Assembly (NCBI RefSeq): GCF_021287135.1
Contig: NZ_JAJTBB010000079.1
Coordinates: 1 to 64,000 of the forward strand
DNA: 64,000 nt
Reading direction: 5' to 3'
Source: Acidovorax sp.
GTDB taxonomy: Bacteria > Pseudomonadota > Gammaproteobacteria > Burkholderiales > Burkholderiaceae_C
The notes beneath the pieces are model-generated. The model was given only the letters and a program-made list of their open reading frames with translations, did no database searches and was not told the origin of the DNA. Position numbers and translations under genes: made by a program. Positions within the stretch are counted from its first letter, which is position 1, and every line of letters starts with the position of its first letter. Positions 1-64,000 of the stretch are shown in pieces.

Positions 1-2
1 CG

Positions 3-1469
3 GCGAAGGTGCCCTTGTCGGACCAGCGCAGCGCCAGCCCGAACCGCATCTCCGTGGTGCTGGCCGAGCAGGCCGGCGCGGCCCATGGCGACGGCCCCGA
101 CACGCGCACCGGCTACCGCGCCGAGCTGCTGGTGCTCGGCACGTGGCCGCCCGCGGCGGCTGCGGGCGGCGCGGTCTCGCCCGCGCTGGAAGCCGCGCTC
201 AAGGTCAACGCCGCGCAGGCCGCCGGCGGCGCGGGCACGGCCGGCGGGGCCTCCGCGCTCACGTTGTCGGCCGCGCTGCTCGGGGCCCTGCTGGGCGGGC
301 TGATCCTGAACCTGATGCCCTGCGTGTTTCCGGTGCTGGCCATCAAGGTCGTGGGCTTCACCCGGCACGCGCAGGACCGCCGCGCCCACCGCCTGAGCGG
401 CATGGCCTATACGGCCGGCGTGGTGCTGTCCTTCCTGCTGCTGGGCGCGCTCATGCTGGGCCTGCGCGCGGCGGGCGAGGCCATCGGCTGGGGGTTCCAG
501 CTGCAGTCGCCTGCGGTGGTGGCGTCGCTGGCCGCGCTGTTCACGCTGATCGGGCTGAACCTGGCGGGCGTGTTCGAGTTCGGGCGCTTCCTGCCATCCT
601 CCGTGGCCAGCCTGCAGGCCCGCCACCCGGTGGCCGACAGCTTCCTCACGGGCGTGCTGGCGGTGGCCGTGGCGTCGCCCTGCACCGCGCCGTTCATGGG
701 CGCGTCCGTGGGCCTGACGGCCACGCTGCCCGCCGCGCAGGCGCTGGCCGTGTTCGCCATGCTGGGCCTGGGGCTGGCGCTGCCCTACCTGGCAGCGAGC
801 CTGGTCCCCGCGGTGGCGCGCGCCCTGCCGCGCCCGGGCGCGTGGATGGACACCTTCCGCAAGTTCATGGCCTTCCCCATGTTTGCCACCGTGGTGTGGC
901 TGGTGTGGGTGCTGGGCCAGCAAAGCGGCATCGACGGCGCAGGGGCACTGCTGATCCTGCTGGTGGGCCTGGGCTGGCTGGCCTGGGCGCTGTCGCTGGC
1001 CGGCCGCGCACGGCTGTGGATGGGCAGTGTGGCCGTGGCGGCGCTGGCCCTGCTGGCCTGGGCCTTTGCACCCCACATCACCCGCGTCGCGGCGGAACCG
1101 GCGGCTGCAACCGCATCCACGGCGTCCGCCGCCGGCTGGCAACCCTGGAGCCCGGGCGCTGCCGAGCAGATCGTGGCCGGTGGGCGCCCGGTGTTCGTGG
1201 ACTTCACCGCCGCCTGGTGCGTGACCTGCCAGTACAACAAGAAAACCACGCTGGCGAACGCCGAGGTGCTGGCCGACCTGCAGGCCCGGAACGTTGCCCT
1301 GCTGCGCGCCGACTGGACGCGCCGCGACCCCGCGATCACCGCCGCGCTGGCCTCGCTGGGGCGCAACGGCGTGCCGGTGTACGTGTTCTACCGCCCCGGC
1401 AAGCCCCCGGTGGTGCTGACCGAGGTGCTGAGCGTGGACGAGGTGCGCAGCACCCTCGCCCAGCTGTAG
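3..1469 (+). CDS. dsbD: Thiol:disulfide interchange protein DsbD (5' end outside the window)
   Basis: Inner-membrane reductase that carries electrons from cytoplasmic thioredoxin to periplasmic disulfide isomerases or cytochrome-c maturation. The open frame runs off the left edge, so most of the N-terminal periplasmic domain is missing from view. About eight hydrophobic segments form the central domain, with its two redox cysteines in MPCVFP (codon at 321) and SPCTAPF (codon at 681). A C-terminal thioredoxin-like domain follows with a WCVTC active site near 1215-1229. Order and spacing match the DsbD family. It converges on the lipoprotein gene to its right. Confidence 0.9.
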   Translation, partial: AKVPLSDQRSASPNRISVVLAEQAGAAHGDGPDTRTGYRAELLVLGTWPPAAAAGGAVSPALEAALKVNAAQAAGGAGTAGGASALTLSAALLGALLGGLILNLMPCVFPVLAIKVVGFTRHAQDRRAHRLSGMAYTAGVVLSFLLLGALMLGLRAAGEAIGWGFQLQSPAVVASLAALFTLIGLNLAGVFEFGRFLPSSVASLQARHPVADSFLTGVLAVAVASPCTAPFMGASVGLTATLPAAQALAVFAMLGLGLALPYLAASLVPAVARALPRPGAWMDTFRKFMAFPMFATVVWLVWVLGQQSGIDGAGALLILLVGLGWLAWALSLAGRARLWMGSVAVAALALLAWAFAPHITRVAAEPAAATASTASAAGWQPWSPGAAEQIVAGGRPVFVDFTAAWCVTCQYNKKTTLANAEVLADLQARNVALLRADWTRRDPAITAALASLGRNGVPVYVFYRPGKPPVVLTEVLSVDEVRSTLAQL

Positions 1470-1480
1470 GAACCTGTTCT

Positions 1481-1494
1481 CAGAACGTGTTCTG
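1481..1494. other. Inverted repeat between convergent genes
   Basis: CAGAAC-GT-GTTCTG, perfect 6-bp arms, lies in the 36-bp gap between the convergent dsbD and lysozyme-inhibitor-like genes. There is no T-run on either side, so it is at best a weak bidirectional terminator. The function is not established. Confidence 0.35.
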
Positions 1495-1505
1495 AAGCGC
1501 CGACC

Positions 1506-1856
1506 TCAACGCGCCACGCAGTTCACGCGCAGGGCGCGCGGCGCCTGGAAGAACATCGTGTTGCCCTTGCCGCGGATGTAGGTGCCGCCGTCGCCATAGC
1601 CGAAGCCCGAGGCCACGCGCTCGGGCTGCAGCGCCACGGTGCGGCCATTCATTTCCAGCAGGGCCGGGCCCTCGGGGGTGGCCGGCCAATGCACCACCAG
1701 CATGGGGCCGCGGTCGCAGGCGTAGGTGGTCACGCGCTGCACCTGGGGCGCATCGGGCGCGCGGGGCGGGGTGCAGGCGCTGAGCACGGCCGCCGACAGG
1801 GCGGCGGCGGCCAGGGCCGGCAGGCGGCGGGCCAGGAAAGGGGTGTTCTTCTGCAT
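1506..1856 (-). CDS. MliC/PliC-like lysozyme-inhibitor lipoprotein
   Basis: A 116-residue predicted lipoprotein. The ATG at 1856 is preceded by a strong GAGGAG ribosome site, and the N-terminus MQKNTPFLARR is followed by a hydrophobic stretch and the lipobox LSAC. The mature part has the MliC pattern: a YxC near the start, a short beta-rich body with MNGRTVAL and VASGFGYGDGG, and a final NC pair that could close a disulfide. Known MliC proteins sit in the outer membrane or periplasm and block C-type lysozyme. The assignment rests on pattern recognition only. The frame stays open upstream of the ATG, but that part is not protein-like. Confidence 0.7.
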   Translation of the reverse strand: MQKNTPFLARRLPALAAAALSAAVLSACTPPRAPDAPQVQRVTTYACDRGPMLVVHWPATPEGPALLEMNGRTVALQPERVASGFGYGDGGTYIRGKGNTMFFQAPRALRVNCVAR

Positions 1857-2061
1857 GGGATCTCCTCGAATCGGGGGTGGGCGCGGCCGTGGCGGCCGGT
1901 GGCGGCACGCTGCGGGTCCCTCGGCACGGCCCGCGCCGTGGCCGGTATTCTGACGCACGCACACCGCCTTTGCGGCGGCGGCATCCTGGTGTCTGCGGGG
2001 AACAACGCTCTGTTCTCGCTGCGCCGGCCGCCCGGCGCGCCATGCTGCCGGCACCGGAAAT

Positions 2062-2110
2062 GCTATCAAAAAAGTAGCTTCTTGCGCTTGATACACAAGC
2101 GCCAGAGGCC
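2062..2110 (+). repeat. Dispersed palindromic repeat, copy R1
   Basis: First of six copies of an element starting GCTAT, with an A/T spacer closing on TAGC, then GCGCTTG-ATACA-CAAGCGC (perfect 7-bp arms), and ending AGAGGCC. It lies in the 286-bp gap between the lipoprotein gene and the IclR gene, where I see no other gene. Confidence 0.85.
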
Positions 2111-2142
2111 TTTTTGATGCAAATTTCCGCAGGGCCCGCCGG

Positions 2143-2967
2143 TCAAGCGGCTGCCGCCGGCGCCCCCAGGCGCCGCGACAGGTGGCCGGCAGCGTCGCGC
2201 AGCTGCTGCGCGGCGGGGCTGCGCGGGCCGGCCTGCAGCGTGGCGCTGGGGCCGATCACGGCCAGGCACAGCACCAGCTGCCCGAACCCGTCGAACACCG
2301 GCGTGGCCAGCGCGCTGATGCCGGGCAGCAGCTGGTCCGTCACCTGCGCCACCTGGTGGGTGCGCACGGTCTCCAGCTCGGCGGCGAACGCGGGTTCGTC
2401 CAGCGCGCCCGCGAAGCCTTCGGCCGCCAGCGCGGCAGCGGCGCGCTCGCGCGGGCCGAACGCCGCGAACACCTTGCCCGTGGCCGTGTGCCGCACCGAG
2501 GCCGTGGTGCCATGGCGCATGGCCACGTACACGGCCGTGGGGCCTTCCTCCACCCGGATGATGGTGGGGCCGTTGTCGCCCCAGACCGAGGCCGACACGG
2601 TGTAGCCGATGCGCTGCGCCAGCGCGGGCAGCTCGGCAATCGCCAGGCGCACCGGGTCCACCTGCTGCAGGCTGATCAGCCCCAGCTGCATGGCGAGAGG
2701 CCCCAGGCCGTAGTGGGCGCTCACGGCGTCCTGCTCGATCAGGCCCAGCTTGCCAAAGCTGACCAGGTAGGGGTGCGCCTTGGCGGCCGTCATGCCCGCG
2801 GCGCCGGCCAGGTCCTTGAGCGCCATGCGCCGGCCCGTGCGGGCCAGCACCTTCAGCAGCTGTCCGCCCACCTCCACGCTCTGGATGCCGCGCGGGCTGC
2901 GGGGGGCGTCTTCGTCGTCGGCGGAGGGCAGGTCAGGTGGCGTTGCGGTCATGCGCCGATTGTCCAT
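2143..2967 (-). CDS. IclR-family transcriptional regulator
   Basis: A 274-residue regulator with an N-terminal winged helix-turn-helix (about residues 27-90, GIQSVEVGGQLLKVL and the following helices) and a C-terminal effector-binding domain ending in the family's typical LxxxxGxxxxxP-like segment (LLPGISALATPVFD). It is divergent from the metallo-beta-lactamase-fold gene and its three followers, so it probably controls that unit in response to the substrate or an intermediate. The start could instead be the ATG at 2952; neither has a clear ribosome site. Confidence 0.88.
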   Translation of the reverse strand: MDNRRMTATPPDLPSADDEDAPRSPRGIQSVEVGGQLLKVLARTGRRMALKDLAGAAGMTAAKAHPYLVSFGKLGLIEQDAVSAHYGLGPLAMQLGLISLQQVDPVRLAIAELPALAQRIGYTVSASVWGDNGPTIIRVEEGPTAVYVAMRHGTTASVRHTATGKVFAAFGPRERAAAALAAEGFAGALDEPAFAAELETVRTHQVAQVTDQLLPGISALATPVFDGFGQLVLCLAVIGPSATLQAGPRSPAAQQLRDAAGHLSRRLGAPAAAA

Positions 2968-3055
2968 GCGCGGAGGCGCGCCCGCGGGCTTCGGGTTTTC
3001 ACTTAAACAAATGCATTAGACATGGATGAATTTCTTGCCTAACATCAAAGCATTC

Positions 3056-3069
3056 CGTTTAGATAAACG
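3056..3069. promoter_or_regulatory. Candidate IclR operator in a divergent promoter
   Basis: CGTTTA-GA-TAAACG is a perfect inverted repeat 25 bp before the plus-strand gene, in the AT-rich 127-bp space between the IclR gene and its likely target. A wider pair, GATGAATT at 3025 and AATTCATC at 3070, brackets it. Its role as an operator is inferred from position and symmetry. Confidence 0.5.
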
Positions 3070-3094
3070 AATTCATCATTAACAAACACTGCCC

Positions 3095-4054
3095 ATGAGC
3101 ACCGTCAAAACCTTTGCCTCCGCCGCCGACCTCGAAGTGAAGAAGGTGAGCTTCGACAAGCTCTCCGACCACGCCTATGCCTACACGGCCGAGGGCGACC
3201 CCAACACCGGCATCATCATTGGCGACAACGCCGTGATGGTCATCGACACCCAGGCCACGCCCGTCATGGCGCAGGACGTGATCCGCCGCATCCGCGAAGT
3301 GACGGACAAGCCCATCCAATACGTGCTGCTGAGCCACTACCACGCGGTGCGCGTGCTGGGCGCCAGCGCCTACGGGGCCGAGCACATCATCGCCAGCGAG
3401 GACACGCGCGACCTGATCGTCGAGCGCGGGCAGTTCGACAAGGACAGCGAGATCGGCCGCTTCCCGCGCCTGTTCCAGAACGTGGAGAGCGTGCCGGACG
3501 GCCTGACCTGGCCCACGATGACCTTCAACCAGAAGATGACGCTGTGGCTGGGCAGCGTGGAAGTGCAGATCCTGCAGCTGGGCCGGGGCCACACCAAGGG
3601 CGACACGGTGGCTTGGCTGCCGCAGGAAAAGATCCTCTTCAGCGGCGACCTGGTGGAGTTCGACGCCACGCCGTATGCGGGCGACGCGTACTTCCAGGAC
3701 TGGCCGCAGACCCTGGACAACATCGCGGCCCTGAAGCCCGAAAAGCTCGTGCCCGGCCGCGGCGCCGCGCTGCAGACGCCTGAGCAGGTGCAGGCCGGCC
3801 TGGCGGGCACACGTGCCTTCATCAGCGACCTGTATGCGAGCGTGAAGGAAGGCGCCGCGAAGGGCGAAGACCTGCGCAAGGTGTACGAAGCCACGTTTGC
3901 CAAGTTGCAGCCCAAGTACGGGCACTGGGTGATCTTCAACCACTGCATGCCGTTTGACGTGACCCGCGCGTACGACGAGGCCACCACGTTCCCGGACCCG
4001 CGCATCTGGACGGCCGAGCGCGACGTTGCCATGTGGAAAGCGCTGGAAGGCTAG
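3095..4054 (+). CDS. Metallo-beta-lactamase-fold hydrolase with an altered metal motif
   Basis: A 319-residue protein of the MBL fold, first gene of an IclR-linked catabolic unit. The normal HxHxDH motif reads H81-Y-H83-A-V85-R86, so both residues expected to hold the second metal are replaced. H166 (in GHTKGD) and D185 (in FSGDLVE) remain, as does a late histidine in FNHCMPF. Metal site 1 could therefore be intact and site 2 lost. By context it may hydrolyse an ester, lactone or thioester made by the flavin hydroxylase downstream. The substrate is not known. Confidence 0.8.
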   Translation: MSTVKTFASAADLEVKKVSFDKLSDHAYAYTAEGDPNTGIIIGDNAVMVIDTQATPVMAQDVIRRIREVTDKPIQYVLLSHYHAVRVLGASAYGAEHIIASEDTRDLIVERGQFDKDSEIGRFPRLFQNVESVPDGLTWPTMTFNQKMTLWLGSVEVQILQLGRGHTKGDTVAWLPQEKILFSGDLVEFDATPYAGDAYFQDWPQTLDNIAALKPEKLVPGRGAALQTPEQVQAGLAGTRAFISDLYASVKEGAAKGEDLRKVYEATFAKLQPKYGHWVIFNHCMPFDVTRAYDEATTFPDPRIWTAERDVAMWKALEG

Positions 4055-4067
4055 GCAGAGAACAACC

Positions 4068-4180
4068 CCCTGAGGCGCTGCGCGCCTTCCCCCTTCTCTC
4101 GAACCGCTGCGCGATTCGGAAAGGGGGACGACGCCCTCGCTGCGGGGCGGCCCTTGCTTGGCGTCCCTCGCTCGGGGCGC
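4068..4180 (+). repeat. Long intergenic repeat, copy 1
   Basis: About 110 bp of GC-rich sequence between the MBL and hydroxylase genes, including GCCCTCGCTGCGGGGC and CCCTTGCTTGGCGTCCCTC. A second copy lies inverted at 38478-38581 with near-identical blocks. It has hairpin-forming potential (for example CCCCCTT with AAGGGGG) and no reading frame. It puts 187 bp between two genes that otherwise look co-transcribed. Confidence 0.75.
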
Positions 4181-4241
4181 GTCAGTTGCAACGGTCAGCT
4201 CTCGACAACAGGCAATCGATCAAACACGAAGGTCGTAGAAC

Positions 4242-5894
4242 ATGAACCCCAGAGACATTCCCGCCGAAGCCTTCCACGCCAGTGGCGCCGAGGTGCAGGC
4301 CATCGACTTCGGCTATGTGCGCTCGCCCGACCAGGACCGCGCCACGCCTGCGCAGCATCCCATCGTGGTCATCGGCGCGGGCCCCGTGGGCCTGTCGCTC
4401 GCCATCGACCTGGCGCAGCGCGGCCAGCCTGTGGTGGTGCTGGACAACGACCACAAGCTCTCCATCGGCTCGCGCGCCATCTGTTTTGCCAAGCGCACCC
4501 TCGAAATCTGGGACCGCCTGGGCGTGGGCCAGCCCATGGTGGACAAGGGCGTGTCGTGGAAGCTGGGCAAGGTGTTCCTGAAGGACGAACAGGTCTACGA
4601 ATTCAACCTGCTGCCCGAGGAGGGCCACGAGCGCCCGGCCTTCATCAACCTGCAGCAGTACTACGCCGAGGCCTACCTGGTGGAGCGTGCGCTGCAGCTG
4701 CCCGGCATCGACATCCGCTGGCACAACAAGGTGACCGCCGTGCACAGCCGCACGGACGGCGCGCTGCTCACCATCGACACGCCCGACGGCACCTACCAGA
4801 TCGACGCGCAGTGGCTGGTGGCCTGCGACGGCGCGCGCTCGCCCACGCGGCAGATGCTGGGGCTGGAGAGCAAGGGCCGCATCTTCCAGGACCGCTTTCT
4901 CATTGCCGATGTGAAGCTGGCGGATGAGGCCAACTTCCCCACCGAGCGCTGGTTCTGGTTTGACCCGCCCTTCCACCCCGGCCAGAGCGTGCTGCTGCAC
5001 CGCCAGCCCGACAACGTGTGGCGCATCGACTTCCAGCTGGGCTGGGACGCCGACCCCGAGGAAGAAAAGAAGCCCGAGAACATCCTTCCGCGCGTGAAGG
5101 CGCTGCTGGGTGCGAATGCGCAGTTTGAATTGGACTGGGCCAGCGTCTACACCTTCGCCTGCCTGCGCATGGACCAGTTCGTGCACGGCCGCGTCATCTT
5201 TGCGGGCGACAGCGCCCACGGCGTCTCACCCTTTGGCGCCCGCGGCGCCAACAGCGGCGTGCAGGACGCCGAGAACCTGGCCTGGAAGCTAGACTGGGTG
5301 CTCAAGGGCCGCGCCGGCCCCGACCTGGTGGCTACCTATGGCCCCGAGCGCGAATACGCGGCCGACGAGAACCTGTGCAACTCCACCCGCGCCACCGACT
5401 TCATCACGCCCAAGAGCGAGGTGAGCCGCCTGTTCCGCGACGCCGCCCTGCACCTGGCGCGCGAGCACGCGTTTGCGCGGCGCATCGTCAACAGCGGGCG
5501 CCTGTCGGTGCCGGCCACGCTGCACGCTTCGCCGCTGAACACGCCGGACAGCGATGCGTTCGCGGGCACGCAAATGCCCGGCGCCGTGCTGCTGGACGCG
5601 CCGTTGACCCGGCAAGGCCGGCCCACCTGGCTGCTGCGCGAGCTGGGGCCGGACTTCACGCTGCTGGCCTTTGGCCCGGCCCCCGCCTGGGCGCACGGCC
5701 TGCCCCACGTGAAGCTGCTGCAGATCGGCGTCGACGTGGCCGACCCCGAGGCACTGGCGGCCCAGCGGCTGGACGCACAGCCGCACACCCTGTACCTGGT
5801 GCGGCCCGACCAGCACGTGTGCGCACGCTGGCGCACCCCCACCGAGGCCGCCGTGCGCAGCGCGCTGGCCCGGGCCACCGCCACAGCCCTCTGA
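4242..5894 (+). CDS. FAD-dependent aromatic hydroxylase
   Basis: A 550-residue flavoprotein monooxygenase of the p-hydroxybenzoate/phenol hydroxylase superfamily. The FAD fingerprint is GAGPVGLSLA (about residue 45), the DG motif is ACDGARSPTR, and the second FAD motif is FAGDSAHGVSPFGARG. The last ~150 residues form the thioredoxin-like C-terminal extension seen in the larger members. The enzyme would use NAD(P)H and O2 to hydroxylate a phenolic ring. It lies between the MBL gene and a DUF2783 gene, with a Bug receptor following, so I read it as the key step of the IclR-controlled unit. The substrate cannot be told from sequence. Confidence 0.88.
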   Translation: MNPRDIPAEAFHASGAEVQAIDFGYVRSPDQDRATPAQHPIVVIGAGPVGLSLAIDLAQRGQPVVVLDNDHKLSIGSRAICFAKRTLEIWDRLGVGQPMVDKGVSWKLGKVFLKDEQVYEFNLLPEEGHERPAFINLQQYYAEAYLVERALQLPGIDIRWHNKVTAVHSRTDGALLTIDTPDGTYQIDAQWLVACDGARSPTRQMLGLESKGRIFQDRFLIADVKLADEANFPTERWFWFDPPFHPGQSVLLHRQPDNVWRIDFQLGWDADPEEEKKPENILPRVKALLGANAQFELDWASVYTFACLRMDQFVHGRVIFAGDSAHGVSPFGARGANSGVQDAENLAWKLDWVLKGRAGPDLVATYGPEREYAADENLCNSTRATDFITPKSEVSRLFRDAALHLAREHAFARRIVNSGRLSVPATLHASPLNTPDSDAFAGTQMPGAVLLDAPLTRQGRPTWLLRELGPDFTLLAFGPAPAWAHGLPHVKLLQIGVDVADPEALAAQRLDAQPHTLYLVRPDQHVCARWRTPTEAAVRSALARATATAL

Positions 5895-5908
5895 CCAGGA
5901 ACACGCCC

Positions 5909-6166
5909 ATGCTGAACACCCAACCGAACCTGCAGGCCTGCGACGACTTTTATGAAGCGCTGATCGCGGCGCACCAGGGCCTGTCCACGCCCGAAAGCCA
6001 CGCCATGAACGCGCGGCTGGTACTGCTGCTGGCCAACCACATCGGCGAGCAGGCCACGCTGCAGCACGCGCTGCAACTGGCGCGCGGCGCAGCCGTGCCA
6101 GTGGCAGACCGGCGCACCCACCAGGCCATCACGCCGGTGGTGCCCAGCCACGCCGTAGCGGCCTGA
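5909..6166 (+). CDS. DUF2783 family small protein
   Basis: An 85-residue protein that starts 14 bp after the hydroxylase. The core DDFYEALIAAHQGLS followed by MNARLVLLLANHIG matches the DUF2783 family, whose members are usually found beside flavin aromatic hydroxylases. It has no signal peptide or membrane segment and is probably two or three helices. The function is unknown; a chaperone or accessory role for the hydroxylase is a guess from neighbourhood alone. Confidence 0.75.
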   Translation: MLNTQPNLQACDDFYEALIAAHQGLSTPESHAMNARLVLLLANHIGEQATLQHALQLARGAAVPVADRRTHQAITPVVPSHAVAA

Positions 6167-6262
6167 TCACCGCCTTTTTTCCACCCCAGGCTTCAGCGCC
6201 GCGCAGACGGTGCGGGGCCCGGCTTTGCCCACGCTTTTTTTAACAACACCGGAGACACCACC

Positions 6263-7231
6263 ATGCAGCGCAAACACTTTCTGGCCACCCTCGCGGGCCT
6301 GGCCCTCGCCACCGCCGTTCCGCTGGCACACGCCCAGGATTCCAAGCCCCTCGAATGGGTGGTGGGCTACGCCGCCGGCGGCGGCTCGGACGTGGTGGCG
6401 CGCACGATTGCGGAGTCGATGTCCGCCTCGCTGGGCCGGCCCATCATCATCAACAACAAGCCCGGCGCGGGCACCAACATCGCCGCCGAGTACAGCGCGC
6501 GCAACAAGGACTACGGCAACCTGATGTTCTCGGCCGACTTCGCCACGCTGGCGGCCAACCCCACGCTGTTCAGCAAGCTCAGCTACAACGCCGAGAAGGA
6601 CTTCCAGCCCGTGGGCCTGCTGGTGCGCTTTCCGATGTTTCTGGTGGTGTCCCACAGCGTACCGGCCAAGAACCTCAAGGAATTCATGGCCTGGGCCAAG
6701 GGCCAGCCCGACGGCGTGAACTGGGCCTCCGCCGGCCCGGGCAGCCCGCACCACCTGGTGGGCGAACTCTTCCGCGAGCAAAGCGGGCTCAAGCTGACGC
6801 ACGTGCCCTACCGCGGCGCGGCCCCGGCCATCCAGGACGTGATCGGCGGCCAGGTGCCCGCCATGTGGATCGACAGTGCCACCGTGTACCCCTTCCTTGC
6901 GGGCAACAAGGTGCGCGCCATCGGCGTGGCCAGCCCGCAGCGGGTGGCCACCATGCCGGATGTGCCCACGATTTCCGAACAGGGCCTGCAAGGGTTTGAA
7001 GGCTTTGCGTGGCAGGGCCTGGTGGTGCCCACGGGTGCGCCGGCCGATGTGGTGGCGAACTTCAGCAAGGCGCTGCAGACCGCGCTGGCCGACACGCGCA
7101 CCAAGGCCCGCCTGCAGGCCCTGGGCGTGGAGCCCATGCCCGGCACCTCCGCCCAGATGGGCAGCTTTGCCCGCGCCGAGCGCGAAAAGTGGGGCCGCGT
7201 CATCACCAAGGTGGGCGTGAAGCTGGACTGA
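6263..7231 (+). CDS. Bug/TctC-family solute-binding protein (receptor 1)
   Basis: A 322-residue periplasmic receptor of the tripartite tricarboxylate transporter family. It has a signal peptide ending AHAQ, then the family's WVVGYAAGGGSDVVAR and IIINNKPGAGTNIAA blocks and the conserved VPYRGAAPAIQD. A CGGAGA ribosome site precedes the ATG. No TctA/TctB subunits are nearby, as is usual for this expanded family in Burkholderiales. It probably captures the carboxylated substrate of the upstream hydroxylase unit. Confidence 0.92.
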   Translation: MQRKHFLATLAGLALATAVPLAHAQDSKPLEWVVGYAAGGGSDVVARTIAESMSASLGRPIIINNKPGAGTNIAAEYSARNKDYGNLMFSADFATLAANPTLFSKLSYNAEKDFQPVGLLVRFPMFLVVSHSVPAKNLKEFMAWAKGQPDGVNWASAGPGSPHHLVGELFREQSGLKLTHVPYRGAAPAIQDVIGGQVPAMWIDSATVYPFLAGNKVRAIGVASPQRVATMPDVPTISEQGLQGFEGFAWQGLVVPTGAPADVVANFSKALQTALADTRTKARLQALGVEPMPGTSAQMGSFARAEREKWGRVITKVGVKLD

Positions 7232-7251
7232 AGCGGGCGCGCACGCGCCGG

Positions 7252-8235
7252 TCAACGTTTGTCCGGAAGCGGTGGTGTCGATGGGGACGCCCCCGCGCCC
7301 GAGCTGCGCAGCGACAGGAAGATGGACCCGGCGATCAGCGTGGCTGTGACCAGCAACGCGTAGCCGATCGGAATCTTGTAGAAGTCGATGAGCAGCATCT
7401 TGCCGCCGATGAACACCAGCACCAGCGCCAGGCCATAGGCCAGCAGGTGAAAACGGTTGGCCAGGTCGGCCAGCAGGAAGTACAGCGCCCGCAGTCCCAG
7501 GATGGCAAAGATGTTGGCCGTAAGCACGATGAACGGGTCGCTGGTGATGGCAAAGATCGCCGGGATGCTGTCCACCGCAAAGATGATGTCCGTGGTGCCG
7601 ATGAGTACCAGCACCACGAACAGGGGCGTGAAGTGCTTGGCACCATTGACCATGGTCGAGAGCTTCTCGCCATCGAAGCGGTCGGTGATGCGGATGCGCT
7701 GCTTCAGGAACTTGAGCACCGGGTTGGTGGCAATGTCCGGCTCCTGCCCCGCGGCGAACCACATCTTGATGCCGGTGACCACCAGGAAGGCGCCGAACAC
7801 GTACAGCAGCCAATGGAAGGTGGCCAGCAGCCAGGCGCCCGCCAGGATCAGCAGCGTGCGCAGCACGATGGCACCGATGATGCCGATGATGAGCGCGCGC
7901 TTCTGGTATTGCGGCGGCACGGCAAAGTAGCTGAAGAGCATCAGGAACACGAAGATGTTGTCCACCGACAGGCTCTTTTCCACCAGGTAGCCGGTGATGA
8001 ACTGCATGGACACCGTGTTGGCCACCTCGCGGCCCTGGCTGCCGTCCAGGTACCACCACAGGATGGCCACGAACACGAAGGCCAGCGAAAACCACAGCAG
8101 ACTCCAGCGCACGGCCTCTTTCATGGTGACCTTGTGGGCGCCCTGGCGCTCCATCACCAGCAGGTCGATGGCAATGGCCACGACCACAAAGACGGCGAAT
8201 CCCGTCCACATCCACCAGGTGCCTATGGTTTCCAT
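7252..8235 (-). CDS. TerC/Alx-family integral membrane protein
   Basis: A 327-residue inner-membrane protein with about eight to nine hydrophobic segments and the conserved acidic membrane motifs SLSVDNIFVF and FAVDSIPAIF that define TerC/Alx. Members are linked to manganese export or metal homeostasis and tellurite resistance. The ATG at 8235 is favoured because GGAGG lies 8 bp upstream. It is divergent from an NhaR-like regulator. Confidence 0.9.
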   Translation of the reverse strand: METIGTWWMWTGFAVFVVVAIAIDLLVMERQGAHKVTMKEAVRWSLLWFSLAFVFVAILWWYLDGSQGREVANTVSMQFITGYLVEKSLSVDNIFVFLMLFSYFAVPPQYQKRALIIGIIGAIVLRTLLILAGAWLLATFHWLLYVFGAFLVVTGIKMWFAAGQEPDIATNPVLKFLKQRIRITDRFDGEKLSTMVNGAKHFTPLFVVLVLIGTTDIIFAVDSIPAIFAITSDPFIVLTANIFAILGLRALYFLLADLANRFHLLAYGLALVLVFIGGKMLLIDFYKIPIGYALLVTATLIAGSIFLSLRSSGAGASPSTPPLPDKR

Positions 8236-8362
8236 CGTGCAGCGCCTCCACAGCAAGTCATTCAACGAAGGCCCGACTGTAGAAGTGCGTCAAGTTCCTT
8301 AAAACCTGCAATATCGGTACGATGACTTCGGTTTTTACGAACCTTTAACCCAGCATCGCACC

Positions 8363-9268
8363 ATGAGCCAAAGCTTCAACTACCGGCATCTGTTCTATTT
8401 CTGGGTGGTGGCCAAGGAAGGCGGCATCGCCCGGGCCGCCGAACGCCTGGACATGGCGGTGCAGACCATCAGCGCCCAGGTGCGAGAGCTGGAGAAGTCG
8501 CTGGGCGTTGCCCTGCTGCGCAACGAGGGGCGCAGCCTGGTGCTCACGGACGCGGGCGTGGCCGCGCTGCACGAGGCGGACCACATCTTTGCGCTGGGCG
8601 AGCAATTGCCGCACCGCGTGCGCGAGGCTGCCAGCGGCCAGACGGTGCGGCTGAACCTGGGCATCTCGGACGGCATCGCCAAGCTGGCGGTGCACCGCCT
8701 GCTGACCCCGGTGCTGGACGAGCCGCACCTGCGGCTGCTATGCCATGAAGGAGAGTTTCAGCCGCTGCTGGCCGAATTGGCGCTGCACAAGCTGGACGCC
8801 GTGCTGGCCGACAGCCCCGCGCCGCCGAACCCGGCGCTCAAGACCACCAGCCAGCTGCTGGGCACCAGCCCCGTGGCCTGGTACGCGCCGCCGGAGTGGG
8901 CCGAGGCGGCGGCGCACGCATTTCCGCGCAGCCTGGCAGTGGTGCCGGTGCTGCTGCCCACCGGGCATGCGGCCATGCGTGCGCGCATCGACCACTGGCT
9001 GGAACGCGAGCGCATCCGCCCGCGGGTTGCGGGCGAATTTGAAGACAGCGCGCTGCTGAGCACCTTTGCGGCCACCGGCATGGGCGTCATGCCCGCGCCG
9101 GTGTCCCTGGGCGGGCACCTGGGCCGCACGCACGGCCTGGTTCAGGTGGGTACCAGCCCTGACGTGCAGGAGCAGTTCCACCTGATCTACAACGCCCGCA
9201 AGGTGATGCACCCGCTGCTCACCCGGCTGCTGGCCGCAGGCCAGGGCGGGACGCTACTGAATCAGTAG
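8363..9268 (+). CDS. LysR-family regulator, NhaR-like
   Basis: A 301-residue LysR-type regulator. The opening FNYRHLFYFWVVAKEGG with an N-terminal helix-turn-helix (residues 5-65) is typical of the NhaR branch, whose E. coli member activates the Na+/H+ antiporter gene. The rest is a periplasmic-binding-protein-like effector domain. It is divergent from terC across 127 bp, which suggests control of terC and a role in ion or pH response. That link is inferred. Confidence 0.85.
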   Translation: MSQSFNYRHLFYFWVVAKEGGIARAAERLDMAVQTISAQVRELEKSLGVALLRNEGRSLVLTDAGVAALHEADHIFALGEQLPHRVREAASGQTVRLNLGISDGIAKLAVHRLLTPVLDEPHLRLLCHEGEFQPLLAELALHKLDAVLADSPAPPNPALKTTSQLLGTSPVAWYAPPEWAEAAAHAFPRSLAVVPVLLPTGHAAMRARIDHWLERERIRPRVAGEFEDSALLSTFAATGMGVMPAPVSLGGHLGRTHGLVQVGTSPDVQEQFHLIYNARKVMHPLLTRLLAAGQGGTLLNQ

Positions 9269-9306
9269 CGCGCTCGACGGGCCACTGGACCGCCGGGCCC
9301 GCCGCG

Positions 9307-9891
9307 TCACTGGGCCGCGCCCGACTGCCGCTGCAGGTACTGGTCCAGCACAGCGCGCGCAGCGCCGGTCGGGTCGAGCACCTCGCCGGTGCGGGCCGAC
9401 CGGATGCCGGCGGCCGTAATGGCGGCAGTGCGGTCCGTGATGGAGATCACCGCCTGGTACAGGCCATCGTCGCCGGCGCGCTCGTTGGTGTACACGCACA
9501 GCGGCTCGCCCGGCTGGGCAAAGTAGATCACGCCCGAATCGGTAGGCCGGTTGGGTGCGCGCAGGAACTGCGTGTACAGGATCGTGGGCAGCGGGTCCTG
9601 CACCGCGCCGTTGATGTAGTACGGCTGCTGCCAGTCATCGTTGGACACCACCAGGTTGTAGGCCAGCGAGCGCACCTGGAGCGTGGGGTTGCGGCCGTTG
9701 CCCACCGATTCGGCCAGCACGTACAGGATCTTGGTGCCCCGGTACAGCGGACCGTCGGTCCCGACCACCGTGCAGGCCACGCCTTGCAGGCTGGACGCCG
9801 AGTGCACGGCCGCCGTGCTGATGTTCAGCAGATCGGCGTGGGCCATGCCCGCCGCCAGAACCATCCCCATCGAAATTGCAATCTTTTTCAT
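9307..9891 (-). CDS. Secreted protein of unknown function
   Basis: A 194-residue protein with a clear signal peptide (MKKIAISMGMVLAAGMAHA) and a well-placed AGAGGG-like ribosome site. The mature chain has two cysteines (VACTVV and LCVYTN) that could pair, and it is rich in aromatic and beta-forming residues. The C-terminal tail DPTGAARAVLDQYLQR looks helical. I recognise no family. The nearest neighbours (NhaR-like regulator, MFS exporter) run on the other strand and give no functional hint. Confidence 0.75.
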   Translation of the reverse strand: MKKIAISMGMVLAAGMAHADLLNISTAAVHSASSLQGVACTVVGTDGPLYRGTKILYVLAESVGNGRNPTLQVRSLAYNLVVSNDDWQQPYYINGAVQDPLPTILYTQFLRAPNRPTDSGVIYFAQPGEPLCVYTNERAGDDGLYQAVISITDRTAAITAAGIRSARTGEVLDPTGAARAVLDQYLQRQSGAAQ

Positions 9892-10078
9892 ATCCCTCTT
9901 CTCCATTGGCTGATGAGGCAGGCATGCTCCAAGGCGTAGACCTCCAGGCCATGCCGCCGCAGCCAGTCTACCCCCGCTTCCCCGCAAAGGCGCCCGCCAG
10001 CGCAGGCGTAGCGGAGCGTCTACCATGCAGCCGGTCTCTCCTGGTCAACCACTTTACTTTTTATTGCACCGCACCCCC

Positions 10079-11665
10079 ATGGCCGCACCGTCCCCCACCT
10101 CGTTATGGAGCCCCTTGCGCCAGCCGGCCTTCCGGGGGCTGTGGCTCTGCGGCGGGGTGTTCTTCATCGGCAACGGCATGCAGTCCATGGCGGCGGCCTG
10201 GCTGATGGTGGAACTGTCGGGCTCGTCCTTTCTGGCGGCCCTGGTGCAGACGGCCGTGTTCATGCCGATGTTCCTGCTGGCGCTGCCTGCGGGGGTGCTG
10301 GCGGACACCACCGACCGGCGGCGCCTGATTTCCGGCGCCTTGCTGGCCCAGGCGGGGGCCTGCGCGCTGCTGACGCTGCTGGTGCTGCTGGGTTGGGGCG
10401 GGCCTGCATCGGTGCTGCTGCTGGTGTTCGTGTGCGGCTGCTGCACGGCCGTGCTCACGCCGGCGTGGAACTCCTCGGTCATCGACCCGGTGCCGCGCGA
10501 CGAATGGCCCCAGGCCATCACGGCCGTGAGCATTGCCTACAACGCGGCGCGGGCCGTGGGGCCGACGCTGGCTGGGCTGGTCTTTGCCCAGTTGGGGGCC
10601 GGCTGGGTGTTTGCCGTCACAGTGGCCACCACGCTGGTGATGTGGGACGCCATCCGCCGCTGGCCGCCCCGGGCGCACCCGCCGTCCAAGCTGCCGGCCG
10701 AACGCCTATGGGGCGGCACGCTCAGCGGGCTGCGCTTTGCCTGGCATTCGCGCCTGATCCTTGCGCAGCTGGTGCGGGTGATGGCCTTCAGCGCAGCCGG
10801 ATCGGCCCTGTGGGCGCTGCTGCCGGTGATCGCGCAGCGGCAACTGGGCACAGGCGCGCAAGGGTTTGGCCTGCTGATGGGCTGCCTGGGCACGGGCGCC
10901 GTGGGGGTGGGGCTGATCCTGGGCCGCCTGCGGGCGCGCTTCGGCCTGGAAAAAATCGTGGGCATGGCCGGGGTGGTGTTTGCCGCGGCCATGCTGGTGG
11001 CGGCGCTCACCCATGTGGCGGGCGTGGTCTATGGGGTCATGCTGTTTGCGGGCGCGGCGTGGATGTCCGCAATGTCCACCTTCAACACCGCCACGCAGGC
11101 CAGTGCGCCGCAATGGGTGCGCTCGCGCGCCGTCGCGATGCACATGGTGGCGGCCCTGGGGGCGTTCGCGCTGGGCTCGGCCTTCTGGGGTGCGGCGTCC
11201 GACATCCTGGGCCTCGCACCCACGCTGATCGCAGCGGCGGCGCTCATGGGCGCAGGCCTGCTGCTGGCACGGCCCATGCCCCTGCGCATGGGTGCGCTGC
11301 ACGAGGTGACCCAGGCCACACCGTGGGACGAGCTGTTCATCGAGGCCGAGCCCTTGCCCGAGGCCGGCCCGGTCGCTGTGGAAGTGGGCTACCGCATCGC
11401 CCCCGGCACGGACGCCGCCTTCCTGGACACCATCAGCCGCATGAAGGCCCCGCGCCGGCGCGACGGCGCCACCTTCTGGCGCGTGTACAAGGACCTGGGC
11501 GAGCCGTCGCGCTATGTGGAGCGCTTCATCGTGGAGTCCTGGGCCGACTACCTGCACCAGCGGGCCCGCGCCACCATGGCCGACCAGGCGCTGGAGACCG
11601 AGGTGCGGGCCTTCCTCGCGCCCGGCGAAGTGGCGCGCATGTCGCACTACATTGCCGAGCGATAG
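10079..11665 (+). CDS. MFS transporter with a C-terminal soluble domain (EntS-like)
   Basis: A 528-residue protein. The first ~410 residues are a 12-segment major facilitator of the EntS/MFS_3 branch (DTTDRRRLI loop after TM2). The last ~110 residues (from about EVGYRIAPGTDAAF) are soluble and resemble an alpha-beta barrel of the kind fused to this branch. The ATG at 10079 follows a hydrophilic stretch; a start at 10025 would add 18 residues. The likely role is drug or metabolite export, with unknown substrate. Confidence 0.85.
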   Translation: MAAPSPTSLWSPLRQPAFRGLWLCGGVFFIGNGMQSMAAAWLMVELSGSSFLAALVQTAVFMPMFLLALPAGVLADTTDRRRLISGALLAQAGACALLTLLVLLGWGGPASVLLLVFVCGCCTAVLTPAWNSSVIDPVPRDEWPQAITAVSIAYNAARAVGPTLAGLVFAQLGAGWVFAVTVATTLVMWDAIRRWPPRAHPPSKLPAERLWGGTLSGLRFAWHSRLILAQLVRVMAFSAAGSALWALLPVIAQRQLGTGAQGFGLLMGCLGTGAVGVGLILGRLRARFGLEKIVGMAGVVFAAAMLVAALTHVAGVVYGVMLFAGAAWMSAMSTFNTATQASAPQWVRSRAVAMHMVAALGAFALGSAFWGAASDILGLAPTLIAAAALMGAGLLLARPMPLRMGALHEVTQATPWDELFIEAEPLPEAGPVAVEVGYRIAPGTDAAFLDTISRMKAPRRRDGATFWRVYKDLGEPSRYVERFIVESWADYLHQRARATMADQALETEVRAFLAPGEVARMSHYIAER

Positions 11666-11749
11666 CCCCCCCTGAGCCGCATCGCGTGCGCCCGGAAGGC
11701 GGGCGCCCCCTGCGGCTTGGCAAAGTCCGTATTCGGCGGGCGCACTGTC

Positions 11750-11763
11750 TTGACGCGGGTCAA
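11750..11763. promoter_or_regulatory. FNR/DNR-like box upstream of hemE
   Basis: TTGAC-GCGG-GTCAA is a perfect palindrome centred 64 bp before the hemE start. It fits the general FNR-superfamily pattern TTGAY-N4-RTCAA. Haem synthesis genes are often under oxygen or nitrogen-oxide control by this family. No regulator of this type is in the window, so this is a candidate only. Confidence 0.45.
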
Positions 11764-11819
11764 ATTTTCACCGCCAGATCAGGTGCAGAGGCCGGGGGCC
11801 GGCCTGCGACAATCGCGGG

Positions 11820-12938
11820 ATGACCTTCGCGCCCCTCTCCAACGACACCTTCCTGCGCGCCTGCCGCCGCCAGGCCACCGACTACACACCCTTGTGGCTC
11901 ATGCGCCAGGCGGGCCGCTACCTGCCCGAGTACAAGGCCACGCGCGCCCAGGCGGGCAGCTTCATGGGCCTGGCCACCAACGTGGACTACGCCACCGAGG
12001 TCACGCTGCAGCCGCTGGAGCGCTTCCCGCTGGATGCCGCCATCCTGTTCAGCGACATCCTCACGGTGCCGGACGCCATGGGCCTGGGCCTGTCGTTCGC
12101 CGAGGGCGAAGGCCCGCGCTTTGCCAAAGCGGTGCGGGACGAGGCCGCCGTGGCCGCGCTGGCCGTGCCCGACCTGGACAAGCTGCGCTACGTGTTCGAC
12201 GCCGTCACCAGCATCCGCAAGGCCCTGAATGGGCGCGTGCCGCTGATCGGCTTCTCGGGCAGCCCCTGGACGCTGGCCTGCTACATGGTCGAGGGCAAGG
12301 GCAGCGACGACTACCGCCTCGTCAAGACGCTGATGTACAGCCGCCCCGACCTGATGCACCGCATCCTGGCCGTGAACGCCGACGCCGTGGCCGCGTACCT
12401 CAACGCCCAGATCGACGCGGGCGCCCAGGCGGTGATGATTTTCGACAGCTGGGGCGGCGTGTTGGCCGACGGCTGTTTCCAGGAGTTCAGCCTGGCCTAT
12501 ACCCAGCGGGTGCTTGCGCAACTGAAGCGCACGGGCGCGGACGGCCAGGACGTGCCGCGCATCGTCTTCACCAAGGGCGGCGGGATCTGGCTCGACGACA
12601 TGAAGGCCATCGACTGCGAAGTGCTGGGCCTGGACTGGACGGCCAACCTCGGCAAGGCGCGCGCCATCGTCGGCGGCCGGGCCGGCGGCCCCGGCAAGGC
12701 GCTGCAGGGCAACATCGACCCCAATGTGCTGTTCGCCCCGCCCGCGCAGATCGTGACCCAGGTGCACGCCGTGCTCGACAGCTTCGGCACGCCGCACACC
12801 GACAAGTCCACCACCGGCCCCACGCACATCTTCAACCTGGGCCACGGCATCAGCCAGTTCACGCCGCCCGAGCATGTGGCGGCGCTGGTCGAGGCCGTGC
12901 ACAGCCACTCCCGCGCGCTGCGCGCGAAGGCCGCCTGA
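11820..12938 (+). CDS. hemE: Uroporphyrinogen decarboxylase
   Basis: A cytoplasmic enzyme of 372 residues that converts uroporphyrinogen III to coproporphyrinogen III in haem synthesis. Both family signatures are visible: [15 protein letters not shown] near residue 24 and [16 protein letters not shown] near residue 145. Length and ends match the family. The first in-frame ATG at 11820 gives the usual short leader before the first signature. The pairing hemE...priA is a common order in Burkholderiales; here two genes and a non-coding region separate them. Confidence 0.97.
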
Positions 12939-12972
12939 GCGGCGCGGCCGTCGGCCCAGGGCGCAGGCCGCC

Positions 12973-13833
12973 ATGCCGGCAGACACGATCCACAGCGCTT
13001 CGGCCGTGCAGGCGCCCGCACCGGCCCTGTCCGGCTGCGTGCGCGCCTACATCTGGCGCGACCTGGCGGCGCTGCCCGCCGGTACGCCGCGCGACACCCG
13101 CGTGCCGGCCAGCCCCTATCCCGGCCTCCTGTGGCTCGTGCGCGGGGCCGTGCTCCTGCACGAATGCGCCGGGCAGCCCGCCGACCAGTGGCTGCCCCGC
13201 ACCGCCCTCTCGGGGGCACACCGGCATGCCTACCATTCCACCTCCGAGCCCGGCGGCGACTTCTTTTGCCTGGCCTTCCAGCCCGGCGCGCTCGCCCTGC
13301 TGACCGGGCGCGACCTGCAGCCGCTGACCGACCGCGTGGAGGACGCGCACGACTGGCTGCCCGCCGGCCCTGAGCGCGCGCCCTGGCAGGCCTGGCTGCA
13401 CGCCATGCACGGGGCACCCGACCACGGGGCCCGCGTGGCACTGTGCGAAGCCTTCCTGGCGCCGCGCTGGGCCGCCGCCGCGCACGAGCACGCGCCCTGG
13501 CTTCGCGTGCACGCCGCCCGCTGGGAACGCCCCGCCCGCCAGGCCCTGGCCCAGGCGCTGGGCTGGACGCCCCGCCACCTGCAGCGGCGCGTGCACCAGC
13601 TCACCGGCCTGCGCCCCGGCGAGGTGGAGCGCATGCTGCGCGCCGAAACCGCCCTGCTGGCCATGCGCGACGCCAACGCCAGCGCCCTTGACGCCGCCCT
13701 GCACCACGGCTACGCGGACCAGGCCCATTTCAGCCGTGAAACGCGGGCGCTGTACGAGCGCCCGCCCGCCGCGCTCAAGGTGCACACCCTGCTGCCTGCC
13801 ACCGACGCCGACTGGATGCTGCGGCGCGGCTGA
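12973..13833 (+). CDS. AraC-family transcriptional regulator
   Basis: A 286-residue protein starting 34 bp after hemE. The C-terminal third carries an AraC-type double helix-turn-helix (LAQALGWTPRHLQRRVHQLT, then ALHHGYADQAHFSRETRALY). The N-terminal ~180 residues resemble the cupin-like sensing half found in this family (short DUF6597-like stretches such as GLLWLVRGAVLLHE). Co-orientation with hemE suggests shared transcription, but the target is unknown. Confidence 0.82.
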   Translation: MPADTIHSASAVQAPAPALSGCVRAYIWRDLAALPAGTPRDTRVPASPYPGLLWLVRGAVLLHECAGQPADQWLPRTALSGAHRHAYHSTSEPGGDFFCLAFQPGALALLTGRDLQPLTDRVEDAHDWLPAGPERAPWQAWLHAMHGAPDHGARVALCEAFLAPRWAAAAHEHAPWLRVHAARWERPARQALAQALGWTPRHLQRRVHQLTGLRPGEVERMLRAETALLAMRDANASALDAALHHGYADQAHFSRETRALYERPPAALKVHTLLPATDADWMLRRG

Positions 13834-13840
13834 GCGTCCG

Positions 13841-14362
13841 CTACCGGGCGATCACCCGCGGCCGCCGGATCTTGGCCTGCAACTGCAGGATGCCGTAGAG
13901 CAGCGCCTCGGCCGTGGGCGGACAGCCGGGCACATAGACGTCCACCGGCACGATGCGGTCGCAGCCGCGCACCACCGAGTAGCTGTAGTGGTAGTAGCCC
14001 CCGCCGTTGGCGCACGACCCCATGGAGATCACATACCGCGGCTCGGGCATCTGGTCGTAGACCTTGCGGATGGCGGGCGCCATCTTGTTGGTCAGCGTGC
14101 CCGCCACGATCATCAGGTCGCTGTGCCGGGGGCTGGAGCGGGGAATGATGCCGAAGCGGTCCAGGTCGTACCGTGCCATCGCGGCGTGCATCATCTCCAC
14201 GGCGCAGCAGGCCAGCCCGAAGGTCATGAACCACAGGCTGTCGGTGCGCGCCGCCTGCACCACGTCGTCCAGCCGGGCCAGCATGAACCCGTCGCGCTCC
14301 AGGGACGGCACCAGCGCGGGAGAGGGAGAAGGAGAAGGAGAGGTGTCTTGAGAACTTGCCAT
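13841..14362 (-). CDS. Orphan NuoB-type NADH dehydrogenase subunit
   Basis: A 173-residue homologue of the complex I 20-kDa subunit NuoB. All four ligands of the N2 4Fe-4S cluster are present: C52, C53, C117 and C147, with [23 protein letters not shown] and [11 protein letters not shown]. It stands alone, with no other nuo gene in the window, and has a low-complexity Ser-Pro leader encoded by a GGAGAA-type repeat. The start is taken at 14362; an in-frame ATG at 14413 would add 17 basic, cysteine-containing residues. It may be a spare subunit or part of another hydrogenase- or formate-type complex elsewhere. Confidence 0.85.
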
Positions 14363-14505
14363 GGCCGGCGTCTTGGGCAGAGGGCGCTGGCATGTCTTGA
14401 AGCAAAGCGACATGGCCGGGGCGCGGCAGGCTCACCCCGGAAGTGCGCCGCAGGCCCTGCGACAATGCAGCGGGCGGGCCGTTACCGTGCAGCCGCCCGC
14501 ACTAC

Positions 14506-15080
14506 TTATGCACAAAACTGGAGCATGGACCCCACTTCGATCAAAAAAGCCCACTTGCCGTAAGAAGACGTTACAAAGAACCTAAGTGCTTGATTTGCAA
14601 GGAAATTAAAACCCTGCCGTTTTGACAGGCAAGCCACTCGGAGCACGGATTTTCAAGCACTTGCGAGCCAAACCCCATGGATATCAACAAAGTTATCCAC
14701 AGAAATTCTGGATTTCTCCGATTTGCCCTTCCAAATCAAGCACTTGCAGCACAAACCTAACAATTGGATGAACACGCGGCCCCTCGGCTAGCACAAAAAC
14801 CGGCCTCCACAGGCTCTTGACGCGACCCTGTTGTCTGACTTATGCACACCAGACATCGTGCACTGCAGCATGCGCCAGCGCCTCCGGCCTAGCACAAAAA
14901 AAAGCTTGCAAAACCGTCAGAGGGTTGATTTATAACGATTTTTCAAGACTGCCGCATTTCCAGGCAATCTGTTCGGGCCCAGTCTTCATGCGGCTTGCGC
15001 GGCGGTCGGGGCAGGATGTCAACAAAGTTATCCACAGAAATCCGGGATTACCCATCCGCACCAGCCAAATCAAGCACTTG
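14506..15080. other. DnaA-box cluster with duplicated modules (oriC-like or datA/DARS-like)
   Basis: Non-coding, AT-richer stretch between the nuoB-like gene and priA. It holds four matches to the DnaA box TTWTNCACA, all on the plus strand: TTATGCACA at 14506 and 14840, TTATCCACA at 14693 and 15028. A 23-bp identical block containing the box occurs at 14684-14706 and 15019-15041. Each copy is followed ~27 bp later by AAATCAAGCACTTG (14733 and 15067). The same 14-mer core occurs inverted at 14584 and in part at 14653. CTAGCACAAAAA occurs at 14788 and 14889. I see no gene in 14363-15144. The role could be replication origin, DnaA titration or reactivation, or priA control. Confidence 0.6.
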
Positions 15081-15144
15081 GCGATGACATCTCCACGCCA
15101 CCTGCACAACCTGCTCCAACTGCCGTTCAGCCGCTTTCCCTGCC

Positions 15145-17277
15145 GTGTCCGCCCCTGCTTCGTTCCTTGTCCACGTCGCCTTGCACACGCCCGCGCACAG
15201 CGGCGTCGGGGACCTGCTCAGCTATGCCTGCGACCGGCCGCTGCCTGCCGGCACGCTGGTGCGCGTGCCCCTGGGCCGCCGCGACGTGCTGGGCGTGGTG
15301 TGGGACGCCGAGGACGCCCCGGGCGAGCTGCCGGAGGGCGCAACCCTGCGCGCCATTGCGGGCGTGCTGGACGGCGTGGCCCCGCTGGACCGGTCCTGGC
15401 GCCGCCTGGTGGCCTTTGCCGCCCGCTACTACCAGCGCGCCCTGGGCGAGGTGGCCCTGGCCGCGCTGCCGCCCCAGCTGCGCGACCTGCAACCCGAGCA
15501 GCTCGCCCGCCGCCTGCGGCGCCCGGCCAAGGCACTCGCCGCCGAAGGAGGCACGGACGCTATAAAAAACATAGCGCTTAGCGCAGAACAGGAAAGCGCC
15601 AGGGCCCGAATTGCCTCAGAACCTGGCCCCTTCCTGCTGTTTGGGAGCACCGGCAGCGGCAAGACGGAGGTGTACCTGCGCTGCGTGCAGGAGGCGCTGG
15701 AAGCCGACCCGGCCGCCCAGGCGTTGGTGATGGTGCCCGAGATCAACCTCACGCCCCAGCTGGAAGAGCGCTTCACCGCCCGCTTTGCGCCACGCTTCGG
15801 CAGCCAGGCCGTGGTGTCGCTGCACAGCGGCATGACGCCCCCGCAGCGCCTCAAGAGCTGGCTGGCGGCGCACAGCGGCGTCGCCCGCATCGTGCTGGGC
15901 ACGCGCATGGCCGTGTTTGCCAGCCTGCCGGGGCTCCAGCTCATCGTGGTCGACGAGGAGCACGACCCCAGCTACAAGCAGCAGGAGGGGGCGCGCTACT
16001 CGGCCCGTGACCTGGCCGTCTGGCGCGGGCGCGAGCAGGGCGCCAAGGTGCTGCTGGGTTCGGCCACGCCCTCGCTGGAGAGCTGGCACGCCAGCCGCCC
16101 GCCCACGCCCGAAGATCCGGAGGGCGGGCGCTACCTGCGCCTGCACATGCCCAGCCGCATTGGCGCGGGCGCCCTGGCCCGCGTGCGCCGGGTGGACATG
16201 AACCAGCAGCCCCGCCGCACCGTGTTCAGTGCGCCGCTGCTGCAGGCCATTACCGAACGGGTGGCGCGCGGCGAGCAGAGCATGGTCCTGCTCAACCGCC
16301 GCGGCTACGCCCCGGTGCTGCACTGCACGGACTGCGGCTGGAAGAGCGACTGCCCGCACTGCAGCGCCCACCAGGTCTTCCACAAGACCGACCGCACCCT
16401 GCGCTGCCACCATTGCGGCTACACCGTGCGCGTGCCGCTGCACTGCCCCGCCTGCGGCAGCCCCGACATCCATTCCATGGGCCGGGGCACGGAACAGCTG
16501 GAGGAACAGCTGGCCGCCCTGCTGCGCAACGTGCAGCGCCCGGACGGAAATCCCGCCCGCATCGCCCGCATCGACGCCGACACCACCAAGGCCAAGGGCG
16601 CCCTGGAGGCCCAGCTGGCCCAGGTGCATTCGGGCGAAGTCGATGTCCTGGTGGGCACGCAGATGATCGCCAAGGGCCATGACTTCCGCCGCATCACCCT
16701 GGTGGCCGCCGTGCAGCCCGATGGCGCGCTGTTCAGCAGCGACTTCCGTGCGCCCGAGCGGCTGTTTGCGCTGCTGATGCAGGCGGCCGGGCGTGCCGGG
16801 CGCGACGCCGCCTACGTGGCCGCGCAAGGCACGCAAAGCGAGATGTGGGTGCAGACGTACCACCCGCAGCATGCCGTCTATGAGGCGCTGCGCAAGCACG
16901 ACTACGAGGCGTTTGCGGCCCAGCAGCTGCGGGAGCGTGCCGAGGCGGCCATGCCCCCGTTTGCCTACCAGGCCCTGGTGCGGGCCGACGCCCGCACGCA
17001 GGAGGTGGCCCAGGGTTTTCTGTCCGCCGCCACCGCCGCGGCGCATGCGGCCGGCTTGCCCGGCCTGGACGTGGTGACGCTGTTCCCGCCCGTGCCGCTC
17101 ACCGTCCAGCGCGTGGCCAATATGGAGCGGGCGCAGATGCTGATGGAAAGCCCCAGCCGCGCCGCGCTGCAGCGTTTTCTGGCCGCGTGGCAGCCCGTGC
17201 TGCAGGCCACCCGCGCCCAGCCCGCGCACAAGGGGCTGGTGCGGTGGCTGGTGGATGTGGATCCGTTGACGATCTGA
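15145..17277 (+). CDS. priA: Primosomal protein N' (replication restart helicase PriA)
   Basis: A 710-residue 3'-5' helicase that restarts stalled forks. It begins with GTG at 15145. It has a short N-terminal DNA-binding domain, Walker A GSTGSGKT at 167-174, a DEEH box, the zinc-binding cysteine cluster (CTDCGWKSDCPHC, CHHCGY, CPACG) and the helicase C motifs (AGRAGRD). The Walker lysine is residue 173, against 230 in E. coli PriA, so about 57 residues are missing before it, where the winged helix should be. In that place sits an in-frame copy of the dispersed repeat (residues 139-154). Confidence 0.96.
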   Translation: MSAPASFLVHVALHTPAHSGVGDLLSYACDRPLPAGTLVRVPLGRRDVLGVVWDAEDAPGELPEGATLRAIAGVLDGVAPLDRSWRRLVAFAARYYQRALGEVALAALPPQLRDLQPEQLARRLRRPAKALAAEGGTDAIKNIALSAEQESARARIASEPGPFLLFGSTGSGKTEVYLRCVQEALEADPAAQALVMVPEINLTPQLEERFTARFAPRFGSQAVVSLHSGMTPPQRLKSWLAAHSGVARIVLGTRMAVFASLPGLQLIVVDEEHDPSYKQQEGARYSARDLAVWRGREQGAKVLLGSATPSLESWHASRPPTPEDPEGGRYLRLHMPSRIGAGALARVRRVDMNQQPRRTVFSAPLLQAITERVARGEQSMVLLNRRGYAPVLHCTDCGWKSDCPHCSAHQVFHKTDRTLRCHHCGYTVRVPLHCPACGSPDIHSMGRGTEQLEEQLAALLRNVQRPDGNPARIARIDADTTKAKGALEAQLAQVHSGEVDVLVGTQMIAKGHDFRRITLVAAVQPDGALFSSDFRAPERLFALLMQAAGRAGRDAAYVAAQGTQSEMWVQTYHPQHAVYEALRKHDYEAFAAQQLRERAEAAMPPFAYQALVRADARTQEVAQGFLSAATAAAHAAGLPGLDVVTLFPPVPLTVQRVANMERAQMLMESPSRAALQRFLAAWQPVLQATRAQPAHKGLVRWLVDVDPLTI
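15559..15606 (+). repeat. Dispersed palindromic repeat, copy R2, inside priA
   Basis: GCTAT-AAAAAAC-ATAGC followed by GCGCTTAGCGC and ending AGCGCCAGGGCC. It keeps the priA frame and encodes roughly AIKNIALSAEQESARA. It is more divergent than the other copies in its second half. Confidence 0.7.
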
Positions 17278-17363
17278 CCCGGGCGCAGGGCCCGTCCGGA
17301 GGGGAAATGCCCCACCGGGTGGCAGCCCGCGCCAGGGTGGCGACGGCGCCTTCCTCAGCCCGG

Positions 17364-17936
17364 TCAGCCCGGCATGTTCATGCCGTTGGCCTTGAGATAG
17401 CACATGTCATTGGGCTGCAGCACCAGCCCCACCGTGCACTCCGGCGTGAAGCCCGTGGGCGTCTCCAAAAGAAGGTCGGGCCGCGTGCTCACCTCAGTGA
17501 TCCGCTGCGCGTGCGCCGTCTGGTTCTGCACGGTGTACACATGGGTGAACGGGGGGGAGAACAGCTCGGGGTTGTGCGGGATGATGGCGGCGCCGCCTGC
17601 AGCTTGGTCCAGCACGATTTCCACCGCGGGCGGGGGCGGGGCCGCGACGGCGTTGCGGTTCCACAGCGCGGTCGACAGGCTCGCACATGCCAGGAGGCCG
17701 GCGGCCCACACCTTCAGCGTGCGCCCGCCGTTCGAGCGCAGAGCATGGTAGGCCACCACGGCGAGCAGGCCGGCCATGCCGATCAGCGCCCATTCCGACG
17801 CCGTCGGCACGTTCGAGGCCGCCAGCGGGGCATAGGCCACGGTGCCCATGGACTGTGCGGCCGCGCCCTGCGCCACCAGAAGCCCCACCATCGCGGTGGC
17901 AGACCACCGTGCGCGACGCGACATCAATTGCTTCAT
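17364..17936 (-). CDS. Midcut-by-XrtH-type protein (exosortase H substrate)
   Basis: A 190-residue secreted protein. It has a signal peptide (residues 1-28), then VPTASEW at 43-49 followed by a hydrophobic segment and a basic patch. This is the IPTL-CTERM-like sorting signal of exosortase H, but here it is in the middle of the chain rather than at the C-terminus. The remaining ~110 residues contain a second hydrophobic stretch, a proline run and a cysteine-bearing end. That layout is the one described for midcut-by-XrtH proteins. A GGAGG site precedes the ATG. No exosortase gene is in the window. Confidence 0.75.
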   Translation of the reverse strand: MKQLMSRRARWSATAMVGLLVAQGAAAQSMGTVAYAPLAASNVPTASEWALIGMAGLLAVVAYHALRSNGGRTLKVWAAGLLACASLSTALWNRNAVAAPPPPAVEIVLDQAAGGAAIIPHNPELFSPPFTHVYTVQNQTAHAQRITEVSTRPDLLLETPTGFTPECTVGLVLQPNDMCYLKANGMNMPG

Positions 17937-18140
17937 TCGAGAATCCTCCGAGTAAAGCCGAAATTGTTACAAGGGATTGCAGACCGCAGCAAGCAAAGAA
18001 TTGCCGCGGCAGCGACAGTGCAGGGCCGCCCCCAGCGCGCCCCGCTCACCCCGCCGCCCAGGACGCCCGAACCGTTCGCCCAAACCCTGGCCCGGGAAGG
18101 CTTTGCCGCGCCGGCCCGCGCCCGGCGGCTGAGGGCCAGC

Positions 18141-19142
18141 CTACGATGTCCCAGGGTCCGGCACGCCGTGCGGGAGCCTGTGGATCTCGATGGTGGAATG
18201 GACCACTTCTTCATGCACGCCCAGCCGCTGGCGCAGCAGGTCGGGGGTGATGCCCGTGTCGCGCGTGACCACCGTGAGGGCGCAGGCGTACAGGCCCTTG
18301 CCCACCCGCCAGACATGCAGGTCGGTGACCCGGGTCCACCCCGGCGCGTCCGGCTGCTCGATCACCTCGCGAATCTCCTCGACCACAGGATGGTCCATTT
18401 CCCGGTCCAGCAGCACCTTGGCCGTGTCCACCACCAGGCCCTTGGCCCACCAGCCCACCAGCACGGCGCCCACGATGCCCATCACGGGGTCCAGCCAGGA
18501 CCAGCCGTAGGCCCAGCCCCCGGCCAGGGCCACGATGGCCAGCACCGAGGTGGCGGCGTCCGCCAGCACGTGGAGGTAGGCGGACTTGAGGTTGAGGTCC
18601 TCGCCGTGCCCGTGGCCATGGTCGTGCCCGTGGCCGTGCCCATGGCCGTGGTCATGGCCCGGGTGCTCTCCGTGGTGGTGCGCGTGCCCCAGGATCCAGG
18701 CGCACACCGCATTCACCAGCAGGCCCGCTACGGCCACCGCGATCGCCTGACGGTACTGGATGGGTTGCGGCGAAAGCAGCCGCTCGACCGAGCCCACCAC
18801 CATCAGCACCGCCACCCCCAGCAGGAAAATGGCGCTCGCAAAGCCCGCGAGCACCTCGATCTTCCAGGTGCCAAAGGCAAAGCGGGGGTCGCTGGCGTAG
18901 CGGCGCGCGGCCGCATACGCGGCGGCCGACAGCCCGATGGCCACGGCGTGCGAACTCATGTGCCAGCCGTCGGCCATGAGCGCCATGGAGTTGAATCCCC
19001 ACCCGGCGGCGATCTCGACGCCCATGGCCGCCAGGGTGATCCACATCACCACGCGGGTGCTGCGTTCGGCATGGTGCGTTCCGTGCTCGGAAGCAAAACG
19101 GTGGTCGTGCGCCCAGGGGGCGGCAAAGTCATCGGCGTGCAT
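18141..19142 (-). CDS. dmeF: Cation diffusion facilitator, DmeF-like
   Basis: A 333-residue inner-membrane exporter of divalent cations with six transmembrane segments. TM2 carries ADGWHMSSH and TM5 carries HVLADAATS, the DmeF-type metal-site pattern. Between them is a long histidine-rich loop (alternating H-G with H-D, about residues 165-190) and the N-terminus has further histidines. DmeF proteins export cobalt, nickel or iron. A GTG start at 19160 would add six residues. No regulator lies next to it. Confidence 0.88.
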   Translation of the reverse strand: MHADDFAAPWAHDHRFASEHGTHHAERSTRVVMWITLAAMGVEIAAGWGFNSMALMADGWHMSSHAVAIGLSAAAYAAARRYASDPRFAFGTWKIEVLAGFASAIFLLGVAVLMVVGSVERLLSPQPIQYRQAIAVAVAGLLVNAVCAWILGHAHHHGEHPGHDHGHGHGHGHDHGHGHGEDLNLKSAYLHVLADAATSVLAIVALAGGWAYGWSWLDPVMGIVGAVLVGWWAKGLVVDTAKVLLDREMDHPVVEEIREVIEQPDAPGWTRVTDLHVWRVGKGLYACALTVVTRDTGITPDLLRQRLGVHEEVVHSTIEIHRLPHGVPDPGTS

Positions 19143-19200
19143 GGCGCCACTGTACGCCACGCCCCACGGCGCAGGCGACGGGCTGCGGCGCCGCCAGCGG

Positions 19201-20154
19201 TCAGGTCAGCAGCGCCACGGCGGCCGAGAAGCTGAGGAACGCCAGCGCCGTGGAGACCAGGATGATGCGCGCCACGCGCCCGTTGTTGGCACCGAACTTC
19301 TCGGCCAGCAGCGAGACGTTGCTGGCGCTGGGCAAGGCTGCCAGCAGCACCATCACGGTCAGCGCGAACGGCGCGAGCGGCACGCCCAGCGCGATGGCGG
19401 CCGTGCCGGCGGCCCACACCAGCAGCGGGTGCACCAGCAGCTTGGCCAGCGCCACGGGCACGTACAGGCGTGCGGGCACCTGCTCGTGCTGGTTCATCTG
19501 CGAGCGGGCCAGCACCGCGCCGATGGTGAACAGCGCCACCGGCGAGGCCGCGTCGGCCAGCATGGCGATGGTCTTGTCCACCGGGCCGGGCAGGCGCAAC
19601 TGCAGCGCGGACGCCAGGGCGCCCAGCGCAATCGACCAGGGCATGGGATTGGTGGCCATGCCGCGGAAAGCGTTGCGCAGCGCCACGCCCACGCCGTGGG
19701 TGCCCGCGCCGTCCAGCCGGGACAGGGCGATGCACAGCGAGCTGGTGACGACCATGTCCACCACGATGGTGACGATGGCCGGGCCGGCGCTGTGCGCGCC
19801 CAGCAGCGCCACCAGCAGCGGCACGCCCATGAAGCCCGTGTTGGGGAAGGCTGCGACCAGGGCGCCAAAAGCGGCGTCGTTCCAGCCGATGTGCGCGTTG
19901 CGCGTCAGGGCCACCGTGCCGCCCACCATGGCCAGGGCGCACAGCAGGTACACGCCGGCCACGGCCGGGTCCAGCAGCTGGGCAATGGGCGTGCTGGCGC
20001 CAAAGCGGTACAGCATGCACGGCAGCGCGAAATAAAGCACGAAGGCGTTGAGCCCCGGGATGGCGGGCTGCGGCAGCACGCCGCGCCGCGCGGCCAGGTA
20101 GCCGCACAGCACGAGGGCAAAGAACGGAAAGGTGATGAGCAGGACGGACAGCAC
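19201..20154 (-). CDS. AEC-family (auxin efflux carrier) transporter
   Basis: A 317-residue membrane protein with about ten hydrophobic segments in two halves. The LYFALPCMLYRFGA, FPNTGFMGVPLL and LLAALPSASNVSLLA motifs are typical of bacterial AEC/malate-type permeases. Members carry organic acids such as malate or malonate; the substrate here is unknown. It lies in the same direction as dmeF and the binding protein, but gaps of about 60-120 bp leave co-transcription open. Confidence 0.88.
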   Translation of the reverse strand: MLSVLLITFPFFALVLCGYLAARRGVLPQPAIPGLNAFVLYFALPCMLYRFGASTPIAQLLDPAVAGVYLLCALAMVGGTVALTRNAHIGWNDAAFGALVAAFPNTGFMGVPLLVALLGAHSAGPAIVTIVVDMVVTSSLCIALSRLDGAGTHGVGVALRNAFRGMATNPMPWSIALGALASALQLRLPGPVDKTIAMLADAASPVALFTIGAVLARSQMNQHEQVPARLYVPVALAKLLVHPLLVWAAGTAAIALGVPLAPFALTVMVLLAALPSASNVSLLAEKFGANNGRVARIILVSTALAFLSFSAAVALLT

Positions 20155-20274
20155 GGGCCTATTGTCCCGTGGCGGGCCGCCGCGCCGGGGCCCTGCGGCC
20201 CGCGGTGGTCAGCGCAAAGTCAGGCGGCTGCCGTCGCCAACGGCGGGTGCTGCGGGTACGGCGTGCGGCGGCGC

Positions 20275-21507
20275 TCACTGCTTGCGCTGCACGATCAGGT
20301 TGCGCTTGGCATCCTCGGGGTAGGCAAAGGTGATGGCGCCGTTCTTGACCTGGCCGATGACCAGCATGTTGCGTGTGATGGCGTCCTTGTCCTGCGGGCT
20401 GAACGGCTTGTCGTAGGTGGAGACCACGCCGTAGTAGGTCTTCATGCGGCCTTCCAGCGATTCCTTGATGGCGCGTCCCGTCAGGTTGCCGTCGCGCACC
20501 CCCAGGAAGGCGTACATCAGCAGGTAGGTGGCGTCGTAGGCGTTGGCCGCAGCCATGGGCACGGCGACCTTGCCGTGGTATTTGCGGGTGTAGCTCGACA
20601 GGAACGCGGCCCGGCGCTCGTTGCTGGGCTCGGCGATGAAGGTCTGCACCATGAGCGCGCCTTCCGCCGCGTCCTTGGCGCCGTCCAGGAAGAACGGGAA
20701 CGACAGCGGCCATGCGCCCACCTGCGGCACCTTCCAGCCCAGGGCCTTGCGGCCGTTGGCGATGACGGCGTTCTCGGGGCCGACGGTGTAGCTGTAGACC
20801 ACGTTGGCGCCGGCGGCCCGCGCAGCCGCCAGCTCGGCGGAGAGGTCCTTCACCCCCAGGTCGAAGCGCGCCACGTGCACCGGCTTGAGGTTCTTGGCCG
20901 CCAGCGCAGCCACCACGTCGTTGTAGCCGCCTTCGCCATAGCCGGTCTTGTCGGCAAAGAGGGCCACCTTGTCCCAGCCGCGCTTGAGGATGTCGTCCAC
21001 CATGAAGGGCGCCTGCAGCGCGTCCCGGGCCTGCACGCGGAAGATGTAGCTCTCGGCCGCGGGATAGGTGCTGGTGAGGGCCGTGCCGGTGGCGCAAGGG
21101 ATGATGAGCGGACTGCCGCTGCCCTGGAACAGGTCGATGGCCTTGAGCGCCACCCCCGTGTTGCAAAAACCGAGGGTGGCGACCACTTTCTCGGCCAGCA
21201 ATTCCTGCGAGGCCTTGCGGCCCTGCTCCGGGCTGGCGCCGTCGTCCTTCACCACCAGTTCCAGGGGGCGGCCCAGGTAGCCGCCCACGGCATTGATCTC
21301 GTCCACTGCCAGCTTGATGCCATTGAGCATGGGCACGCCAAAGTCCGCCGACGCGCCGGTGAACGGCCCCACCACGCCGATGCGCACCGGCCCGGCACTG
21401 CTGGCCTGCGCCTGGGCTGGCGCCTGCAACGCGCAAGCGGCCAGCAGGGCGGAGGCCGCCGCGAGGCGGGACCAGAAACGGGTGCGGAAAGAGCAGGCAG
21501 CGGGCAT
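20275..21507 (-). CDS. Branched-chain-amino-acid-type ABC binding protein
   Basis: A 410-residue periplasmic receptor of the LivJ type. It has a signal peptide ending in QAPAQAQA, then IGVVGPFTGASADFG at the start of the mature domain and CNTGVALKAI and YAFLGVRDG blocks. No ABC permease or ATPase is adjacent, so it must work with subunits encoded elsewhere. Members of this group often bind aromatic or other carboxylates rather than amino acids. Confidence 0.88.
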   Translation of the reverse strand: MPAACSFRTRFWSRLAAASALLAACALQAPAQAQASSAGPVRIGVVGPFTGASADFGVPMLNGIKLAVDEINAVGGYLGRPLELVVKDDGASPEQGRKASQELLAEKVVATLGFCNTGVALKAIDLFQGSGSPLIIPCATGTALTSTYPAAESYIFRVQARDALQAPFMVDDILKRGWDKVALFADKTGYGEGGYNDVVAALAAKNLKPVHVARFDLGVKDLSAELAAARAAGANVVYSYTVGPENAVIANGRKALGWKVPQVGAWPLSFPFFLDGAKDAAEGALMVQTFIAEPSNERRAAFLSSYTRKYHGKVAVPMAAANAYDATYLLMYAFLGVRDGNLTGRAIKESLEGRMKTYYGVVSTYDKPFSPQDKDAITRNMLVIGQVKNGAITFAYPEDAKRNLIVQRKQ

Positions 21508-21737
21508 GGTTCGGCCATCGTCGGGAAGACGGGGCCCGGATCGAGCCCCACGGCAGAAGTATCAGATTGTGACAACCGGCCCCGCCAGCGGGGTTACCCG
21601 CAGCGCAAAGGGCCGGCGCGGGCGGGGAGCCGTTCCAGCGCCCGGTATCATTGCGCGCTCTCCGCCCTGCCGCCTTCGGCCGGAGCGCCGGCCCCACGGC
21701 CTCGTCCTGCAGTTTCTTCCCGCTCCCACCGCTTCCC

Positions 21738-23813
21738 ATGTCCGCCGGCCTCAACCTCGCCCAGCTTCAGGCTGTCCACTACACCGACGGCGCCTGCCTG
21801 GTGCTGGCCGGCGCGGGCTCGGGCAAGACACGGGTGATCACCATGAAGATCGCCCACATGATCGAAAAGGGCCTGGCGCCCAAGCGCATCGCGGCCATCA
21901 CCTTCACCAACAAGGCGGCGGCGGAAATGCGCGAGCGGGCGCAGGGGCTCATCGGCAAGCGGGCCAAGGACGTGCTGGTGTGCACCTTCCACGCCCTGGG
22001 CGTGCGCATGGTGCGCGAGGACGGCCATGTGCTGGGCCTCAAGCCGCAGTTCAGCATCCTGGACGCCGACGACGTGACCGGCATCCTGAAGGACGCGGCC
22101 GGCGGCACCGTGGACATGGCCACCGCCCGCCAGTGGCAGTGGGTGATCAGCAAGTGGAAGAACATGGGCCTGAACGCCGAGCAGGCCCTGGCCCAGGCGG
22201 CGGACGACAACGAGCGCAGCATCGCCGTGCTGATGGCGCGCTACGAGGAGCGGCTGACGGCCTACCAGAGCGTGGACTTCGACGACCTGATCGGCATGCC
22301 GCTGCGGCTGCTGCGCGACTTCCCGGAAGTGCGCGCCAAGTGGCAGGCGTCGCTGGGCCATGTGCTGGTGGATGAGTACCAGGACACCAACGCCACGCAG
22401 TACGAGCTGCTCAAGCTGCTGGTGGGCGAAAACGGCCACTTCACCGCCGTGGGCGACGACGACCAGAGCATCTATGGCTGGCGCGGCGCCACGCTGGACA
22501 ACCTCAAGAAGCTGCCGGTGGACTTCCCCCACCTCAAGGTCATCAAGCTGGAGCAGAACTACCGCTCCACCAGCGCCATCCTGCGCGCGGCCAACAACGT
22601 GATCGGCCCCAACCCCAAGCTGTTCCCCAAGACGCTGTTCAGCGAACTGGGCGAGGGCGAGCCCGTGCGCGTGGTGGACGCCGACAACGAGGAGCACGAG
22701 GCCGAGCGCGCCGTGGCGCGCATCCAGAGCCTGCGCGCGGCCAGCAACCCGCCGCCGGACTGGAAAAGCTTTGCCATCCTGTACCGCGCCAACCACCAGG
22801 CCAAGCCGTTTGAGAAAGCGCTGCGCAAGGCCAACATCCCCTACAAAGTCTCGGGCGGCACCAGCTTTTTTGACCGGGCGGAAATCAAGGACCTGTGCGC
22901 GTGGTTCCGTCTGTGGATCAACAACGACGACGATCCGGCGTTTTTGCGCTGCATCACGAGCCCCAAGCGCGGCATCGGCCACACCACGCTGGCGGCGCTG
23001 GGCGCGTTTGCCACGCAGCACAAGCAGAGCATGTTCGGCGCGCTGTTCAACGGCATGCTGCCCGCGGCGATTCCGAAGCGTGCCATGGACGGGCTGCATG
23101 AGTTTGGCCGCTACATCAACTACCTGGAGTACAGCGCGCGCCGCACGCACGGCGCCGAAGACGCCCGCGCCTTTCTGAACGAGTGGCTCAAGGAAATCGG
23201 CTACGAGCAACACCTGTACGACAACGAAGACAGCGAGAAGGTGGCCGCCGCCCGCTGGAGCAACGTGATGGAGTTCTGCGACTGGATGGCCCAGCGCGCG
23301 GGCGGGCAGATCGACGACACCGCCGGTGCGGTGGTAGCCAAGGAGACCAAGAGCCTGCTGGAGGTGTCGCAGACCATCGCGCTGCTCTCCACCATCAGCG
23401 AGCGCGAACAGGAGCAGGACATGGTCACCCTCTCCACCCTGCACGCCAGCAAGGGGCTGGAGTGGCCGCACGTGGTGCTGGTGGGCGTGACCGAAGGCAT
23501 GCTGCCCTTCAAGCTGGACGACGACGAAGGCCGCCAGCAGAAGGTGACCGACGATGTGCTGCAGCGCCTGCAGGAAGAGCGCCGCCTGATGTACGTGGGT
23601 ATCACCCGCGCCCAGCGCACCCTGGCCGTGAGCTGGACCAAGAAGCGCAAGAAGGGCCGCGAGATGGTGGCGGCCCAGCCCAGCCGCTTCATCGCCGAAA
23701 TGGGCCTGGACAAGACCACGGCCCGCGAAGACCCGCGCGAAAAGCTCAAGGCCCTGCGCGCCGAATTTGCCGCCCGCAAGGCCCAGGCGGGCGCGCCCCA
23801 AGCCACCTTGTGA
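21738..23813 (+). CDS. rep: ATP-dependent DNA helicase Rep
   Basis: A 691-residue superfamily 1A helicase that moves 3'-5' and clears proteins ahead of the replisome. Motifs are in order: AGAGSGKT (Walker A), TFTNKAA, VDEYQDTN, GDDDQSIYGWRGA, LEQNYRS, TLHASKGLEW and VGITRAQ. The ATG at 21738 gives the usual N-terminus LNLAQLQAV. The alternative at 21651 would add 29 residues unlike the family. Its length fits Rep rather than UvrD, which is longer. Confidence 0.95.
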   Translation: MSAGLNLAQLQAVHYTDGACLVLAGAGSGKTRVITMKIAHMIEKGLAPKRIAAITFTNKAAAEMRERAQGLIGKRAKDVLVCTFHALGVRMVREDGHVLGLKPQFSILDADDVTGILKDAAGGTVDMATARQWQWVISKWKNMGLNAEQALAQAADDNERSIAVLMARYEERLTAYQSVDFDDLIGMPLRLLRDFPEVRAKWQASLGHVLVDEYQDTNATQYELLKLLVGENGHFTAVGDDDQSIYGWRGATLDNLKKLPVDFPHLKVIKLEQNYRSTSAILRAANNVIGPNPKLFPKTLFSELGEGEPVRVVDADNEEHEAERAVARIQSLRAASNPPPDWKSFAILYRANHQAKPFEKALRKANIPYKVSGGTSFFDRAEIKDLCAWFRLWINNDDDPAFLRCITSPKRGIGHTTLAALGAFATQHKQSMFGALFNGMLPAAIPKRAMDGLHEFGRYINYLEYSARRTHGAEDARAFLNEWLKEIGYEQHLYDNEDSEKVAAARWSNVMEFCDWMAQRAGGQIDDTAGAVVAKETKSLLEVSQTIALLSTISEREQEQDMVTLSTLHASKGLEWPHVVLVGVTEGMLPFKLDDDEGRQQKVTDDVLQRLQEERRLMYVGITRAQRTLAVSWTKKRKKGREMVAAQPSRFIAEMGLDKTTAREDPREKLKALRAEFAARKAQAGAPQATL

Positions 23814-23833
23814 AGCCCGTGCCGTCCTCTGTA

Positions 23834-24343
23834 ATGTTCTCTTTCTGGATTTGCCCGGCGCCAGCGGAGCGCATTTTTCGCGCACTGCCGGTCTTGTGCG
23901 CTTTTATTTTCATAGCGGCCAGCGCTTGTCCTACAAGCGCCAGAGCCCAAAACGATCCACAATCCACGGCGGCGTGCCCGGCCGCCGAGGCAATGGACCA
24001 CCAGCACCTGCAGGGCCGCTGGCAGGCCGAACTGCTGGCGCCGGGGGCAGACCGCCCCGTCGCCGCCACGCTGCAGCTGGGCCCCCACCCGGAGCTGGCC
24101 GAGAGCGTGCGCGGCACCGTGCAGCGCGAGGGTGCCGAAGCACTGGTCAGCGGCGACGTGGATGCCGGCGAGCTCACCCTGGAAGAATCAAGCAACGGCA
24201 CCAACATCAGCGCCACCTGGATCGGCCAGGTGGTGGATGGCAGTTGCGGCAAGGAAATACGCGGAACATGGAACAACGCCCACCCCACCCCCTCCGCCCC
24301 GTCCGCGGACTTCGTGCTGCGCAAGCAGGCAGCATGGCAGTGA
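23834..24343 (+). CDS. Small secreted protein of unknown function
   Basis: A 169-residue protein whose ATG lies 20 bp after rep. Residues 1-40 form a signal peptide whose end (AASACPTSARAQ) is encoded by repeat copy R3. The mature domain has HLQGRWQAELL, a glycine-tryptophan-rich beta pattern and a single late cysteine (GSCGKEIRGTW), as in small lipocalin-like or protease-inhibitor-like folds. I do not recognise a family with confidence. Its stop overlaps the start of pldA by 10 bp, so the two are probably translated together. Confidence 0.7.
   Translation: MFSFWICPAPAERIFRALPVLCAFIFIAASACPTSARAQNDPQSTAACPAAEAMDHQHLQGRWQAELLAPGADRPVAATLQLGPHPELAESVRGTVQREGAEALVSGDVDAGELTLEESSNGTNISATWIGQVVDGSCGKEIRGTWNNAHPTPSAPSADFVLRKQAAWQ
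23900..23953 (+). repeat. Dispersed palindromic repeat, copy R3, inside a signal-peptide sequence
   Basis: An A/T-rich spacer ending ATAGC, then GCGCTTG-TCCTA-CAAGCGC with the same perfect 7-bp arms as R1, and ending CAGAGCCC. It lies in frame in the small secreted-protein gene. Confidence 0.78.
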
Positions 24344-25566
24344 CCCACGGCCCGCACGGGCTGGCCGCCGTGGCGCTGGCCGCCCTGGCCGTCCTGGCAC
24401 CGGGGGGCGCGGCGCTGGCCCAGGCCTCTGCGGCGGCACCGGCCAGCCCGCCCCGGGCCGACGCCGGCGACGCGTGGCGCCGCTGCACCCAGCTCGCCAG
24501 CGACCCGCAGGCCCGGCTGGCTTGCTTTGACCAGTGGGCGGCCGGCCAGAAATGGGTGGCGCCCGCGGCGTCTGCCGCGGCTTCCGGGGTTGCAGGCAGC
24601 GCCGGGGCCCCTGCGGAGGCCGCCGCCGCGTCTTCCGAGGTGCCTCCGCCCGTGGACACCACGCTGCCCGCCACCCGCATCATTGACGTGGCCCGGGTGG
24701 AGGGATGCCGCGACGCGCAGTACAGCGACCTCTCGCGCTTCTGGGAGCTGGAGGCGGGCAGCGACTGCGGCACGTTCAGCTTCCGCGGGTACCGCCCCAT
24801 CACGGTGTCGGTGGTGGCCTCCGACTCGGTCAACCGCCAGCCCACGTCGCCCTCGCCCAACCACTCCGCCACGGAAAGCACGCCCTACCGCACGACGGAG
24901 AACCGCATCCAGCTGTCGGTGCGCACCAAGCTGGCCCAGGGCCTGCTGACCCAGGGGCACCCCACGCTCAAGGACTCAGTGTGGTTCGGCTACACGCAGC
25001 AGTCGTACTGGCAGCTGTTCTCGCCCGCGATTTCGCGCCCCTTCCGCGCCACCGACCACGAGCCCGAGGTGATGTACGTCTACCCCACCACTGCCCAGCT
25101 GCCTTTCGGCTGGAAGTGGCGCTACAGCGGCGTGGGCCTGGTGCACCAGTCCAACGGCCAGAGCGAGCCGCTCTCGCGCAGCTGGAACCGCGTGTACCTG
25201 ATGACCGGCATGGAGCTGGACAACCGCTGGACCGTCAACGCCAAGGTGTGGAAGCGCCTGTCGGAAAGCTCCGGCAGCGACGACAACCCCGGCATCAGCG
25301 ACTACGTCGGCCGCGGCGAGCTGTCGGTGTTCTGGAACATGAACAAGGACAACACCCTGGGCGCCACCTTGCGCCACTCGCTGTCCAGCAGCGACCGGGG
25401 CTCCGTGCGGCTCGAATGGATGCAGACCCTGGGCAGCGGCCTGTGGGGCGGCAAGAGCAACCTGCGCCTGCACACGGCCCTGTTCAGCGGCTACGGCGAC
25501 AGCATGATCGACTACAACCGCAAGCGCACCGTCTTCAGCCTGGGGCTGAGCCTGGTGGATTTCTAA
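24334..25566 (+). CDS. pldA: Outer-membrane phospholipase A (OMPLA)
   Basis: A 410-residue outer-membrane beta-barrel hydrolase that removes acyl chains from misplaced phospholipids. The catalytic triad is visible as H271, S273 and N285 in HQSNGQS...SRSWNR, with the same spacing as His142, Ser144 and Asn156 of E. coli. The C-terminal half alternates as barrel strands and ends in phenylalanine. After a signal peptide there is a ~100-residue periplasmic extension with two cysteine-bearing segments (WRRCTQLASD, ARLACFDQWA), which E. coli PldA lacks. It is translationally linked to the small secreted protein upstream. Confidence 0.93.
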   Translation: MAVTHGPHGLAAVALAALAVLAPGGAALAQASAAAPASPPRADAGDAWRRCTQLASDPQARLACFDQWAAGQKWVAPAASAAASGVAGSAGAPAEAAAASSEVPPPVDTTLPATRIIDVARVEGCRDAQYSDLSRFWELEAGSDCGTFSFRGYRPITVSVVASDSVNRQPTSPSPNHSATESTPYRTTENRIQLSVRTKLAQGLLTQGHPTLKDSVWFGYTQQSYWQLFSPAISRPFRATDHEPEVMYVYPTTAQLPFGWKWRYSGVGLVHQSNGQSEPLSRSWNRVYLMTGMELDNRWTVNAKVWKRLSESSGSDDNPGISDYVGRGELSVFWNMNKDNTLGATLRHSLSSSDRGSVRLEWMQTLGSGLWGGKSNLRLHTALFSGYGDSMIDYNRKRTVFSLGLSLVDF

Positions 25567-25901
25567 CAGGTAGTGCACACCTCCCAAGGCGCTGCGGCGC
25601 CCGCTGCCGGCCGGGGGGCGCAGCCCTCGTGCGGGATGGGCCGTGCTTCGCGGGCTCGCACGGGGCTGCGCACGCGCCTGCGCTGCGACCCACGGGCTGA
25701 CGTCGCGGTTGACGCCGCGCAAAAGACAAACAACTCGTAACGACATCGTCCTCAAGTTTTGCGCCAGGGTGCCGACGCGCCGCCACAATGGCACGCGCAC
25801 TCCACTGCGCGTGGCTGGGAATAAGGCCGGTTTTCCTGCCGTTTTACATGCCATCGTCCTCCGGGTGCAACCTCCAAAATGCGCCCCAGGAGAGGAACAC
25901 C
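25567..25901. other. Non-coding gap after pldA
   Basis: 335 bp with no convincing gene. The first ~120 bp are very GC-rich and contain GCGCTGCGGCGCC-type inverted pieces, similar in style to the longer intergenic repeats but not a clean copy. The last ~50 bp hold an AGGAGAGG ribosome site for the next gene. Confidence 0.5.
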
Positions 25902-26288
25902 ATGGACATGCAATACCAGCTCAAGGCCGGCAGCTATTACCTGTACGACATGCGCGAGGCGCCCAGCGCCGTGACGGGAGAGCGGCGCTTCAAGCTCAAG
26001 ACCGACACCGTCGCCATTGCATTTGACCTGCACACGGGCGAAGTGCACCAGCACGGCAGCCCCACACGCATCCAGTCCTGGGCCAACAACACCCGTCGGC
26101 GCCTGCGTGCGGCAGGTGCACAGGATGCGGCCAACGACATCGTGGTGGTGTCCGGCCCCCTGCCCGTGGATGAGCTCAACAAATGCCTGTGGGTGCGCGG
26201 CTACGTGCGCCGCATGTTCTCTCGCCTGGCAACCTTGCCGCACGGCAAGCTGCAGCGGCCCGCAGAGCCGTTCCGCAAGGCGGCCTGA
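25902..26288 (+). CDS. Conserved-looking cytoplasmic protein of unknown function
   Basis: A 128-residue protein with a strong AGGAGAGG site 8 bp before its ATG. It has no signal peptide or membrane segment. The N-terminal half is beta-rich (QYQLKAGSYYLYDMRE, GERRFKLKTDTVAIAFD). The middle has HQHGSPTRIQSWANNTRRRL and the C-terminus is basic (VRRMFSRLATLPHGKLQRP). I recognise no family. The basic, arginine-rich second half would suit nucleic-acid binding, but that is only a suggestion. Confidence 0.65.
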   Translation: MDMQYQLKAGSYYLYDMREAPSAVTGERRFKLKTDTVAIAFDLHTGEVHQHGSPTRIQSWANNTRRRLRAAGAQDAANDIVVVSGPLPVDELNKCLWVRGYVRRMFSRLATLPHGKLQRPAEPFRKAA

Positions 26289-26306
26289 CCCCCCGCCGCG
26301 GGCCGC

Positions 26307-26753
26307 CTACCCGCCGGCCGCGCCCGCGAACAGTGCCAGCCCCAGCCCCAGAGCCCCCAGGATTCCCAGCAGCACCACCGCCCCGATCTTGTGCTGCAAG
26401 TGGTCGGCCCGTTCAAACGCCGGCCAGTCGCCCCGCAGCGCATGGCGGTGGCGCCGGAACACCAGATAGACACAGTAGACATTGGCCGCGATGGCCAGCA
26501 GCGCCAGCCCCACCTTGGCATGCAGCAGCGCACTGGGCGGCGCTCCCGCCAGCAGCAGCGCCCCCGTGGCCAGCACCAGGGCAAAGGCGGGGATCTCGAC
26601 GAAGGTGTCCACGCGCTTGTGCAGCACCGCCAGGATGAGTTCCTTGTCGCGCCCCTGGCCCAGCAAGGCCCGCTCGAACAGCGCCTCCGTCAGAACACAG
26701 CCCAGCCACAGGCCGACAAAAGTGAGATGCAGGGGTAGCAGCAGTGCGCGCAT
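26307..26753 (-). CDS. Four-helix integral membrane protein (CopD-like)
   Basis: A 148-residue protein with four hydrophobic segments. The first (LPLHLTFVGLWLGCVLTEALFE) and the third (HAKVGLALLAIAANVYCVY) carry histidines in positions that resemble the haem- or copper-linked CopD/DUF2269-type small membrane proteins. The start at 26753 is chosen for its GAGG site. The family call is tentative. It is convergent with the gene at 25902 and lies downstream of the P450 gene on the same strand with an 83-bp gap. Confidence 0.6.
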   Translation of the reverse strand: MRALLLPLHLTFVGLWLGCVLTEALFERALLGQGRDKELILAVLHKRVDTFVEIPAFALVLATGALLLAGAPPSALLHAKVGLALLAIAANVYCVYLVFRRHRHALRGDWPAFERADHLQHKIGAVVLLGILGALGLGLALFAGAAGG

Positions 26754-26836
26754 AAGAACCTCGGTGAAAAAGCCCATGTCCGGCAGCGCGGCGCGGCCAG
26801 TGCCGCAACCTCACTCCCGGGAGGGTTATACACCGC

Positions 26837-29179
26837 CTACAACGCCAGCACGATGCGCTGCCCCGCCGCCCGCGAGCAGCACGCCAGCATGCGCTGGCCC
26901 GTCGCGCGCTCGCTGTGCGTCAACACCTTGTCGCGGTGGTCCACGGCGCCTTCCAGCACGGCCACCTCGCAGGTGCCGCACAGGCCTTCATTGCAGTCGC
27001 AGGGCACGTCCACGCCGGCGGCCTGCAGGGCCTGCAGCAGGGTGCGGTCGGGCGGCACCTGCACCTGCAACTGCGAGTCGCGCAGCTCGGCCACAAAGGC
27101 GTGCTCGCGGGCCGGGTCCAGCGCCGCGCCTTCGCCGCTGAAGTGCTCGAAGTGCAGCACGCCCTCGGGCCAGTCGGCGCCCAGGGTTTCCAGTTCGTCG
27201 ATCAGCCGGTCCGGCCCGCAGGCGTAGACACGGTCTTGCGCACCGACCCCGGCCAGCAGCGCAGGCAGATCCATGCGCTGGCCTTCGGCCTTGACGTACA
27301 GCCGCAGGTGCGCAGCGTGGTCGCGCTCGGCACGAGAGAGCAATGCCATCTGGGCGCGCGAGCGGCCCGCGTAGTGCAGGGTGTAGGGCTTGCCCAGGCG
27401 CTTCAGGCGGTCGGCCATGGCGAGCATGGGCGTGATGCCGATGCCGGCCGCAATCAGCACGTAGCGCGCGGCGTCCTCCTGGAGGCGGAACAGGTTCTTG
27501 GGGCCGGCCAGCTGCAGGCGCTCGCCCACCTGCAGCGCGTCGCAGAAGTGGCGCGAGCCGCCGCGGCCGCCGGCCTCGCGCTGCACCACCACCTGCAGGT
27601 GGTGGCGGTGGTCGGGGTCGCCACACAGCGAGTATTTGCGGCGGAATCCGCCGGCCACCAGGTCCACATGCGCGCCGGCCGACCAGGCGGGCAGCGGGCC
27701 GCCGTCCGGGCTGGCGAACACCAGGCGCCACAGGCCATCGCCCTCGGGCTCCTTGGCGTGCAGCACCACCGTGCGGGTAATGCTCTCCTTGGGCGGCGGG
27801 CCGATGGTGAAGGCGGCGGGCGCCGCTGCCGCATGGGCCGCCAGGCGCTCGGGGTTGCGCGCCGGATCCCATTCCACCCACAGCGTGGACGGGCCACGGA
27901 ACGAGGTGTTGGAGAGGTAGTCGATTGTCTGGCCCTCCACCAGCCGCATGTGCGGCAGGCGGCGCACGAACTCTTCGATGAACACGCGCATCTGCAGGCG
28001 GCCGATGTTCTTGCCCATGCACTGGTGCGCGCCGTAGCCGAAGGTGAGGTGCTCCACCGCGCTTTCGCGGTACACGTCCACCTCGTCGGGGTTCTCGAAA
28101 TGGCGCGGGTCGAAGTTGGCCGAGGCCTGCACCAGCAGCAGCTTGCCGCCCTTGGGGATCGGCACGCCGCCCACCACGGCGTCGGCCGTGGCCACGCGGC
28201 GCCACGCGATGATGGAGCCGGCCACGCGCAGGCACTCCTCCACGGCGTTGGGGATGAGCGCGGGGTTGGCGCACAGGTCGTCCCAGGCCTTGCGGTGCGA
28301 CAGCAGGGTGAGGAAGGCATTGGCCGTGGCATTGGACGTGGTCTCGTGCGCGGCGGCCAGGATGGCCATCATCATCGAGCGCAGGTACGACTCGGGCACC
28401 ACGTCGGGGTGCGCGATGTGCTGGCGGATGGTTTCGTACATCCAGCCTTCGCCGTCGGGCTGGGCGCGCATGGCGTCCAGAATGCGCTGCGCGGTCTGCC
28501 AGAAGCGGCCCACGTTGTGCGCGATCTCCACCTGCTCCTCGGGCGTGGGCCGGCCCCAGGTGTTGAGCGTGTGGGCCACCGCAAACTGCCGCAGCTGCTC
28601 GGCCCCGTCGTCGGGCACGCCCAGGAACTTGAGCGCAATGGTCAGCGGGATCTCGTAGAACATCTCGCCCACCAGGTCGGCGCGGCCCTGGTCGATGAAG
28701 CGGTCCATGGTCTGGCGCGCCAGCTGGCGCACCATGGGCTCCAGCGTGATCAGCCGCTCGGGCAGAAAGGCGTCCATCAGCAGGCGGCGGCGCGCCATGT
28801 GGTCGGGCTCGTCCTCGTTGACCATGGTGCGGTTCATGGCAAAGCCGTAGCCCTGCAGGATCTGCAGCACCTCGGGCGAGGCGGGCGTGATCTTCTCCAG
28901 CGCCACCGCGGGCGAGAACAGCAGGTTGTCGCGGAACACGGCCTTCACGTCGTCATACCGCGTGACCACCCAGTAGCCCAGTTGCGGGCTGAAAAACACC
29001 GGCTCTTCCTCGCGCGCCCAGCGCAGGTAGTCACCCGGGGCCTGCATGTAAGCGGGCTCGAAGGGGTTGAACGCGGCGGCGCGGGCGCTCACCGGGCAGC
29101 CCGAGGGCGCGGCGGCGCCCGCCAACGCGGAGTGGTCGATGGGGCAGCGCCCGGCGGGGGTGGCGGTGGAAGGGTTCAT
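26837..29179 (-). CDS. Self-sufficient cytochrome P450 fused to a phthalate-dioxygenase-type reductase (CYP116B-like)
   Basis: A 780-residue single-chain monooxygenase. Residues ~1-450 are a P450 with AAAHETTSN in the I helix, EECLR, and the haem loop FGYGAHQCMG with C387 as ligand. A linker leads to an FMN domain (RKYSL), an NAD(P)H domain (GIGITPM, YACGP) and a C-terminal plant-type 2Fe-2S ferredoxin (CDCNEGLCGTC plus a later cysteine). This order defines class VII P450s, which hydroxylate aromatics, terpenes or alkyl chains with NAD(P)H and O2 without partners. The ATG at 29179 is used; the upstream extension crosses the operator. It is probably repressed or activated by the IclR protein encoded next door. 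Confidence 0.95.
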   Translation of the reverse strand: MNPSTATPAGRCPIDHSALAGAAAPSGCPVSARAAAFNPFEPAYMQAPGDYLRWAREEEPVFFSPQLGYWVVTRYDDVKAVFRDNLLFSPAVALEKITPASPEVLQILQGYGFAMNRTMVNEDEPDHMARRRLLMDAFLPERLITLEPMVRQLARQTMDRFIDQGRADLVGEMFYEIPLTIALKFLGVPDDGAEQLRQFAVAHTLNTWGRPTPEEQVEIAHNVGRFWQTAQRILDAMRAQPDGEGWMYETIRQHIAHPDVVPESYLRSMMMAILAAAHETTSNATANAFLTLLSHRKAWDDLCANPALIPNAVEECLRVAGSIIAWRRVATADAVVGGVPIPKGGKLLLVQASANFDPRHFENPDEVDVYRESAVEHLTFGYGAHQCMGKNIGRLQMRVFIEEFVRRLPHMRLVEGQTIDYLSNTSFRGPSTLWVEWDPARNPERLAAHAAAAPAAFTIGPPPKESITRTVVLHAKEPEGDGLWRLVFASPDGGPLPAWSAGAHVDLVAGGFRRKYSLCGDPDHRHHLQVVVQREAGGRGGSRHFCDALQVGERLQLAGPKNLFRLQEDAARYVLIAAGIGITPMLAMADRLKRLGKPYTLHYAGRSRAQMALLSRAERDHAAHLRLYVKAEGQRMDLPALLAGVGAQDRVYACGPDRLIDELETLGADWPEGVLHFEHFSGEGAALDPAREHAFVAELRDSQLQVQVPPDRTLLQALQAAGVDVPCDCNEGLCGTCEVAVLEGAVDHRDKVLTHSERATGQRMLACCSRAAGQRIVLAL

Positions 29180-29210
29180 GTCTCGGCGTCGTGAATTTTG
29201 CGCAATGCTA

Positions 29211-29225
29211 TTACGCATTGCGTAA
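29211..29225. promoter_or_regulatory. Palindromic operator upstream of the P450 gene
   Basis: TTACGCA-T-TGCGTAA, perfect 7-bp arms, 32 bp before the P450 start. The identical 15-mer is at 30129-30143 in front of the Bug gene. The IclR gene lies between them, which makes it the likely binder. Confidence 0.7.
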
Positions 29226-29266
29226 ATCGACAAACGCCGACCAAAACCTGTCTGCCTTGAGGTGAA

Positions 29267-30100
29267 TCAAGCGGCAGGCGCCGCAAACCCCATGGCGGCG
29301 CTGATCCCCTGCGCCTCGTGCACGACGCTGGGGCAGACCTTGCCGCCCGGCCGCGTGTCGAACCCGTTGCTGGCCCCCAGCGCCGTGAGCACCGCCACCA
29401 CATGCCCCCGGGCGTCGTGGATGGGCGCCGCAATGGCGCTGATGCCTGCCAGCAGGGTGTCGCGCACGATGGCGCAGCCCTGCGCGCGCACCTGCTGGCA
29501 GAGCACGGCCAGCGGGTCCGGCCCGGCCATCAGCGAGCGCTGCTCGGCGCTGGCGGCCGCGAATTCGGCCTCGGCCTGGGCGTGCAGCTGGGCATCGTCC
29601 GAGAACGCCAGGAACGCCTGCCCGCTGGCCGACCAGACCACGGGCAGCACCGAGCCGGGGCGGATGTTGACGGTGACGGGCAGCGAAGGCTCCTCCATGC
29701 GCATCACTGTGGGGCCCATGTTGCCCATCACGGCAATGAAGCAGGTGACCTGTAGCGATTCGCGCAGGCGCAGCAGCGCCGCCTCGCCCAGGCGCACCGG
29801 GTCGCACTGGCGCAGGGCCGCCAGGCCGATGCGCACGGCCTCGGGCCCCAGGTGGTAGTGCTGGGTGGCGGGGTGCTGCGCCACCAGGCCCTCGCTGGCC
29901 AGGCTGGACAGGTAGCGGTGGACCTTGGCAGCGCTCTCGGCCGACTCGGCGGCAATGGCGGTGAGGCTGGCCGCGCCGCCCAGGCGCGCCAGCGCCTTGA
30001 GGATGGTCATGCCGGTTTCGGCCGACTGCACGCGCTGGCGCCGCTTGGCGGAGAGGTCGGGGGAGGATTCGGAGACAGGCATGGCGGCAGTGTCGGACAT
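29267..30100 (-). CDS. IclR-family regulator of the P450/Bug unit
   Basis: A 277-residue regulator with a winged helix-turn-helix (about residues 25-90, ETGMTILKALARLGG and LTAIAAESAESAAKVHRYL) and an IclR effector domain ending in LLAGISAIAAPIHDARG. The ATG at 30100 is chosen because the upstream ATG at 30136 lies inside the palindrome at 30129-30143. It is divergent from the Bug gene and reads toward the P450 gene. The P450 has its own copy of the palindrome, so the regulator probably controls both and itself. Confidence 0.88.
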   Translation of the reverse strand: MSDTAAMPVSESSPDLSAKRRQRVQSAETGMTILKALARLGGAASLTAIAAESAESAAKVHRYLSSLASEGLVAQHPATQHYHLGPEAVRIGLAALRQCDPVRLGEAALLRLRESLQVTCFIAVMGNMGPTVMRMEEPSLPVTVNIRPGSVLPVVWSASGQAFLAFSDDAQLHAQAEAEFAAASAEQRSLMAGPDPLAVLCQQVRAQGCAIVRDTLLAGISAIAAPIHDARGHVVAVLTALGASNGFDTRPGGKVCPSVVHEAQGISAAMGFAAPAA

Positions 30101-30128
30101 AAAAGGCAGGGTAAGTGCGGTGAATTTA

Positions 30129-30143
30129 TTACGCATTGCGTAA
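30129..30143. promoter_or_regulatory. Palindromic operator between the IclR and Bug genes
   Basis: Second exact copy of TTACGCATTGCGTAA, embedded in ATTACGCATTGCGTAAT. It lies 29 bp before the IclR start and 47 bp before the Bug start, well placed for control of both. Confidence 0.7.
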
Positions 30144-30190
30144 TATCATTGCAAAATATAAAACGCTTGATCTATTTCTCAGGAGACACC

Positions 30191-31165
30191 ATGTTGAATC
30201 GACGCTCTGCCACCGGCCTGCTGGCCGCCCTTGCGGTGCTGGCCGCTCCGGTGGCGTTCGCCCAGGGCTATCCCGCCAAGGCCATCCGCTGGGTCGTGCC
30301 CTACCCGGCCGGCGGCGGCTCGGACTTTCTGGCGCGCACCATCGGCCAGCAGCTGTCCACCCAGGTGGGCCAGCCCGTGATGGTGGACAACAAGCCGGGC
30401 GCCAACACGGCTATCGCGGCTGCAGAGGTGGCACGCTCGCCCGCCGACGGCTACACCATTCTCTCGGCCGACAACGGCACCATGGTGTTCAACTCGGCGC
30501 TGTACAGCAAGCTCTCCTACAACCCGGACAAGGACCTCGTGCCCGTCACGCTCATGGGCCGCTTCCCCATGATCCTGGTGGTCGGCCCCAACTCGGACAT
30601 CCGCGACGCCAAGGATTTCGTGGCCAAGGCCAAGGCAGCCCCCGGCAAGCTCAGCTACGGCTCGGCCGGCGCGGGCAGCCCGCACCACTTGGCGATGGAG
30701 CTGCTCAAGGTGAACAGCGGCCTGCACATGGTCCACATCCCCTACCGCGGCGCCGCCCCGGCGCTCACCGACCTGGCTGGCGGCCAGGTGAACGCGATGA
30801 TGGTGGACCTGGCCGCAGGCGCCGGCTTCATCAAGGGCGGCAAGCTGCGCCCGCTGGCGGTGGCCCACCCCACGCGCCTGCCCCAGCTGCCCGATGTGCC
30901 CACGTTCGCTGAACTGGGCTTCAAGGGCGTGGAAGCCTCGGCGCAAGTGGGCATCGTGGCCCCGGCCGGCACGCCGCCCGACGTGGTGGCTGCGCTGCAA
31001 AAGCAGGTGGCTGCCGCCATCAACCAGCCCGCCATCCGGCAAAAGCTGGTGGACTTTGGCATCGAGCCCGTGGGCAACACGCCCCAGCAGTACGGCGACC
31101 TAATCCGCAGCGAAGTGCAGCGCTGGCACAAGCTGATCCGCGACCAGAAGATCTCGCTGGACTGA
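30191..31165 (+). CDS. Bug/TctC-family solute-binding protein (receptor 2)
   Basis: A 324-residue periplasmic receptor with an AGGAGA site, a signal peptide ending PVAFAQG, and the family blocks WVVPYPAGGGSDFLAR, VMVDNKPGANTAIAA and IPYRGAAPALTD. It shares an operator with the P450 gene, so it probably binds the P450 substrate or a related carboxylate. It ends before a strong terminator and no membrane subunits are near. Confidence 0.92.
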   Translation: MLNRRSATGLLAALAVLAAPVAFAQGYPAKAIRWVVPYPAGGGSDFLARTIGQQLSTQVGQPVMVDNKPGANTAIAAAEVARSPADGYTILSADNGTMVFNSALYSKLSYNPDKDLVPVTLMGRFPMILVVGPNSDIRDAKDFVAKAKAAPGKLSYGSAGAGSPHHLAMELLKVNSGLHMVHIPYRGAAPALTDLAGGQVNAMMVDLAAGAGFIKGGKLRPLAVAHPTRLPQLPDVPTFAELGFKGVEASAQVGIVAPAGTPPDVVAALQKQVAAAINQPAIRQKLVDFGIEPVGNTPQQYGDLIRSEVQRWHKLIRDQKISLD

Positions 31166-31192
31166 CCGCGAACCACCTCCCACCCTGTACTG

Positions 31193-31219
31193 CCGCCCCT
31201 TGCCGGGGCGGTTTTTTTT
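31193..31219 (+). terminator. Rho-independent terminator of the Bug receptor gene
   Basis: CCGCCCC, a short TTGCC loop, GGGGCGG, then eight T. It lies 27 bp after the stop of the Bug gene on the same strand. Confidence 0.9.
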
Positions 31220-31232
31220 GGGCGCGGTGCCG

Positions 31233-31718
31233 TCAGCCGCCGCGGGGCGCCTCGTCCGCCAGATCGTCGCCTTCGGCCTCCAACGGCTCGGCATGCTTGA
31301 CCACCGTGACCGGCACGCGGCTGGCGCGCACCACCTCCTGGGACACCGAACCCATCAGCACGCTGGAGAGCGCGCCGTGCCCCTGCGCGCCCAGCACGGC
31401 CAGGTCGCAGCCCGAGCGCTCGATCAGCTCCAGCAGCGTGTGGGCCGGGTCGCCCACCCCCACATCGGTCTCGTACGGCACGCCTGCGGCGTCCAGCAGC
31501 GCGCAGGCCGACGCCATGAGGTGCTGGCCCGCCTCCAGGCTGGCGGCGGCAATCAGCGCGGGGTCGCGCGCGGTGACCAGCTCATACAGCGTGGCGGGCT
31601 CCTGCACATGGCCCAGCACCACCGTGGCCTGCAGGCCTTGGCGCACCAGGTTCAGCACATGGTGCACGCCATCGAGCGAGAGTTCCGAGCCATCGACTGC
31701 GATCAGGATCTTGAGCAT
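31233..31718 (-). CDS. Universal stress protein (UspA family)
   Basis: A 161-residue cytoplasmic protein. It opens with ILIAVDGSELS and carries the ATP-binding pattern GAQGHGALSSVLMGSVS (G-x2-G-x9-G-S) near residue 115, so it is an ATP-binding Usp. AAGGAGG stands before the ATG. The C-terminal 15 residues are acidic and probably disordered. It stands alone between converging transcription from the Bug gene and the divergent tgt gene. Confidence 0.92.
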   Translation of the reverse strand: MLKILIAVDGSELSLDGVHHVLNLVRQGLQATVVLGHVQEPATLYELVTARDPALIAAASLEAGQHLMASACALLDAAGVPYETDVGVGDPAHTLLELIERSGCDLAVLGAQGHGALSSVLMGSVSQEVVRASRVPVTVVKHAEPLEAEGDDLADEAPRGG

Positions 31719-31810
31719 GGGGGCCTCCTTGTAGGGTTGTTCAGGCCAGTTTAGGGCCTGTTCACCCTATTTTTGCCAGTGCGAAGGTTTCCCCCACCGC
31801 GCCAATCTAG

Positions 31811-33115
<1,305 letters not shown>

Positions 33116-33138
33116 CGGCGTTGGGCCAGCGATCAATT

Positions 33139-33187
33139 GCTATTTTTTATATAGCTGCTTGCGCTTGATGGACGCGCGCTAGAGGCC
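33139..33187 (+). repeat. Dispersed palindromic repeat, copy R4
   Basis: GCTAT-TTTTTAT-ATAGC, then GCGCTTGATGGACGCGCGCT and ending AGAGGCC. It fills the gap between tgt and the next gene and ends 73 bp before that gene's GTG. Confidence 0.85.
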
Positions 33188-33259
33188 AAAATCATTCAAA
33201 ACTTTCTGCACCAACTGCTGCGCTGGCCCGCCCGCGCCCTGTCGGGCCTGGCGAGCGGT

Positions 33260-33703
33260 GTGCTGGCCCTGCTCATCCTGTTCGAGGAATGGGGCTGGGT
33301 GCCGCTGCAGCAGCTGCTGGCGCGCATCGGCCGCTGGCCCGGGCTGCGGTGGATCGAGGGCTGGGTGCGCTCGCTGCCCCCGTGGGGCGCGGTGGGCCTG
33401 TTCGCCCTGCCCACCGCGCTGCTGCTGCCCGTGAAGCTGCTGGCCCTGTGGGCCATGGGCCACGGCCACGTGGTGCTGGGCCTGGCGGTGATCGCCCTGG
33501 CCAAGGTGGGCGGCACGGCCGTGGTGGCCCGGCTGTTCACCCTCACGCAACCGGCGCTGATGCAGTTGCGCTGGTTCGCCTGGACCATGGCGCACTGGAT
33601 GCGCTTCAAGAATGCCGTGCTGGAGCGCGCCCACGCCACCTGGGCCTGGCGCATGGCGCGCGTGCTGCGCCGCCACTGGGTGCAGCGCTGGCGGCGGCGG
33701 TGA
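33260..33703 (+). CDS. Small membrane protein of unknown function
   Basis: A 147-residue protein from a GTG at 33260, with one amphipathic and two hydrophobic segments (about residues 40-95) and a very basic C-terminal tail (RMARVLRRHWVQRWRRR). The frame remains open and protein-like back to about 33190 (IIQNFLHQLLRWPARAL), directly against repeat R4, with no ATG. The true start may have been altered by the repeat or use a rare codon. No family recognised. Confidence 0.6.
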   Translation: MLALLILFEEWGWVPLQQLLARIGRWPGLRWIEGWVRSLPPWGAVGLFALPTALLLPVKLLALWAMGHGHVVLGLAVIALAKVGGTAVVARLFTLTQPALMQLRWFAWTMAHWMRFKNAVLERAHATWAWRMARVLRRHWVQRWRRR

Positions 33704-33738
33704 GCACGCTTGCGCCCCGCCTTGCCACGGCCTCCCTT

Positions 33739-33790
33739 TCCCACCGCACCCTCCCACCGCACCCTCCCACTGCACCCTCTCACGGCACCA
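33739..33790 (+). repeat. 13-bp tandem repeat
   Basis: Four units of TCCCACCGCACCC, the first two identical, the third with one change and the fourth degenerate. It ends at the A of the start codon of the following GGDEF gene, so unit number could affect its translation. Confidence 0.75.
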
Positions 33791-34923
33791 TGGACCTTCA
33801 GCTGGACCTGCCCACGGTTCTCGTTCTCTACAAGACGGCCCTGATCGCGGGGGCGCTGAGCATTTTTCACATCAGCCGGCACGCCTGCCAGCCGCGGGGC
33901 ATGCGGGCCATGGCGGCGGCCTACGTGCTGCTGGCGGCCGGGGCCGAGCTGGCCGGACAGGGGGAGCATTCCGCGCTGCCAGCGTGGTTCTGGACCCATG
34001 CAAGCCTGCTGCTGGGCACCGTGGGCTACCCGCTTTTCTGGGCGGGCACGCGGGGGCTGAGCAGCCGCCGCCGGGTGGCCTGGGGCTGGCTGCTCCTGGT
34101 GCCCCTGGGCTGGCTGGCGCTGGGGCTGGCCACGCAATTCCCGCTGAACAACCTGCTGCGGGCCGGGGCCTTTCACATCACCGCCACGGTGGCCGTGGCT
34201 GCGTCGGCCTGGGAGGTGTGGAGGGACCGCCACGTCGAGCCCCTGCCGTCGCGCCCCGTGCTGGCCGCGCTGATGTTCACCAGCGCCGCCCTGTTTGCGG
34301 TGCGGCTGGTCTACATCGCCACCGAGACCGTGAGTTCCACCGGCTTCGCGGGCGCCTTCTACGTGCAGATGTTCTGCCACTTCGGCATTGCGCTCATGGT
34401 GTCTGAGGTGTCCAGCGAGCGCGCGGAAGCCCGGCTGGAGCGCATGGCGCAGACCGACCCGCTGACCGGCGCGGGCAACCGGCGCTGGCTCCTGGCCAAG
34501 CTGCCGGCCCAGCTGCCCGCCGGCAGCGCCGTGCTGCAGATGGACCTGGACCGCTTCAAGCAGATCAACGACCGGTTCGGCCACGCGGCGGGCGACCGCG
34601 TGCTGGAGGCGTTTGCCGAATGCGCGCGCCGGCAGCTGCGCGGCACCGATCTGCTCGCCCGCATGGGCGGCGAGGAGTTCGCTGTCTACCTCCCCGGCGT
34701 GGACCCCGCGGGGGCCGAATCCATCGCGCAGCGCCTGTGCCAGGGGGCCGCCGCGCTGCGGCTGCAAGCCGACGGGCAGGATGTGCCGGTGAGCGTCAGC
34801 ATCGGCCTCGCCTGCGTCACGTCGCCGGGCACGCCCTGGTCCGCGTGGCTGGCGCGCGCCGACGAGGCGCTCTACGAGGCCAAGCGCACGGGCCGCAACC
34901 GCGTGGCCGTGTACCAGCCTTAG
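33790..34923 (+). CDS. Membrane-bound diguanylate cyclase (active-type GGDEF)
   Basis: A 377-residue protein that would make cyclic di-GMP. Residues ~10-205 hold about six to seven hydrophobic segments as a membrane sensor. The GGDEF domain follows (DPLTGAGNRRWL, LDRFKQINDRFGHAAGD) with the active site GGEEF at 293-297. The product-inhibition site R284-G-T-D287 is five residues upstream, so feedback control is likely. The ATG at 33790 abuts a 13-bp tandem repeat. Confidence 0.9.
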   Translation: MDLQLDLPTVLVLYKTALIAGALSIFHISRHACQPRGMRAMAAAYVLLAAGAELAGQGEHSALPAWFWTHASLLLGTVGYPLFWAGTRGLSSRRRVAWGWLLLVPLGWLALGLATQFPLNNLLRAGAFHITATVAVAASAWEVWRDRHVEPLPSRPVLAALMFTSAALFAVRLVYIATETVSSTGFAGAFYVQMFCHFGIALMVSEVSSERAEARLERMAQTDPLTGAGNRRWLLAKLPAQLPAGSAVLQMDLDRFKQINDRFGHAAGDRVLEAFAECARRQLRGTDLLARMGGEEFAVYLPGVDPAGAESIAQRLCQGAAALRLQADGQDVPVSVSIGLACVTSPGTPWSAWLARADEALYEAKRTGRNRVAVYQP

Positions 34924-35101
34924 AACGCGGACGTCCCGGCCAGGCCACGGGCGGCCTGCCCGTACCGGAGCGAAGGCCGGCACCCACTGTTACTTATTGT
35001 TGGAAGACGTCAACAAAAGTTTCTCGCGCTGCCGCATTGGAAGCCACTGCAGAGGACAATCGGGGGCCTACAAGACCCGCCACACCCGCAGCCCCCACCC
35101 C

Positions 35102-36493
35102 ATGCCCCGCCTCCCCGCACTTCACCGGCTGCCGCCGGTGTCCGTCTGGATCGGCCTGGGGCTGGTGGTTTTTGCTGCGTGCCTGGTGGGCATCTTTGCG
35201 CGGCCCATCGGCTTTCTGTCGGCGTTCTGGCCGGCCAATGCGCTGCTGCTGGGTTTGCTGGCGCGCTACCCCGTGCTGGCCCGCCCGCCCGCCTGGGCCG
35301 CCGCCGCCGTGGGGTATGTGGCGGCCGATCTGGTCACGGGCAGCCCCTGGGGCCTGGCCCTGTGGCTGAACGCTGCCAACCTGCTGGGTGTCACGGCCGG
35401 GTGGCTGGTGCTGCGCCGGCTGGACGATTCCGTGCTGCGCCTGCGGCGCCTCTCGTCCGCGCTGGACGTGCTGCTGGCCGCCCTGGCCGCGAGCGCGATC
35501 GGTGCGCTGGCCGCGTGCGGCGCAGCGCCCGTGTACTTTGGCACCCCGTGGACGGACCTCCTGTCGCTGTGGTTCAGCACCGAGCTCATGAACAGCGTGC
35601 TGATCGTGCCCGTGGTGCTGGCGGCTCCGCACGCGGACGATCCGGCGCCCCTGCCGAGCGGGGATGCGCGGCTGTGGCGCGTGGCGCCGCTCAGTTCGCT
35701 GCTGCTGGCCGAGGGCGTGCGAATGCTGGTCGGCGGCCCGGGCATGCTTGCCCTGGCGGTGCCGGGATTGCTGTGGTGCGCGCTGAGCTACAGCCCTTTC
35801 ACGGCCTGCCTGCTGACCCTGCTGGTGTGCCTGTGGACCATGGCGGACGTGGCCACGGGGGTGCTCAACTTCACCCCCGCCCACGCGGGCGAGGTGTTCT
35901 CGCTGCGCGTGGGCGTGACGCTGCTGGCGCTGGGGCCGCTGGCCGTGACCTGTGCCAGCGCCGCCCGGGCCGAGGCCCTGCGGCGCCTGGGCGACGCACA
36001 TCGTGTTCCCGATCTGCCCGGCGTGCTGGCGCGCACGGCCCTGCTGGAGCAGGGCGGCCAGCTGCTGGCACAGCACGAGCGGGAGTCCGCCGGGCTCGCG
36101 GTGCTGATGCTGCATGTGGACCATTTCAAGCGCCTGCAGGCCGAGCACGGCCACGCAGCCAGCGGCGACCTGCTGGTGGGCATCGTCCGCACGCTGCGGC
36201 AACTCCTGCCCACGCAGGGCCTGCTGGGCCGCACCGGCACGGTGAAGTTCGCCGTGGTGCTGCCCGGCCTGTCGCCGGCCGACGCCCAGGCCCTGGCCGA
36301 ACGCCTGCGCAGTGCCGTGCAGGCGTACGCGGCGTCGCCCCAGGGCGCGCCCGGCCTGCGCGCCACGGTCAGCATCGGCATGGTGCACAGCTCAGCCCTT
36401 GGCGGCGAGGTGGACATGGACGTGCTGCTGCTGGCGGCCGACGCGGCCCTGTACCGCGCCAAGGCCCAGGGGCGCAACTGCGTGGCCACCTGA
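35102..36493 (+). CDS. MASE1-like membrane protein with a degenerate GGDEF domain
   Basis: A 463-residue protein. Residues ~10-300 form eight or more hydrophobic segments of the MASE1-type sensor (FWPANALLLGLLARYP). The C-terminal domain keeps the GGDEF fold (VDHFKRLQAEHGHAASGD, TVSIGMVHS, ADAALYRAKAQGRN) but the signature reads G379-T-V-K-F383 in place of GGDEF. It cannot be expected to make cyclic di-GMP and may bind a nucleotide or partner instead. It lies 178 bp after an apparently active cyclase on the same strand, which suggests a functional pair. Confidence 0.86.
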   Translation: MPRLPALHRLPPVSVWIGLGLVVFAACLVGIFARPIGFLSAFWPANALLLGLLARYPVLARPPAWAAAAVGYVAADLVTGSPWGLALWLNAANLLGVTAGWLVLRRLDDSVLRLRRLSSALDVLLAALAASAIGALAACGAAPVYFGTPWTDLLSLWFSTELMNSVLIVPVVLAAPHADDPAPLPSGDARLWRVAPLSSLLLAEGVRMLVGGPGMLALAVPGLLWCALSYSPFTACLLTLLVCLWTMADVATGVLNFTPAHAGEVFSLRVGVTLLALGPLAVTCASAARAEALRRLGDAHRVPDLPGVLARTALLEQGGQLLAQHERESAGLAVLMLHVDHFKRLQAEHGHAASGDLLVGIVRTLRQLLPTQGLLGRTGTVKFAVVLPGLSPADAQALAERLRSAVQAYAASPQGAPGLRATVSIGMVHSSALGGEVDMDVLLLAADAALYRAKAQGRNCVAT

Positions 36494-36527
36494 CAGCCGC
36501 CGCCCCCGCGGCCGGCAGCCCGGGGCG

Positions 36528-37580
36528 TCATTCGCGCGCCAGCTTCACCCCGACGCTCGCGCCACAGGCGTGGCAGAACCGGGCAAAGGCACTCTTGCGG
36601 GTGTTGCACTGGCCGCAATGGTCGAACAGGCCAATGCCGCAGTGGGGGCAAAAGTCGATGGATTCGTTCTTCAGGTCCACCGGCCGCTCGCATCCGGGGC
36701 ACACGTTCTTGGCCAGCCGCGCCAGGGCCACGTCGTAGCCCAGCTCCTTGCGGCGCTGCTGGTCGGGCAGCGCCTCGGCCTGCTTCTGGCGCTCCAGGTA
36801 GCGGTGGAGCGCCAGGATGGCGTAGCGGCCCACCAGCGCCGTCACGGCAAGGCCCACCACGTAGCGCACATAGCCGCCGTAGCTGGGCAGGTAGGGCACC
36901 AGCTCCACGAAGAAGGCAAACAGCGCGAAGAAGATGAAGCCCCACACGAAGGGCCAGTACGTGCCCTTGCGCTTCTTGGCAAACAGCCAGCCGGCCACCA
37001 CCAGCAGCGGCAGCGTGAGCGCCAGGCGGTACAGGAACACGCGCAGTTCGACCTTGCGCCGCTCGGCCGCCATCTTTTCGTAGCCCTGGGCCTCCATCTC
37101 GCTCAGGCGGGCCTGCGTGGCTGCAGCCGCCTGGCGGGCGTCCAGCGCGGCTTGCTGCTGCGCCTCCACGGCCTGCTGGGCGCGGCGCTCGGCCTGCTTG
37201 AGCTGGTCCAGCGCCTGGGTGCGCGCCAGCACTTCGGGGTCGTGCTCGGCGCGCTGCGTCACGCTGCGCGCGGCCAGCCAGTTGTTGAAGGTCTCGCGCT
37301 CGGCCTGGCTTTCGCTGCGGGCCTTGCTGCGCTGCAACTGGGCCTGCTCCAGCGCCGTTTGCGCGTCCTGCTCGGCCTGGCGCAAATCCTTGGCCTGGGC
37401 GCGCAGCTGGGTGGAGGCGGCCTTGTCCAGGAAGTCGTCCAGGCGCAGCGGCGTCTCCACCTTGGGCAGGTCGCCCACGATGGTGCCGCCGAGCCCGATC
37501 AGGAAGCTGGCAAACACCACCGCCACCAGCCACAGACCGCGGCGGAACCACTTTTCCGAAAGTCGCAGGGATTTGCTCAT
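36528..37580 (-). CDS. Membrane protein with coiled coil and C-terminal zinc ribbon
   Basis: A 350-residue protein. It has an N-terminal transmembrane segment (about 15-35), a long glutamine-, alanine- and arginine-rich coiled coil (about 50-180), three further hydrophobic segments (about 185-262) and a cytoplasmic double zinc ribbon (CPGC, CPHC, CGQC, CHAC, about 293-345). This is a recurring architecture in Burkholderiales but I know no function for it. The zinc ribbon suggests protein or nucleic-acid binding; the coiled coil probably spans the periplasm. Confidence 0.8.
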   Translation of the reverse strand: MSKSLRLSEKWFRRGLWLVAVVFASFLIGLGGTIVGDLPKVETPLRLDDFLDKAASTQLRAQAKDLRQAEQDAQTALEQAQLQRSKARSESQAERETFNNWLAARSVTQRAEHDPEVLARTQALDQLKQAERRAQQAVEAQQQAALDARQAAAATQARLSEMEAQGYEKMAAERRKVELRVFLYRLALTLPLLVVAGWLFAKKRKGTYWPFVWGFIFFALFAFFVELVPYLPSYGGYVRYVVGLAVTALVGRYAILALHRYLERQKQAEALPDQQRRKELGYDVALARLAKNVCPGCERPVDLKNESIDFCPHCGIGLFDHCGQCNTRKSAFARFCHACGASVGVKLARE

Positions 37581-37600
37581 GGCACCAGCCTTGCAGAAAT

Positions 37601-37648
37601 GCTATATTTTTGATAGCTTCCAGCGCTTATCCATCAAGCGCTAGAGGC
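37601..37648 (+). repeat. Dispersed palindromic repeat, copy R5
   Basis: GCTATATTTTTGATAGC, then AGCGCTTATCCATCAAGCGCT and ending AGAGGCC. It lies between two minus-strand genes but is oriented like the other five copies. Confidence 0.85.
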
Positions 37649-37656
37649 CATTTTGC

Positions 37657-38457
37657 TCAATTTTTTGGCACCACCACGGGGGCCGCCGCCAACTGCACGC
37701 GCTGCATCCACGCCAGCACGGAGTCCACGGTCACGGTCTCGATGCGGTCCGAAAAGCGCTTCTCGTTGGGATGGTCGTCAAACGCGATGTTGGCCGCGGT
37801 CACCCGCCCGCCCATGCGCGTGAGCGGCCCGAGCTTGAGCGGGGTCGGCTCGTACCCCTTGAACTGCAGCCACGCCTGGGCCTGCTCGCGCGTGCGCACG
37901 GTGGCGGGCTCCATGGCCAGGGCCAGGGTTTCCAGCGCCCACTGGTTGGACTGCTGGTACTTGCGCCCCCAGGCATAGCTGACCATGCTGTACGGCGCGT
38001 GCTGCAGCGCACGGGTGCGGTCCCTGTCCTGCAGCACGGCCAGCAGGCGCTGCTGCACCTCGGGCGCGGGCACGGCGTACACAGCCTCGTAGCGCCACAG
38101 GTCGTCCAGAAAGAACTCGCCCAGCCCCTGCCGGTACAGGGAACCCACGGCGGTGCCGCATTCGTTGAGCTTGTGCGCCACGCGCCACGGGCCCTCGGGC
38201 GTCTTGTAGGCCCAGCCGAAGTGCGAGTAGCGCAGGCCGTACTTGGAGAGGTCTTGCCCCGCGCGGGCCAGCGCCACCACTTGCGCGCCCGATTTCGCGT
38301 GCTCCGCATCCAGCGCCGCCGAGGTCTGCGCGGCCAACGCCATGCCGCGCTCGATGACCTGGGGCGTGGGCTTTTTCGCCTCGCACGATCGGCCCGCATG
38401 GGCTGGGGCCGATGCCAACGCTGCGGCGACCGCCAGCGTCGCAAACCCGCAGCCCAT
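37657..38457 (-). CDS. DUF2145-type secreted protein
   Basis: A 266-residue protein with a signal peptide ending APAHA and one cysteine just after it (GRSCEAKKPTP). The block AGQDLSKYGLRYSHFGWAYK and the later VSYAWGRKYQQSNQWALETLA match the DUF2145 family as I remember it. The fold is papain- or NlpC-like in overall pattern (Cys/His), but no catalytic claim can be made. The start at 38457 is chosen because the longer open frame translates the intergenic repeat upstream. Confidence 0.75.
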   Translation of the reverse strand: MGCGFATLAVAAALASAPAHAGRSCEAKKPTPQVIERGMALAAQTSAALDAEHAKSGAQVVALARAGQDLSKYGLRYSHFGWAYKTPEGPWRVAHKLNECGTAVGSLYRQGLGEFFLDDLWRYEAVYAVPAPEVQQRLLAVLQDRDRTRALQHAPYSMVSYAWGRKYQQSNQWALETLALAMEPATVRTREQAQAWLQFKGYEPTPLKLGPLTRMGGRVTAANIAFDDHPNEKRFSDRIETVTVDSVLAWMQRVQLAAAPVVVPKN

Positions 38458-38477
38458 CCAAGGGGCGCGAACCCAGT

Positions 38478-38581
38478 GAGGGATGCCAAGCAAGGGCTGC
38501 CCCGCAGCGAGGGCATCTTCGCCCTTGCCGCAGCGCGCAGCGCGTGGAGAAAAGGGGAAAGCCGCGCAGCGGCGCAAAGGG
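38478..38581 (-). repeat. Long intergenic repeat, copy 2 (inverted)
   Basis: Reverse-oriented counterpart of the repeat at 4068-4180. The shared block GCCCTCGCTGCGGGGC and the CCCTTGCTTGGC segment are almost unchanged. It separates the DUF2145 gene from the secreted-protein gene that precedes it on the minus strand, and it is open in the frame of the downstream gene. Confidence 0.75.
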
Positions 38582-38594
38582 TTGTATTGCATAT

Positions 38595-39059
38595 TTACAG
38601 ACGTTCGTTGTGCAGCAGCGCGCGGCCGATGGCGTTGGGGATGAAGGCAATCGCCTCGCCCGCCACGGACAGCACCACGCCCGTGCCGATCACACTGCAG
38701 GTCACGACCGTCCCCACGGCGTAGGCCGAAGCGCCCACCCCGCGGCCGACCACCTCCACGCTGGCCTGGGCGCCGTCGGACGCGCGCTCCAGCAGGTACA
38801 CCGTGCCCACGGCCGAGGCTTCGACGGCCTTGACCGTCAGCGCCGCGCCGCCCACCGACAGCGCCACCGGCACGGTCGCCACGGCACCAGCGGCGGCCCC
38901 CGCCACCGACGCCGCGCCCACCACCGAGGCCACGGGCAGCATGGACACCGCGGCCGAGGCCTCGCTCTGCGCCCGGGCAGGCAAGGCAGCCACGCCGCAC
39001 AGCAGGCCGGCGGCGAGCGCCAGACCCAGGATCCTGGGGATTTGGATGAGGTTCTTCAT
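38595..39059 (-). CDS. Secreted glycine/alanine/valine-rich protein
   Basis: A 154-residue protein with a signal peptide ending LPARAQ. The mature chain is almost only small and aliphatic residues (VGAASVAGAAAGAVATVPVAL) with one cysteine in VVTCSVIG, ending in AFIPNAIGRALLHNERL. It could be membrane-inserting. It lies upstream of the DUF2145 gene on the same strand, so the two may act together. No family with a known function. Confidence 0.7.
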   Translation of the reverse strand: MKNLIQIPRILGLALAAGLLCGVAALPARAQSEASAAVSMLPVASVVGAASVAGAAAGAVATVPVALSVGGAALTVKAVEASAVGTVYLLERASDGAQASVEVVGRGVGASAYAVGTVVTCSVIGTGVVLSVAGEAIAFIPNAIGRALLHNERL

Positions 39060-39165
39060 GGTTCACTCCTTTGGGTGGTGCCGCGCGCGGGGCACGGCAT
39101 CGTTCTCTTTTTTTCAAGGCAACCTGCGAGCATCCCCCATTCGCACGGGGCCGCAGACCGGAATC

Positions 39166-39663
39166 TCACAGGCTGTTGTTACCAGACGTAGCACCGGCGC
39201 TGGCCACGGCCTCGCGCCGCCCCTGCAGGCGGGCTTGCAACAGGTCGGCCTCGTGGCGGTCGCGCAGCATCTTGGCCAGCGTGAACGCGGTGGTGATCAG
39301 GTACAGCCAGCTCACGCCCAGAAAGGCCTTGTAGGTCACGTTGATCTCCATGCCCATCAGCCCCCAGCCCGTCAGGCCCATGGCCACGGCGAAGCCGCCC
39401 CACACCACCAGCTTCCACAGGGGCGTGTCGCCACCTCCGCGGCGCGCCGCACTTTCGCTGTCGCGCACGAACTTTGCCAGCACGAAGGCGGCCGAGAGGC
39501 AGAACACATAGCCCATCACCATGAACGCCTGCTCCAGCTGCGCACCCGGCAGCCAGGCCAAACCTGTGGCGCACAGAAACACGGCCATGCCGAACGAAAT
39601 CCAGACCTGCCATTGCCAGGCGCGGGTATCACGCTGCACGAGAAAGGGAGCGGGGTGGGACAT
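39166..39663 (-). CDS. YiaA/YiaB-type inner-membrane protein
   Basis: A 165-residue protein with two repeats of paired hydrophobic segments. WISFGMAVFLCATGLAWLP and WGGFAVAMGLTGWGLMGME each precede a second helix ending in AKFVRD or AKMLRD, the pattern of the YiaA/B two-helix domain. Function of the family is unknown. The ATG at 39663 removes a poorly conserved upstream extension. Confidence 0.82.
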   Translation of the reverse strand: MSHPAPFLVQRDTRAWQWQVWISFGMAVFLCATGLAWLPGAQLEQAFMVMGYVFCLSAAFVLAKFVRDSESAARRGGGDTPLWKLVVWGGFAVAMGLTGWGLMGMEINVTYKAFLGVSWLYLITTAFTLAKMLRDRHEADLLQARLQGRREAVASAGATSGNNSL

Positions 39664-39890
39664 GCCAGTGGGGGCCGCAAGGCCGTTGTTGAACACGGAG
39701 CGCATGGTGCCGGCCAGCCCGCCGCGGCAAGCCATCCGGCAGCACCAGTGGCTGCTGCCCGGCTCCTTGGTATCGTCGGGCGATACTTTTGAGCCGCCGG
39801 ACCTGCTGCGCGTTGGTGACACGCCGGTCCCCGGTTGTCTTTCACAATCCACCGCTTTCCCCCTTGCGTTTTGCCCGGAGACCGCCCGCC

Positions 39891-41078
39891 ATGAACCCGT
39901 CCAAACCCTTTGACCTCGTCGTCCACGGCGCCACCGGCTTCACCGGCCGGCTGGTGGTGGAATACCTGCTGCAGCGCTACCCCGCCGGCAGCGGCGTGCA
40001 CTGGGCCATGGGCGGGCGCAACGCCGACAAGCTGGCCGCCGTGCGCGACGAACTGGGCGCACCGGCAGACACCCCGCTGGTGGTGACCGACACCAGCAAC
40101 CCCGCCAGCCTGCAGGCGCTGATGGACGCCACCCGCCTGGTGCTCACCACCGTGGGCCCGTACCAGCTCTACGGCAACGAACTGGTGGCCGCCTGCGCCC
40201 AGAACGGCGTGGACTATGTGGACCTGTGCGGCGAACCCGCCTGGATGCGCCAGATGATCGACGCGCACGAAGCCGCGGCCCAGGCCAGCGGCGCGCGCAT
40301 CGTGTTCTCGTGCGGCTTCGACTCCATCCCCTTCGACCTGGGCGTGTTCCTGCTGCAAAAGGAGTTCCGCCACCGCTTCGGCCACCCTGCCCCGCGCGTG
40401 CGCGGCCGGGTGCGCAAGATGAAGGGCACCTTCTCCGGCGGCACCGCTGCCAGCCTGAAGGCCACCATGGCGGCCGCTGCCAGCCAGCCCGGCGTGCTGG
40501 ACCTGCTCAAGAACCCGTTCTCGCTCACGCCCGGCTTCGAGGGGCCGCGCCAGCCCTCGGGCAACAAGCCCATGGTGGACGAGGCGCTGGGCGATGGAAT
40601 CTGGGTGGCCCCGTTTGTCATGGCCGCCATCAACACGCGCAACGTGCACCGCTCCAACTTCTTGCTGCAGCACGCCTACGGCGCGGACTTCGTCTACGAC
40701 GAGATGCTGGTCACCGGCACCGGCGAAAAAGGCGAGGCGATGGCCAACGCCGTAGCGGGCGACAAATCCCTGGGCTCCGACAAGGGCCCCAAGCCCGGCG
40801 AAGGCCCCTCCCGCGCAGAGCGCGAAGCGGGTTTCTACGACGTGCTCTTTCTCGGCACGGACGCGGACGGCCACACGCTGCGCGTGGGCGTGAAGGGCGA
40901 CCGCGACCCTGGCTATGGCTCCACCTCCAAGATGATCACCGAGGCCGCCCTGTGCCTGCTGCAGGAAGCCACGGACACGCCCGGCGGCATCTGGACCACG
41001 GCGCCTGCGATGGGCGACCGCTTGATCGCGCGGCTGCAGGCGAATGCGGGCCTGGACTTCGCGGTGGAGACGCCGTGA
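39891..41078 (+). CDS. Saccharopine-dehydrogenase-like NAD(P)-binding enzyme
   Basis: A 395-residue protein of the saccharopine dehydrogenase / trans-acting enoyl reductase group. It begins with the Rossmann fingerprint VVHGATGFTGRLVVEYL and continues with GGRNADKLAAV, TTVGPYQLYGNELV and CGFDSIPFDLGVF, all typical. Related mycobacterial proteins reduce enoyl intermediates in lipid synthesis, but no lipid genes lie here. The product is probably a cytoplasmic oxidoreductase of unknown substrate. A terminator follows. Confidence 0.88.
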   Translation: MNPSKPFDLVVHGATGFTGRLVVEYLLQRYPAGSGVHWAMGGRNADKLAAVRDELGAPADTPLVVTDTSNPASLQALMDATRLVLTTVGPYQLYGNELVAACAQNGVDYVDLCGEPAWMRQMIDAHEAAAQASGARIVFSCGFDSIPFDLGVFLLQKEFRHRFGHPAPRVRGRVRKMKGTFSGGTAASLKATMAAAASQPGVLDLLKNPFSLTPGFEGPRQPSGNKPMVDEALGDGIWVAPFVMAAINTRNVHRSNFLLQHAYGADFVYDEMLVTGTGEKGEAMANAVAGDKSLGSDKGPKPGEGPSRAEREAGFYDVLFLGTDADGHTLRVGVKGDRDPGYGSTSKMITEAALCLLQEATDTPGGIWTTAPAMGDRLIARLQANAGLDFAVETP

Positions 41079-41183
41079 AGGCCCCGTAGCGCCGGCGGAC
41101 AGGATCGGCGGGTGTGAACGTCTGGCGCGTCATGGGCGCGCTGCAACGCACGGCGCCGCCCACCAGTCCGGCACCCGCCCCGC

Positions 41184-41210
41184 AGCGCGCCCCATGGCGC
41201 GCTCTTTTTT
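41184..41210 (+). terminator. Rho-independent terminator
   Basis: AGCGCGCC, loop CCAT, GGCGCGCT, then C and six T. It ends plus-strand transcription of the saccharopine-dehydrogenase-like gene just before the convergent end of the 14-gene operon. Confidence 0.88.
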
Positions 41211-41217
41211 GTCTCCC

Positions 41218-42201
41218 CTACTTCACACCGCCACCACCGCCCTGCAGCCCGCCCAGCACGCGTGCGGTCAGGGCCTGCAGTGAGCCGTCGTTCTGAAATC
41301 CCGCAGCCTCCGCGCGCGGCGTGCTCAGGGCCGGCAGGCGGCCGAACAGCGCTTCAACCCGCGCATCGGGCGCATACCGGATCCATTCGGCGGCATCGGC
41401 ATCCGCCGCACGGGCCATGGCCTGCACCACCGCCTCCACCGAAGAGTGCAAGACCGGGAGCTGCCAGCACCGGGCAGCCGGCAGGCCGTGCGCGGGCAGG
41501 CGCGCCGCGTGCAGCAGGTTGTCCAGACAGCACTCCAGCGACATCCACCACGCCGTGGCCTGCGGCGACACGGTGCAGGTGTACGCCTGCCGCGCATGCA
41601 GCGCATGGAAGATCTGGCTCATGAATGCGGAACCATGGCCCGTCTCCGCCGGAGGCCGCGCCACGACGCCGGGCAGCCGCAGGCTGCGGCCATCGATGTC
41701 ACCGCGCCGGGCGTAGTCGGCCACCAGCAGCTCCGCCATCCATTTGTGCGCCCCATAGCTGAGTGTGGGCTGCGGCCACTGGTCCTCATCGACAGGCTGG
41801 GTTCCGAGCGCGCCGTATACCGCCACGGAGCTGGCAAAGACCAGCCGCGGGACCGGCGCCCGGCCTGCGCGCACCGGGCGCGCCAGCCCCTCGCACAAAG
41901 CCACGGTATCCAGCAAATTCGCCTGCACACCCAGGACAGGCTCGCGCTCGGCCAACGATCCCGGGACACTGGCCAGGTGGAATACGCAGTCGGGCGGATG
42001 GTCTTCCAGCGCTTCGAACAAGGCGCGGTCGGCAAAGCTACCAACGTGCCAGTGCACGCCGGGTGCGCAAGCTGCACGGGGCCCGACGCGATCCACCAGC
42101 GTCAGGCGCAAGGGCGCGCCGGGCACCAGCGGGGCAGACTGCAACCGCTCGGCCAAGGCGGCACCAATGAATCCGCCGGCACCGGTGACGAGCACGTGCA
42201 T
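41218..42201 (-). CDS. NAD-dependent epimerase/dehydratase, DenD-like
   Basis: A 327-residue extended short-chain dehydrogenase, last gene of the 14-gene operon. It has the Rossmann start VLVTGAGGFIGAALAE, the FASSVAVYG strand and the catalytic YGAHK. The overall form resembles D-erythronate dehydrogenase DenD, but the operon suggests an aromatic-pathway intermediate. Its ATG overlaps the stop of the FAH-type gene by one base. Confidence 0.82.
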   Translation of the reverse strand: MHVLVTGAGGFIGAALAERLQSAPLVPGAPLRLTLVDRVGPRAACAPGVHWHVGSFADRALFEALEDHPPDCVFHLASVPGSLAEREPVLGVQANLLDTVALCEGLARPVRAGRAPVPRLVFASSVAVYGALGTQPVDEDQWPQPTLSYGAHKWMAELLVADYARRGDIDGRSLRLPGVVARPPAETGHGSAFMSQIFHALHARQAYTCTVSPQATAWWMSLECCLDNLLHAARLPAHGLPAARCWQLPVLHSSVEAVVQAMARAADADAAEWIRYAPDARVEALFGRLPALSTPRAEAAGFQNDGSLQALTARVLGGLQGGGGGVK

Positions 42202-43196
42202 CAGCGCACCCCCTGCCCTGCAGCCACCACACGCTGGTGCACCACCCCAAAAGGTCCATCACGGCCATCGGGCCAGCGCGCCTGCATGCGCACGGTGTCG
42301 CCGTAGCGCATGAAGGGCGTCTTGGCGGCGCCCTCGTCCAGGATTTCGATCACACGCCGCTCGGCCAGGCAGGCGGAGCCCGCATCGCGCGCCTGGTTGG
42401 ACACCGTGCCCGAACCGATGATGGTGCCCGCCGTGAGCCGCCGTGTGCGGGCGGCGTGGGCCATGAGCTGGCCAAAGCTGAAATTCATTTCGCCGCCATG
42501 GGGGTGGCCAAACCACTGGCCGTTGGAGTCCACATGCAACCGCAGATGCACCCGCCCGCCCTGCCAGGCATCGCCCAGCTCGTCGGGAGTCACCGCCAAG
42601 GGAGCAAAGCTGGTGGAGGGCTTGGCCTGCAGGAACCCGAAGCCGGTCTTCATTTCGTGGGGTCCCAGCGCACGCAGGCTCCAGTCATTGATCTGCACAA
42701 CCAGCCGCACGCAGCCCAACGCGGCCTCGGGCGTGACCCCCATGGGCACCGGGCCGCAGACCACGCCGAACTCGCCTTCGAAGTCGATGCCGTCGGCCTC
42801 GCTGGGCAGCGGCACGTCGTCCTGCGGGCCCAGAAAATCGTCGCTGGCGCCCTGGTACATGACCGGAATGGTGTCGAAGTGCGGGATGGGCGGCGTGTTG
42901 AACGCTCGCTCCATCAAGCGCCCGTGGTTGAGGAAGGCCGATGCATCCAGCCACTGCGGGCTGCGTGGCAACGGCGCGCTGCAGGCGGCGGGGTCGAACG
43001 CGAAGATACCGGTTGCCGTGCCTGCCTCCAGCGCCGCGGCGCGCTCGCGCAGGGCGGGCTCCACCGCGTCCCAGTTCTGCACAGCGGCCAGCAGGCTGGC
43101 CGCTAGGGGAGCGGCATCGACGGCCAGCAAGCCGTTGGAAGAAACCAGCACCAGGCGGCCGTCCAGGCTGCCGTCTTTCAAAGTTGCAAATCGCAT
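42201..43196 (-). CDS. Fumarylacetoacetate-hydrolase family enzyme
   Basis: A 331-residue FAH-fold hydrolase, of the longer two-domain type with an N-terminal SH3-like part (RFATLKDGSLDGRLVLV). The metal-binding region has the FEGEFGVV acidic pair and the later QINDWSLR aspartate, and GSGTVSNQ is the conserved oxyanion area. Such enzymes cleave C-C bonds in acylpyruvates or fumarylacetoacetate-like chains. In the operon it would act late, on a ring-cleavage product. Confidence 0.9.
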   Translation of the reverse strand: MRFATLKDGSLDGRLVLVSSNGLLAVDAAPLAASLLAAVQNWDAVEPALRERAAALEAGTATGIFAFDPAACSAPLPRSPQWLDASAFLNHGRLMERAFNTPPIPHFDTIPVMYQGASDDFLGPQDDVPLPSEADGIDFEGEFGVVCGPVPMGVTPEAALGCVRLVVQINDWSLRALGPHEMKTGFGFLQAKPSTSFAPLAVTPDELGDAWQGGRVHLRLHVDSNGQWFGHPHGGEMNFSFGQLMAHAARTRRLTAGTIIGSGTVSNQARDAGSACLAERRVIEILDEGAAKTPFMRYGDTVRMQARWPDGRDGPFGVVHQRVVAAGQGVR

Positions 43197-43207
43197 CGTC
43201 AGTCCGT

Positions 43208-44197
43208 TCAGGAAGAAGGTGTTTCAAGTCGCAGCCCCGCCGCCCGGATGACGCGGGCGTAGCGGTCTGTCTCTGCCGCCAGAAATGCGCCGAATTCGCG
43301 CGCACTCCGGGTGGGGGCTTCGGCACTGCCCAGCAAGGCCAGCTTCTCGCGCAGCTCGGGCAGGGCCAGGATGCGCACGCATTCGGCATGGAGCCGGCCC
43401 ACCGGGTCAGCAGGCATGGCCGAAGGCGCCAGCAGACCAAACCAGCCGGTGACCTGAAAGCCGGCCAGGCCCGGCGTTTCGGCCACCGTGGGCAGATCTG
43501 CGGGCAAGGCGGGCGAGCGCCGTGCGCCGGTCTGCGCCAGCAGGCGGACACGCCCGTCCTTGACCATCGGGGCCACGGCCAGGGCGCTGTTGAACATCAG
43601 GTTCACCTGCCCGGCCGCCAGATCGTTGAGGGCGGGCGCAGCGCCTTTGTAGGGGACGTGCAGCAGTTGCACCCCGGCCTGCTGCGCCAGCATCTCGCCG
43701 GCCAGGTGCAGCACGTTGCCGATCCCGGCCGATGCGTAGCTGACCTGCCCGGGCTGCCGCCGTGCCAGGGCAATCAGCTCAGCCAAGCTGCGCACTGGCA
43801 GGGCCGCAGGCACCGCAACGACCATCGGCCCGGGGCTGGCCACCAGGGCCACGGGGGCAAAGTCGCGCTGGCTGTCATACGGCAGCCGGGGGTAGAGGCT
43901 GGCATTGATGGCGTGGGCGGCACTGACCCACAGCAGGGAGTGCCCATCGGTGCTGCGGGCCACCGCCTCCGAGGCAATGATGCCGTTGGCCCCGGCGCGC
44001 GACTCCACCACCACGGGGCTGCCCAGGGCCTGGCCCAGCTTGTCGGCCAGCAGGCGGGCCACCAGGTCGGAGCTGCCTCCCGCCGCGAACGGCAGCACGA
44101 TGCGCAGCGGGCGCGTGGGCCAGGGGGCCGCCCAGGTGCTCAGGGGCAGTGCCAAGGCACTCGCCACCAGGGCTCTGCGGTTCAGCATGCGGTGCAT
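43208..44197 (-). CDS. Bug/TctC-family solute-binding protein (receptor 3)
   Basis: A 329-residue periplasmic receptor. The ATG at 44197 has a GGGAG site. Signal peptide (LSTWAAP), then IVLPFAAGGSSDLVAR and VPYKGAAPALND. One of three receptors in the same operon, separated by 4 bp from the SDR gene and 11 bp from the FAH gene. Confidence 0.92.
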   Translation of the reverse strand: MHRMLNRRALVASALALPLSTWAAPWPTRPLRIVLPFAAGGSSDLVARLLADKLGQALGSPVVVESRAGANGIIASEAVARSTDGHSLLWVSAAHAINASLYPRLPYDSQRDFAPVALVASPGPMVVAVPAALPVRSLAELIALARRQPGQVSYASAGIGNVLHLAGEMLAQQAGVQLLHVPYKGAAPALNDLAAGQVNLMFNSALAVAPMVKDGRVRLLAQTGARRSPALPADLPTVAETPGLAGFQVTGWFGLLAPSAMPADPVGRLHAECVRILALPELREKLALLGSAEAPTRSAREFGAFLAAETDRYARVIRAAGLRLETPSS

Positions 44198-44201
44198 GGT
44201 T

Positions 44202-44948
44202 TCAACTCCCGTCGCTGATGGTGGTGCCGCCGTCAACCACCAGGTTGTGTCCTGTCACAAAGGCCCCGGCGGGGCTGGCCAGCATCGCAACCACACCGGC
44301 CACTTCCTCGGGTTCTCCGGCACGCCGCAGTGGCGTGGCCTGGATGCGCCGCGCCATGAATGCGTCGTCGGCCATGAGCCGCTCGGCCAGCGGTGTGCGG
44401 ATCAGGCCGGGCGACACGGCATTGACCCGCACGCCTGCAGGCCCCCATTCCACGGCCAGATTGCGCGCCAACTGGGCGAGCGCAGCCTTGGTCAGCCCGT
44501 ACAGGCCAATCGACCGGTTGCCGCGCAGGCCCGCGATGCTGGCAATGAGCACCGCGCTGCCGCCACCCCGCGCCGCCATGCCGGGCAGCACCAAGGCACA
44601 CAGCCGTGCAGCGGCGCGCAGGTTGATGTCAAACACCTGCTGCCAGTCGGCATCGCTGGCATCGGCCAGCGGGCCGGCCGGCCCCTGGATACCTGCGTTG
44701 CAGACCAGGATGTCCAGCGACCCGGCGCGCTCCACCAGCGCCACGATCTCAGCGGGCACCGCCATGTCGGCAGCGACACCGATGGCGTTGGGCAACGCGG
44801 CCGCCACCTGCTCACAAGCGAGCGAATCGCGGTCGGAGACCACCACCCGGGCGCCCTGGTCCGCCAGGGTGCGCGCAATCGCAAGGCCCAGGCCCTGGGT
44901 GGCGCCAGTGACCAGGGCGGTGCGGCCACGCAGGTCAAAGAGGCTCAT
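44202..44948 (-). CDS. Short-chain dehydrogenase/reductase
   Basis: A 248-residue classical SDR with the cofactor motif TGATQGLG, NAG, the IASIAG serine and the catalytic YGLTK. The aspartate after the second strand (VVSDRD) favours NAD over NADP. It overlaps receptor 4 by 4 bp (ATGA). In an aromatic pathway it may oxidise a dihydrodiol or alcohol intermediate. Confidence 0.93.
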   Translation of the reverse strand: MSLFDLRGRTALVTGATQGLGLAIARTLADQGARVVVSDRDSLACEQVAAALPNAIGVAADMAVPAEIVALVERAGSLDILVCNAGIQGPAGPLADASDADWQQVFDINLRAAARLCALVLPGMAARGGGSAVLIASIAGLRGNRSIGLYGLTKAALAQLARNLAVEWGPAGVRVNAVSPGLIRTPLAERLMADDAFMARRIQATPLRRAGEPEEVAGVVAMLASPAGAFVTGHNLVVDGGTTISDGS

Positions 44949-45916
44949 TCGACCTTGATCCCTGCCTGACGAATGGCCCGGCCCCACCGTTGCGATTCGC
45001 TCTGGATGAACTCGCCGAATGCGGTGGGCGCGAGGGGCGCAGCCTCCAGGCCCAGCGGGCGGTAGCGGCCCAGGACCTCGGGCGACTCCAGTGCCGCCAC
45101 GACGGCCCGGTGCAGCAACTCCACCACAGGGGCCGGCGTGCCCGCGCGCACCATCACACCGTTCCAGCCCGGGATATCCAGGCCTGCGTACCCCGCTTCG
45201 GTCAGCGTGGGCACCTGGGGCAGCACTTGCAGGCGCTGCTCGCTGCCCACGCTGACCAGCGCGCGCAGCTTGCCTTCGCGCACGAACGGCAGGCTCGATG
45301 CCACCACATCGCACATGAAGTCCAGGCGCCCGGCCATCAGGTCCTGCAACGCGGGCGCTGCGCCTTGGTACGGCACATGGGTCATGCGCGAGCGTGTCTG
45401 GATGCGCAACTGCTCAGTCCACACATGGGGCTGGCTGCCCTGCCCGTAAGAGCCGTAGTTGAGCCCGTCGCCTGCAGCGGCCGCCCGCAACAGGTCGGCC
45501 AGCGTCTGAAAGGGACTGCCCGCTGGCACGACCACCACCAGCGGCGACTTGAACAAGCGCGTGAGGGGCGCAAAGTCCTTGAGGGGGCTGAAGCTCAGCT
45601 TGGCGTAGAGCGCCGGGTACATGGCCAGCGGGCCGATGTCTGCGTACAGCAGGGTGTGGCCATCGGCGGGCTGCTGCTTGACGTACTGTGCCGCCAGCTG
45701 CGCCGCACCGCCGGGCTTGTTTTCCACGACCACGGCCTGCTGCATGCGCTCTCCCAGCTTCTGCACCAGCAAGCGCGACATCGCGTCGCCAAAACCCCCG
45801 GCCGGGTAAGGCACCACCCAGCTCAGGGGCCGCGCGGGATACGGAGCCTGCGCCCACGCCCAGGGCGTCAGCGCGGTGGACGCTGCAGCGCCCAGCCATT
45901 GACGGCGCGTGCTCAT
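44945..45916 (-). CDS. Bug/TctC-family solute-binding protein (receptor 4)
   Basis: A 323-residue periplasmic receptor with a twin-arginine-like start (MSTRRQWLGAAAS) and the blocks WVVPYPAGGFGDAMSR, VVVENKPGGAAQ and VPYQGAAPALQD. The RRQWL start could direct Tat export. It overlaps both neighbours by 4 bp, indicating tight co-translation. Confidence 0.92.
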   Translation of the reverse strand: MSTRRQWLGAAASTALTPWAWAQAPYPARPLSWVVPYPAGGFGDAMSRLLVQKLGERMQQAVVVENKPGGAAQLAAQYVKQQPADGHTLLYADIGPLAMYPALYAKLSFSPLKDFAPLTRLFKSPLVVVVPAGSPFQTLADLLRAAAAGDGLNYGSYGQGSQPHVWTEQLRIQTRSRMTHVPYQGAAPALQDLMAGRLDFMCDVVASSLPFVREGKLRALVSVGSEQRLQVLPQVPTLTEAGYAGLDIPGWNGVMVRAGTPAPVVELLHRAVVAALESPEVLGRYRPLGLEAAPLAPTAFGEFIQSESQRWGRAIRQAGIKVE

Positions 45917-46497
45917 GGTTGTTGCTCCTTCGCCGGCGCGGCCACCGACGCATCAAAACGCCCATCCACCAGCACAAACAGCATGCGGCACGGCGCGCCC
46001 GAACGGTTGGCCCACGCGTGGTTGGTGCCGCGCTGCACCACCACGCTGCCCGGGCGCAGTTGCACCTCGCCCTCGTCCAGCACCAGTGTCAGCTCGCCCT
46101 CGATCACTACGCCGTAATCCACCGATTCGGTGCGGTGCATGAGCGGGTGCGGCGAGCTGGCCTTCACCGTGGAGGCCGCAGCGTCACCGATCTGGGTGAA
46201 GGCGTCATGCATGCGTTCAGCGCCGTGGGCCAGAAACTCCGGCGTGTCTGGCGGAATGTCCACAAACCGGAAGCGCGTTCCACCCTGCGAGGGCGGCAGC
46301 ACCAGCGGGCCGAGCGTCGGGTCCGGGCCGTTGTCCACGACCGCAGGCGATTCGGACGTGTTCCACACTTCGTGGAACACCGTGCCGGGGATGGCGGCGA
46401 TCTCGACCACGGTGGGCAGCGGCCCCTCGCTGGCAATCACGGACCGACCTTGCGCGCTGTGGCCGGTGACCACACGATGGATGGTTGGAAAACCCAT
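45913..46497 (-). CDS. Cupin-domain protein
   Basis: A 194-residue protein whose C-terminal half is a single cupin: HRTESVDYGVVIEGELTLVL as motif 1 and PGSVVVQRGTNHAWANRS as motif 2. Motif 1 has one histidine and acidic residues in ligand positions. A GAGGAG site precedes the ATG. It may be an isomerase, a dioxygenase or only a binding protein. It overlaps receptor 4 by 4 bp. Confidence 0.85.
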   Translation of the reverse strand: MGFPTIHRVVTGHSAQGRSVIASEGPLPTVVEIAAIPGTVFHEVWNTSESPAVVDNGPDPTLGPLVLPPSQGGTRFRFVDIPPDTPEFLAHGAERMHDAFTQIGDAAASTVKASSPHPLMHRTESVDYGVVIEGELTLVLDEGEVQLRPGSVVVQRGTNHAWANRSGAPCRMLFVLVDGRFDASVAAPAKEQQP

Positions 46498-46512
46498 GAA
46501 CGGACTCCTCAC

Positions 46513-47310
46513 TCAATCTTCAAAAATGGCGACCGCACGCGTCCAGCCTGCCGAGGCGCCGCGGATCTTGTGGGGGAAGCAGCTGATCGTGAAACCCGTG
46601 GGCGGCAGCGCCTCCAGGTTGTGCAGCTTTTCCAGGTGGCAGTAGCCGATGTCGCGGCCGGCCTTGTGGCCCTCCCAGATCAGGGCTTTGTTGCCGGTCT
46701 CGGCCACGCGCTGGGCGGTGTATGAAAACGGTGCATCCCAGCTCCAGGCGTCGGTGCCGGTCAGGCGCACGCCGCGCTCCAGCAGGTACATGGTGGCCTC
46801 GTAGCCCATGCCGCAACCAGCGCCCAGGTAATCCTTGTGCCCGTAGCGCGAGCCGGCGCGGGTGTTGACCACCACGATGTCGAGCGGCTGCAGCGTGTGG
46901 CCGATGCGGGCGAGCTCGGCCTCCACGTCGGCAGCGGTGGCGACATAGCCATCGGGCAGGTGGCGGAAGTCCAGCTTCACCCCCGGCTGAAAGCACCATT
47001 CCAGCGGCACCTCGTCGATGGTGATGGAGGGGCGGGCGCCGCCGTTCTTGGCGTCCTGCGTGGAGTGGAAATGCCAGGGCGCGTCCAGATGGGTGCCGTT
47101 GTGCGTGGTCAGCGTGACCCACTCGGCCGCCGCGGCTTCGCCGTCGGGGTAATCATCCGGCTGCGTGCCGGGGATCATGGCCATGAACTCGGGCAGCGTG
47201 TCGGCGTGCTTCTGGTAAGTGATCTTGGGCGCCAGGGGTGGCGGGTCGGAGAGGACATCGTTTTCCAGGTAGATGGAAAGGTCCACGAAGCGGCGTTGGG
47301 GTTTGGTCAT
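46513..47310 (-). CDS. Cyclase-family (kynurenine-formamidase-like) hydrolase
   Basis: A 265-residue metal-dependent hydrolase of the cyclase family. The hallmark HNGTHLDAPWHF near residue 70 supplies the metal-binding His and Asp residues, and VVVNTRAGSRYG and the later GTDAWSWD are also typical. Relatives hydrolyse N-formylkynurenine or isatin, or open lactones. In this operon an amide or lactone-ring step is plausible. Confidence 0.88.
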   Translation of the reverse strand: MTKPQRRFVDLSIYLENDVLSDPPPLAPKITYQKHADTLPEFMAMIPGTQPDDYPDGEAAAAEWVTLTTHNGTHLDAPWHFHSTQDAKNGGARPSITIDEVPLEWCFQPGVKLDFRHLPDGYVATAADVEAELARIGHTLQPLDIVVVNTRAGSRYGHKDYLGAGCGMGYEATMYLLERGVRLTGTDAWSWDAPFSYTAQRVAETGNKALIWEGHKAGRDIGYCHLEKLHNLEALPPTGFTISCFPHKIRGASAGWTRAVAIFED

Positions 47311-47326
47311 GGCAGGGGTACAAAGC

Positions 47327-48343
47327 TCACTCGGGCACCACACCCACGGTGCGGGCGAGGGCCTGGTGGATCTGGATTTCGGATTGGTAGAACTTTTCCA
47401 GGGAGTCCAGCGACAGCGGTTCCTGGGGTTCGGTGCCGTTGGCGCGCAGAAAGCTCTGCACCTCGGGGTCGCGCAGGGCCACGCCGAAGGCCTGGTACAG
47501 GCGATGCACCGCCGCATCGGGGGTACTGCGCGCCACCAGCAGCGCGCCCCAGGCGGTGTATTCAAAGCCTTTGAGCGCCGCGGACTGCTGGCTCAAAGGC
47601 GCGACGTGCGGCAGCAGCGAAGGCGCCTTGGCGGCCGTGCTGCCGAAGGCGCGCAGCTTGCCCGTCTCCAGCATGTTCAGCGCTGCACCGCCCAGCGGCA
47701 CAAAGGACAGGTCGATCTGATTGCCCATGAGGTCCTGCACCACGGGCGGTACACCCCGGTACGGCACATGCACCAGCGGCACGCCGCACAGGCGCGCCCA
47801 CTGGGTGCCCATGAGGTGGATCATCGAGCCTTGCCCGATGTGCCCGAAGGTCAGCGGCTTGCTTGCAGCAGCCGCTTGCCGCGCCATGTCCAGCAACTGC
47901 GCGTGGCTGGTTGCTGGCATGTCGGACCGGCCTGCCAGCACGTAGCTGGTGCGCCCCAGCGTGCCGATGGGGCGCATCTGCTCGGGCTTGTACCGGGCGC
48001 TGGCCAGCGACAAAGGGGTAAGGATGGGCTCGGTCTGCGAGACCACCACCACCGTCGCACCATCGGCAGGCGCGTTCAGCATGCGCTGCACACCGATGGA
48101 GCCACCAGCGCCCGGCAGGTTCTCGATGACGATGGTTTGGCCCAGCTCCCGCTGCATCAGCGTCTGGAGCTTGCGCGCAAACACGTCGCTGGGGTTGCCG
48201 GCAGGCTGGGGCACGATGAAGCTGATGTGCCGGCCCGACTGCGCTCGGACCCACGGCGCAGCCATGCCCGCTGCAGCCGCCACCAGGCAGGCGCGACGGC
48301 TGAGCCGGGGCTGCGCCTGCACGAAGGAAGCAAGACGGCTCAT
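47327..48343 (-). CDS. Bug/TctC-family solute-binding protein (receptor 5)
   Basis: A 338-residue periplasmic receptor with a long arginine-rich leader (LSRRACLVAAAAGMAAPWVRAQ), then FIVPQPAGNPSDVFAR, IVIENLPGAGGSIG and VPYRGVPPVVQD. It diverges from the usual PYPAGG and YRGAAPA wording, so its ligand may differ from those of receptors 3 and 4. It overlaps the MFS gene by 4 bp. Confidence 0.92.
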   Translation of the reverse strand: MSRLASFVQAQPRLSRRACLVAAAAGMAAPWVRAQSGRHISFIVPQPAGNPSDVFARKLQTLMQRELGQTIVIENLPGAGGSIGVQRMLNAPADGATVVVVSQTEPILTPLSLASARYKPEQMRPIGTLGRTSYVLAGRSDMPATSHAQLLDMARQAAAASKPLTFGHIGQGSMIHLMGTQWARLCGVPLVHVPYRGVPPVVQDLMGNQIDLSFVPLGGAALNMLETGKLRAFGSTAAKAPSLLPHVAPLSQQSAALKGFEYTAWGALLVARSTPDAAVHRLYQAFGVALRDPEVQSFLRANGTEPQEPLSLDSLEKFYQSEIQIHQALARTVGVVPE

Positions 48344-49497
48344 GCCATGCCCTTCACTGCGGCAACGGTGCCTGGAGCGCGGTGAATGCGCGCAAATGCA
48401 TAGACCGCCACCGCGTCGATCGCCAGGGCGGCGACGCCCAGGCTGCCATAGCCCCAGACCTTGACCAGTGTGCCGCCCAGAATGGGGCCAATGGCCGCGC
48501 CGAACATGAGCATGGCCGGGGTGGCAGCCAGCGCCCGGCCGCTGGGGTCCAGCCGCGCCAGCACACCGAAGGCGAAGGTGTGCGTGAAGATCATCACCGC
48601 GGCAAACACGGCCGCCGCAGCGGCATAAGGCGCGAACACGGGCGAGTTCATGATCACCACCACCAGCAAGGCTTGCAGGGCGGGCCCCGCCAACAGCACG
48701 TTGCGGGCCGCCCAGCGCTTTTCCAGCACGGCGGCCAGCGCCGCAGGGAAGAGGTTGACCACACCCAGCGCGATGAGCACGCCAGTGACGGCCTGCAGCC
48801 CGTAGCCCCGGTCGCTGCCCACGCGCTCCAGAAAGCTGAAGGTCATGGATTGCACCAACCCCAGGGCCGCAATGCCTGCCACGCCCCACCAGACGGCTGC
48901 GGGCAGCGGCGCTGCATGCGCCCGGGAAAGCTCCGCACCGGCGGTGTCAGGTGCGGGAAACGCCACTGCCGCAGCCACCGCGCCCACGGCCATGACACCG
49001 GCAAACACCTGGAACAGCACCGGCCCGCCCTGCTGCGCCACCAGCACCGGTGTGCCGCCGAGGAACACGATGGCAAACACGCCCAGCGCCATGCCCACCA
49101 GGGCGAACATGCGGTGGGGGTTCTGGCTGCGGGCGATGGTGCCGTGCGTCACGCTCAGGGCCGCACCCGCCGCCACCCCGGCAACGGCGTGCAACAACGC
49201 CAGCAACGCGAACTGGTGCGTGGTGGAAGCCGCGGCAAACGCCACGGCGGCGCAAGCAAACCCCACGGTAGCCACGCTGCGCCCGCGCAGCAGCTGGAAG
49301 AACGGCGCCAGCACCAGGCTGGCCGCAACCGCCCCAGCCAGGAACAAGGTGGCCAGCAGGCCCGCCTGCTGCGGGTCGAAGCGGTACACCGAGATCAGCG
49401 TGCCCACCCACACCGGCAACGCGACCAGGTCGACCATGCCCGCGCAGTGGCCCACCATCAGGGCCACGCGGCCCCGCAGCGAATTGGTTGTGATCAT
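48340..49497 (-). CDS. MFS transporter of the catabolic operon
   Basis: A 385-residue, 12-segment major facilitator. The loop after TM2 is weakly conserved, and the protein is short with hardly any soluble parts. Position between the hydroxylase and receptor 5 suggests uptake or efflux of the operon's substrate. Subfamily not determined. Confidence 0.85.
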   Translation of the reverse strand: MITTNSLRGRVALMVGHCAGMVDLVALPVWVGTLISVYRFDPQQAGLLATLFLAGAVAASLVLAPFFQLLRGRSVATVGFACAAVAFAAASTTHQFALLALLHAVAGVAAGAALSVTHGTIARSQNPHRMFALVGMALGVFAIVFLGGTPVLVAQQGGPVLFQVFAGVMAVGAVAAAVAFPAPDTAGAELSRAHAAPLPAAVWWGVAGIAALGLVQSMTFSFLERVGSDRGYGLQAVTGVLIALGVVNLFPAALAAVLEKRWAARNVLLAGPALQALLVVVIMNSPVFAPYAAAAAVFAAVMIFTHTFAFGVLARLDPSGRALAATPAMLMFGAAIGPILGGTLVKVWGYGSLGVAALAIDAVAVYAFARIHRAPGTVAAVKGMA

Positions 49498-49509
49498 GGC
49501 GGCCTCGCT

Positions 49510-50994
49510 TCAGATGGGCTCGGCCAGCGCCACGAGGGACTCTCGCATGATGCGCGAGTGCTCTTCCTTGTCGCCGCCTTCGATCTCGATCTCGCCCAGG
49601 CGCGCCGAGTTCTCCACCACCATGCGGCAGCGCTCCCAGCGGCGGTTTTCAAAGGCCGCCAATGCGGCCGGCACGTCGCCCCCAGCCTGCGCCAGCTCAT
49701 CGGCCAGCACCAGCGCGTCCTCGATGCCGATGCACGCGCCCGATGCCAGGTGGGGCGTGGTGGCATGCACCGTGTCGCCAATCAGCGCCACCCGGCCGCG
49801 GGACCAGGGACGGGGCATGAGCAGCCCTTCCAGCGGGCGGTACACGATCTGGGAGTCGGGGCCGATCTGGCTGCGGATGGCCTGGAGTGTGGGCGCGGCA
49901 AAGCCGTCCAGCAGCGCGCGCAGGGTGTCCACGAACGTTGCGGGATCCACATGGTCGTTGGTGGGGCGCGGCTCGGTGACGAAGAGGTACATCTCGGTCT
50001 TGGAGACCGGGTTCACGCCGGGTTTGATCCGGGGGCCCAGCCACATCGTGGCCGTTTCGATCTCCGGTGGCCGGGGCAGCACGGCGCGCCACACCGCCTG
50101 GCCGCTGTAGCGCGGCCGGGGCGCGTTTTCAAACACGGTCTCGCGCACCTTGGAGTAGAGCCCGTCCGCGCCGATCACCAGGTCATAGCGCTGGCGCTGG
50201 CCGTCGGTGAAAGTCACCTGCACCCCGTCGGCCTCCTGGTCGATGGCCGAGAAGGTGCAGCCCAGGCGCACATGGGCACCCGCCGCGCGGGTGGCCTCGG
50301 CCAGGATGCGGGCCAGCACCGGGCGCAGGATGGCGCCGCCGCCCGGCACATCGCCGCCCGCCAGGCGCGGGGTGGGCAGCGTCGCCACCAGGGGGCCATG
50401 GGGCAGGTGCAGGTTCACGCCGTCCGAGGCGTTGCCTTGCGCCAGAAAGGCTTCCAGAACACCAAGGCGCCGCAGCGCCCGCAGCGTGGCGCCGCCCAGG
50501 CTGATGCCGGCGCCATAGCTGCGCCAGCCGGGATCGATCTCGACGATGTCCACCTGGGCGCCCTGCTTGCGCAGTTCAATGGCCGCGGCCATGCCGGAAA
50601 AGCCGCCGCCGATGACCAGGATGCGGTGGGAAGAAAGGCTCATGGGTTTGTCTCCTTGTTCATTTTTTGGGTTCGCCAGATGGACCTCGCCATCGGCTTG
50701 CAGGACCAGCGGCACGGGGGTGAGCGCATCGCCCAGGCACGGCCCCAGGGTGCACACCCCGGTGGCGATGTCGAACAGCGCGCCATGGGCCGCGCAGACG
50801 ATGCGGTCACCGGCCGCGTTCAAGTACCGGTCCTTGCGCCATGCCATCGGAACGCCATGGTGAGGACAGGCGTTGGCATAGGCATGCAACCGCGGGCCCT
50901 GCCGCACGACGATGACCGTGTCCTGGCCGTGGCCTGCGGGGTCAAAGCCCCGCGATTCGCCGTCGGGCAGGTCGCTCCAGTGGCAGAGCTTCAT
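49510..50994 (-). CDS. Rieske ferredoxin and FAD hydroxylase in one open frame
   Basis: One 494-residue frame. Residues 1-110 are a Rieske-type 2Fe-2S domain with ligands C43, H45, C67 and H70 (CPHHG, CAAHG). Residues 118-494 are a complete flavoprotein hydroxylase of the salicylate/PHBH type, with GGGFSGMAAA, GADGLYSKVR and LIGDTVHATTP. The second part begins with its own ATG at 50643, preceded by a perfect AAGGAG site, as if it were a separate gene. The two are joined only because an A6 tract lacks one A (see the junction entry). The products may be a fusion, two proteins or both. The likely role is ring hydroxylation, the first step of the operon's pathway. Confidence 0.85.
   Translation of the reverse strand: MKLCHWSDLPDGESRGFDPAGHGQDTVIVVRQGPRLHAYANACPHHGVPMAWRKDRYLNAAGDRIVCAAHGALFDIATGVCTLGPCLGDALTPVPLVLQADGEVHLANPKNEQGDKPMSLSSHRILVIGGGFSGMAAAIELRKQGAQVDIVEIDPGWRSYGAGISLGGATLRALRRLGVLEAFLAQGNASDGVNLHLPHGPLVATLPTPRLAGGDVPGGGAILRPVLARILAEATRAAGAHVRLGCTFSAIDQEADGVQVTFTDGQRQRYDLVIGADGLYSKVRETVFENAPRPRYSGQAVWRAVLPRPPEIETATMWLGPRIKPGVNPVSKTEMYLFVTEPRPTNDHVDPATFVDTLRALLDGFAAPTLQAIRSQIGPDSQIVYRPLEGLLMPRPWSRGRVALIGDTVHATTPHLASGACIGIEDALVLADELAQAGGDVPAALAAFENRRWERCRMVVENSARLGEIEIEGGDKEEHSRIMRESLVALAEPI
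50641..50668 (-). promoter_or_regulatory. Internal ribosome site and A6 slippery tract at the Rieske/FAD junction
   Basis: Reading the minus strand: CCC, six A, TGAAC, then AAGGAGACAAACCC and ATG. In the open frame this is Pro-Lys-Asn-Glu-Gln-Gly-Asp-Lys-Pro-Met. With seven A, or after a -1 slip on the tract, the frame ends at once in TGA after Pro-Lys-Lys. The ribosome site would then serve a separate hydroxylase gene. Confidence 0.7.
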
Positions 50995-51003
50995 GGTGCG
51001 CGT

Positions 51004-51945
51004 TCAACGGGGTGCCTGCGTGGGGGCGGGGCCGGAGGGCGCCCACTTCTCGCGATGCTGGAACAGGAACAGCTGAGAGGCATCGGCGCTCATCGGGACC
51101 TCGCGCGGTGCCCAGTTGTCGTCGTGAAGGTCCATGTCCGCGTCGTATTCGACGTGGCAGCCCAGGGGCGAGTTGAAGTACCAGAACCAGTTGCTGCCGA
51201 ACTTGTGCCGCCCCGGTCCCCAGAAGCTCTGGTAGCCCTTTTCCGCGAAGCGGGTGCCGGCCAGCAGCACGTCGGTGGGGCCGCCCATGTGGAAGGTGAA
51301 ATGCTCGCAGCCTTTCATGAACGGGGGCGTCTGGATCATGAACAGCGTGTGGTGGTCTTGCGTGCCCGCAGGGCGCAGGAAGGGGCCGACACCGGTGAAA
51401 CGGTCTGTGCAGACAAAACCCAGGCGGGCGTAAAACGCCTCGGCCTTGGCCGTGTCCGGCACGAAGTACACGACATGCGACAGCGAGCGGGGGCGCGCCA
51501 GCATGTCGGGTGACAGGCCCAGCGCGTTGGGCGCCCGCTGCGGCGCGGCCCCAGGGGCGTTGACGGGCTCCGCAGGCAACGAAAGCGGCTTGCGCACGGT
51601 GACCTGGAACGCGAGGGCAAAGCCCAGGTCGTCCGTGGTGCGCAGCACGCCGCCCTGGCGCACCACCGCGCGGTCGCGGGCCAGTTCGGCCTCGATGGCG
51701 TCGAGCGTGGCCGTGTCGGCCACGCCGTACACGGTCTCGCGCAGCAGGCTGGCCGTGCCCAGCGGGGGCGGCAGCGCCGGATCGTCCTGGGCGCGGATCT
51801 CCACGGCCGTGCCGTCCAGGGCTTCGAAGCGCCCGCCTTGTGCCGTCACCCCGACCGGGGTCAGCCCGTAGTCCGTCAGGTACTGCGCGCAGGCGGCGAT
51901 GTCGTCCACGCCAAAAACCAGCGCGTCGGGTCCAATGATGTTCAT
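51004..51945 (-). CDS. VOC-fold extradiol dioxygenase
   Basis: A 313-residue two-domain vicinal-oxygen-chelate protein of the type I extradiol dioxygenase group. Candidate Fe(II) ligands are His in LSHVVYFV, His in CEHFTFHMGG and Glu in CHVEYDAD, the usual His-His-Glu order of the C-terminal domain. It would cleave a catechol next to the hydroxyls. The next gene in the order of transcription is the hydroxylase that could make that catechol. AAAGGAC precedes the ATG. Confidence 0.86.
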   Translation of the reverse strand: MNIIGPDALVFGVDDIAACAQYLTDYGLTPVGVTAQGGRFEALDGTAVEIRAQDDPALPPPLGTASLLRETVYGVADTATLDAIEAELARDRAVVRQGGVLRTTDDLGFALAFQVTVRKPLSLPAEPVNAPGAAPQRAPNALGLSPDMLARPRSLSHVVYFVPDTAKAEAFYARLGFVCTDRFTGVGPFLRPAGTQDHHTLFMIQTPPFMKGCEHFTFHMGGPTDVLLAGTRFAEKGYQSFWGPGRHKFGSNWFWYFNSPLGCHVEYDADMDLHDDNWAPREVPMSADASQLFLFQHREKWAPSGPAPTQAPR

Positions 51946-51991
51946 CTCTTGTCCTTTGTGTTGTCGGTGGTGCGGTTGGGCTTCCAGCGCT

Positions 51992-53155
51992 TCAGGCGGT
52001 GTGTCCGCCCAGGACTTCTGCCACCCAGTCTGCGATGTAGTGGCCCGCATTGATGCTGTTGTCGAAGCTCGCGTGCTGCGAGCCGCCTTCGCGGTCGGTG
52101 AATACCTTGAGTTCGCGGCGCGGGCTGTTGACCAACTGCTCGTAGGTGCGGTGCGCCCACTTGAGCGGGATCTGCGAATCGTGCTCGCCATGCGTCACCA
52201 GGAACGGCACACGGATCTTCTCGACCACGCCATCCAGGTGCACGTTCTGGGCGATCCGCATGAAGTCGTCGATGTCCTTGGCGCCCCACACCCAGCACAC
52301 ATGGGCCCAGTAGTGCGGCACCGGAAAGTCACCCTCTTTCTGCAACCGGCGTTCCTGCACGTCGCGCCAGTCGTGGTTCGCGCCCCAGGCCACGCCGCAG
52401 GCAAAGCGCGGCTCCATCGCCACGCTGCGCGGGCAGTAGTAGCCGCCCAGGGACACACCTTCGCAGCCGATGCGCTTCGGGTCCACGGCGGGGTGTTGCT
52501 CCAGCCAGTCCACCACACGGCTGGCCCAGTGTTCGGTGTCGTACCGCGCCGTGAGCCCCTGCAGGCGCAGCGCCTCGCCGGTGCCCGGCTGGTCCACCAC
52601 CAGGGAGGACACGCCGCGCTGGGCGAGCCACACAGGCAAGCCGACCAGGTGCTTCATTTCCTTGGTGGAGTCCAGGCCGTTGAGCTGCACCAGAATCGGC
52701 GCCCGCTCGCCCGGCTGGAGCCCTTTGGCGGGGTAGTACAGGGCGGACAGGTGGGTGCCCTCGTACGGAATTTCCACGCGTTCTACCGGATCGCCCAGCA
52801 GGGCCGAGCCTTTGAGGAACAGCTCCAGTTCACGGCGGTAGATCGCCAGGCGTCCCGGGGCGTTGTGCGCCTGCAGCCGCTCGGCCGTGATCAGGTAGCC
52901 CGAAGCGCGCCGGTATTTCTCACCCGCCGAAAGCATGCGCCCCCGGGCTTCGTCTTCTTCGGCCAGCCCGCAGAGCTTGTCGGCCATGCGCACCCAGGTG
53001 TCGCGAAAGGCCTGCGTGCCGGCAGCATCCGGGGCCTTGGCGGCCTCTTGCAGGGGGGCGCACATCTCCTCGATTTCGCCGATGCGCGCGCCCATTTCAA
53101 TGGCGAGATCGACGGACAGGTTCCAAACGTAGTTGGTGGGGAAATACTTGAACAT
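51992..53155 (-). CDS. Alpha/beta hydrolase with helical N-terminal domain (DHPON-hydrolase/FrsA-like)
   Basis: A 387-residue hydrolase. Residues ~1-125 are helical and 130-387 are the alpha/beta fold. The nucleophile elbow is EGVSLGG with S235, the oxyanion area is QLNGLDSTKEM, and a GEHDSQIP aspartate and late SQHASFD histidine could complete the triad. This two-part form is seen in 2,6-dihydroxypseudooxynicotine hydrolase and relatives, which cut C-C bonds. Placed beside an extradiol dioxygenase, it is a good candidate for hydrolysis of the meta-cleavage product. Confidence 0.85.
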   Translation of the reverse strand: MFKYFPTNYVWNLSVDLAIEMGARIGEIEEMCAPLQEAAKAPDAAGTQAFRDTWVRMADKLCGLAEEDEARGRMLSAGEKYRRASGYLITAERLQAHNAPGRLAIYRRELELFLKGSALLGDPVERVEIPYEGTHLSALYYPAKGLQPGERAPILVQLNGLDSTKEMKHLVGLPVWLAQRGVSSLVVDQPGTGEALRLQGLTARYDTEHWASRVVDWLEQHPAVDPKRIGCEGVSLGGYYCPRSVAMEPRFACGVAWGANHDWRDVQERRLQKEGDFPVPHYWAHVCWVWGAKDIDDFMRIAQNVHLDGVVEKIRVPFLVTHGEHDSQIPLKWAHRTYEQLVNSPRRELKVFTDREGGSQHASFDNSINAGHYIADWVAEVLGGHTA

Positions 53156-53166
53156 CTCATTCAAAC

Positions 53167-53655
53167 TCAGGGTTGGGAACTGCGGGGGCGCGGCGTGATG
53201 CCGATGCTGGCGAAGAAGCGGGCCGTGGCAGCGTCCGTGAAATCCGGCACAAAGCGGAAGGCGCGGATCCGGCCCCCTTCGATGCGCAGCACATCGCTGC
53301 CGACGATGCGCTCCACGCCTGCCTTGTCGTACAGCGGGCTGCGCACCTCCAGCCGGGCGGACAACTCGCTGGCGCCCGCCTCGACCGAAAGCACCGTGAG
53401 CCGGGCGCGCGGCTGCACCACGGTCTGGTCGATGTAGAACGCCAGGCACGCCGCGTTGTCCATTTGCGCGGTGCAGGCCGGATAGTCCGACCGCTCGACA
53501 TCCGGGGCGATCAACGCGCGCACGGCCGCCATGTCGGCCGCGTGCACGGCCTGCACGTAGCGCTCGAACACCGCCTGTGGCTCGGCGGGCGTGGCCGCAT
53601 GGGCCAACGCGCAGGCGGCAAGCAGCGGGGACGCAATCAGGGATTTCTTGGTCAT
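53167..53655 (-). CDS. Secreted NTF2-like (SnoaL-type) protein
   Basis: A 162-residue protein with a signal peptide ending ALAHA and one NTF2-like domain (PQAVFERYVQAVHAADMAAVRALIAPD, then FRFVPDFTDAATARFFAS). Two cysteines in ACTAQMDNAAC may form a disulfide. Export is unusual for a catalytic SnoaL fold, so a binding role in the periplasm is likely. It is the second gene of the operon. Confidence 0.78.
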   Translation of the reverse strand: MTKKSLIASPLLAACALAHAATPAEPQAVFERYVQAVHAADMAAVRALIAPDVERSDYPACTAQMDNAACLAFYIDQTVVQPRARLTVLSVEAGASELSARLEVRSPLYDKAGVERIVGSDVLRIEGGRIRAFRFVPDFTDAATARFFASIGITPRPRSSQP

Positions 53656-53680
53656 GGTGTGCCGTGCGGAATGTGCGAAG

Positions 53681-54592
53681 TCAGTGCTTGATCCAAAGCG
53701 GAATGGCGATCCCGATGCCCAGGATGTTGTTCTTGGTGGTGTTGGCCGCATACACGCCGCGCTGGTAGTTCAGGCTCACGCTGAAGGGGCCGGCGTTGTA
53801 GTTGAGCGAGGGCCCCAGGGCAAAGCTGCGGGCGCGGTTACCCTGCAGGGTGGCGCCGCCCTGCCGGTCGTCGGTGAACTGGTTGAGGTAGGAGCCCACC
53901 ATGCCGAACTTCCACGGGCCGGCGTTCCAGCCGGCCGTGAATTCGCCCGCATAGCCATTGCCCGAGCGGTAGTGGGTGGTGCTGTTTTCACGGTTCACCA
54001 TCAGACGGTTGATGAAGCCGACATCCAGTCCGCTCGGATCGTTGTGGCGGAACGCAAGTACCGGCTGGATGGAGGTGTAGCCGGTGGAGACGCTGGGCCG
54101 GTGCGGGTCGTAAGAGCCGTTGGGCAATGCGATATCCAGGCCCGCCACGGCATAGGCGCTGTCCGTCAGGCTCCAGCGCAGCACGGCGGGCGTGACGGTG
54201 AGGTTGGCCACCCCGTTGTGCCGTTCGCTGTGGCCGGCAACGTCGGTGCGCAATGAGACGGCCGGAATCACCAGCTGCGAATACAGGCGAGCGCCCAGCA
54301 CCGTCGTGTCGTAGGCCGCCAGCAGCCGCGTGGTGGCCGAGGTCGCGCTCATCTTGAACGGGATGGGGCGCTTGTCGCCGTGGTTGTCATAGAGACCGCT
54401 GGACGACGTGTGGTGCACCTGCTCCAGCAAAAACAACCCGGGAATGGGGGGCAAACCGGCCACGTATTCCCCGGTGGAACCGACCGGGAAGGGCGACACG
54501 CCCCCTTCGAAAGCCTGGGCACCGGAGGCGCCCAGCAGGCTCAGCAACATGCAGCCCGCAGCCTGCGCGGCGCGGGAAAATTCCGTCTTCAT
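53681..54592 (-). CDS. Outer-membrane channel, phenol-degradation MetA-pathway type
   Basis: A 303-residue protein with a signal peptide ending GAQAFEGG, followed by about twelve amphipathic beta strands and ending in IPLWIKH. This is the form of the 'MetA-pathway of phenol degradation' family (PF13557), which is found in aromatic-compound gene clusters and probably lets hydrophobic substrates through the outer membrane. It is the first gene of the operon, after a strong AAGGAG site. The divergent LysR gene is 258 bp away. Confidence 0.86.
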   Translation of the reverse strand: MKTEFSRAAQAAGCMLLSLLGASGAQAFEGGVSPFPVGSTGEYVAGLPPIPGLFLLEQVHHTSSSGLYDNHGDKRPIPFKMSATSATTRLLAAYDTTVLGARLYSQLVIPAVSLRTDVAGHSERHNGVANLTVTPAVLRWSLTDSAYAVAGLDIALPNGSYDPHRPSVSTGYTSIQPVLAFRHNDPSGLDVGFINRLMVNRENSTTHYRSGNGYAGEFTAGWNAGPWKFGMVGSYLNQFTDDRQGGATLQGNRARSFALGPSLNYNAGPFSVSLNYQRGVYAANTTKNNILGIGIAIPLWIKH

Positions 54593-54615
54593 CGTTGTCT
54601 CCTTGTTCTACGCAA

Positions 54616-54638
54616 CCAGCCAGGCTGGGCGTTTTTTT
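54616..54638 (+). terminator. Possible plus-strand terminator in the operon leader
   Basis: CCAGC-CAG-GCTGG, then GCG and seven T. The T-run is on the plus strand, so it would stop transcription coming out of the operon toward the LysR gene, not the operon itself. The stem is short. Confidence 0.4.
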
Positions 54639-54713
54639 GCTTTGCTCGACAGGGCCCCCGGTAGCACGGGGAGCCCTCATCGGGGTCTGCCAAGTGGCAG
54701 GACGGGAGCGAGA

Positions 54714-54756
54714 TTAAGATCGGCCTTAACTTAGATCAAATGGATTGATTCCATTT
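54714..54756. promoter_or_regulatory. Candidate LysR operator pair in the divergent promoter
   Basis: Two perfect inverted repeats in an AT-rich stretch: TTAAG-ATCGGC-CTTAA at 54714-54729 and AAATGGA-TTGAT-TCCATTT at 54738-54756. GATC-flanked half sites continue to 54781. LysR regulators usually use a recognition and an activation site of this spacing. Assignment is by position and symmetry. Confidence 0.5.
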
Positions 54757-54850
54757 GCAGTATTGATCCCATGAATAGATCAAGGGCTCCGCAGCCGCCT
54801 GCCGTACTTGGCGGGGCGCTCAGTAAGAAGCCTTCACCGATGCCCCGCCC

Positions 54851-55762
54851 ATGCGCTTCAACAAACTGGACCTGAACCTGCTCGTGGCACTGGACGCCCT
54901 GCTCACCGAGCGCAGCATCAGCCGCGCCGGAGAGCGCCTGCATCTGAGCCAGCCGGCCACCAGCAACGCGCTGGCGCGTTTGCGCACCTATTTCGACGAT
55001 GAACTGCTGGTGCAGCAAGGCCGTACCATGGTGCTGACACCGCGTGCCGAGGGGCTGGTGGACCCCGTGCGCGAGGTCCTGATGCGCATCGACAGCACCA
55101 TTGCCGAGAAGCCCAGGTTCGACCCCGGCACCTCCACCCGCAGCTTCATCCTGCTGGTGTCCGATTTCACGACCACGGTGCTCATGCAACCGCTGATCGA
55201 GCAGCTGTTCCAGGAAGCGCCCGGGGTGCAGCTGCACCTGCGCGCCCAGAACAATCGGCCTGTGGAGCAACTGGAGGAATACGGGGCCGACATCCTCATC
55301 ATTCCCGAGCAGTACGCCTCGCCCCGGCACCCGAGCGTCACGCTGTTCGAGGAAACCTACCTGTGCGTTACCTGGGAAGGCAACCCCCATGTCACCAACG
55401 CCCTGGGCTTTGACGACTACCTGGCCGCCGGCCATGTGGTGGCCGACTATTCGGGCGCGCGGCACATTCCGGCGTTCGACGGCTGGTTTCTGGAACGCTT
55501 CGGAGTGAAGCGGCGCATCGAGATCTCGGCGCCCACCATGGCCGCCCTGCCCAGCCTGGTCGTTGGCACCCACCGTGTGGCCACGGTGCACAAACGCATC
55601 GCCCTGCGCGCCGTTCAGCTGGGTCTGCCCGTGCGCATCTGGGAGCCGCCCCTGGAGATTCCGCCCATGCGCCAGAAGCTGCAATGGCACCGGCATCGCG
55701 ACAAAGACCCGGGGCTGGAGTGGCTGCGCGAGCGGGCCATGGCCGTGGCAACGCGCATCTAG
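54851..55762 (+). CDS. LysR-family regulator of the catabolic operon (NodD-like)
   Basis: A 303-residue regulator. The start MRFNKLDLNLLVALDALLTE with LSQPATSNALARLRTYF is the NodD/NahR-type helix-turn-helix. The rest is an effector-binding domain (SFILLVSDFTTTVLMQPL). It is divergent from the outer-membrane channel gene and has palindromes in between, so it almost surely controls the 14-gene operon, with a pathway compound as inducer. Confidence 0.9.
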   Translation: MRFNKLDLNLLVALDALLTERSISRAGERLHLSQPATSNALARLRTYFDDELLVQQGRTMVLTPRAEGLVDPVREVLMRIDSTIAEKPRFDPGTSTRSFILLVSDFTTTVLMQPLIEQLFQEAPGVQLHLRAQNNRPVEQLEEYGADILIIPEQYASPRHPSVTLFEETYLCVTWEGNPHVTNALGFDDYLAAGHVVADYSGARHIPAFDGWFLERFGVKRRIEISAPTMAALPSLVVGTHRVATVHKRIALRAVQLGLPVRIWEPPLEIPPMRQKLQWHRHRDKDPGLEWLRERAMAVATRI

Positions 55763-55869
55763 CTGCGCAAAATGTCCCGTTTTGACCGGAAACCTGGCCT
55801 AACGCCACCGTCACCACCGGGGTGCGCAATCCACAATCGGTCCCCATCCACGGTCCCTTCCGCAACACC

Positions 55870-56784
55870 ATGCCCTCGCCTCTGCGCCCCCGCGACCTTG
55901 CCCTGGCCCTGCTCGTCATCCTGGTCTGGGGCGTGAACTTCGCCGTCATCAAGGTCGGTGTGGCCGATGTTCCGCCCATGCTGCTGGGTGCGCTGCGGTA
56001 TCTGCTGGCGGCCTTTCCGGCGCTGCTGTTCGTGCGGCCGCCCAAGGTGCCGTTTCGGCTGTATGCGCTCTACGGCATGACGATGGCCGTGGGCCAGTTT
56101 GCGCTGCTGTTCACGGCCATCCACATCGGCATGCCCTCGGGCCTGGCCTCGCTGGTGCTGCAGGCGCAATCGTTCTTCACGCTGCTGCTGGCGGCTTGGT
56201 GGCTACGCGAGCCGTGGCACGGCAACCAGGTGGCGGGCCTGGTGCTGGCGGCTGCGGGGCTGGTGCTGATCGGCAGCGCGCACGGGGCCTCCATGCCGCT
56301 GGCAGGCTTTGCGCTCACCGTGGCCGCCGCTGCGATGTGGGGCTGCGGGAACATCGTGACCCGCGCCGTGGGCCGGTACGGGCCCATGAACCAGTTTGCG
56401 TTCATCGTGTGGTCAAGCCTGGTGGCGCCCCTGCCCTTCGTGGCGCTCTCGCTGTGGATCGACGGCCCGGGTGCTGTGCTGTCTGCTGTACAACACCTGT
56501 CGCTGCGTTCCATGGCCGCGGTGGCGTACATCGCATGGATCTCCACGCTGCTGGGCTTTGGCCTGTGGACCTACCTCATGTCGCGCTACCCCGTGAACCG
56601 CGTGGCGCCCTTCACCCTGCTGGTGCCGGTGGTGGGGCTGACGACGGGCTGGCTGGTGTTTGGCGAGGCGCTGCAGCCGGTGCACTTTGCGGGCGCCGGG
56701 CTGTTGATGGCCGGGCTGGTGGTGAATGTGTTCGGAGGGCCGGTGTGGTCGCTGCTCAAGAGCCGGGTGCGCCCTGCCGCTTGA
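55870..56784 (+). CDS. EamA-family (DMT) exporter
   Basis: A 304-residue inner-membrane protein of ten segments in two EamA repeats (ILVWGVNFAVIKVGVADVPP, and AAAMWGCGNIVTRAVG). E. coli EamA exports O-acetylserine and cysteine. The ATG at 55870 gives a standard short N-terminus; a start at 55822 is possible. It ends 3 bp before the convergent acdR gene. Confidence 0.88.
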   Translation: MPSPLRPRDLALALLVILVWGVNFAVIKVGVADVPPMLLGALRYLLAAFPALLFVRPPKVPFRLYALYGMTMAVGQFALLFTAIHIGMPSGLASLVLQAQSFFTLLLAAWWLREPWHGNQVAGLVLAAAGLVLIGSAHGASMPLAGFALTVAAAAMWGCGNIVTRAVGRYGPMNQFAFIVWSSLVAPLPFVALSLWIDGPGAVLSAVQHLSLRSMAAVAYIAWISTLLGFGLWTYLMSRYPVNRVAPFTLLVPVVGLTTGWLVFGEALQPVHFAGAGLLMAGLVVNVFGGPVWSLLKSRVRPAA

Positions 56785-56787
56785 GGG

Positions 56788-57303
56788 TCACACCGCCAGC
56801 GGCAGCTCAGTGGTGGACAACACATTGCGCAGCACCATGAACGACCGCACCTGCCGCACCCCCGGCAGGTAGAGCAGCTGCTCGGCGTGCAGCCGGTTGA
56901 AGCTGTCGTTGTCGCGCGTGCGCACCAGCATGAAGTAGTCGAACTCGCCGGTGACCACATGGCACTCCATGCAGCCGGAGACCTTGGCCGCCGCCTTTTC
57001 GAACTCGGCAAACGACTCGGGCGTGGAGCGGTCCAGCACCACGCCAATCATCACCAGCATGCCCGCGCCCACGGCGCGTGGGCTCAGCAGCGCCACCACC
57101 TTGTCGATCAGCCCCAGCCGCTTGAGGCGCTCCACCCGGCGCAGGCAGGCGGGGGGGCTCAGGTGCACCTTGGCGGCCAGCGCTACGTTCGACAGCGACG
57201 CGTCGCGCTGCAGCTGGCGCAGGATGGCCCGGTCGGTGCGGTCCAGCTCGGCAGACAGGTCCACCGGCGGCACATTCTGCTGACGAACTTTTGTTGTGCT
57301 CAT
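56788..57303 (-). CDS. acdR: Lrp/AsnC-family regulator AcdR
   Basis: A 171-residue regulator with an N-terminal helix-turn-helix ([23 protein letters not shown]) and a C-terminal RAM ligand domain ([16 protein letters not shown]). It is divergent from acdS, the normal place of AcdR, which activates ACC deaminase under low oxygen or in the presence of substrate. The palindrome at 57303-57317 touches its start codon and suggests autoregulation. Confidence 0.9.
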
Positions 57304-57317
57304 TTCAATAATTGAAA
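57303..57317. promoter_or_regulatory. Palindrome at the acdR start
   Basis: TTTCAA-TAA-TTGAAA, perfect 6-bp arms, in an AT-rich acdR-acdS divergent region of 160 bp. A likely AcdR (Lrp-type) site. Confidence 0.5.
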
Positions 57318-57463
57318 AATTCAGTGAGGCAATATTCTCTTTCACAACACTGAAAAGCCAAAAATTCACCCAACTTTGCAACCACCTGACGCACCCGTTT
57401 TCCTACGATGAAGGCATGGCAGACGCCCCGTCTGCGCTCCGTCACCGCTTGAGGAAAACCGCC

Positions 57464-58480
57464 ATGAACCTGCAGAAATTTGAACGCCACCCGCTCACCT
57501 TTGGCCCCTCGCCCATCACCCCGCTCAAGCGCTTGTCGGCCCACCTGGGCGGCAAGGTGCACCTGTATGCCAAGCGGGAGGACTGCAACTCGGGCCTGGC
57601 CTTCGGCGGCAACAAGACGCGCAAGCTCGAATACCTGATCCCCGAGGCCATCAAAGGCGGCTACGACACACTGGTGTCGATTGGCGGCATCCAGTCCAAC
57701 CAGACGCGCCAGGTGGCTGCCGTGGCGGCCCACCTGGGCATGAAGTGCGTGCTGGTGCAGGAGAACTGGGTGAACTACTCCGACGCGGTGTACGACCGCG
57801 TGGGCAACATCGAGATGAGCCGCATCATGGGCGCCGATGTGCGCCTGGACGCAGCGGGCTTTGACATCGGCATCCGCCCCAGCTGGGAGCAGGCGATGGA
57901 GGACGTGAAGAAGGCCGGCGGCAAGCCCTTCCCGATTCCCGCAGGCTGCTCGGAGCACCCCTACGGCGGCCTGGGCTTCGTGGGTTTCGCCGAGGAAGTG
58001 CGCCAGCAGGAGAAGGAGCTGGGCTTTCAGTTTGACTACATCGTCGTGTGCTCGGTCACGGGCAGCACGCAGGCGGGCATGGTGGTGGGTTTTGCGGCCG
58101 ATGGCCGCGCGCGCAAGGTGATCGGCATCGACGCCTCGGCCAAGCCCGCGCAGACGCACGCGCAGATTCTGCGCATCGCCCAGAACACGGCCAAGCTGGT
58201 GGAACTGGGCCAGGAGATCACCGCCGAGGACGTGGTGCTGGACACGCGTTACGGCGGCCCCGAATACGGCCTGCCCAACGAAGGCACGCTGGAAGCCATC
58301 CGCCTGTGCGCGCGCCAGGAAGGCATGCTCACCGACCCGGTGTACGAAGGCAAGTCCATGCACGGGATGATCGACAGGGTGCGCAAGGGCGAATTCCCCG
58401 AAGGCTCCCGCGTGCTGTATGCGCACCTGGGAGGGGTGCCGGCGCTCAACGCCTACAGCTTTCTTTTTCGCAACGGCTGA
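57464..58480 (+). CDS. acdS: 1-Aminocyclopropane-1-carboxylate deaminase
   Basis: A 338-residue PLP enzyme that splits the ethylene precursor ACC to 2-oxobutyrate and ammonia. The PLP lysine is K51 in GGNKTRK. E295 and L322, which separate true ACC deaminases from D-cysteine desulfhydrases, are both present (VYEGKS, AHLGGVP). The length is exactly that of characterised AcdS. The enzyme lets plant-associated bacteria lower host ethylene. Divergent acdR confirms the identity. Confidence 0.97.
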
Positions 58481-58592
58481 GCCCCTGAACGAACAGCAGC
58501 GGCTGGCCCGGCTGGCCGCGCTGTCGGTGATCTAAGCGACCATTCCTCGCAGGGACCTTTCGCCTCCTGCGCCTGAATCCAAGGAGCGCCCC

Positions 58593-59591
58593 ATGATGTG
58601 CCTGAAGCTTGACCGACGCAGCAGCCTGGTTCTCTGCGCCGCAGCCCTTGTGGGATCGACCTTCGGCACGGCGCAGCCTGCGCGTGCGGAGGGCTTTCCC
58701 GCCAAGCCGGTGCAGCTCGTTGTGCCCTTCCCGCCCGGCGGGGCGGTGGACATCGTGGGCCGGCTGATCAGCAAGAAGCTGGGCGACCGGCTGGGCCAGC
58801 CCGTGGTGATTGAAAACAAGGCCGGCGCCGGCACGGTGGTGGGGGCAGGCTACGTGGCCAACGCGCCCGCCGATGGCTACACGCTGCTGATCAGTTCCGG
58901 CTCGACCTTCACCGTGAACCCGGCGCTGCAGGCCAAGCTGCCCTACGACCCCGTCAAAAGCTACGAACCCATTGGCAGGGTGGCCCGCGTGCCCTTGATT
59001 CTGCTGGCGAACCGCGACGTGCCGGTGGGCAGCCTCCAGCAGCTGATCGCCGCCGTACAGCGCACGCCCGACAAGTATTCGTACGGGTCCTTCGGCAACG
59101 GCACCACGGGGCACTTCGCGGCGGAACTGACCTGGTCGGCCGCGGGCATCAAGCTCATGCATGTGCCCTACCGGGGCAGCGCGCCAGCGATGGCGGACCT
59201 GATGGGCGGGCAGATCCCGTTCACCATCGACACCGTGGCCGCCGCGCTGCCGCAGCTCAAGGCGGGCAAGATCAAGGCGATTGCCGTCACCGGCGCCACA
59301 CGCGCCACGCAGCTGCCCGACGTCCCCACGGTGGCGGAAAGCGGCTTCGCGGGCTTTGCCGCCGACTCCTGGTTGGCCGTGGTGGCGCCGCGGGGACTGC
59401 CCGTGGAGGCCAAGGCCAAGCTGCACAAGGCGCTGGCCGACACCCTGGCGGACGCCGACATCCGCAACAAGCTGGTGGCCAGCGGTCTGGAGCCCGCTTA
59501 TGCGCCCGGCGACGCGGTGCTGGCGCAGATTGAGGACGAACTGCCGCGCATGCGCGCGATCGCGCAGCGGGCGCAGATCCGCGCGGAGTGA
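58593..59591 (+). CDS. Bug/TctC-family solute-binding protein (receptor 6)
   Basis: A 332-residue periplasmic receptor with a signal peptide ending QPARAEG and the blocks LVVPFPPGGAVDIVGR, VVIENKAGAGTVVG and VPYRGSAPAMAD. It lies 112 bp after acdS on the same strand; a shared role in uptake of the acdS substrate is possible but not shown. Confidence 0.92.
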   Translation: MMCLKLDRRSSLVLCAAALVGSTFGTAQPARAEGFPAKPVQLVVPFPPGGAVDIVGRLISKKLGDRLGQPVVIENKAGAGTVVGAGYVANAPADGYTLLISSGSTFTVNPALQAKLPYDPVKSYEPIGRVARVPLILLANRDVPVGSLQQLIAAVQRTPDKYSYGSFGNGTTGHFAAELTWSAAGIKLMHVPYRGSAPAMADLMGGQIPFTIDTVAAALPQLKAGKIKAIAVTGATRATQLPDVPTVAESGFAGFAADSWLAVVAPRGLPVEAKAKLHKALADTLADADIRNKLVASGLEPAYAPGDAVLAQIEDELPRMRAIAQRAQIRAE

Positions 59592-59613
59592 ACGCGGCAG
59601 GGCGCAGCGCGAA

Positions 59614-60150
59614 TCAACCCCGCAGCCAGGCCAGCATGTGCGGATAGGCCGGCGGCCCACCGGCCACCCCCTGCGCCGGCAGCAGGGTCAGCCCCGCAGC
59701 GGCCAGGCCGGAGGCTCCCAGGTACACCCCCAACTCGAACGTGGTGCGCAGCCCGGCCGAGCGACCGTGGTAGCCGCCGTCATGGAACAGCACGGCGGAC
59801 TCCAACCCCAGGTGTTGCAGCGCGGCCCAGGCCCACGCCGTGGCTTCGATCTCGCCGCCGTGCGGCACCGGCGGCAGTTCGGCAAGGTCATCGTCCATGT
59901 CCGAACGCAGGGCCGCGGGCACGACCGCCAGGTGGCCCGCCTCGTGCAGCAGGTCGCCGGGCCAGCGCAGGCGAGCACGGTCCACGCGCAGGCCGCCACG
60001 CTCGATGCGGATGCCGGGCAGGAAGCTGCCCTCAGGCACCTCGGCCTCGCAGACGGCAATGCCGATGTCGCGCAGGAAGCAGATGATGTGGTCGGTCACT
60101 GCGCCGTGGGGTGCTGCCGCGGCGACAGATGCGTTGTCGCGGTCCATCAT
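59614..60150 (-). CDS. HEAGH-motif protein of unknown function
   Basis: A 178-residue cytoplasmic-looking protein with a zincin-type H69-E-A-G-H73 motif in DLLHEAGHLAVVP, followed by acidic residues (DMDDDLAELPP) and EIEATAWAWAA that could supply a third ligand. The start overlaps the stop of the acyltransferase fusion by 4 bp. A second ATG lies 3 bp later. No family name recognised. A small metalloprotease linked to membrane-lipid genes is a reasonable guess. Confidence 0.75.
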   Translation of the reverse strand: MMDRDNASVAAAAPHGAVTDHIICFLRDIGIAVCEAEVPEGSFLPGIRIERGGLRVDRARLRWPGDLLHEAGHLAVVPAALRSDMDDDLAELPPVPHGGEIEATAWAWAALQHLGLESAVLFHDGGYHGRSAGLRTTFELGVYLGASGLAAAGLTLLPAQGVAGGPPAYPHMLAWLRG

Positions 60151-62084
60151 GCTTGCAGCAAGTCCGCGACCTGGCTGCGCAGCAGCGCCGGCTGCACCTG
60201 GGCGGGCGCCACCGGCCGGCCCACATTGAGGCCCACGCGGTTGAAGAAGCCGCGCCGGAAGGGCCGCACCATGGCGCCGCCCTGCTCGATGCGGCTGAAG
60301 TACGAGCCCCACAGGTTGGTCAGCGCCATGGGGATCACCGGCGCCTCGACGCCTTCGGCCTGGGCGCGCTCGATGATCTTCATGATGCCGCCCTTGAACT
60401 CCTGCAGCTGCCCGTCGCGGGTGATGCCGCCCTCGGGGAAGATGGCCAGCAGGTCGCCCTCGCGCAGCACCTGGGCCGCGCGGTCGAACGCCGCCTCGTA
60501 GGTGGCGGGGTCTTCCTTGTAAGGCGCGATCGGGATGGCCTTGGCCAGGCGGAACAACCAGCCCAGCACCGGCACGCGGAAGATGCGGTGGTCCATCACG
60601 AAGTAAATGGGCCGGGGGCTGGCGGCCATGAGCAGCACCGCGTCCACAAAACTCACGTGGTTGCACGCCAGAATGGCCGCGCCCGCCGTGGGCAGGTGCT
60701 CGTCGCCTTGTACCTTGAAGCGGTACACAAAGCGCGACGACACCCAGGCCACGAAGCGCAGCAGGTATTCGGGCACGAGCAGGAAGATGTAGGCCGCCAC
60801 CACCGCGTTGGCGATGCCGGTGAACAAGAAGATCTGCGGCACGGTAAAGCCCGCCCCCAGCAGCGCGCCGGCGATGAGCGAACTGGCGATCATGAACAGC
60901 GCATTGAGGATGTTGTTGGCCGCGATGATGCGCGCGCGGTGCGTGGGCTGGCTGCGCATCTGGATCAGCGCGTACATGGGCACGCTGTACAGGCCGGCAA
61001 ATAGGCTGAGCAGGGCCAGGTCCAGCATCACGCGCCAGTGCGCGCCCTGGGCCAGAAAGGCCGCCAGGCCCATGACTTCCGACGGCGGCAGCGCGCGCGA
61101 CGCGAAGTACAGGTCGATGGAGAACACGCTCATGCCGATGGCGCCCAGCGGCACCAGGCCGATCTCCACGTGGCGGCGCGAGAGCACTTCGCACAGCAGC
61201 GAGCCGATGCCGATGCCGATGGAGAACACCACCAGCAGCAGTGAGGCCACCTGCTCATTGCCATGCAGCACGTTCTTGGCCAGGCTGGGAAACTGGCTCA
61301 GGAACACGGCGCCGAAGAACCACATCCAGCTGATGCCCAGCAGCGAGCGGAACACCACCACGTTGCCGTGCGCGAGCTTGAGGTTGCGCCAGGTCTCCGA
61401 GAACGGGTTCCAGTTGATGGTCAGGCCCGGGTCGGTGGCCGGCGCGGAGGGGATGAACTGCGCCACCGCGCGCCCCACCAGCGCCGCCGCCACACAGGCA
61501 ATGGCCACCGTGGTGTGGCCGATGCCCGGCAGGGCCACCAGCAGGCCCCCTGCCACGTTGCCCAGCAGGATGGCCACGAAGGTGCCCATCTCGACCATGC
61601 CGTTGCCGCCCGTCAGCTCCCGCTCGTTCAGCACCTGGGGCATGTAGGCGAACTTCACCGGCCCGAACAGCGTGGAATGCACGCCCATGAGGAAGGTGCA
61701 CAGCAGCAGCACCGGCACGTTGCCCCGCACAAAGCCAAAGGCCGCCACCAGCATGATGGCGATCTCCAGGTTCTTCACGAAGCGGATCATCTTCGTTTTG
61801 TCGTACTTGTCGGTCAGCTGGCCCGAGGTGGCCGAGAACAGCAGGAACGGCAGGATGAACAGCGCGCCGATCACCAGGCCCGCCATGGCGGGCGGCATCC
61901 AGTCCACGCTGAGCTGGTAGGTCACCATCACCGTGAAGGCGAACTTGAACAGGTTGTCGTTGGCCGCGCCCGAGAACTGCGTCCAGAAGAACGGCGCGAA
62001 GCGGCGCTGGCGCAGCAGGGCGAACTGGTTGGGCTCGCCGTGCGCCGATGGCTCGGTGGTGGAGTGCCCGGGTTGGGGGGTCAT
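60147..62084 (-). CDS. LplT-like MFS carrier fused to a PlsC-type acyltransferase
   Basis: A 645-residue fusion. Residues ~20-425 are a 12-segment MFS similar to the lysophospholipid flippase LplT (QFSGAANDNLFKFAFTVMV at the start). Residues ~440-645 are a glycerolipid acyltransferase with NHVSFVDA as the HX4D motif and FPEGG as the substrate motif. It would flip and re-acylate lysophospholipid in one chain, like the lplT-aas pair of E. coli but without the acyl-ACP synthetase domain. GAGGAG stands before the ATG at 62084; an in-frame ATG 45 bp upstream is less likely. Confidence 0.92.
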   Translation of the reverse strand: MTPQPGHSTTEPSAHGEPNQFALLRQRRFAPFFWTQFSGAANDNLFKFAFTVMVTYQLSVDWMPPAMAGLVIGALFILPFLLFSATSGQLTDKYDKTKMIRFVKNLEIAIMLVAAFGFVRGNVPVLLLCTFLMGVHSTLFGPVKFAYMPQVLNERELTGGNGMVEMGTFVAILLGNVAGGLLVALPGIGHTTVAIACVAAALVGRAVAQFIPSAPATDPGLTINWNPFSETWRNLKLAHGNVVVFRSLLGISWMWFFGAVFLSQFPSLAKNVLHGNEQVASLLLVVFSIGIGIGSLLCEVLSRRHVEIGLVPLGAIGMSVFSIDLYFASRALPPSEVMGLAAFLAQGAHWRVMLDLALLSLFAGLYSVPMYALIQMRSQPTHRARIIAANNILNALFMIASSLIAGALLGAGFTVPQIFLFTGIANAVVAAYIFLLVPEYLLRFVAWVSSRFVYRFKVQGDEHLPTAGAAILACNHVSFVDAVLLMAASPRPIYFVMDHRIFRVPVLGWLFRLAKAIPIAPYKEDPATYEAAFDRAAQVLREGDLLAIFPEGGITRDGQLQEFKGGIMKIIERAQAEGVEAPVIPMALTNLWGSYFSRIEQGGAMVRPFRRGFFNRVGLNVGRPVAPAQVQPALLRSQVADLLQA

Positions 62085-62128
62085 GAAGTACTTCTCCTCA
62101 CGTCTTGTTGTGTGGTGGGGGTGCTGCA

Positions 62129-62986
62129 TTACGTGCGCCCCGCACGGTGCCCGCCATTCTGCATGCGGGCGGTCGCCCAGGGCCGGGCCGTATAGCGGCT
62201 GTGGTGCAGACGCGCCATGGCCCGCAGCAGGGGCCAGGCCGCACCGGCGGCTAGCAAGTGCTTGAGCGTGTGGCCGGACACCCAGTGGCCCGTGGCCTCG
62301 AACACCGCGTGGTCCGCCCCTTCCAGCACCTTCGCGGCCGCGTACCAGGCGATCACGGCGCCCAGCGGCAGGGCCAGTGCGCCATGGCGGTGCGGCTGCC
62401 ACGCCAGCACCAGCACCACGGCCATGCCGCCCATCTGCACCACGGCCCAGGGCAGCAGATTGCCGGTGTGAGCCCACACCGCCACAGCCGCCGGGCCACC
62501 CACCAGCACGCCCAGCGCCACCGCCACACCCGCCCGGGAGCTGATGCGCCCCACCACCGCCCACCCCAGCAAGCCGGCGAAAGCTACCGCCATGCCCAGG
62601 CGGTCCCACAGCAAGCCGGCGTCCGAAGGCCGCCAGTGGTACACCGTGGAGCCCAGCGCCGTGAGCAGCAGCCCACCAAAGAACAGGCCCACCGTGGCGC
62701 GCGTGGCCCGGCACAGGCGCAACGCACCCAGGCGCCGCAACCACACCAGGCCTGCGACGCCCGCCACGGCAAACGGCAGGTTACTGAGCACGTCCAGCGC
62801 GCAGGGCAAGCCCCACCACGTGCGCTGGTCGGCAAAATCATGCTGGTGCGGGCTGGGTGCCAGCGCAGGCCCCCACACGGCCAACGCGAGCAATACCGCC
62901 AAGGCGGCCAGCAAGCCCCATTCGGAGCACTGGAGGGCTGCGCCATGGCGCGCAGCGGGGGGCAGTGGACGGACAACAGTGTGCAT
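62129..62986 (-). CDS. Ceramidase-like (CREST superfamily) membrane protein
   Basis: A 285-residue protein of about seven transmembrane segments. PCALDVLSNLPFAVAG, GSTVYHWRPSDAGLLWDRLGM and the C-terminal HTLKHLLAAG carry the Ser, His, Asp and HxxxH residues of the alkaline-ceramidase/CREST family. These enzymes are membrane zinc hydrolases. ACGGAGG precedes the ATG at 62986. It shares strand and possibly function (membrane lipids) with the acyltransferase fusion after it. Confidence 0.78.
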   Translation of the reverse strand: MHTVVRPLPPAARHGAALQCSEWGLLAALAVLLALAVWGPALAPSPHQHDFADQRTWWGLPCALDVLSNLPFAVAGVAGLVWLRRLGALRLCRATRATVGLFFGGLLLTALGSTVYHWRPSDAGLLWDRLGMAVAFAGLLGWAVVGRISSRAGVAVALGVLVGGPAAVAVWAHTGNLLPWAVVQMGGMAVVLVLAWQPHRHGALALPLGAVIAWYAAAKVLEGADHAVFEATGHWVSGHTLKHLLAAGAAWPLLRAMARLHHSRYTARPWATARMQNGGHRAGRT

Positions 62987-63088
62987 GGCGGCCTCCGTGG
63001 GCAACAAGAAGAAGATGCCGCGCAGTGTGCAAACGGCCCCCCCTGCAGCCCCTGAAAAGTCGCTCACAAGGCTACCCACGCCACCTAC

Positions 63089-63107
63089 GGTATCCATAAT
63101 CGATACC
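63089..63107. promoter_or_regulatory. Palindrome overlapping a -10-like element before the XRE gene
   Basis: GGTATC-CATAATC-GATACC, ending 1 bp before the ATG at 63109. CATAAT could serve as a -10 box, so the transcript would have almost no leader. A good site for autoregulation by the XRE protein and control of the divergent ceramidase-like gene. Confidence 0.45.
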
Positions 63108-63108
63108 C

Positions 63109-63840
63109 ATGAGCACCACCGCCGATCTCGTTGCCGCCCTGAAAAAGGAACTGAAAACGGCCCAGATGACCTACGCCGACCTGGCGCAGGCGCTGGGCAT
63201 GGCCGAATCCAGCGTCAAGCGCATGCTGGCCAAGGGCGACATGCCGCTGTCGCGCATCGACGCCATCTGTCGCGCGCTGGCACTGGACTTTGCCGACCTG
63301 GCCCGCCGCGTGGCCGACAGCCAGCCGCTGCTCAAGGAACTGAGCCACGAGCAGGAAAAGGCCGTGGTGGCCGACAAGAAGCTGCTGCTCATGGCCATCT
63401 GTGTGCTCAGCCAGTGGACGCTGGAGCAGGTGACCGGCTACTACCGGCTGACCGAGGCGGAAGGCATCAAATACCTCGCGCAGCTCGACCGCATCGGCAT
63501 CATCGAGCTGCGCCCGCTCAACCGCTACCGGCTCAAGCTGGCCAAGACCTTCCGCTGGCGCCCGCACGGACCGGTGATGAACTACTTCCGCGACCACGCG
63601 CTGCTGGACTACTTTGCCGGCGGCTTCGACGGCCCCGGCGAGGGCGTGCTGCTGGTGCACGGCAACATCAGCCGCGGCCTGGCGCCCGCCTTCATGGAGC
63701 GCATGCAGCGCGTAGCGCAGGACTTTGCCCAGCAGCACCTGGCCGACCAGAAACTGCCCGACCGCGAGCGCGAGGGCTACACCCTGCTGCTGGCCATGCG
63801 CAGCTGGGAGTTCGAGGCGTTTGCGCTGATGCGGCGCTGA
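63109..63840 (+). CDS. XRE-family regulator with a C-terminal effector domain
   Basis: A 243-residue protein. Residues ~5-65 are a Cro/CI-type helix-turn-helix (TYADLAQALGMAESSVKRML). The C-terminal ~170 residues have HEQEKAVVADKKLLLMAICVLSQW and VLLVHGNISRGLAPAFMERM, a recurring extension in proteobacterial XRE regulators whose ligand is unknown. Divergent from the ceramidase-like gene. Confidence 0.85.
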   Translation: MSTTADLVAALKKELKTAQMTYADLAQALGMAESSVKRMLAKGDMPLSRIDAICRALALDFADLARRVADSQPLLKELSHEQEKAVVADKKLLLMAICVLSQWTLEQVTGYYRLTEAEGIKYLAQLDRIGIIELRPLNRYRLKLAKTFRWRPHGPVMNYFRDHALLDYFAGGFDGPGEGVLLVHGNISRGLAPAFMERMQRVAQDFAQQHLADQKLPDREREGYTLLLAMRSWEFEAFALMRR

Positions 63841-63860
63841 GCGGCGGCATCGCGCCAATT

Positions 63861-63909
63861 GCTATCTTTTCAATAGCTGCTTGCACTTTACAGACAAGCT
63901 CTAGCGGCC
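63861..63909 (+). repeat. Dispersed palindromic repeat, copy R6
   Basis: GCTATCTTTTCAATAGC, then CTTGCACTTTACAGACAAGC and ending TAGCGGCC, with some drift in the second arm. The remaining ~90 bp to the window edge show no gene. Confidence 0.8.
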
Positions 63910-64000
63910 AAAAACTCTTCCGCGTTCCACCTGCCATGCTGGCCCCCATTTCCAGTGGGCCTACACTGCCCGTTTGACGCCGCTAACAAAAATAACTATT

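Follow-up and report, generated by a model that had tools for sequence, protein, structure and literature searches.

Gene content of the locus

The window, a 64,000-nucleotide stretch from a 91-contig draft assembly of an Acidovorax sp., carries at 41218–54592 a tightly packed run of 14 open reading frames (ORFs), all called on the minus strand, with a divergent LysR gene at its head (Table 1). Counted from the head with the start codons chosen in our analysis, successive ORFs are spaced by 25, 11, 46, 9, 12, −4, 16, 0, −4, −4, 4, 11 and −1 bp; the gaps of 4–46 bp and overlaps of 1–4 bp reported in a first-pass annotation hold except at the one junction of 0 bp. The LysR and channel genes lie 258 bp apart. 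Pfam backs the name of every one of the 14 ORFs and of the LysR gene, in agreement with the families assigned earlier (three Bug receptors, an MFS carrier, a cyclase, a cupin, a short-chain dehydrogenase (SDR) and an epimerase among them) and with the outer-membrane channel placed at the head. The two palindromes described beside the LysR gene correspond to a pair of ATC-N9-GAT motifs.

Terminator-like sites were no commoner than chance (six on both strands, against 7.9 expected from shuffles), and a promoter scan returned no sigma-70-like site where 1.3 were expected. An ACC deaminase gene adjoins the cluster; ACC deaminase is another trait of plant-associated bacteria.

Table 1 Features of the cluster, from the regulator inwards. 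Identities are to L092, a Herbaspirillum-genus locus (genome G055) that we take as H. seropedicae, although it is not SmR1 itself. The letters FdeB, FdeF, FdeG, FdeH, FdeI and FdeJ were given by position in the operon.
Feature	Position	Strand	Basis
LysR-type regulator, FdeR counterpart	54851..55762	+	Pfam HTH_1 and LysR_substrate; 49% to divergent LysR of L092
Operator region (predicted)	54735..54780	-	Two ATC-N9-GAT motifs, 54766-54780 and 54735-54749; core CAATCCATTTGATC
Outer-membrane channel, FdeA counterpart	53681..54592	-	Phenol_MetA_deg (PF13557); 61%
SnoaL-like protein, extra to fdeA-J	53167..53655	-	SnoaL_2 (PF12680); signal-peptide-like start by eye
C-C bond alpha/beta hydrolase, FdeB counterpart	51992..53155	-	Peptidase_S9/S15 models; 81%
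Extradiol dioxygenase (VOC fold), FdeC counterpart	51004..51945	-	Pfam, glyoxalase fold; 81%
Rieske [2Fe-2S] carrier, FdeD counterpart	50644..50994	-	PF00355; 54%; frame continues into FAD gene
FAD-dependent flavonoid 8-hydroxylase (predicted), FdeE counterpart	49510..50643	-	FAD_binding_3 (PF01494); 76%; own ATG behind AAGGAG
MFS carrier, FdeF counterpart	48340..49497	-	MFS_1 (PF07690); 69%
Bug/TctC solute receptor 1, extra	47327..48343	-	PF03401; no match in L092
Metal-dependent 'cyclase' (kynurenine formamidase/isatin hydrolase family), FdeG counterpart	46513..47310	-	PF04199; 94%
Cupin, FdeH counterpart, ifcD-like role proposed	45913..46512	-	Cupin_2 (PF07883); 75%
Bug/TctC receptor 2, extra	44945..45916	-	PF03401
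SDR, extra, recurs near fde genes	44202..44948	-	PF13561
Bug/TctC receptor 3, extra	43208..44197	-	PF03401
Fumarylacetoacetate-type hydrolase, FdeI counterpart	42201..43196	-	FAA_hydrolase (PF01557) and PF18288; 74%
NAD-dependent epimerase/dehydrogenase-like protein, FdeJ counterpart	41218..42201	-	Epimerase (PF01370); 45%

The Rieske–hydroxylase junction

In the assembly, the Rieske and FAD domains share a single open frame of 494 codons, which could be read as a true fusion that has evolved into a self-contained hydroxylase. We consider this improbable. In each of the 31 other loci the Rieske frame meets a stop codon no later than the point where the FAD gene begins, and the join depends on a single A missing from a short A run relative to A. 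delafieldii, the nearest relative. The FAD gene also retains its own AAGGAG and ATG despite the joined frames, and a sequencing error at the junction is possible because the genome is a draft. The cluster is therefore probably better counted as 15 genes and a regulator, in place of the 14 genes first counted from its 14 ORFs.

Probable orthology with the fde operon

The cluster is very probably the Acidovorax counterpart of the flavonoid degradation operon, fdeR-fdeABCDEFGHIJ, of Herbaspirillum, with a role in flavonoid catabolism. The plant-associated H. seropedicae degrades flavonoids such as naringenin by means of this operon, which is described as comprising ten ORFs (PMC9422121). Its FdeA resembles a phenol-degradation protein, FdeD is a Rieske carrier and FdeE an FAD mono-oxygenase (PMC8552027); FdeC and FdeE correspond to Hsero_1005 and Hsero_1007 (PMC10755750). 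All ten core genes are present in the window in the order of L092, behind the same divergent regulator and with identities of 45–94%, and the core order recurs in L012 and L022, two named Herbaspirillum loci. The locus of A. delafieldii DSM 64 likewise shares the gene order of the window. Through L092, the likeness to the operon of H. seropedicae SmR1 extends over ten genes in the same order, the divergent LysR gene and the core of the operator. The window differs in five inserted genes (those for the SnoaL-like protein, the three Bug receptors and the SDR) and in the joining of its Rieske and FAD frames in the assembly. The regulator and FdeJ are only 49% and 45% identical to their L092 counterparts, so the inducer and the late substrates may differ.

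The hydroxylase is, by sequence, a predicted FdeE-type flavonoid 8-hydroxylase: it is 76% identical over 377 residues to the enzyme of L092, and it nests among Herbaspirillum enzymes in a tree. This proximity bears on a second possibility, an isoflavone cluster of the ifc type as in Variovorax sp. V35 (hotspot at locus 59270 to 59590), in which IfcA, an 8-hydroxylase specific for isoflavones, acts first. The two systems share their logic of 8-hydroxylation and A-ring dioxygenation, with an FAD hydroxylase, a dioxygenase of the glyoxalase fold, cupin chemistry and a protein resembling DHPON hydrolase, and ifc genes are reported as tending to be kept in daidzein-degrading soybean-root strains, one of which is an Acidovorax (PMC11069340). 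IfcA, however, is set apart by a printed identity of only 36.3% to FdeE, and the ifc cluster has a redundant pair of cupins (IfcD1/D2) whereas Pfam finds one cupin among the 14 ORFs of the window. With a hydroxylase this near to FdeE, we rejected an ifc-type assignment as very unlikely.

Also unlikely is the use of the same enzymes for another class of polyphenol (a flavonol, dihydroflavonol, chromone, xanthone or similar compound), with the SDR, the SnoaL-like protein and the Bug receptors as adaptations. FdeE is reported to accept flavanones, flavones, isoflavones and flavonols (PMC11303751), and the extra genes recur in further fde-type loci. The SnoaL-like gene is found in 4 of the 34 loci of the family, an SDR of at least 50% identity is present in 9 of the 34, and Bug receptor 2 adjoins the SDR also in L097, L099, L106, L115 and L127; receptor 3 is represented only by fragments in the A. 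kalamii locus L010. Nevertheless, the core genes and the operator are orthologous to those of the naringenin operon, and no evidence singles out another substrate.

The first-pass annotation had instead proposed an undescribed pathway, perhaps for a nitrogen- or lactone-containing aromatic. Some structural relatives would fit a nitrogen heterocycle: the hydroxylase has 6-hydroxynicotinate 3-monooxygenase among its solved relatives, the C-C hydrolase has as its closest solved chain an enzyme of the nicotine pathway, 2,6-dihydroxy-pseudo-oxynicotine hydrolase (2jbw), with which the Ser, Asp and His of the triad align, and the closest solved relative of the cyclase is isatin hydrolase A. These resemblances are distant, however, and every fde gene finds its match in the operon; we therefore dismissed an N-heterocycle route, and regard the proposal as a whole as having almost no chance of being correct. 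The ten-gene core agrees in gene order with a characterized pathway, apart from the five insertions, and by the annotation's own test this in substance refutes the claim of an undescribed one. The guess of a lactone came close on one point, in that the printed intermediate of the fde pathway is a delta-lactone.

Regulator and operator

The intergenic region between the LysR and channel genes holds its two ATC-N9-GAT motifs above chance, since none of 2,000 single-base shuffles contained two or more; we take this motif to be nod-box-like. Of 14 aligned intergenic regions, 12 carry an exact copy of the operator core, CAATCCATTTGATC, which the window has in common with Herbaspirillum. The full motif is absent from 9 of the 14 (those of Herbaspirillum, Curvibacter and L096), so only the core block is common to these and the window. 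T-N11-A sites number 16 in the window region, against 11.2 expected from shuffles, and 14 both in L092 and in L094, another Herbaspirillum-genus genome; 14 such LTTR boxes are printed for the fdeR–fdeA intergenic region of H. seropedicae. This number and the genus are grounds for taking L092 as H. seropedicae, although L094 shares both. T-N11-A palindromes were not above chance, with one found against 0.19 expected and 17.6% of 1,000 shuffles reaching one. The title of a published paper calls FdeR NodD-like.

A predicted route for flavonoid degradation

On the fde assignment, FdeR would detect flavonoids and switch on the operon, and uptake would proceed through the channel and the MFS carrier, perhaps with help from the Bug receptors. 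FdeE would hydroxylate C8 of the A ring to give a 7,8-catechol, whether or not the Rieske protein FdeD takes part; FdeE is said to require no specific reductase. FdeC would then perform extradiol cleavage of the A ring. The FdeC counterpart aligns with BphC (1han) at two His and one Glu, which we take to be ligands, and at a further His that we take to be catalytic. FdeB would hydrolyse the C4a–C5 bond, releasing oxaloacetate from A-ring carbons and leaving an aryl-oxovalero-delta-lactone. For H. seropedicae, hydroxylation and ring cleavage are reported whereas oxaloacetate release, part of the printed oxaloacetate/lactone route, is putative, and one secondary source describes the fde enzymes beyond FdeE and FdeC as lacking experimental verification (PMC10755750). 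We infer that FdeB carries out the oxaloacetate-release step and that FdeG, FdeH, FdeI, FdeJ and the SDR act later.

Classical meta-cleavage operons (bph, dmp, mhp and hpa) likewise pair an extradiol dioxygenase with a subsequent C-C hydrolase. In contrast to these, the 14 ORFs gave no Pfam match to a hydratase, an aldolase or an acylating aldehyde dehydrogenase, an absence that release of the proposed C4 fragment as oxaloacetate would explain. Looking at the 14 ORFs, we rejected a classical meta-pathway whose lower genes lie at another site in the genome, as it is needless if oxaloacetate is released. The hydroxylate–cleave–hydrolyse operon recognized earlier is thus retained in its predicted route, its LysR regulator and its lack of a classical lower meta-pathway.

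FdeG and/or FdeH might open and decarboxylate the lactone, and FdeJ or the SDR might oxidize the alcohol at the former C2 to a beta-diketone, which FdeI would cut in the manner of a fumarylacetoacetase. The FdeI counterpart has a FAH family protein (3lzk) as its closest solved relative; the best NCBIfam model for that of FdeJ, D-erythronate dehydrogenase, scores under its cut-off. The resulting 4-hydroxybenzoate could pass to PobA and the protocatechuate 4,5-cleavage genes of the genome. Searches of the genome matched pobA twice and ligA once above cut-off and found no protocatechuate 3,4-dioxygenase beta subunit.

More tentatively, these steps may make up a complete flavonoid route without a classical lower meta-pathway, in which the A ring yields oxaloacetate, FdeJ or the SDR oxidizes the opened lactone to 4-hydroxybenzoylacetoacetate (or the decarboxylated diketone), and FdeI produces 4-hydroxybenzoate and acetoacetate (or acetone). 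The proposed FdeI substrate, 4-hydroxybenzoylacetoacetate, is a near analogue of fumarylacetoacetate. The printed end product of the fde pathway is 4-(4-hydroxyphenyl)-3-buten-2-one, and in the printed scheme the former C2 is hydroxylated before ring opening, which counts against oxidation by FdeJ or the SDR (PMC10755750). If the complete route is true, that end product would be a dehydration side product.

Distribution and implications

Close relatives of the C-C hydrolase occur in 35 of 399 sampled genomes and 23 of 141 genera of the window's family, its own genome counted. The fde pathway itself is known; what is new is an Acidovorax relative with five accessory genes. An operon that had been left unassigned is now placed in a characterized pathway, and the reach of that pathway in the family becomes visible. 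The recurrent SDR and the highly conserved cyclase are specific candidates for the steps of fde catabolism beyond FdeE and FdeC.

Layout of an fde-like operon

We read the 14 minus-strand open reading frames and their divergent LysR gene, which lie in a genome of 4.79 Mb in 91 contigs, as a relative of the flavonoid-degradation (fde) operon. The first-pass annotation had reported these frames, their families and a spacing of 4–46-bp gaps or 1–4-bp overlaps, all of which stand except that one gap is 0 bp. The closest named relative of the hydroxylase is in Acidovorax delafieldii (95%). Passages of earlier papers give the fde operon ten open reading frames (PMC9422121), match FdeA to a phenol-degradation-type protein (PMC8552027) and name the dioxygenase FdeC (Hsero_1005) and the first hydroxylase FdeE (Hsero_1007), terming the other enzymes unverified (PMC10755750). 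One excerpt has the FAD mono-oxygenase FdeE and the Rieske carrier FdeD working jointly (PMC8552027), whereas another states that FdeE requires no specific reductase (PMC11303751). Letters B and F–J were given to window genes by position only. Among the titles and abstracts that searches on fde turned up, none describes this cluster in Acidovorax, a weak negative covering open-licence papers only.

Active sites and the Rieske/FAD junction

Aligned to BphC (1han), the dioxygenase retains the positions of both His and the Glu ligands, which we take to bind iron, and of the presumed catalytic His; the C–C hydrolase retains Ser, Asp and His when aligned to 2jbw. The cyclase contains HxGTHxD and the Rieske protein CxH/CxxH, presumably the motifs of their respective families. 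The Rieske frame is ended by a stop codon at or before the FAD start in all 31 other loci, often overlapping that start, the junction A run has six A's in the window versus seven in A. delafieldii, and the FAD gene retains its own AAGGAG and ATG. The joined frame of the window thus probably reflects either a sequencing error or a single-base difference of recent origin.

Distribution in the family

The C–C hydrolase was found at E 1e-100 or better in 35 of 399 family genomes, including its own. For the other 34, one stretch of 13–21 kb each was compared, further copies in three genomes (G146, G244 and G402) being excluded from the count.

Positions of features, and family loci with a match over at least half of the protein (absences may reflect stretch ends)
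Feature	Position	Strand	Matching loci (of 34)
Dioxygenase			29
FAD hydroxylase			29
Rieske			28
Cyclase (FdeG)	46513–47310	-	29
FAH			30
Epimerase-like			24
Cupin			22
MFS			21
LysR			26
SDR			12 (9 at 50% identity or more)
SnoaL-like	53167–53655	-	4
Bug1			5
Bug2			5
Bug3			7
Channel			1
Lrp/AsnC regulator and ACC deaminase	56788–58480		0 (as neighbourhood)
Cytochrome P450	26837–29233	-	
Second aromatic-type cluster	2143–7231		
DUF1302-DUF1329-BNR-MMPL module (Hydrogenophaga pseudoflava)	L016:1402–7861		

Hydrolase, dioxygenase, Rieske, FAD, cyclase and FAH genes occur together in 21 of the 34 loci, and in 13 of them with cupin, epimerase-like and MFS genes as well. The full fdeA–J order is not universal, because layouts differ: L097, L115 and L127 combine FAH, cyclase, SDR, Bug2 and epimerase-like genes with a C–C hydrolase at 73–78%, and hydroxylase (FdeE) and dioxygenase (FdeC) are absent within the stretches fetched. 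Variovorax ginsengisoli has a cluster of this kind near an fde operon that ends after the MFS gene. In H. pseudoflava the tabulated module lies between the LysR and C–C hydrolase genes, at the place of the FdeA channel. The cyclase is unusually conserved (85–99% where present in family loci); in gammaproteobacterial loci it reaches only 62–71%, and there the C–C hydrolase is more conserved.

The SDR is probably part of the pathway, because its gene adjoins that of the cupin, FAH, epimerase-like protein or C–C hydrolase in six loci (L106, L111, L112, L115, L127 and L131). Bug3 and the SDR may be dispensable, since A. kalamii has only fragments of Bug3, and in A. delafieldii the match to the SDR is spread over two frames. 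The SnoaL-like gene recurs immediately upstream of the C–C hydrolase gene in Variovorax, Hydrogenophaga, Curvibacter and Roseateles.

Adjoining the LysR gene are genes for an Lrp/AsnC regulator and an ACC deaminase (TIGR01274, 652 bits against a cut-off of 392), a neighbourhood shared only with A. delafieldii among the 31 loci compared. Elsewhere, the window encodes a 798-amino-acid cytochrome P450 that also carries a 2Fe-2S ferredoxin domain and a reductase-like region, resembling the self-sufficient CYP116B type, and a second small cluster with a FAD_binding_3/Rng_hyd_C hydroxylase, a metallo-beta-lactamase-fold protein, a Bug receptor and, by eye, a regulator-like frame.

Proposed route

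Naringenin is 5,7-dihydroxylated. Our scheme builds on the isoflavone intermediate X3, whose NMR structure retains oxygen on the former C8a (PMC11069340). By analogy, 8-hydroxylation would precede C8/C8a cleavage, with C8 becoming a carboxylate and C8a a lactone carbonyl, and C4a–C5 hydrolysis would release C5–C8 as oxaloacetate, so that the hydratase, aldolase and aldehyde dehydrogenase would not be needed. This is consistent with the printed naringenin route; the final steps to 4-hydroxybenzoate, which we infer, are at variance with the printed scheme. Genome matches over the cut-off number two for pobA and one for ligA (1 and 0 of 14 control genomes, respectively), and protocatechuate 3,4-dioxygenase beta has no match in the genome. 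Work on the isoflavone-degradation (ifc) cluster of Variovorax sp. V35 reports daidzein degradation as unaffected by disruption of the DHPON-hydrolase-like gene (PMC11069340), so this mutant does not support assigning FdeB to C–C hydrolysis.

Promoter region

The two palindromes reported earlier correspond to two ATC-N9-GAT motifs, presumably of NodD type, within the 258 bp that separate the LysR gene from the channel gene. When 14 intergenic regions were aligned, the block CAATCCATTTGATC was exact in 12, which include eight regions from Herbaspirillum or Curvibacter, that of A. delafieldii and the window's own; its last base differs in L014, and L096 lacks it. Full ATC-N9-GAT motifs occur in five regions: L013, L014, L098 and the window carry two each, overlapping in L014, and A. 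delafieldii carries one. They were not found in the remaining nine.

Hydroxylase phylogeny

Full-length open hydroxylases from 67 of 73 loci, with the window added and identical rows removed, gave a 65-row tree. A record bearing the title Pantoea sp. 18069 has an fde hydroxylase that falls inside Comamonadaceae, where it groups with that of Acidovorax sp. CCYZU-2555; transfer, contamination or a misnamed record may account for this placement. Transfer between the two groups is suggested by the nesting of the Herbaspirillum hydroxylases within the diversity of Comamonadaceae, although support is weak (85/70) at the fork uniting the group of these enzymes with the Acidovorax clade.
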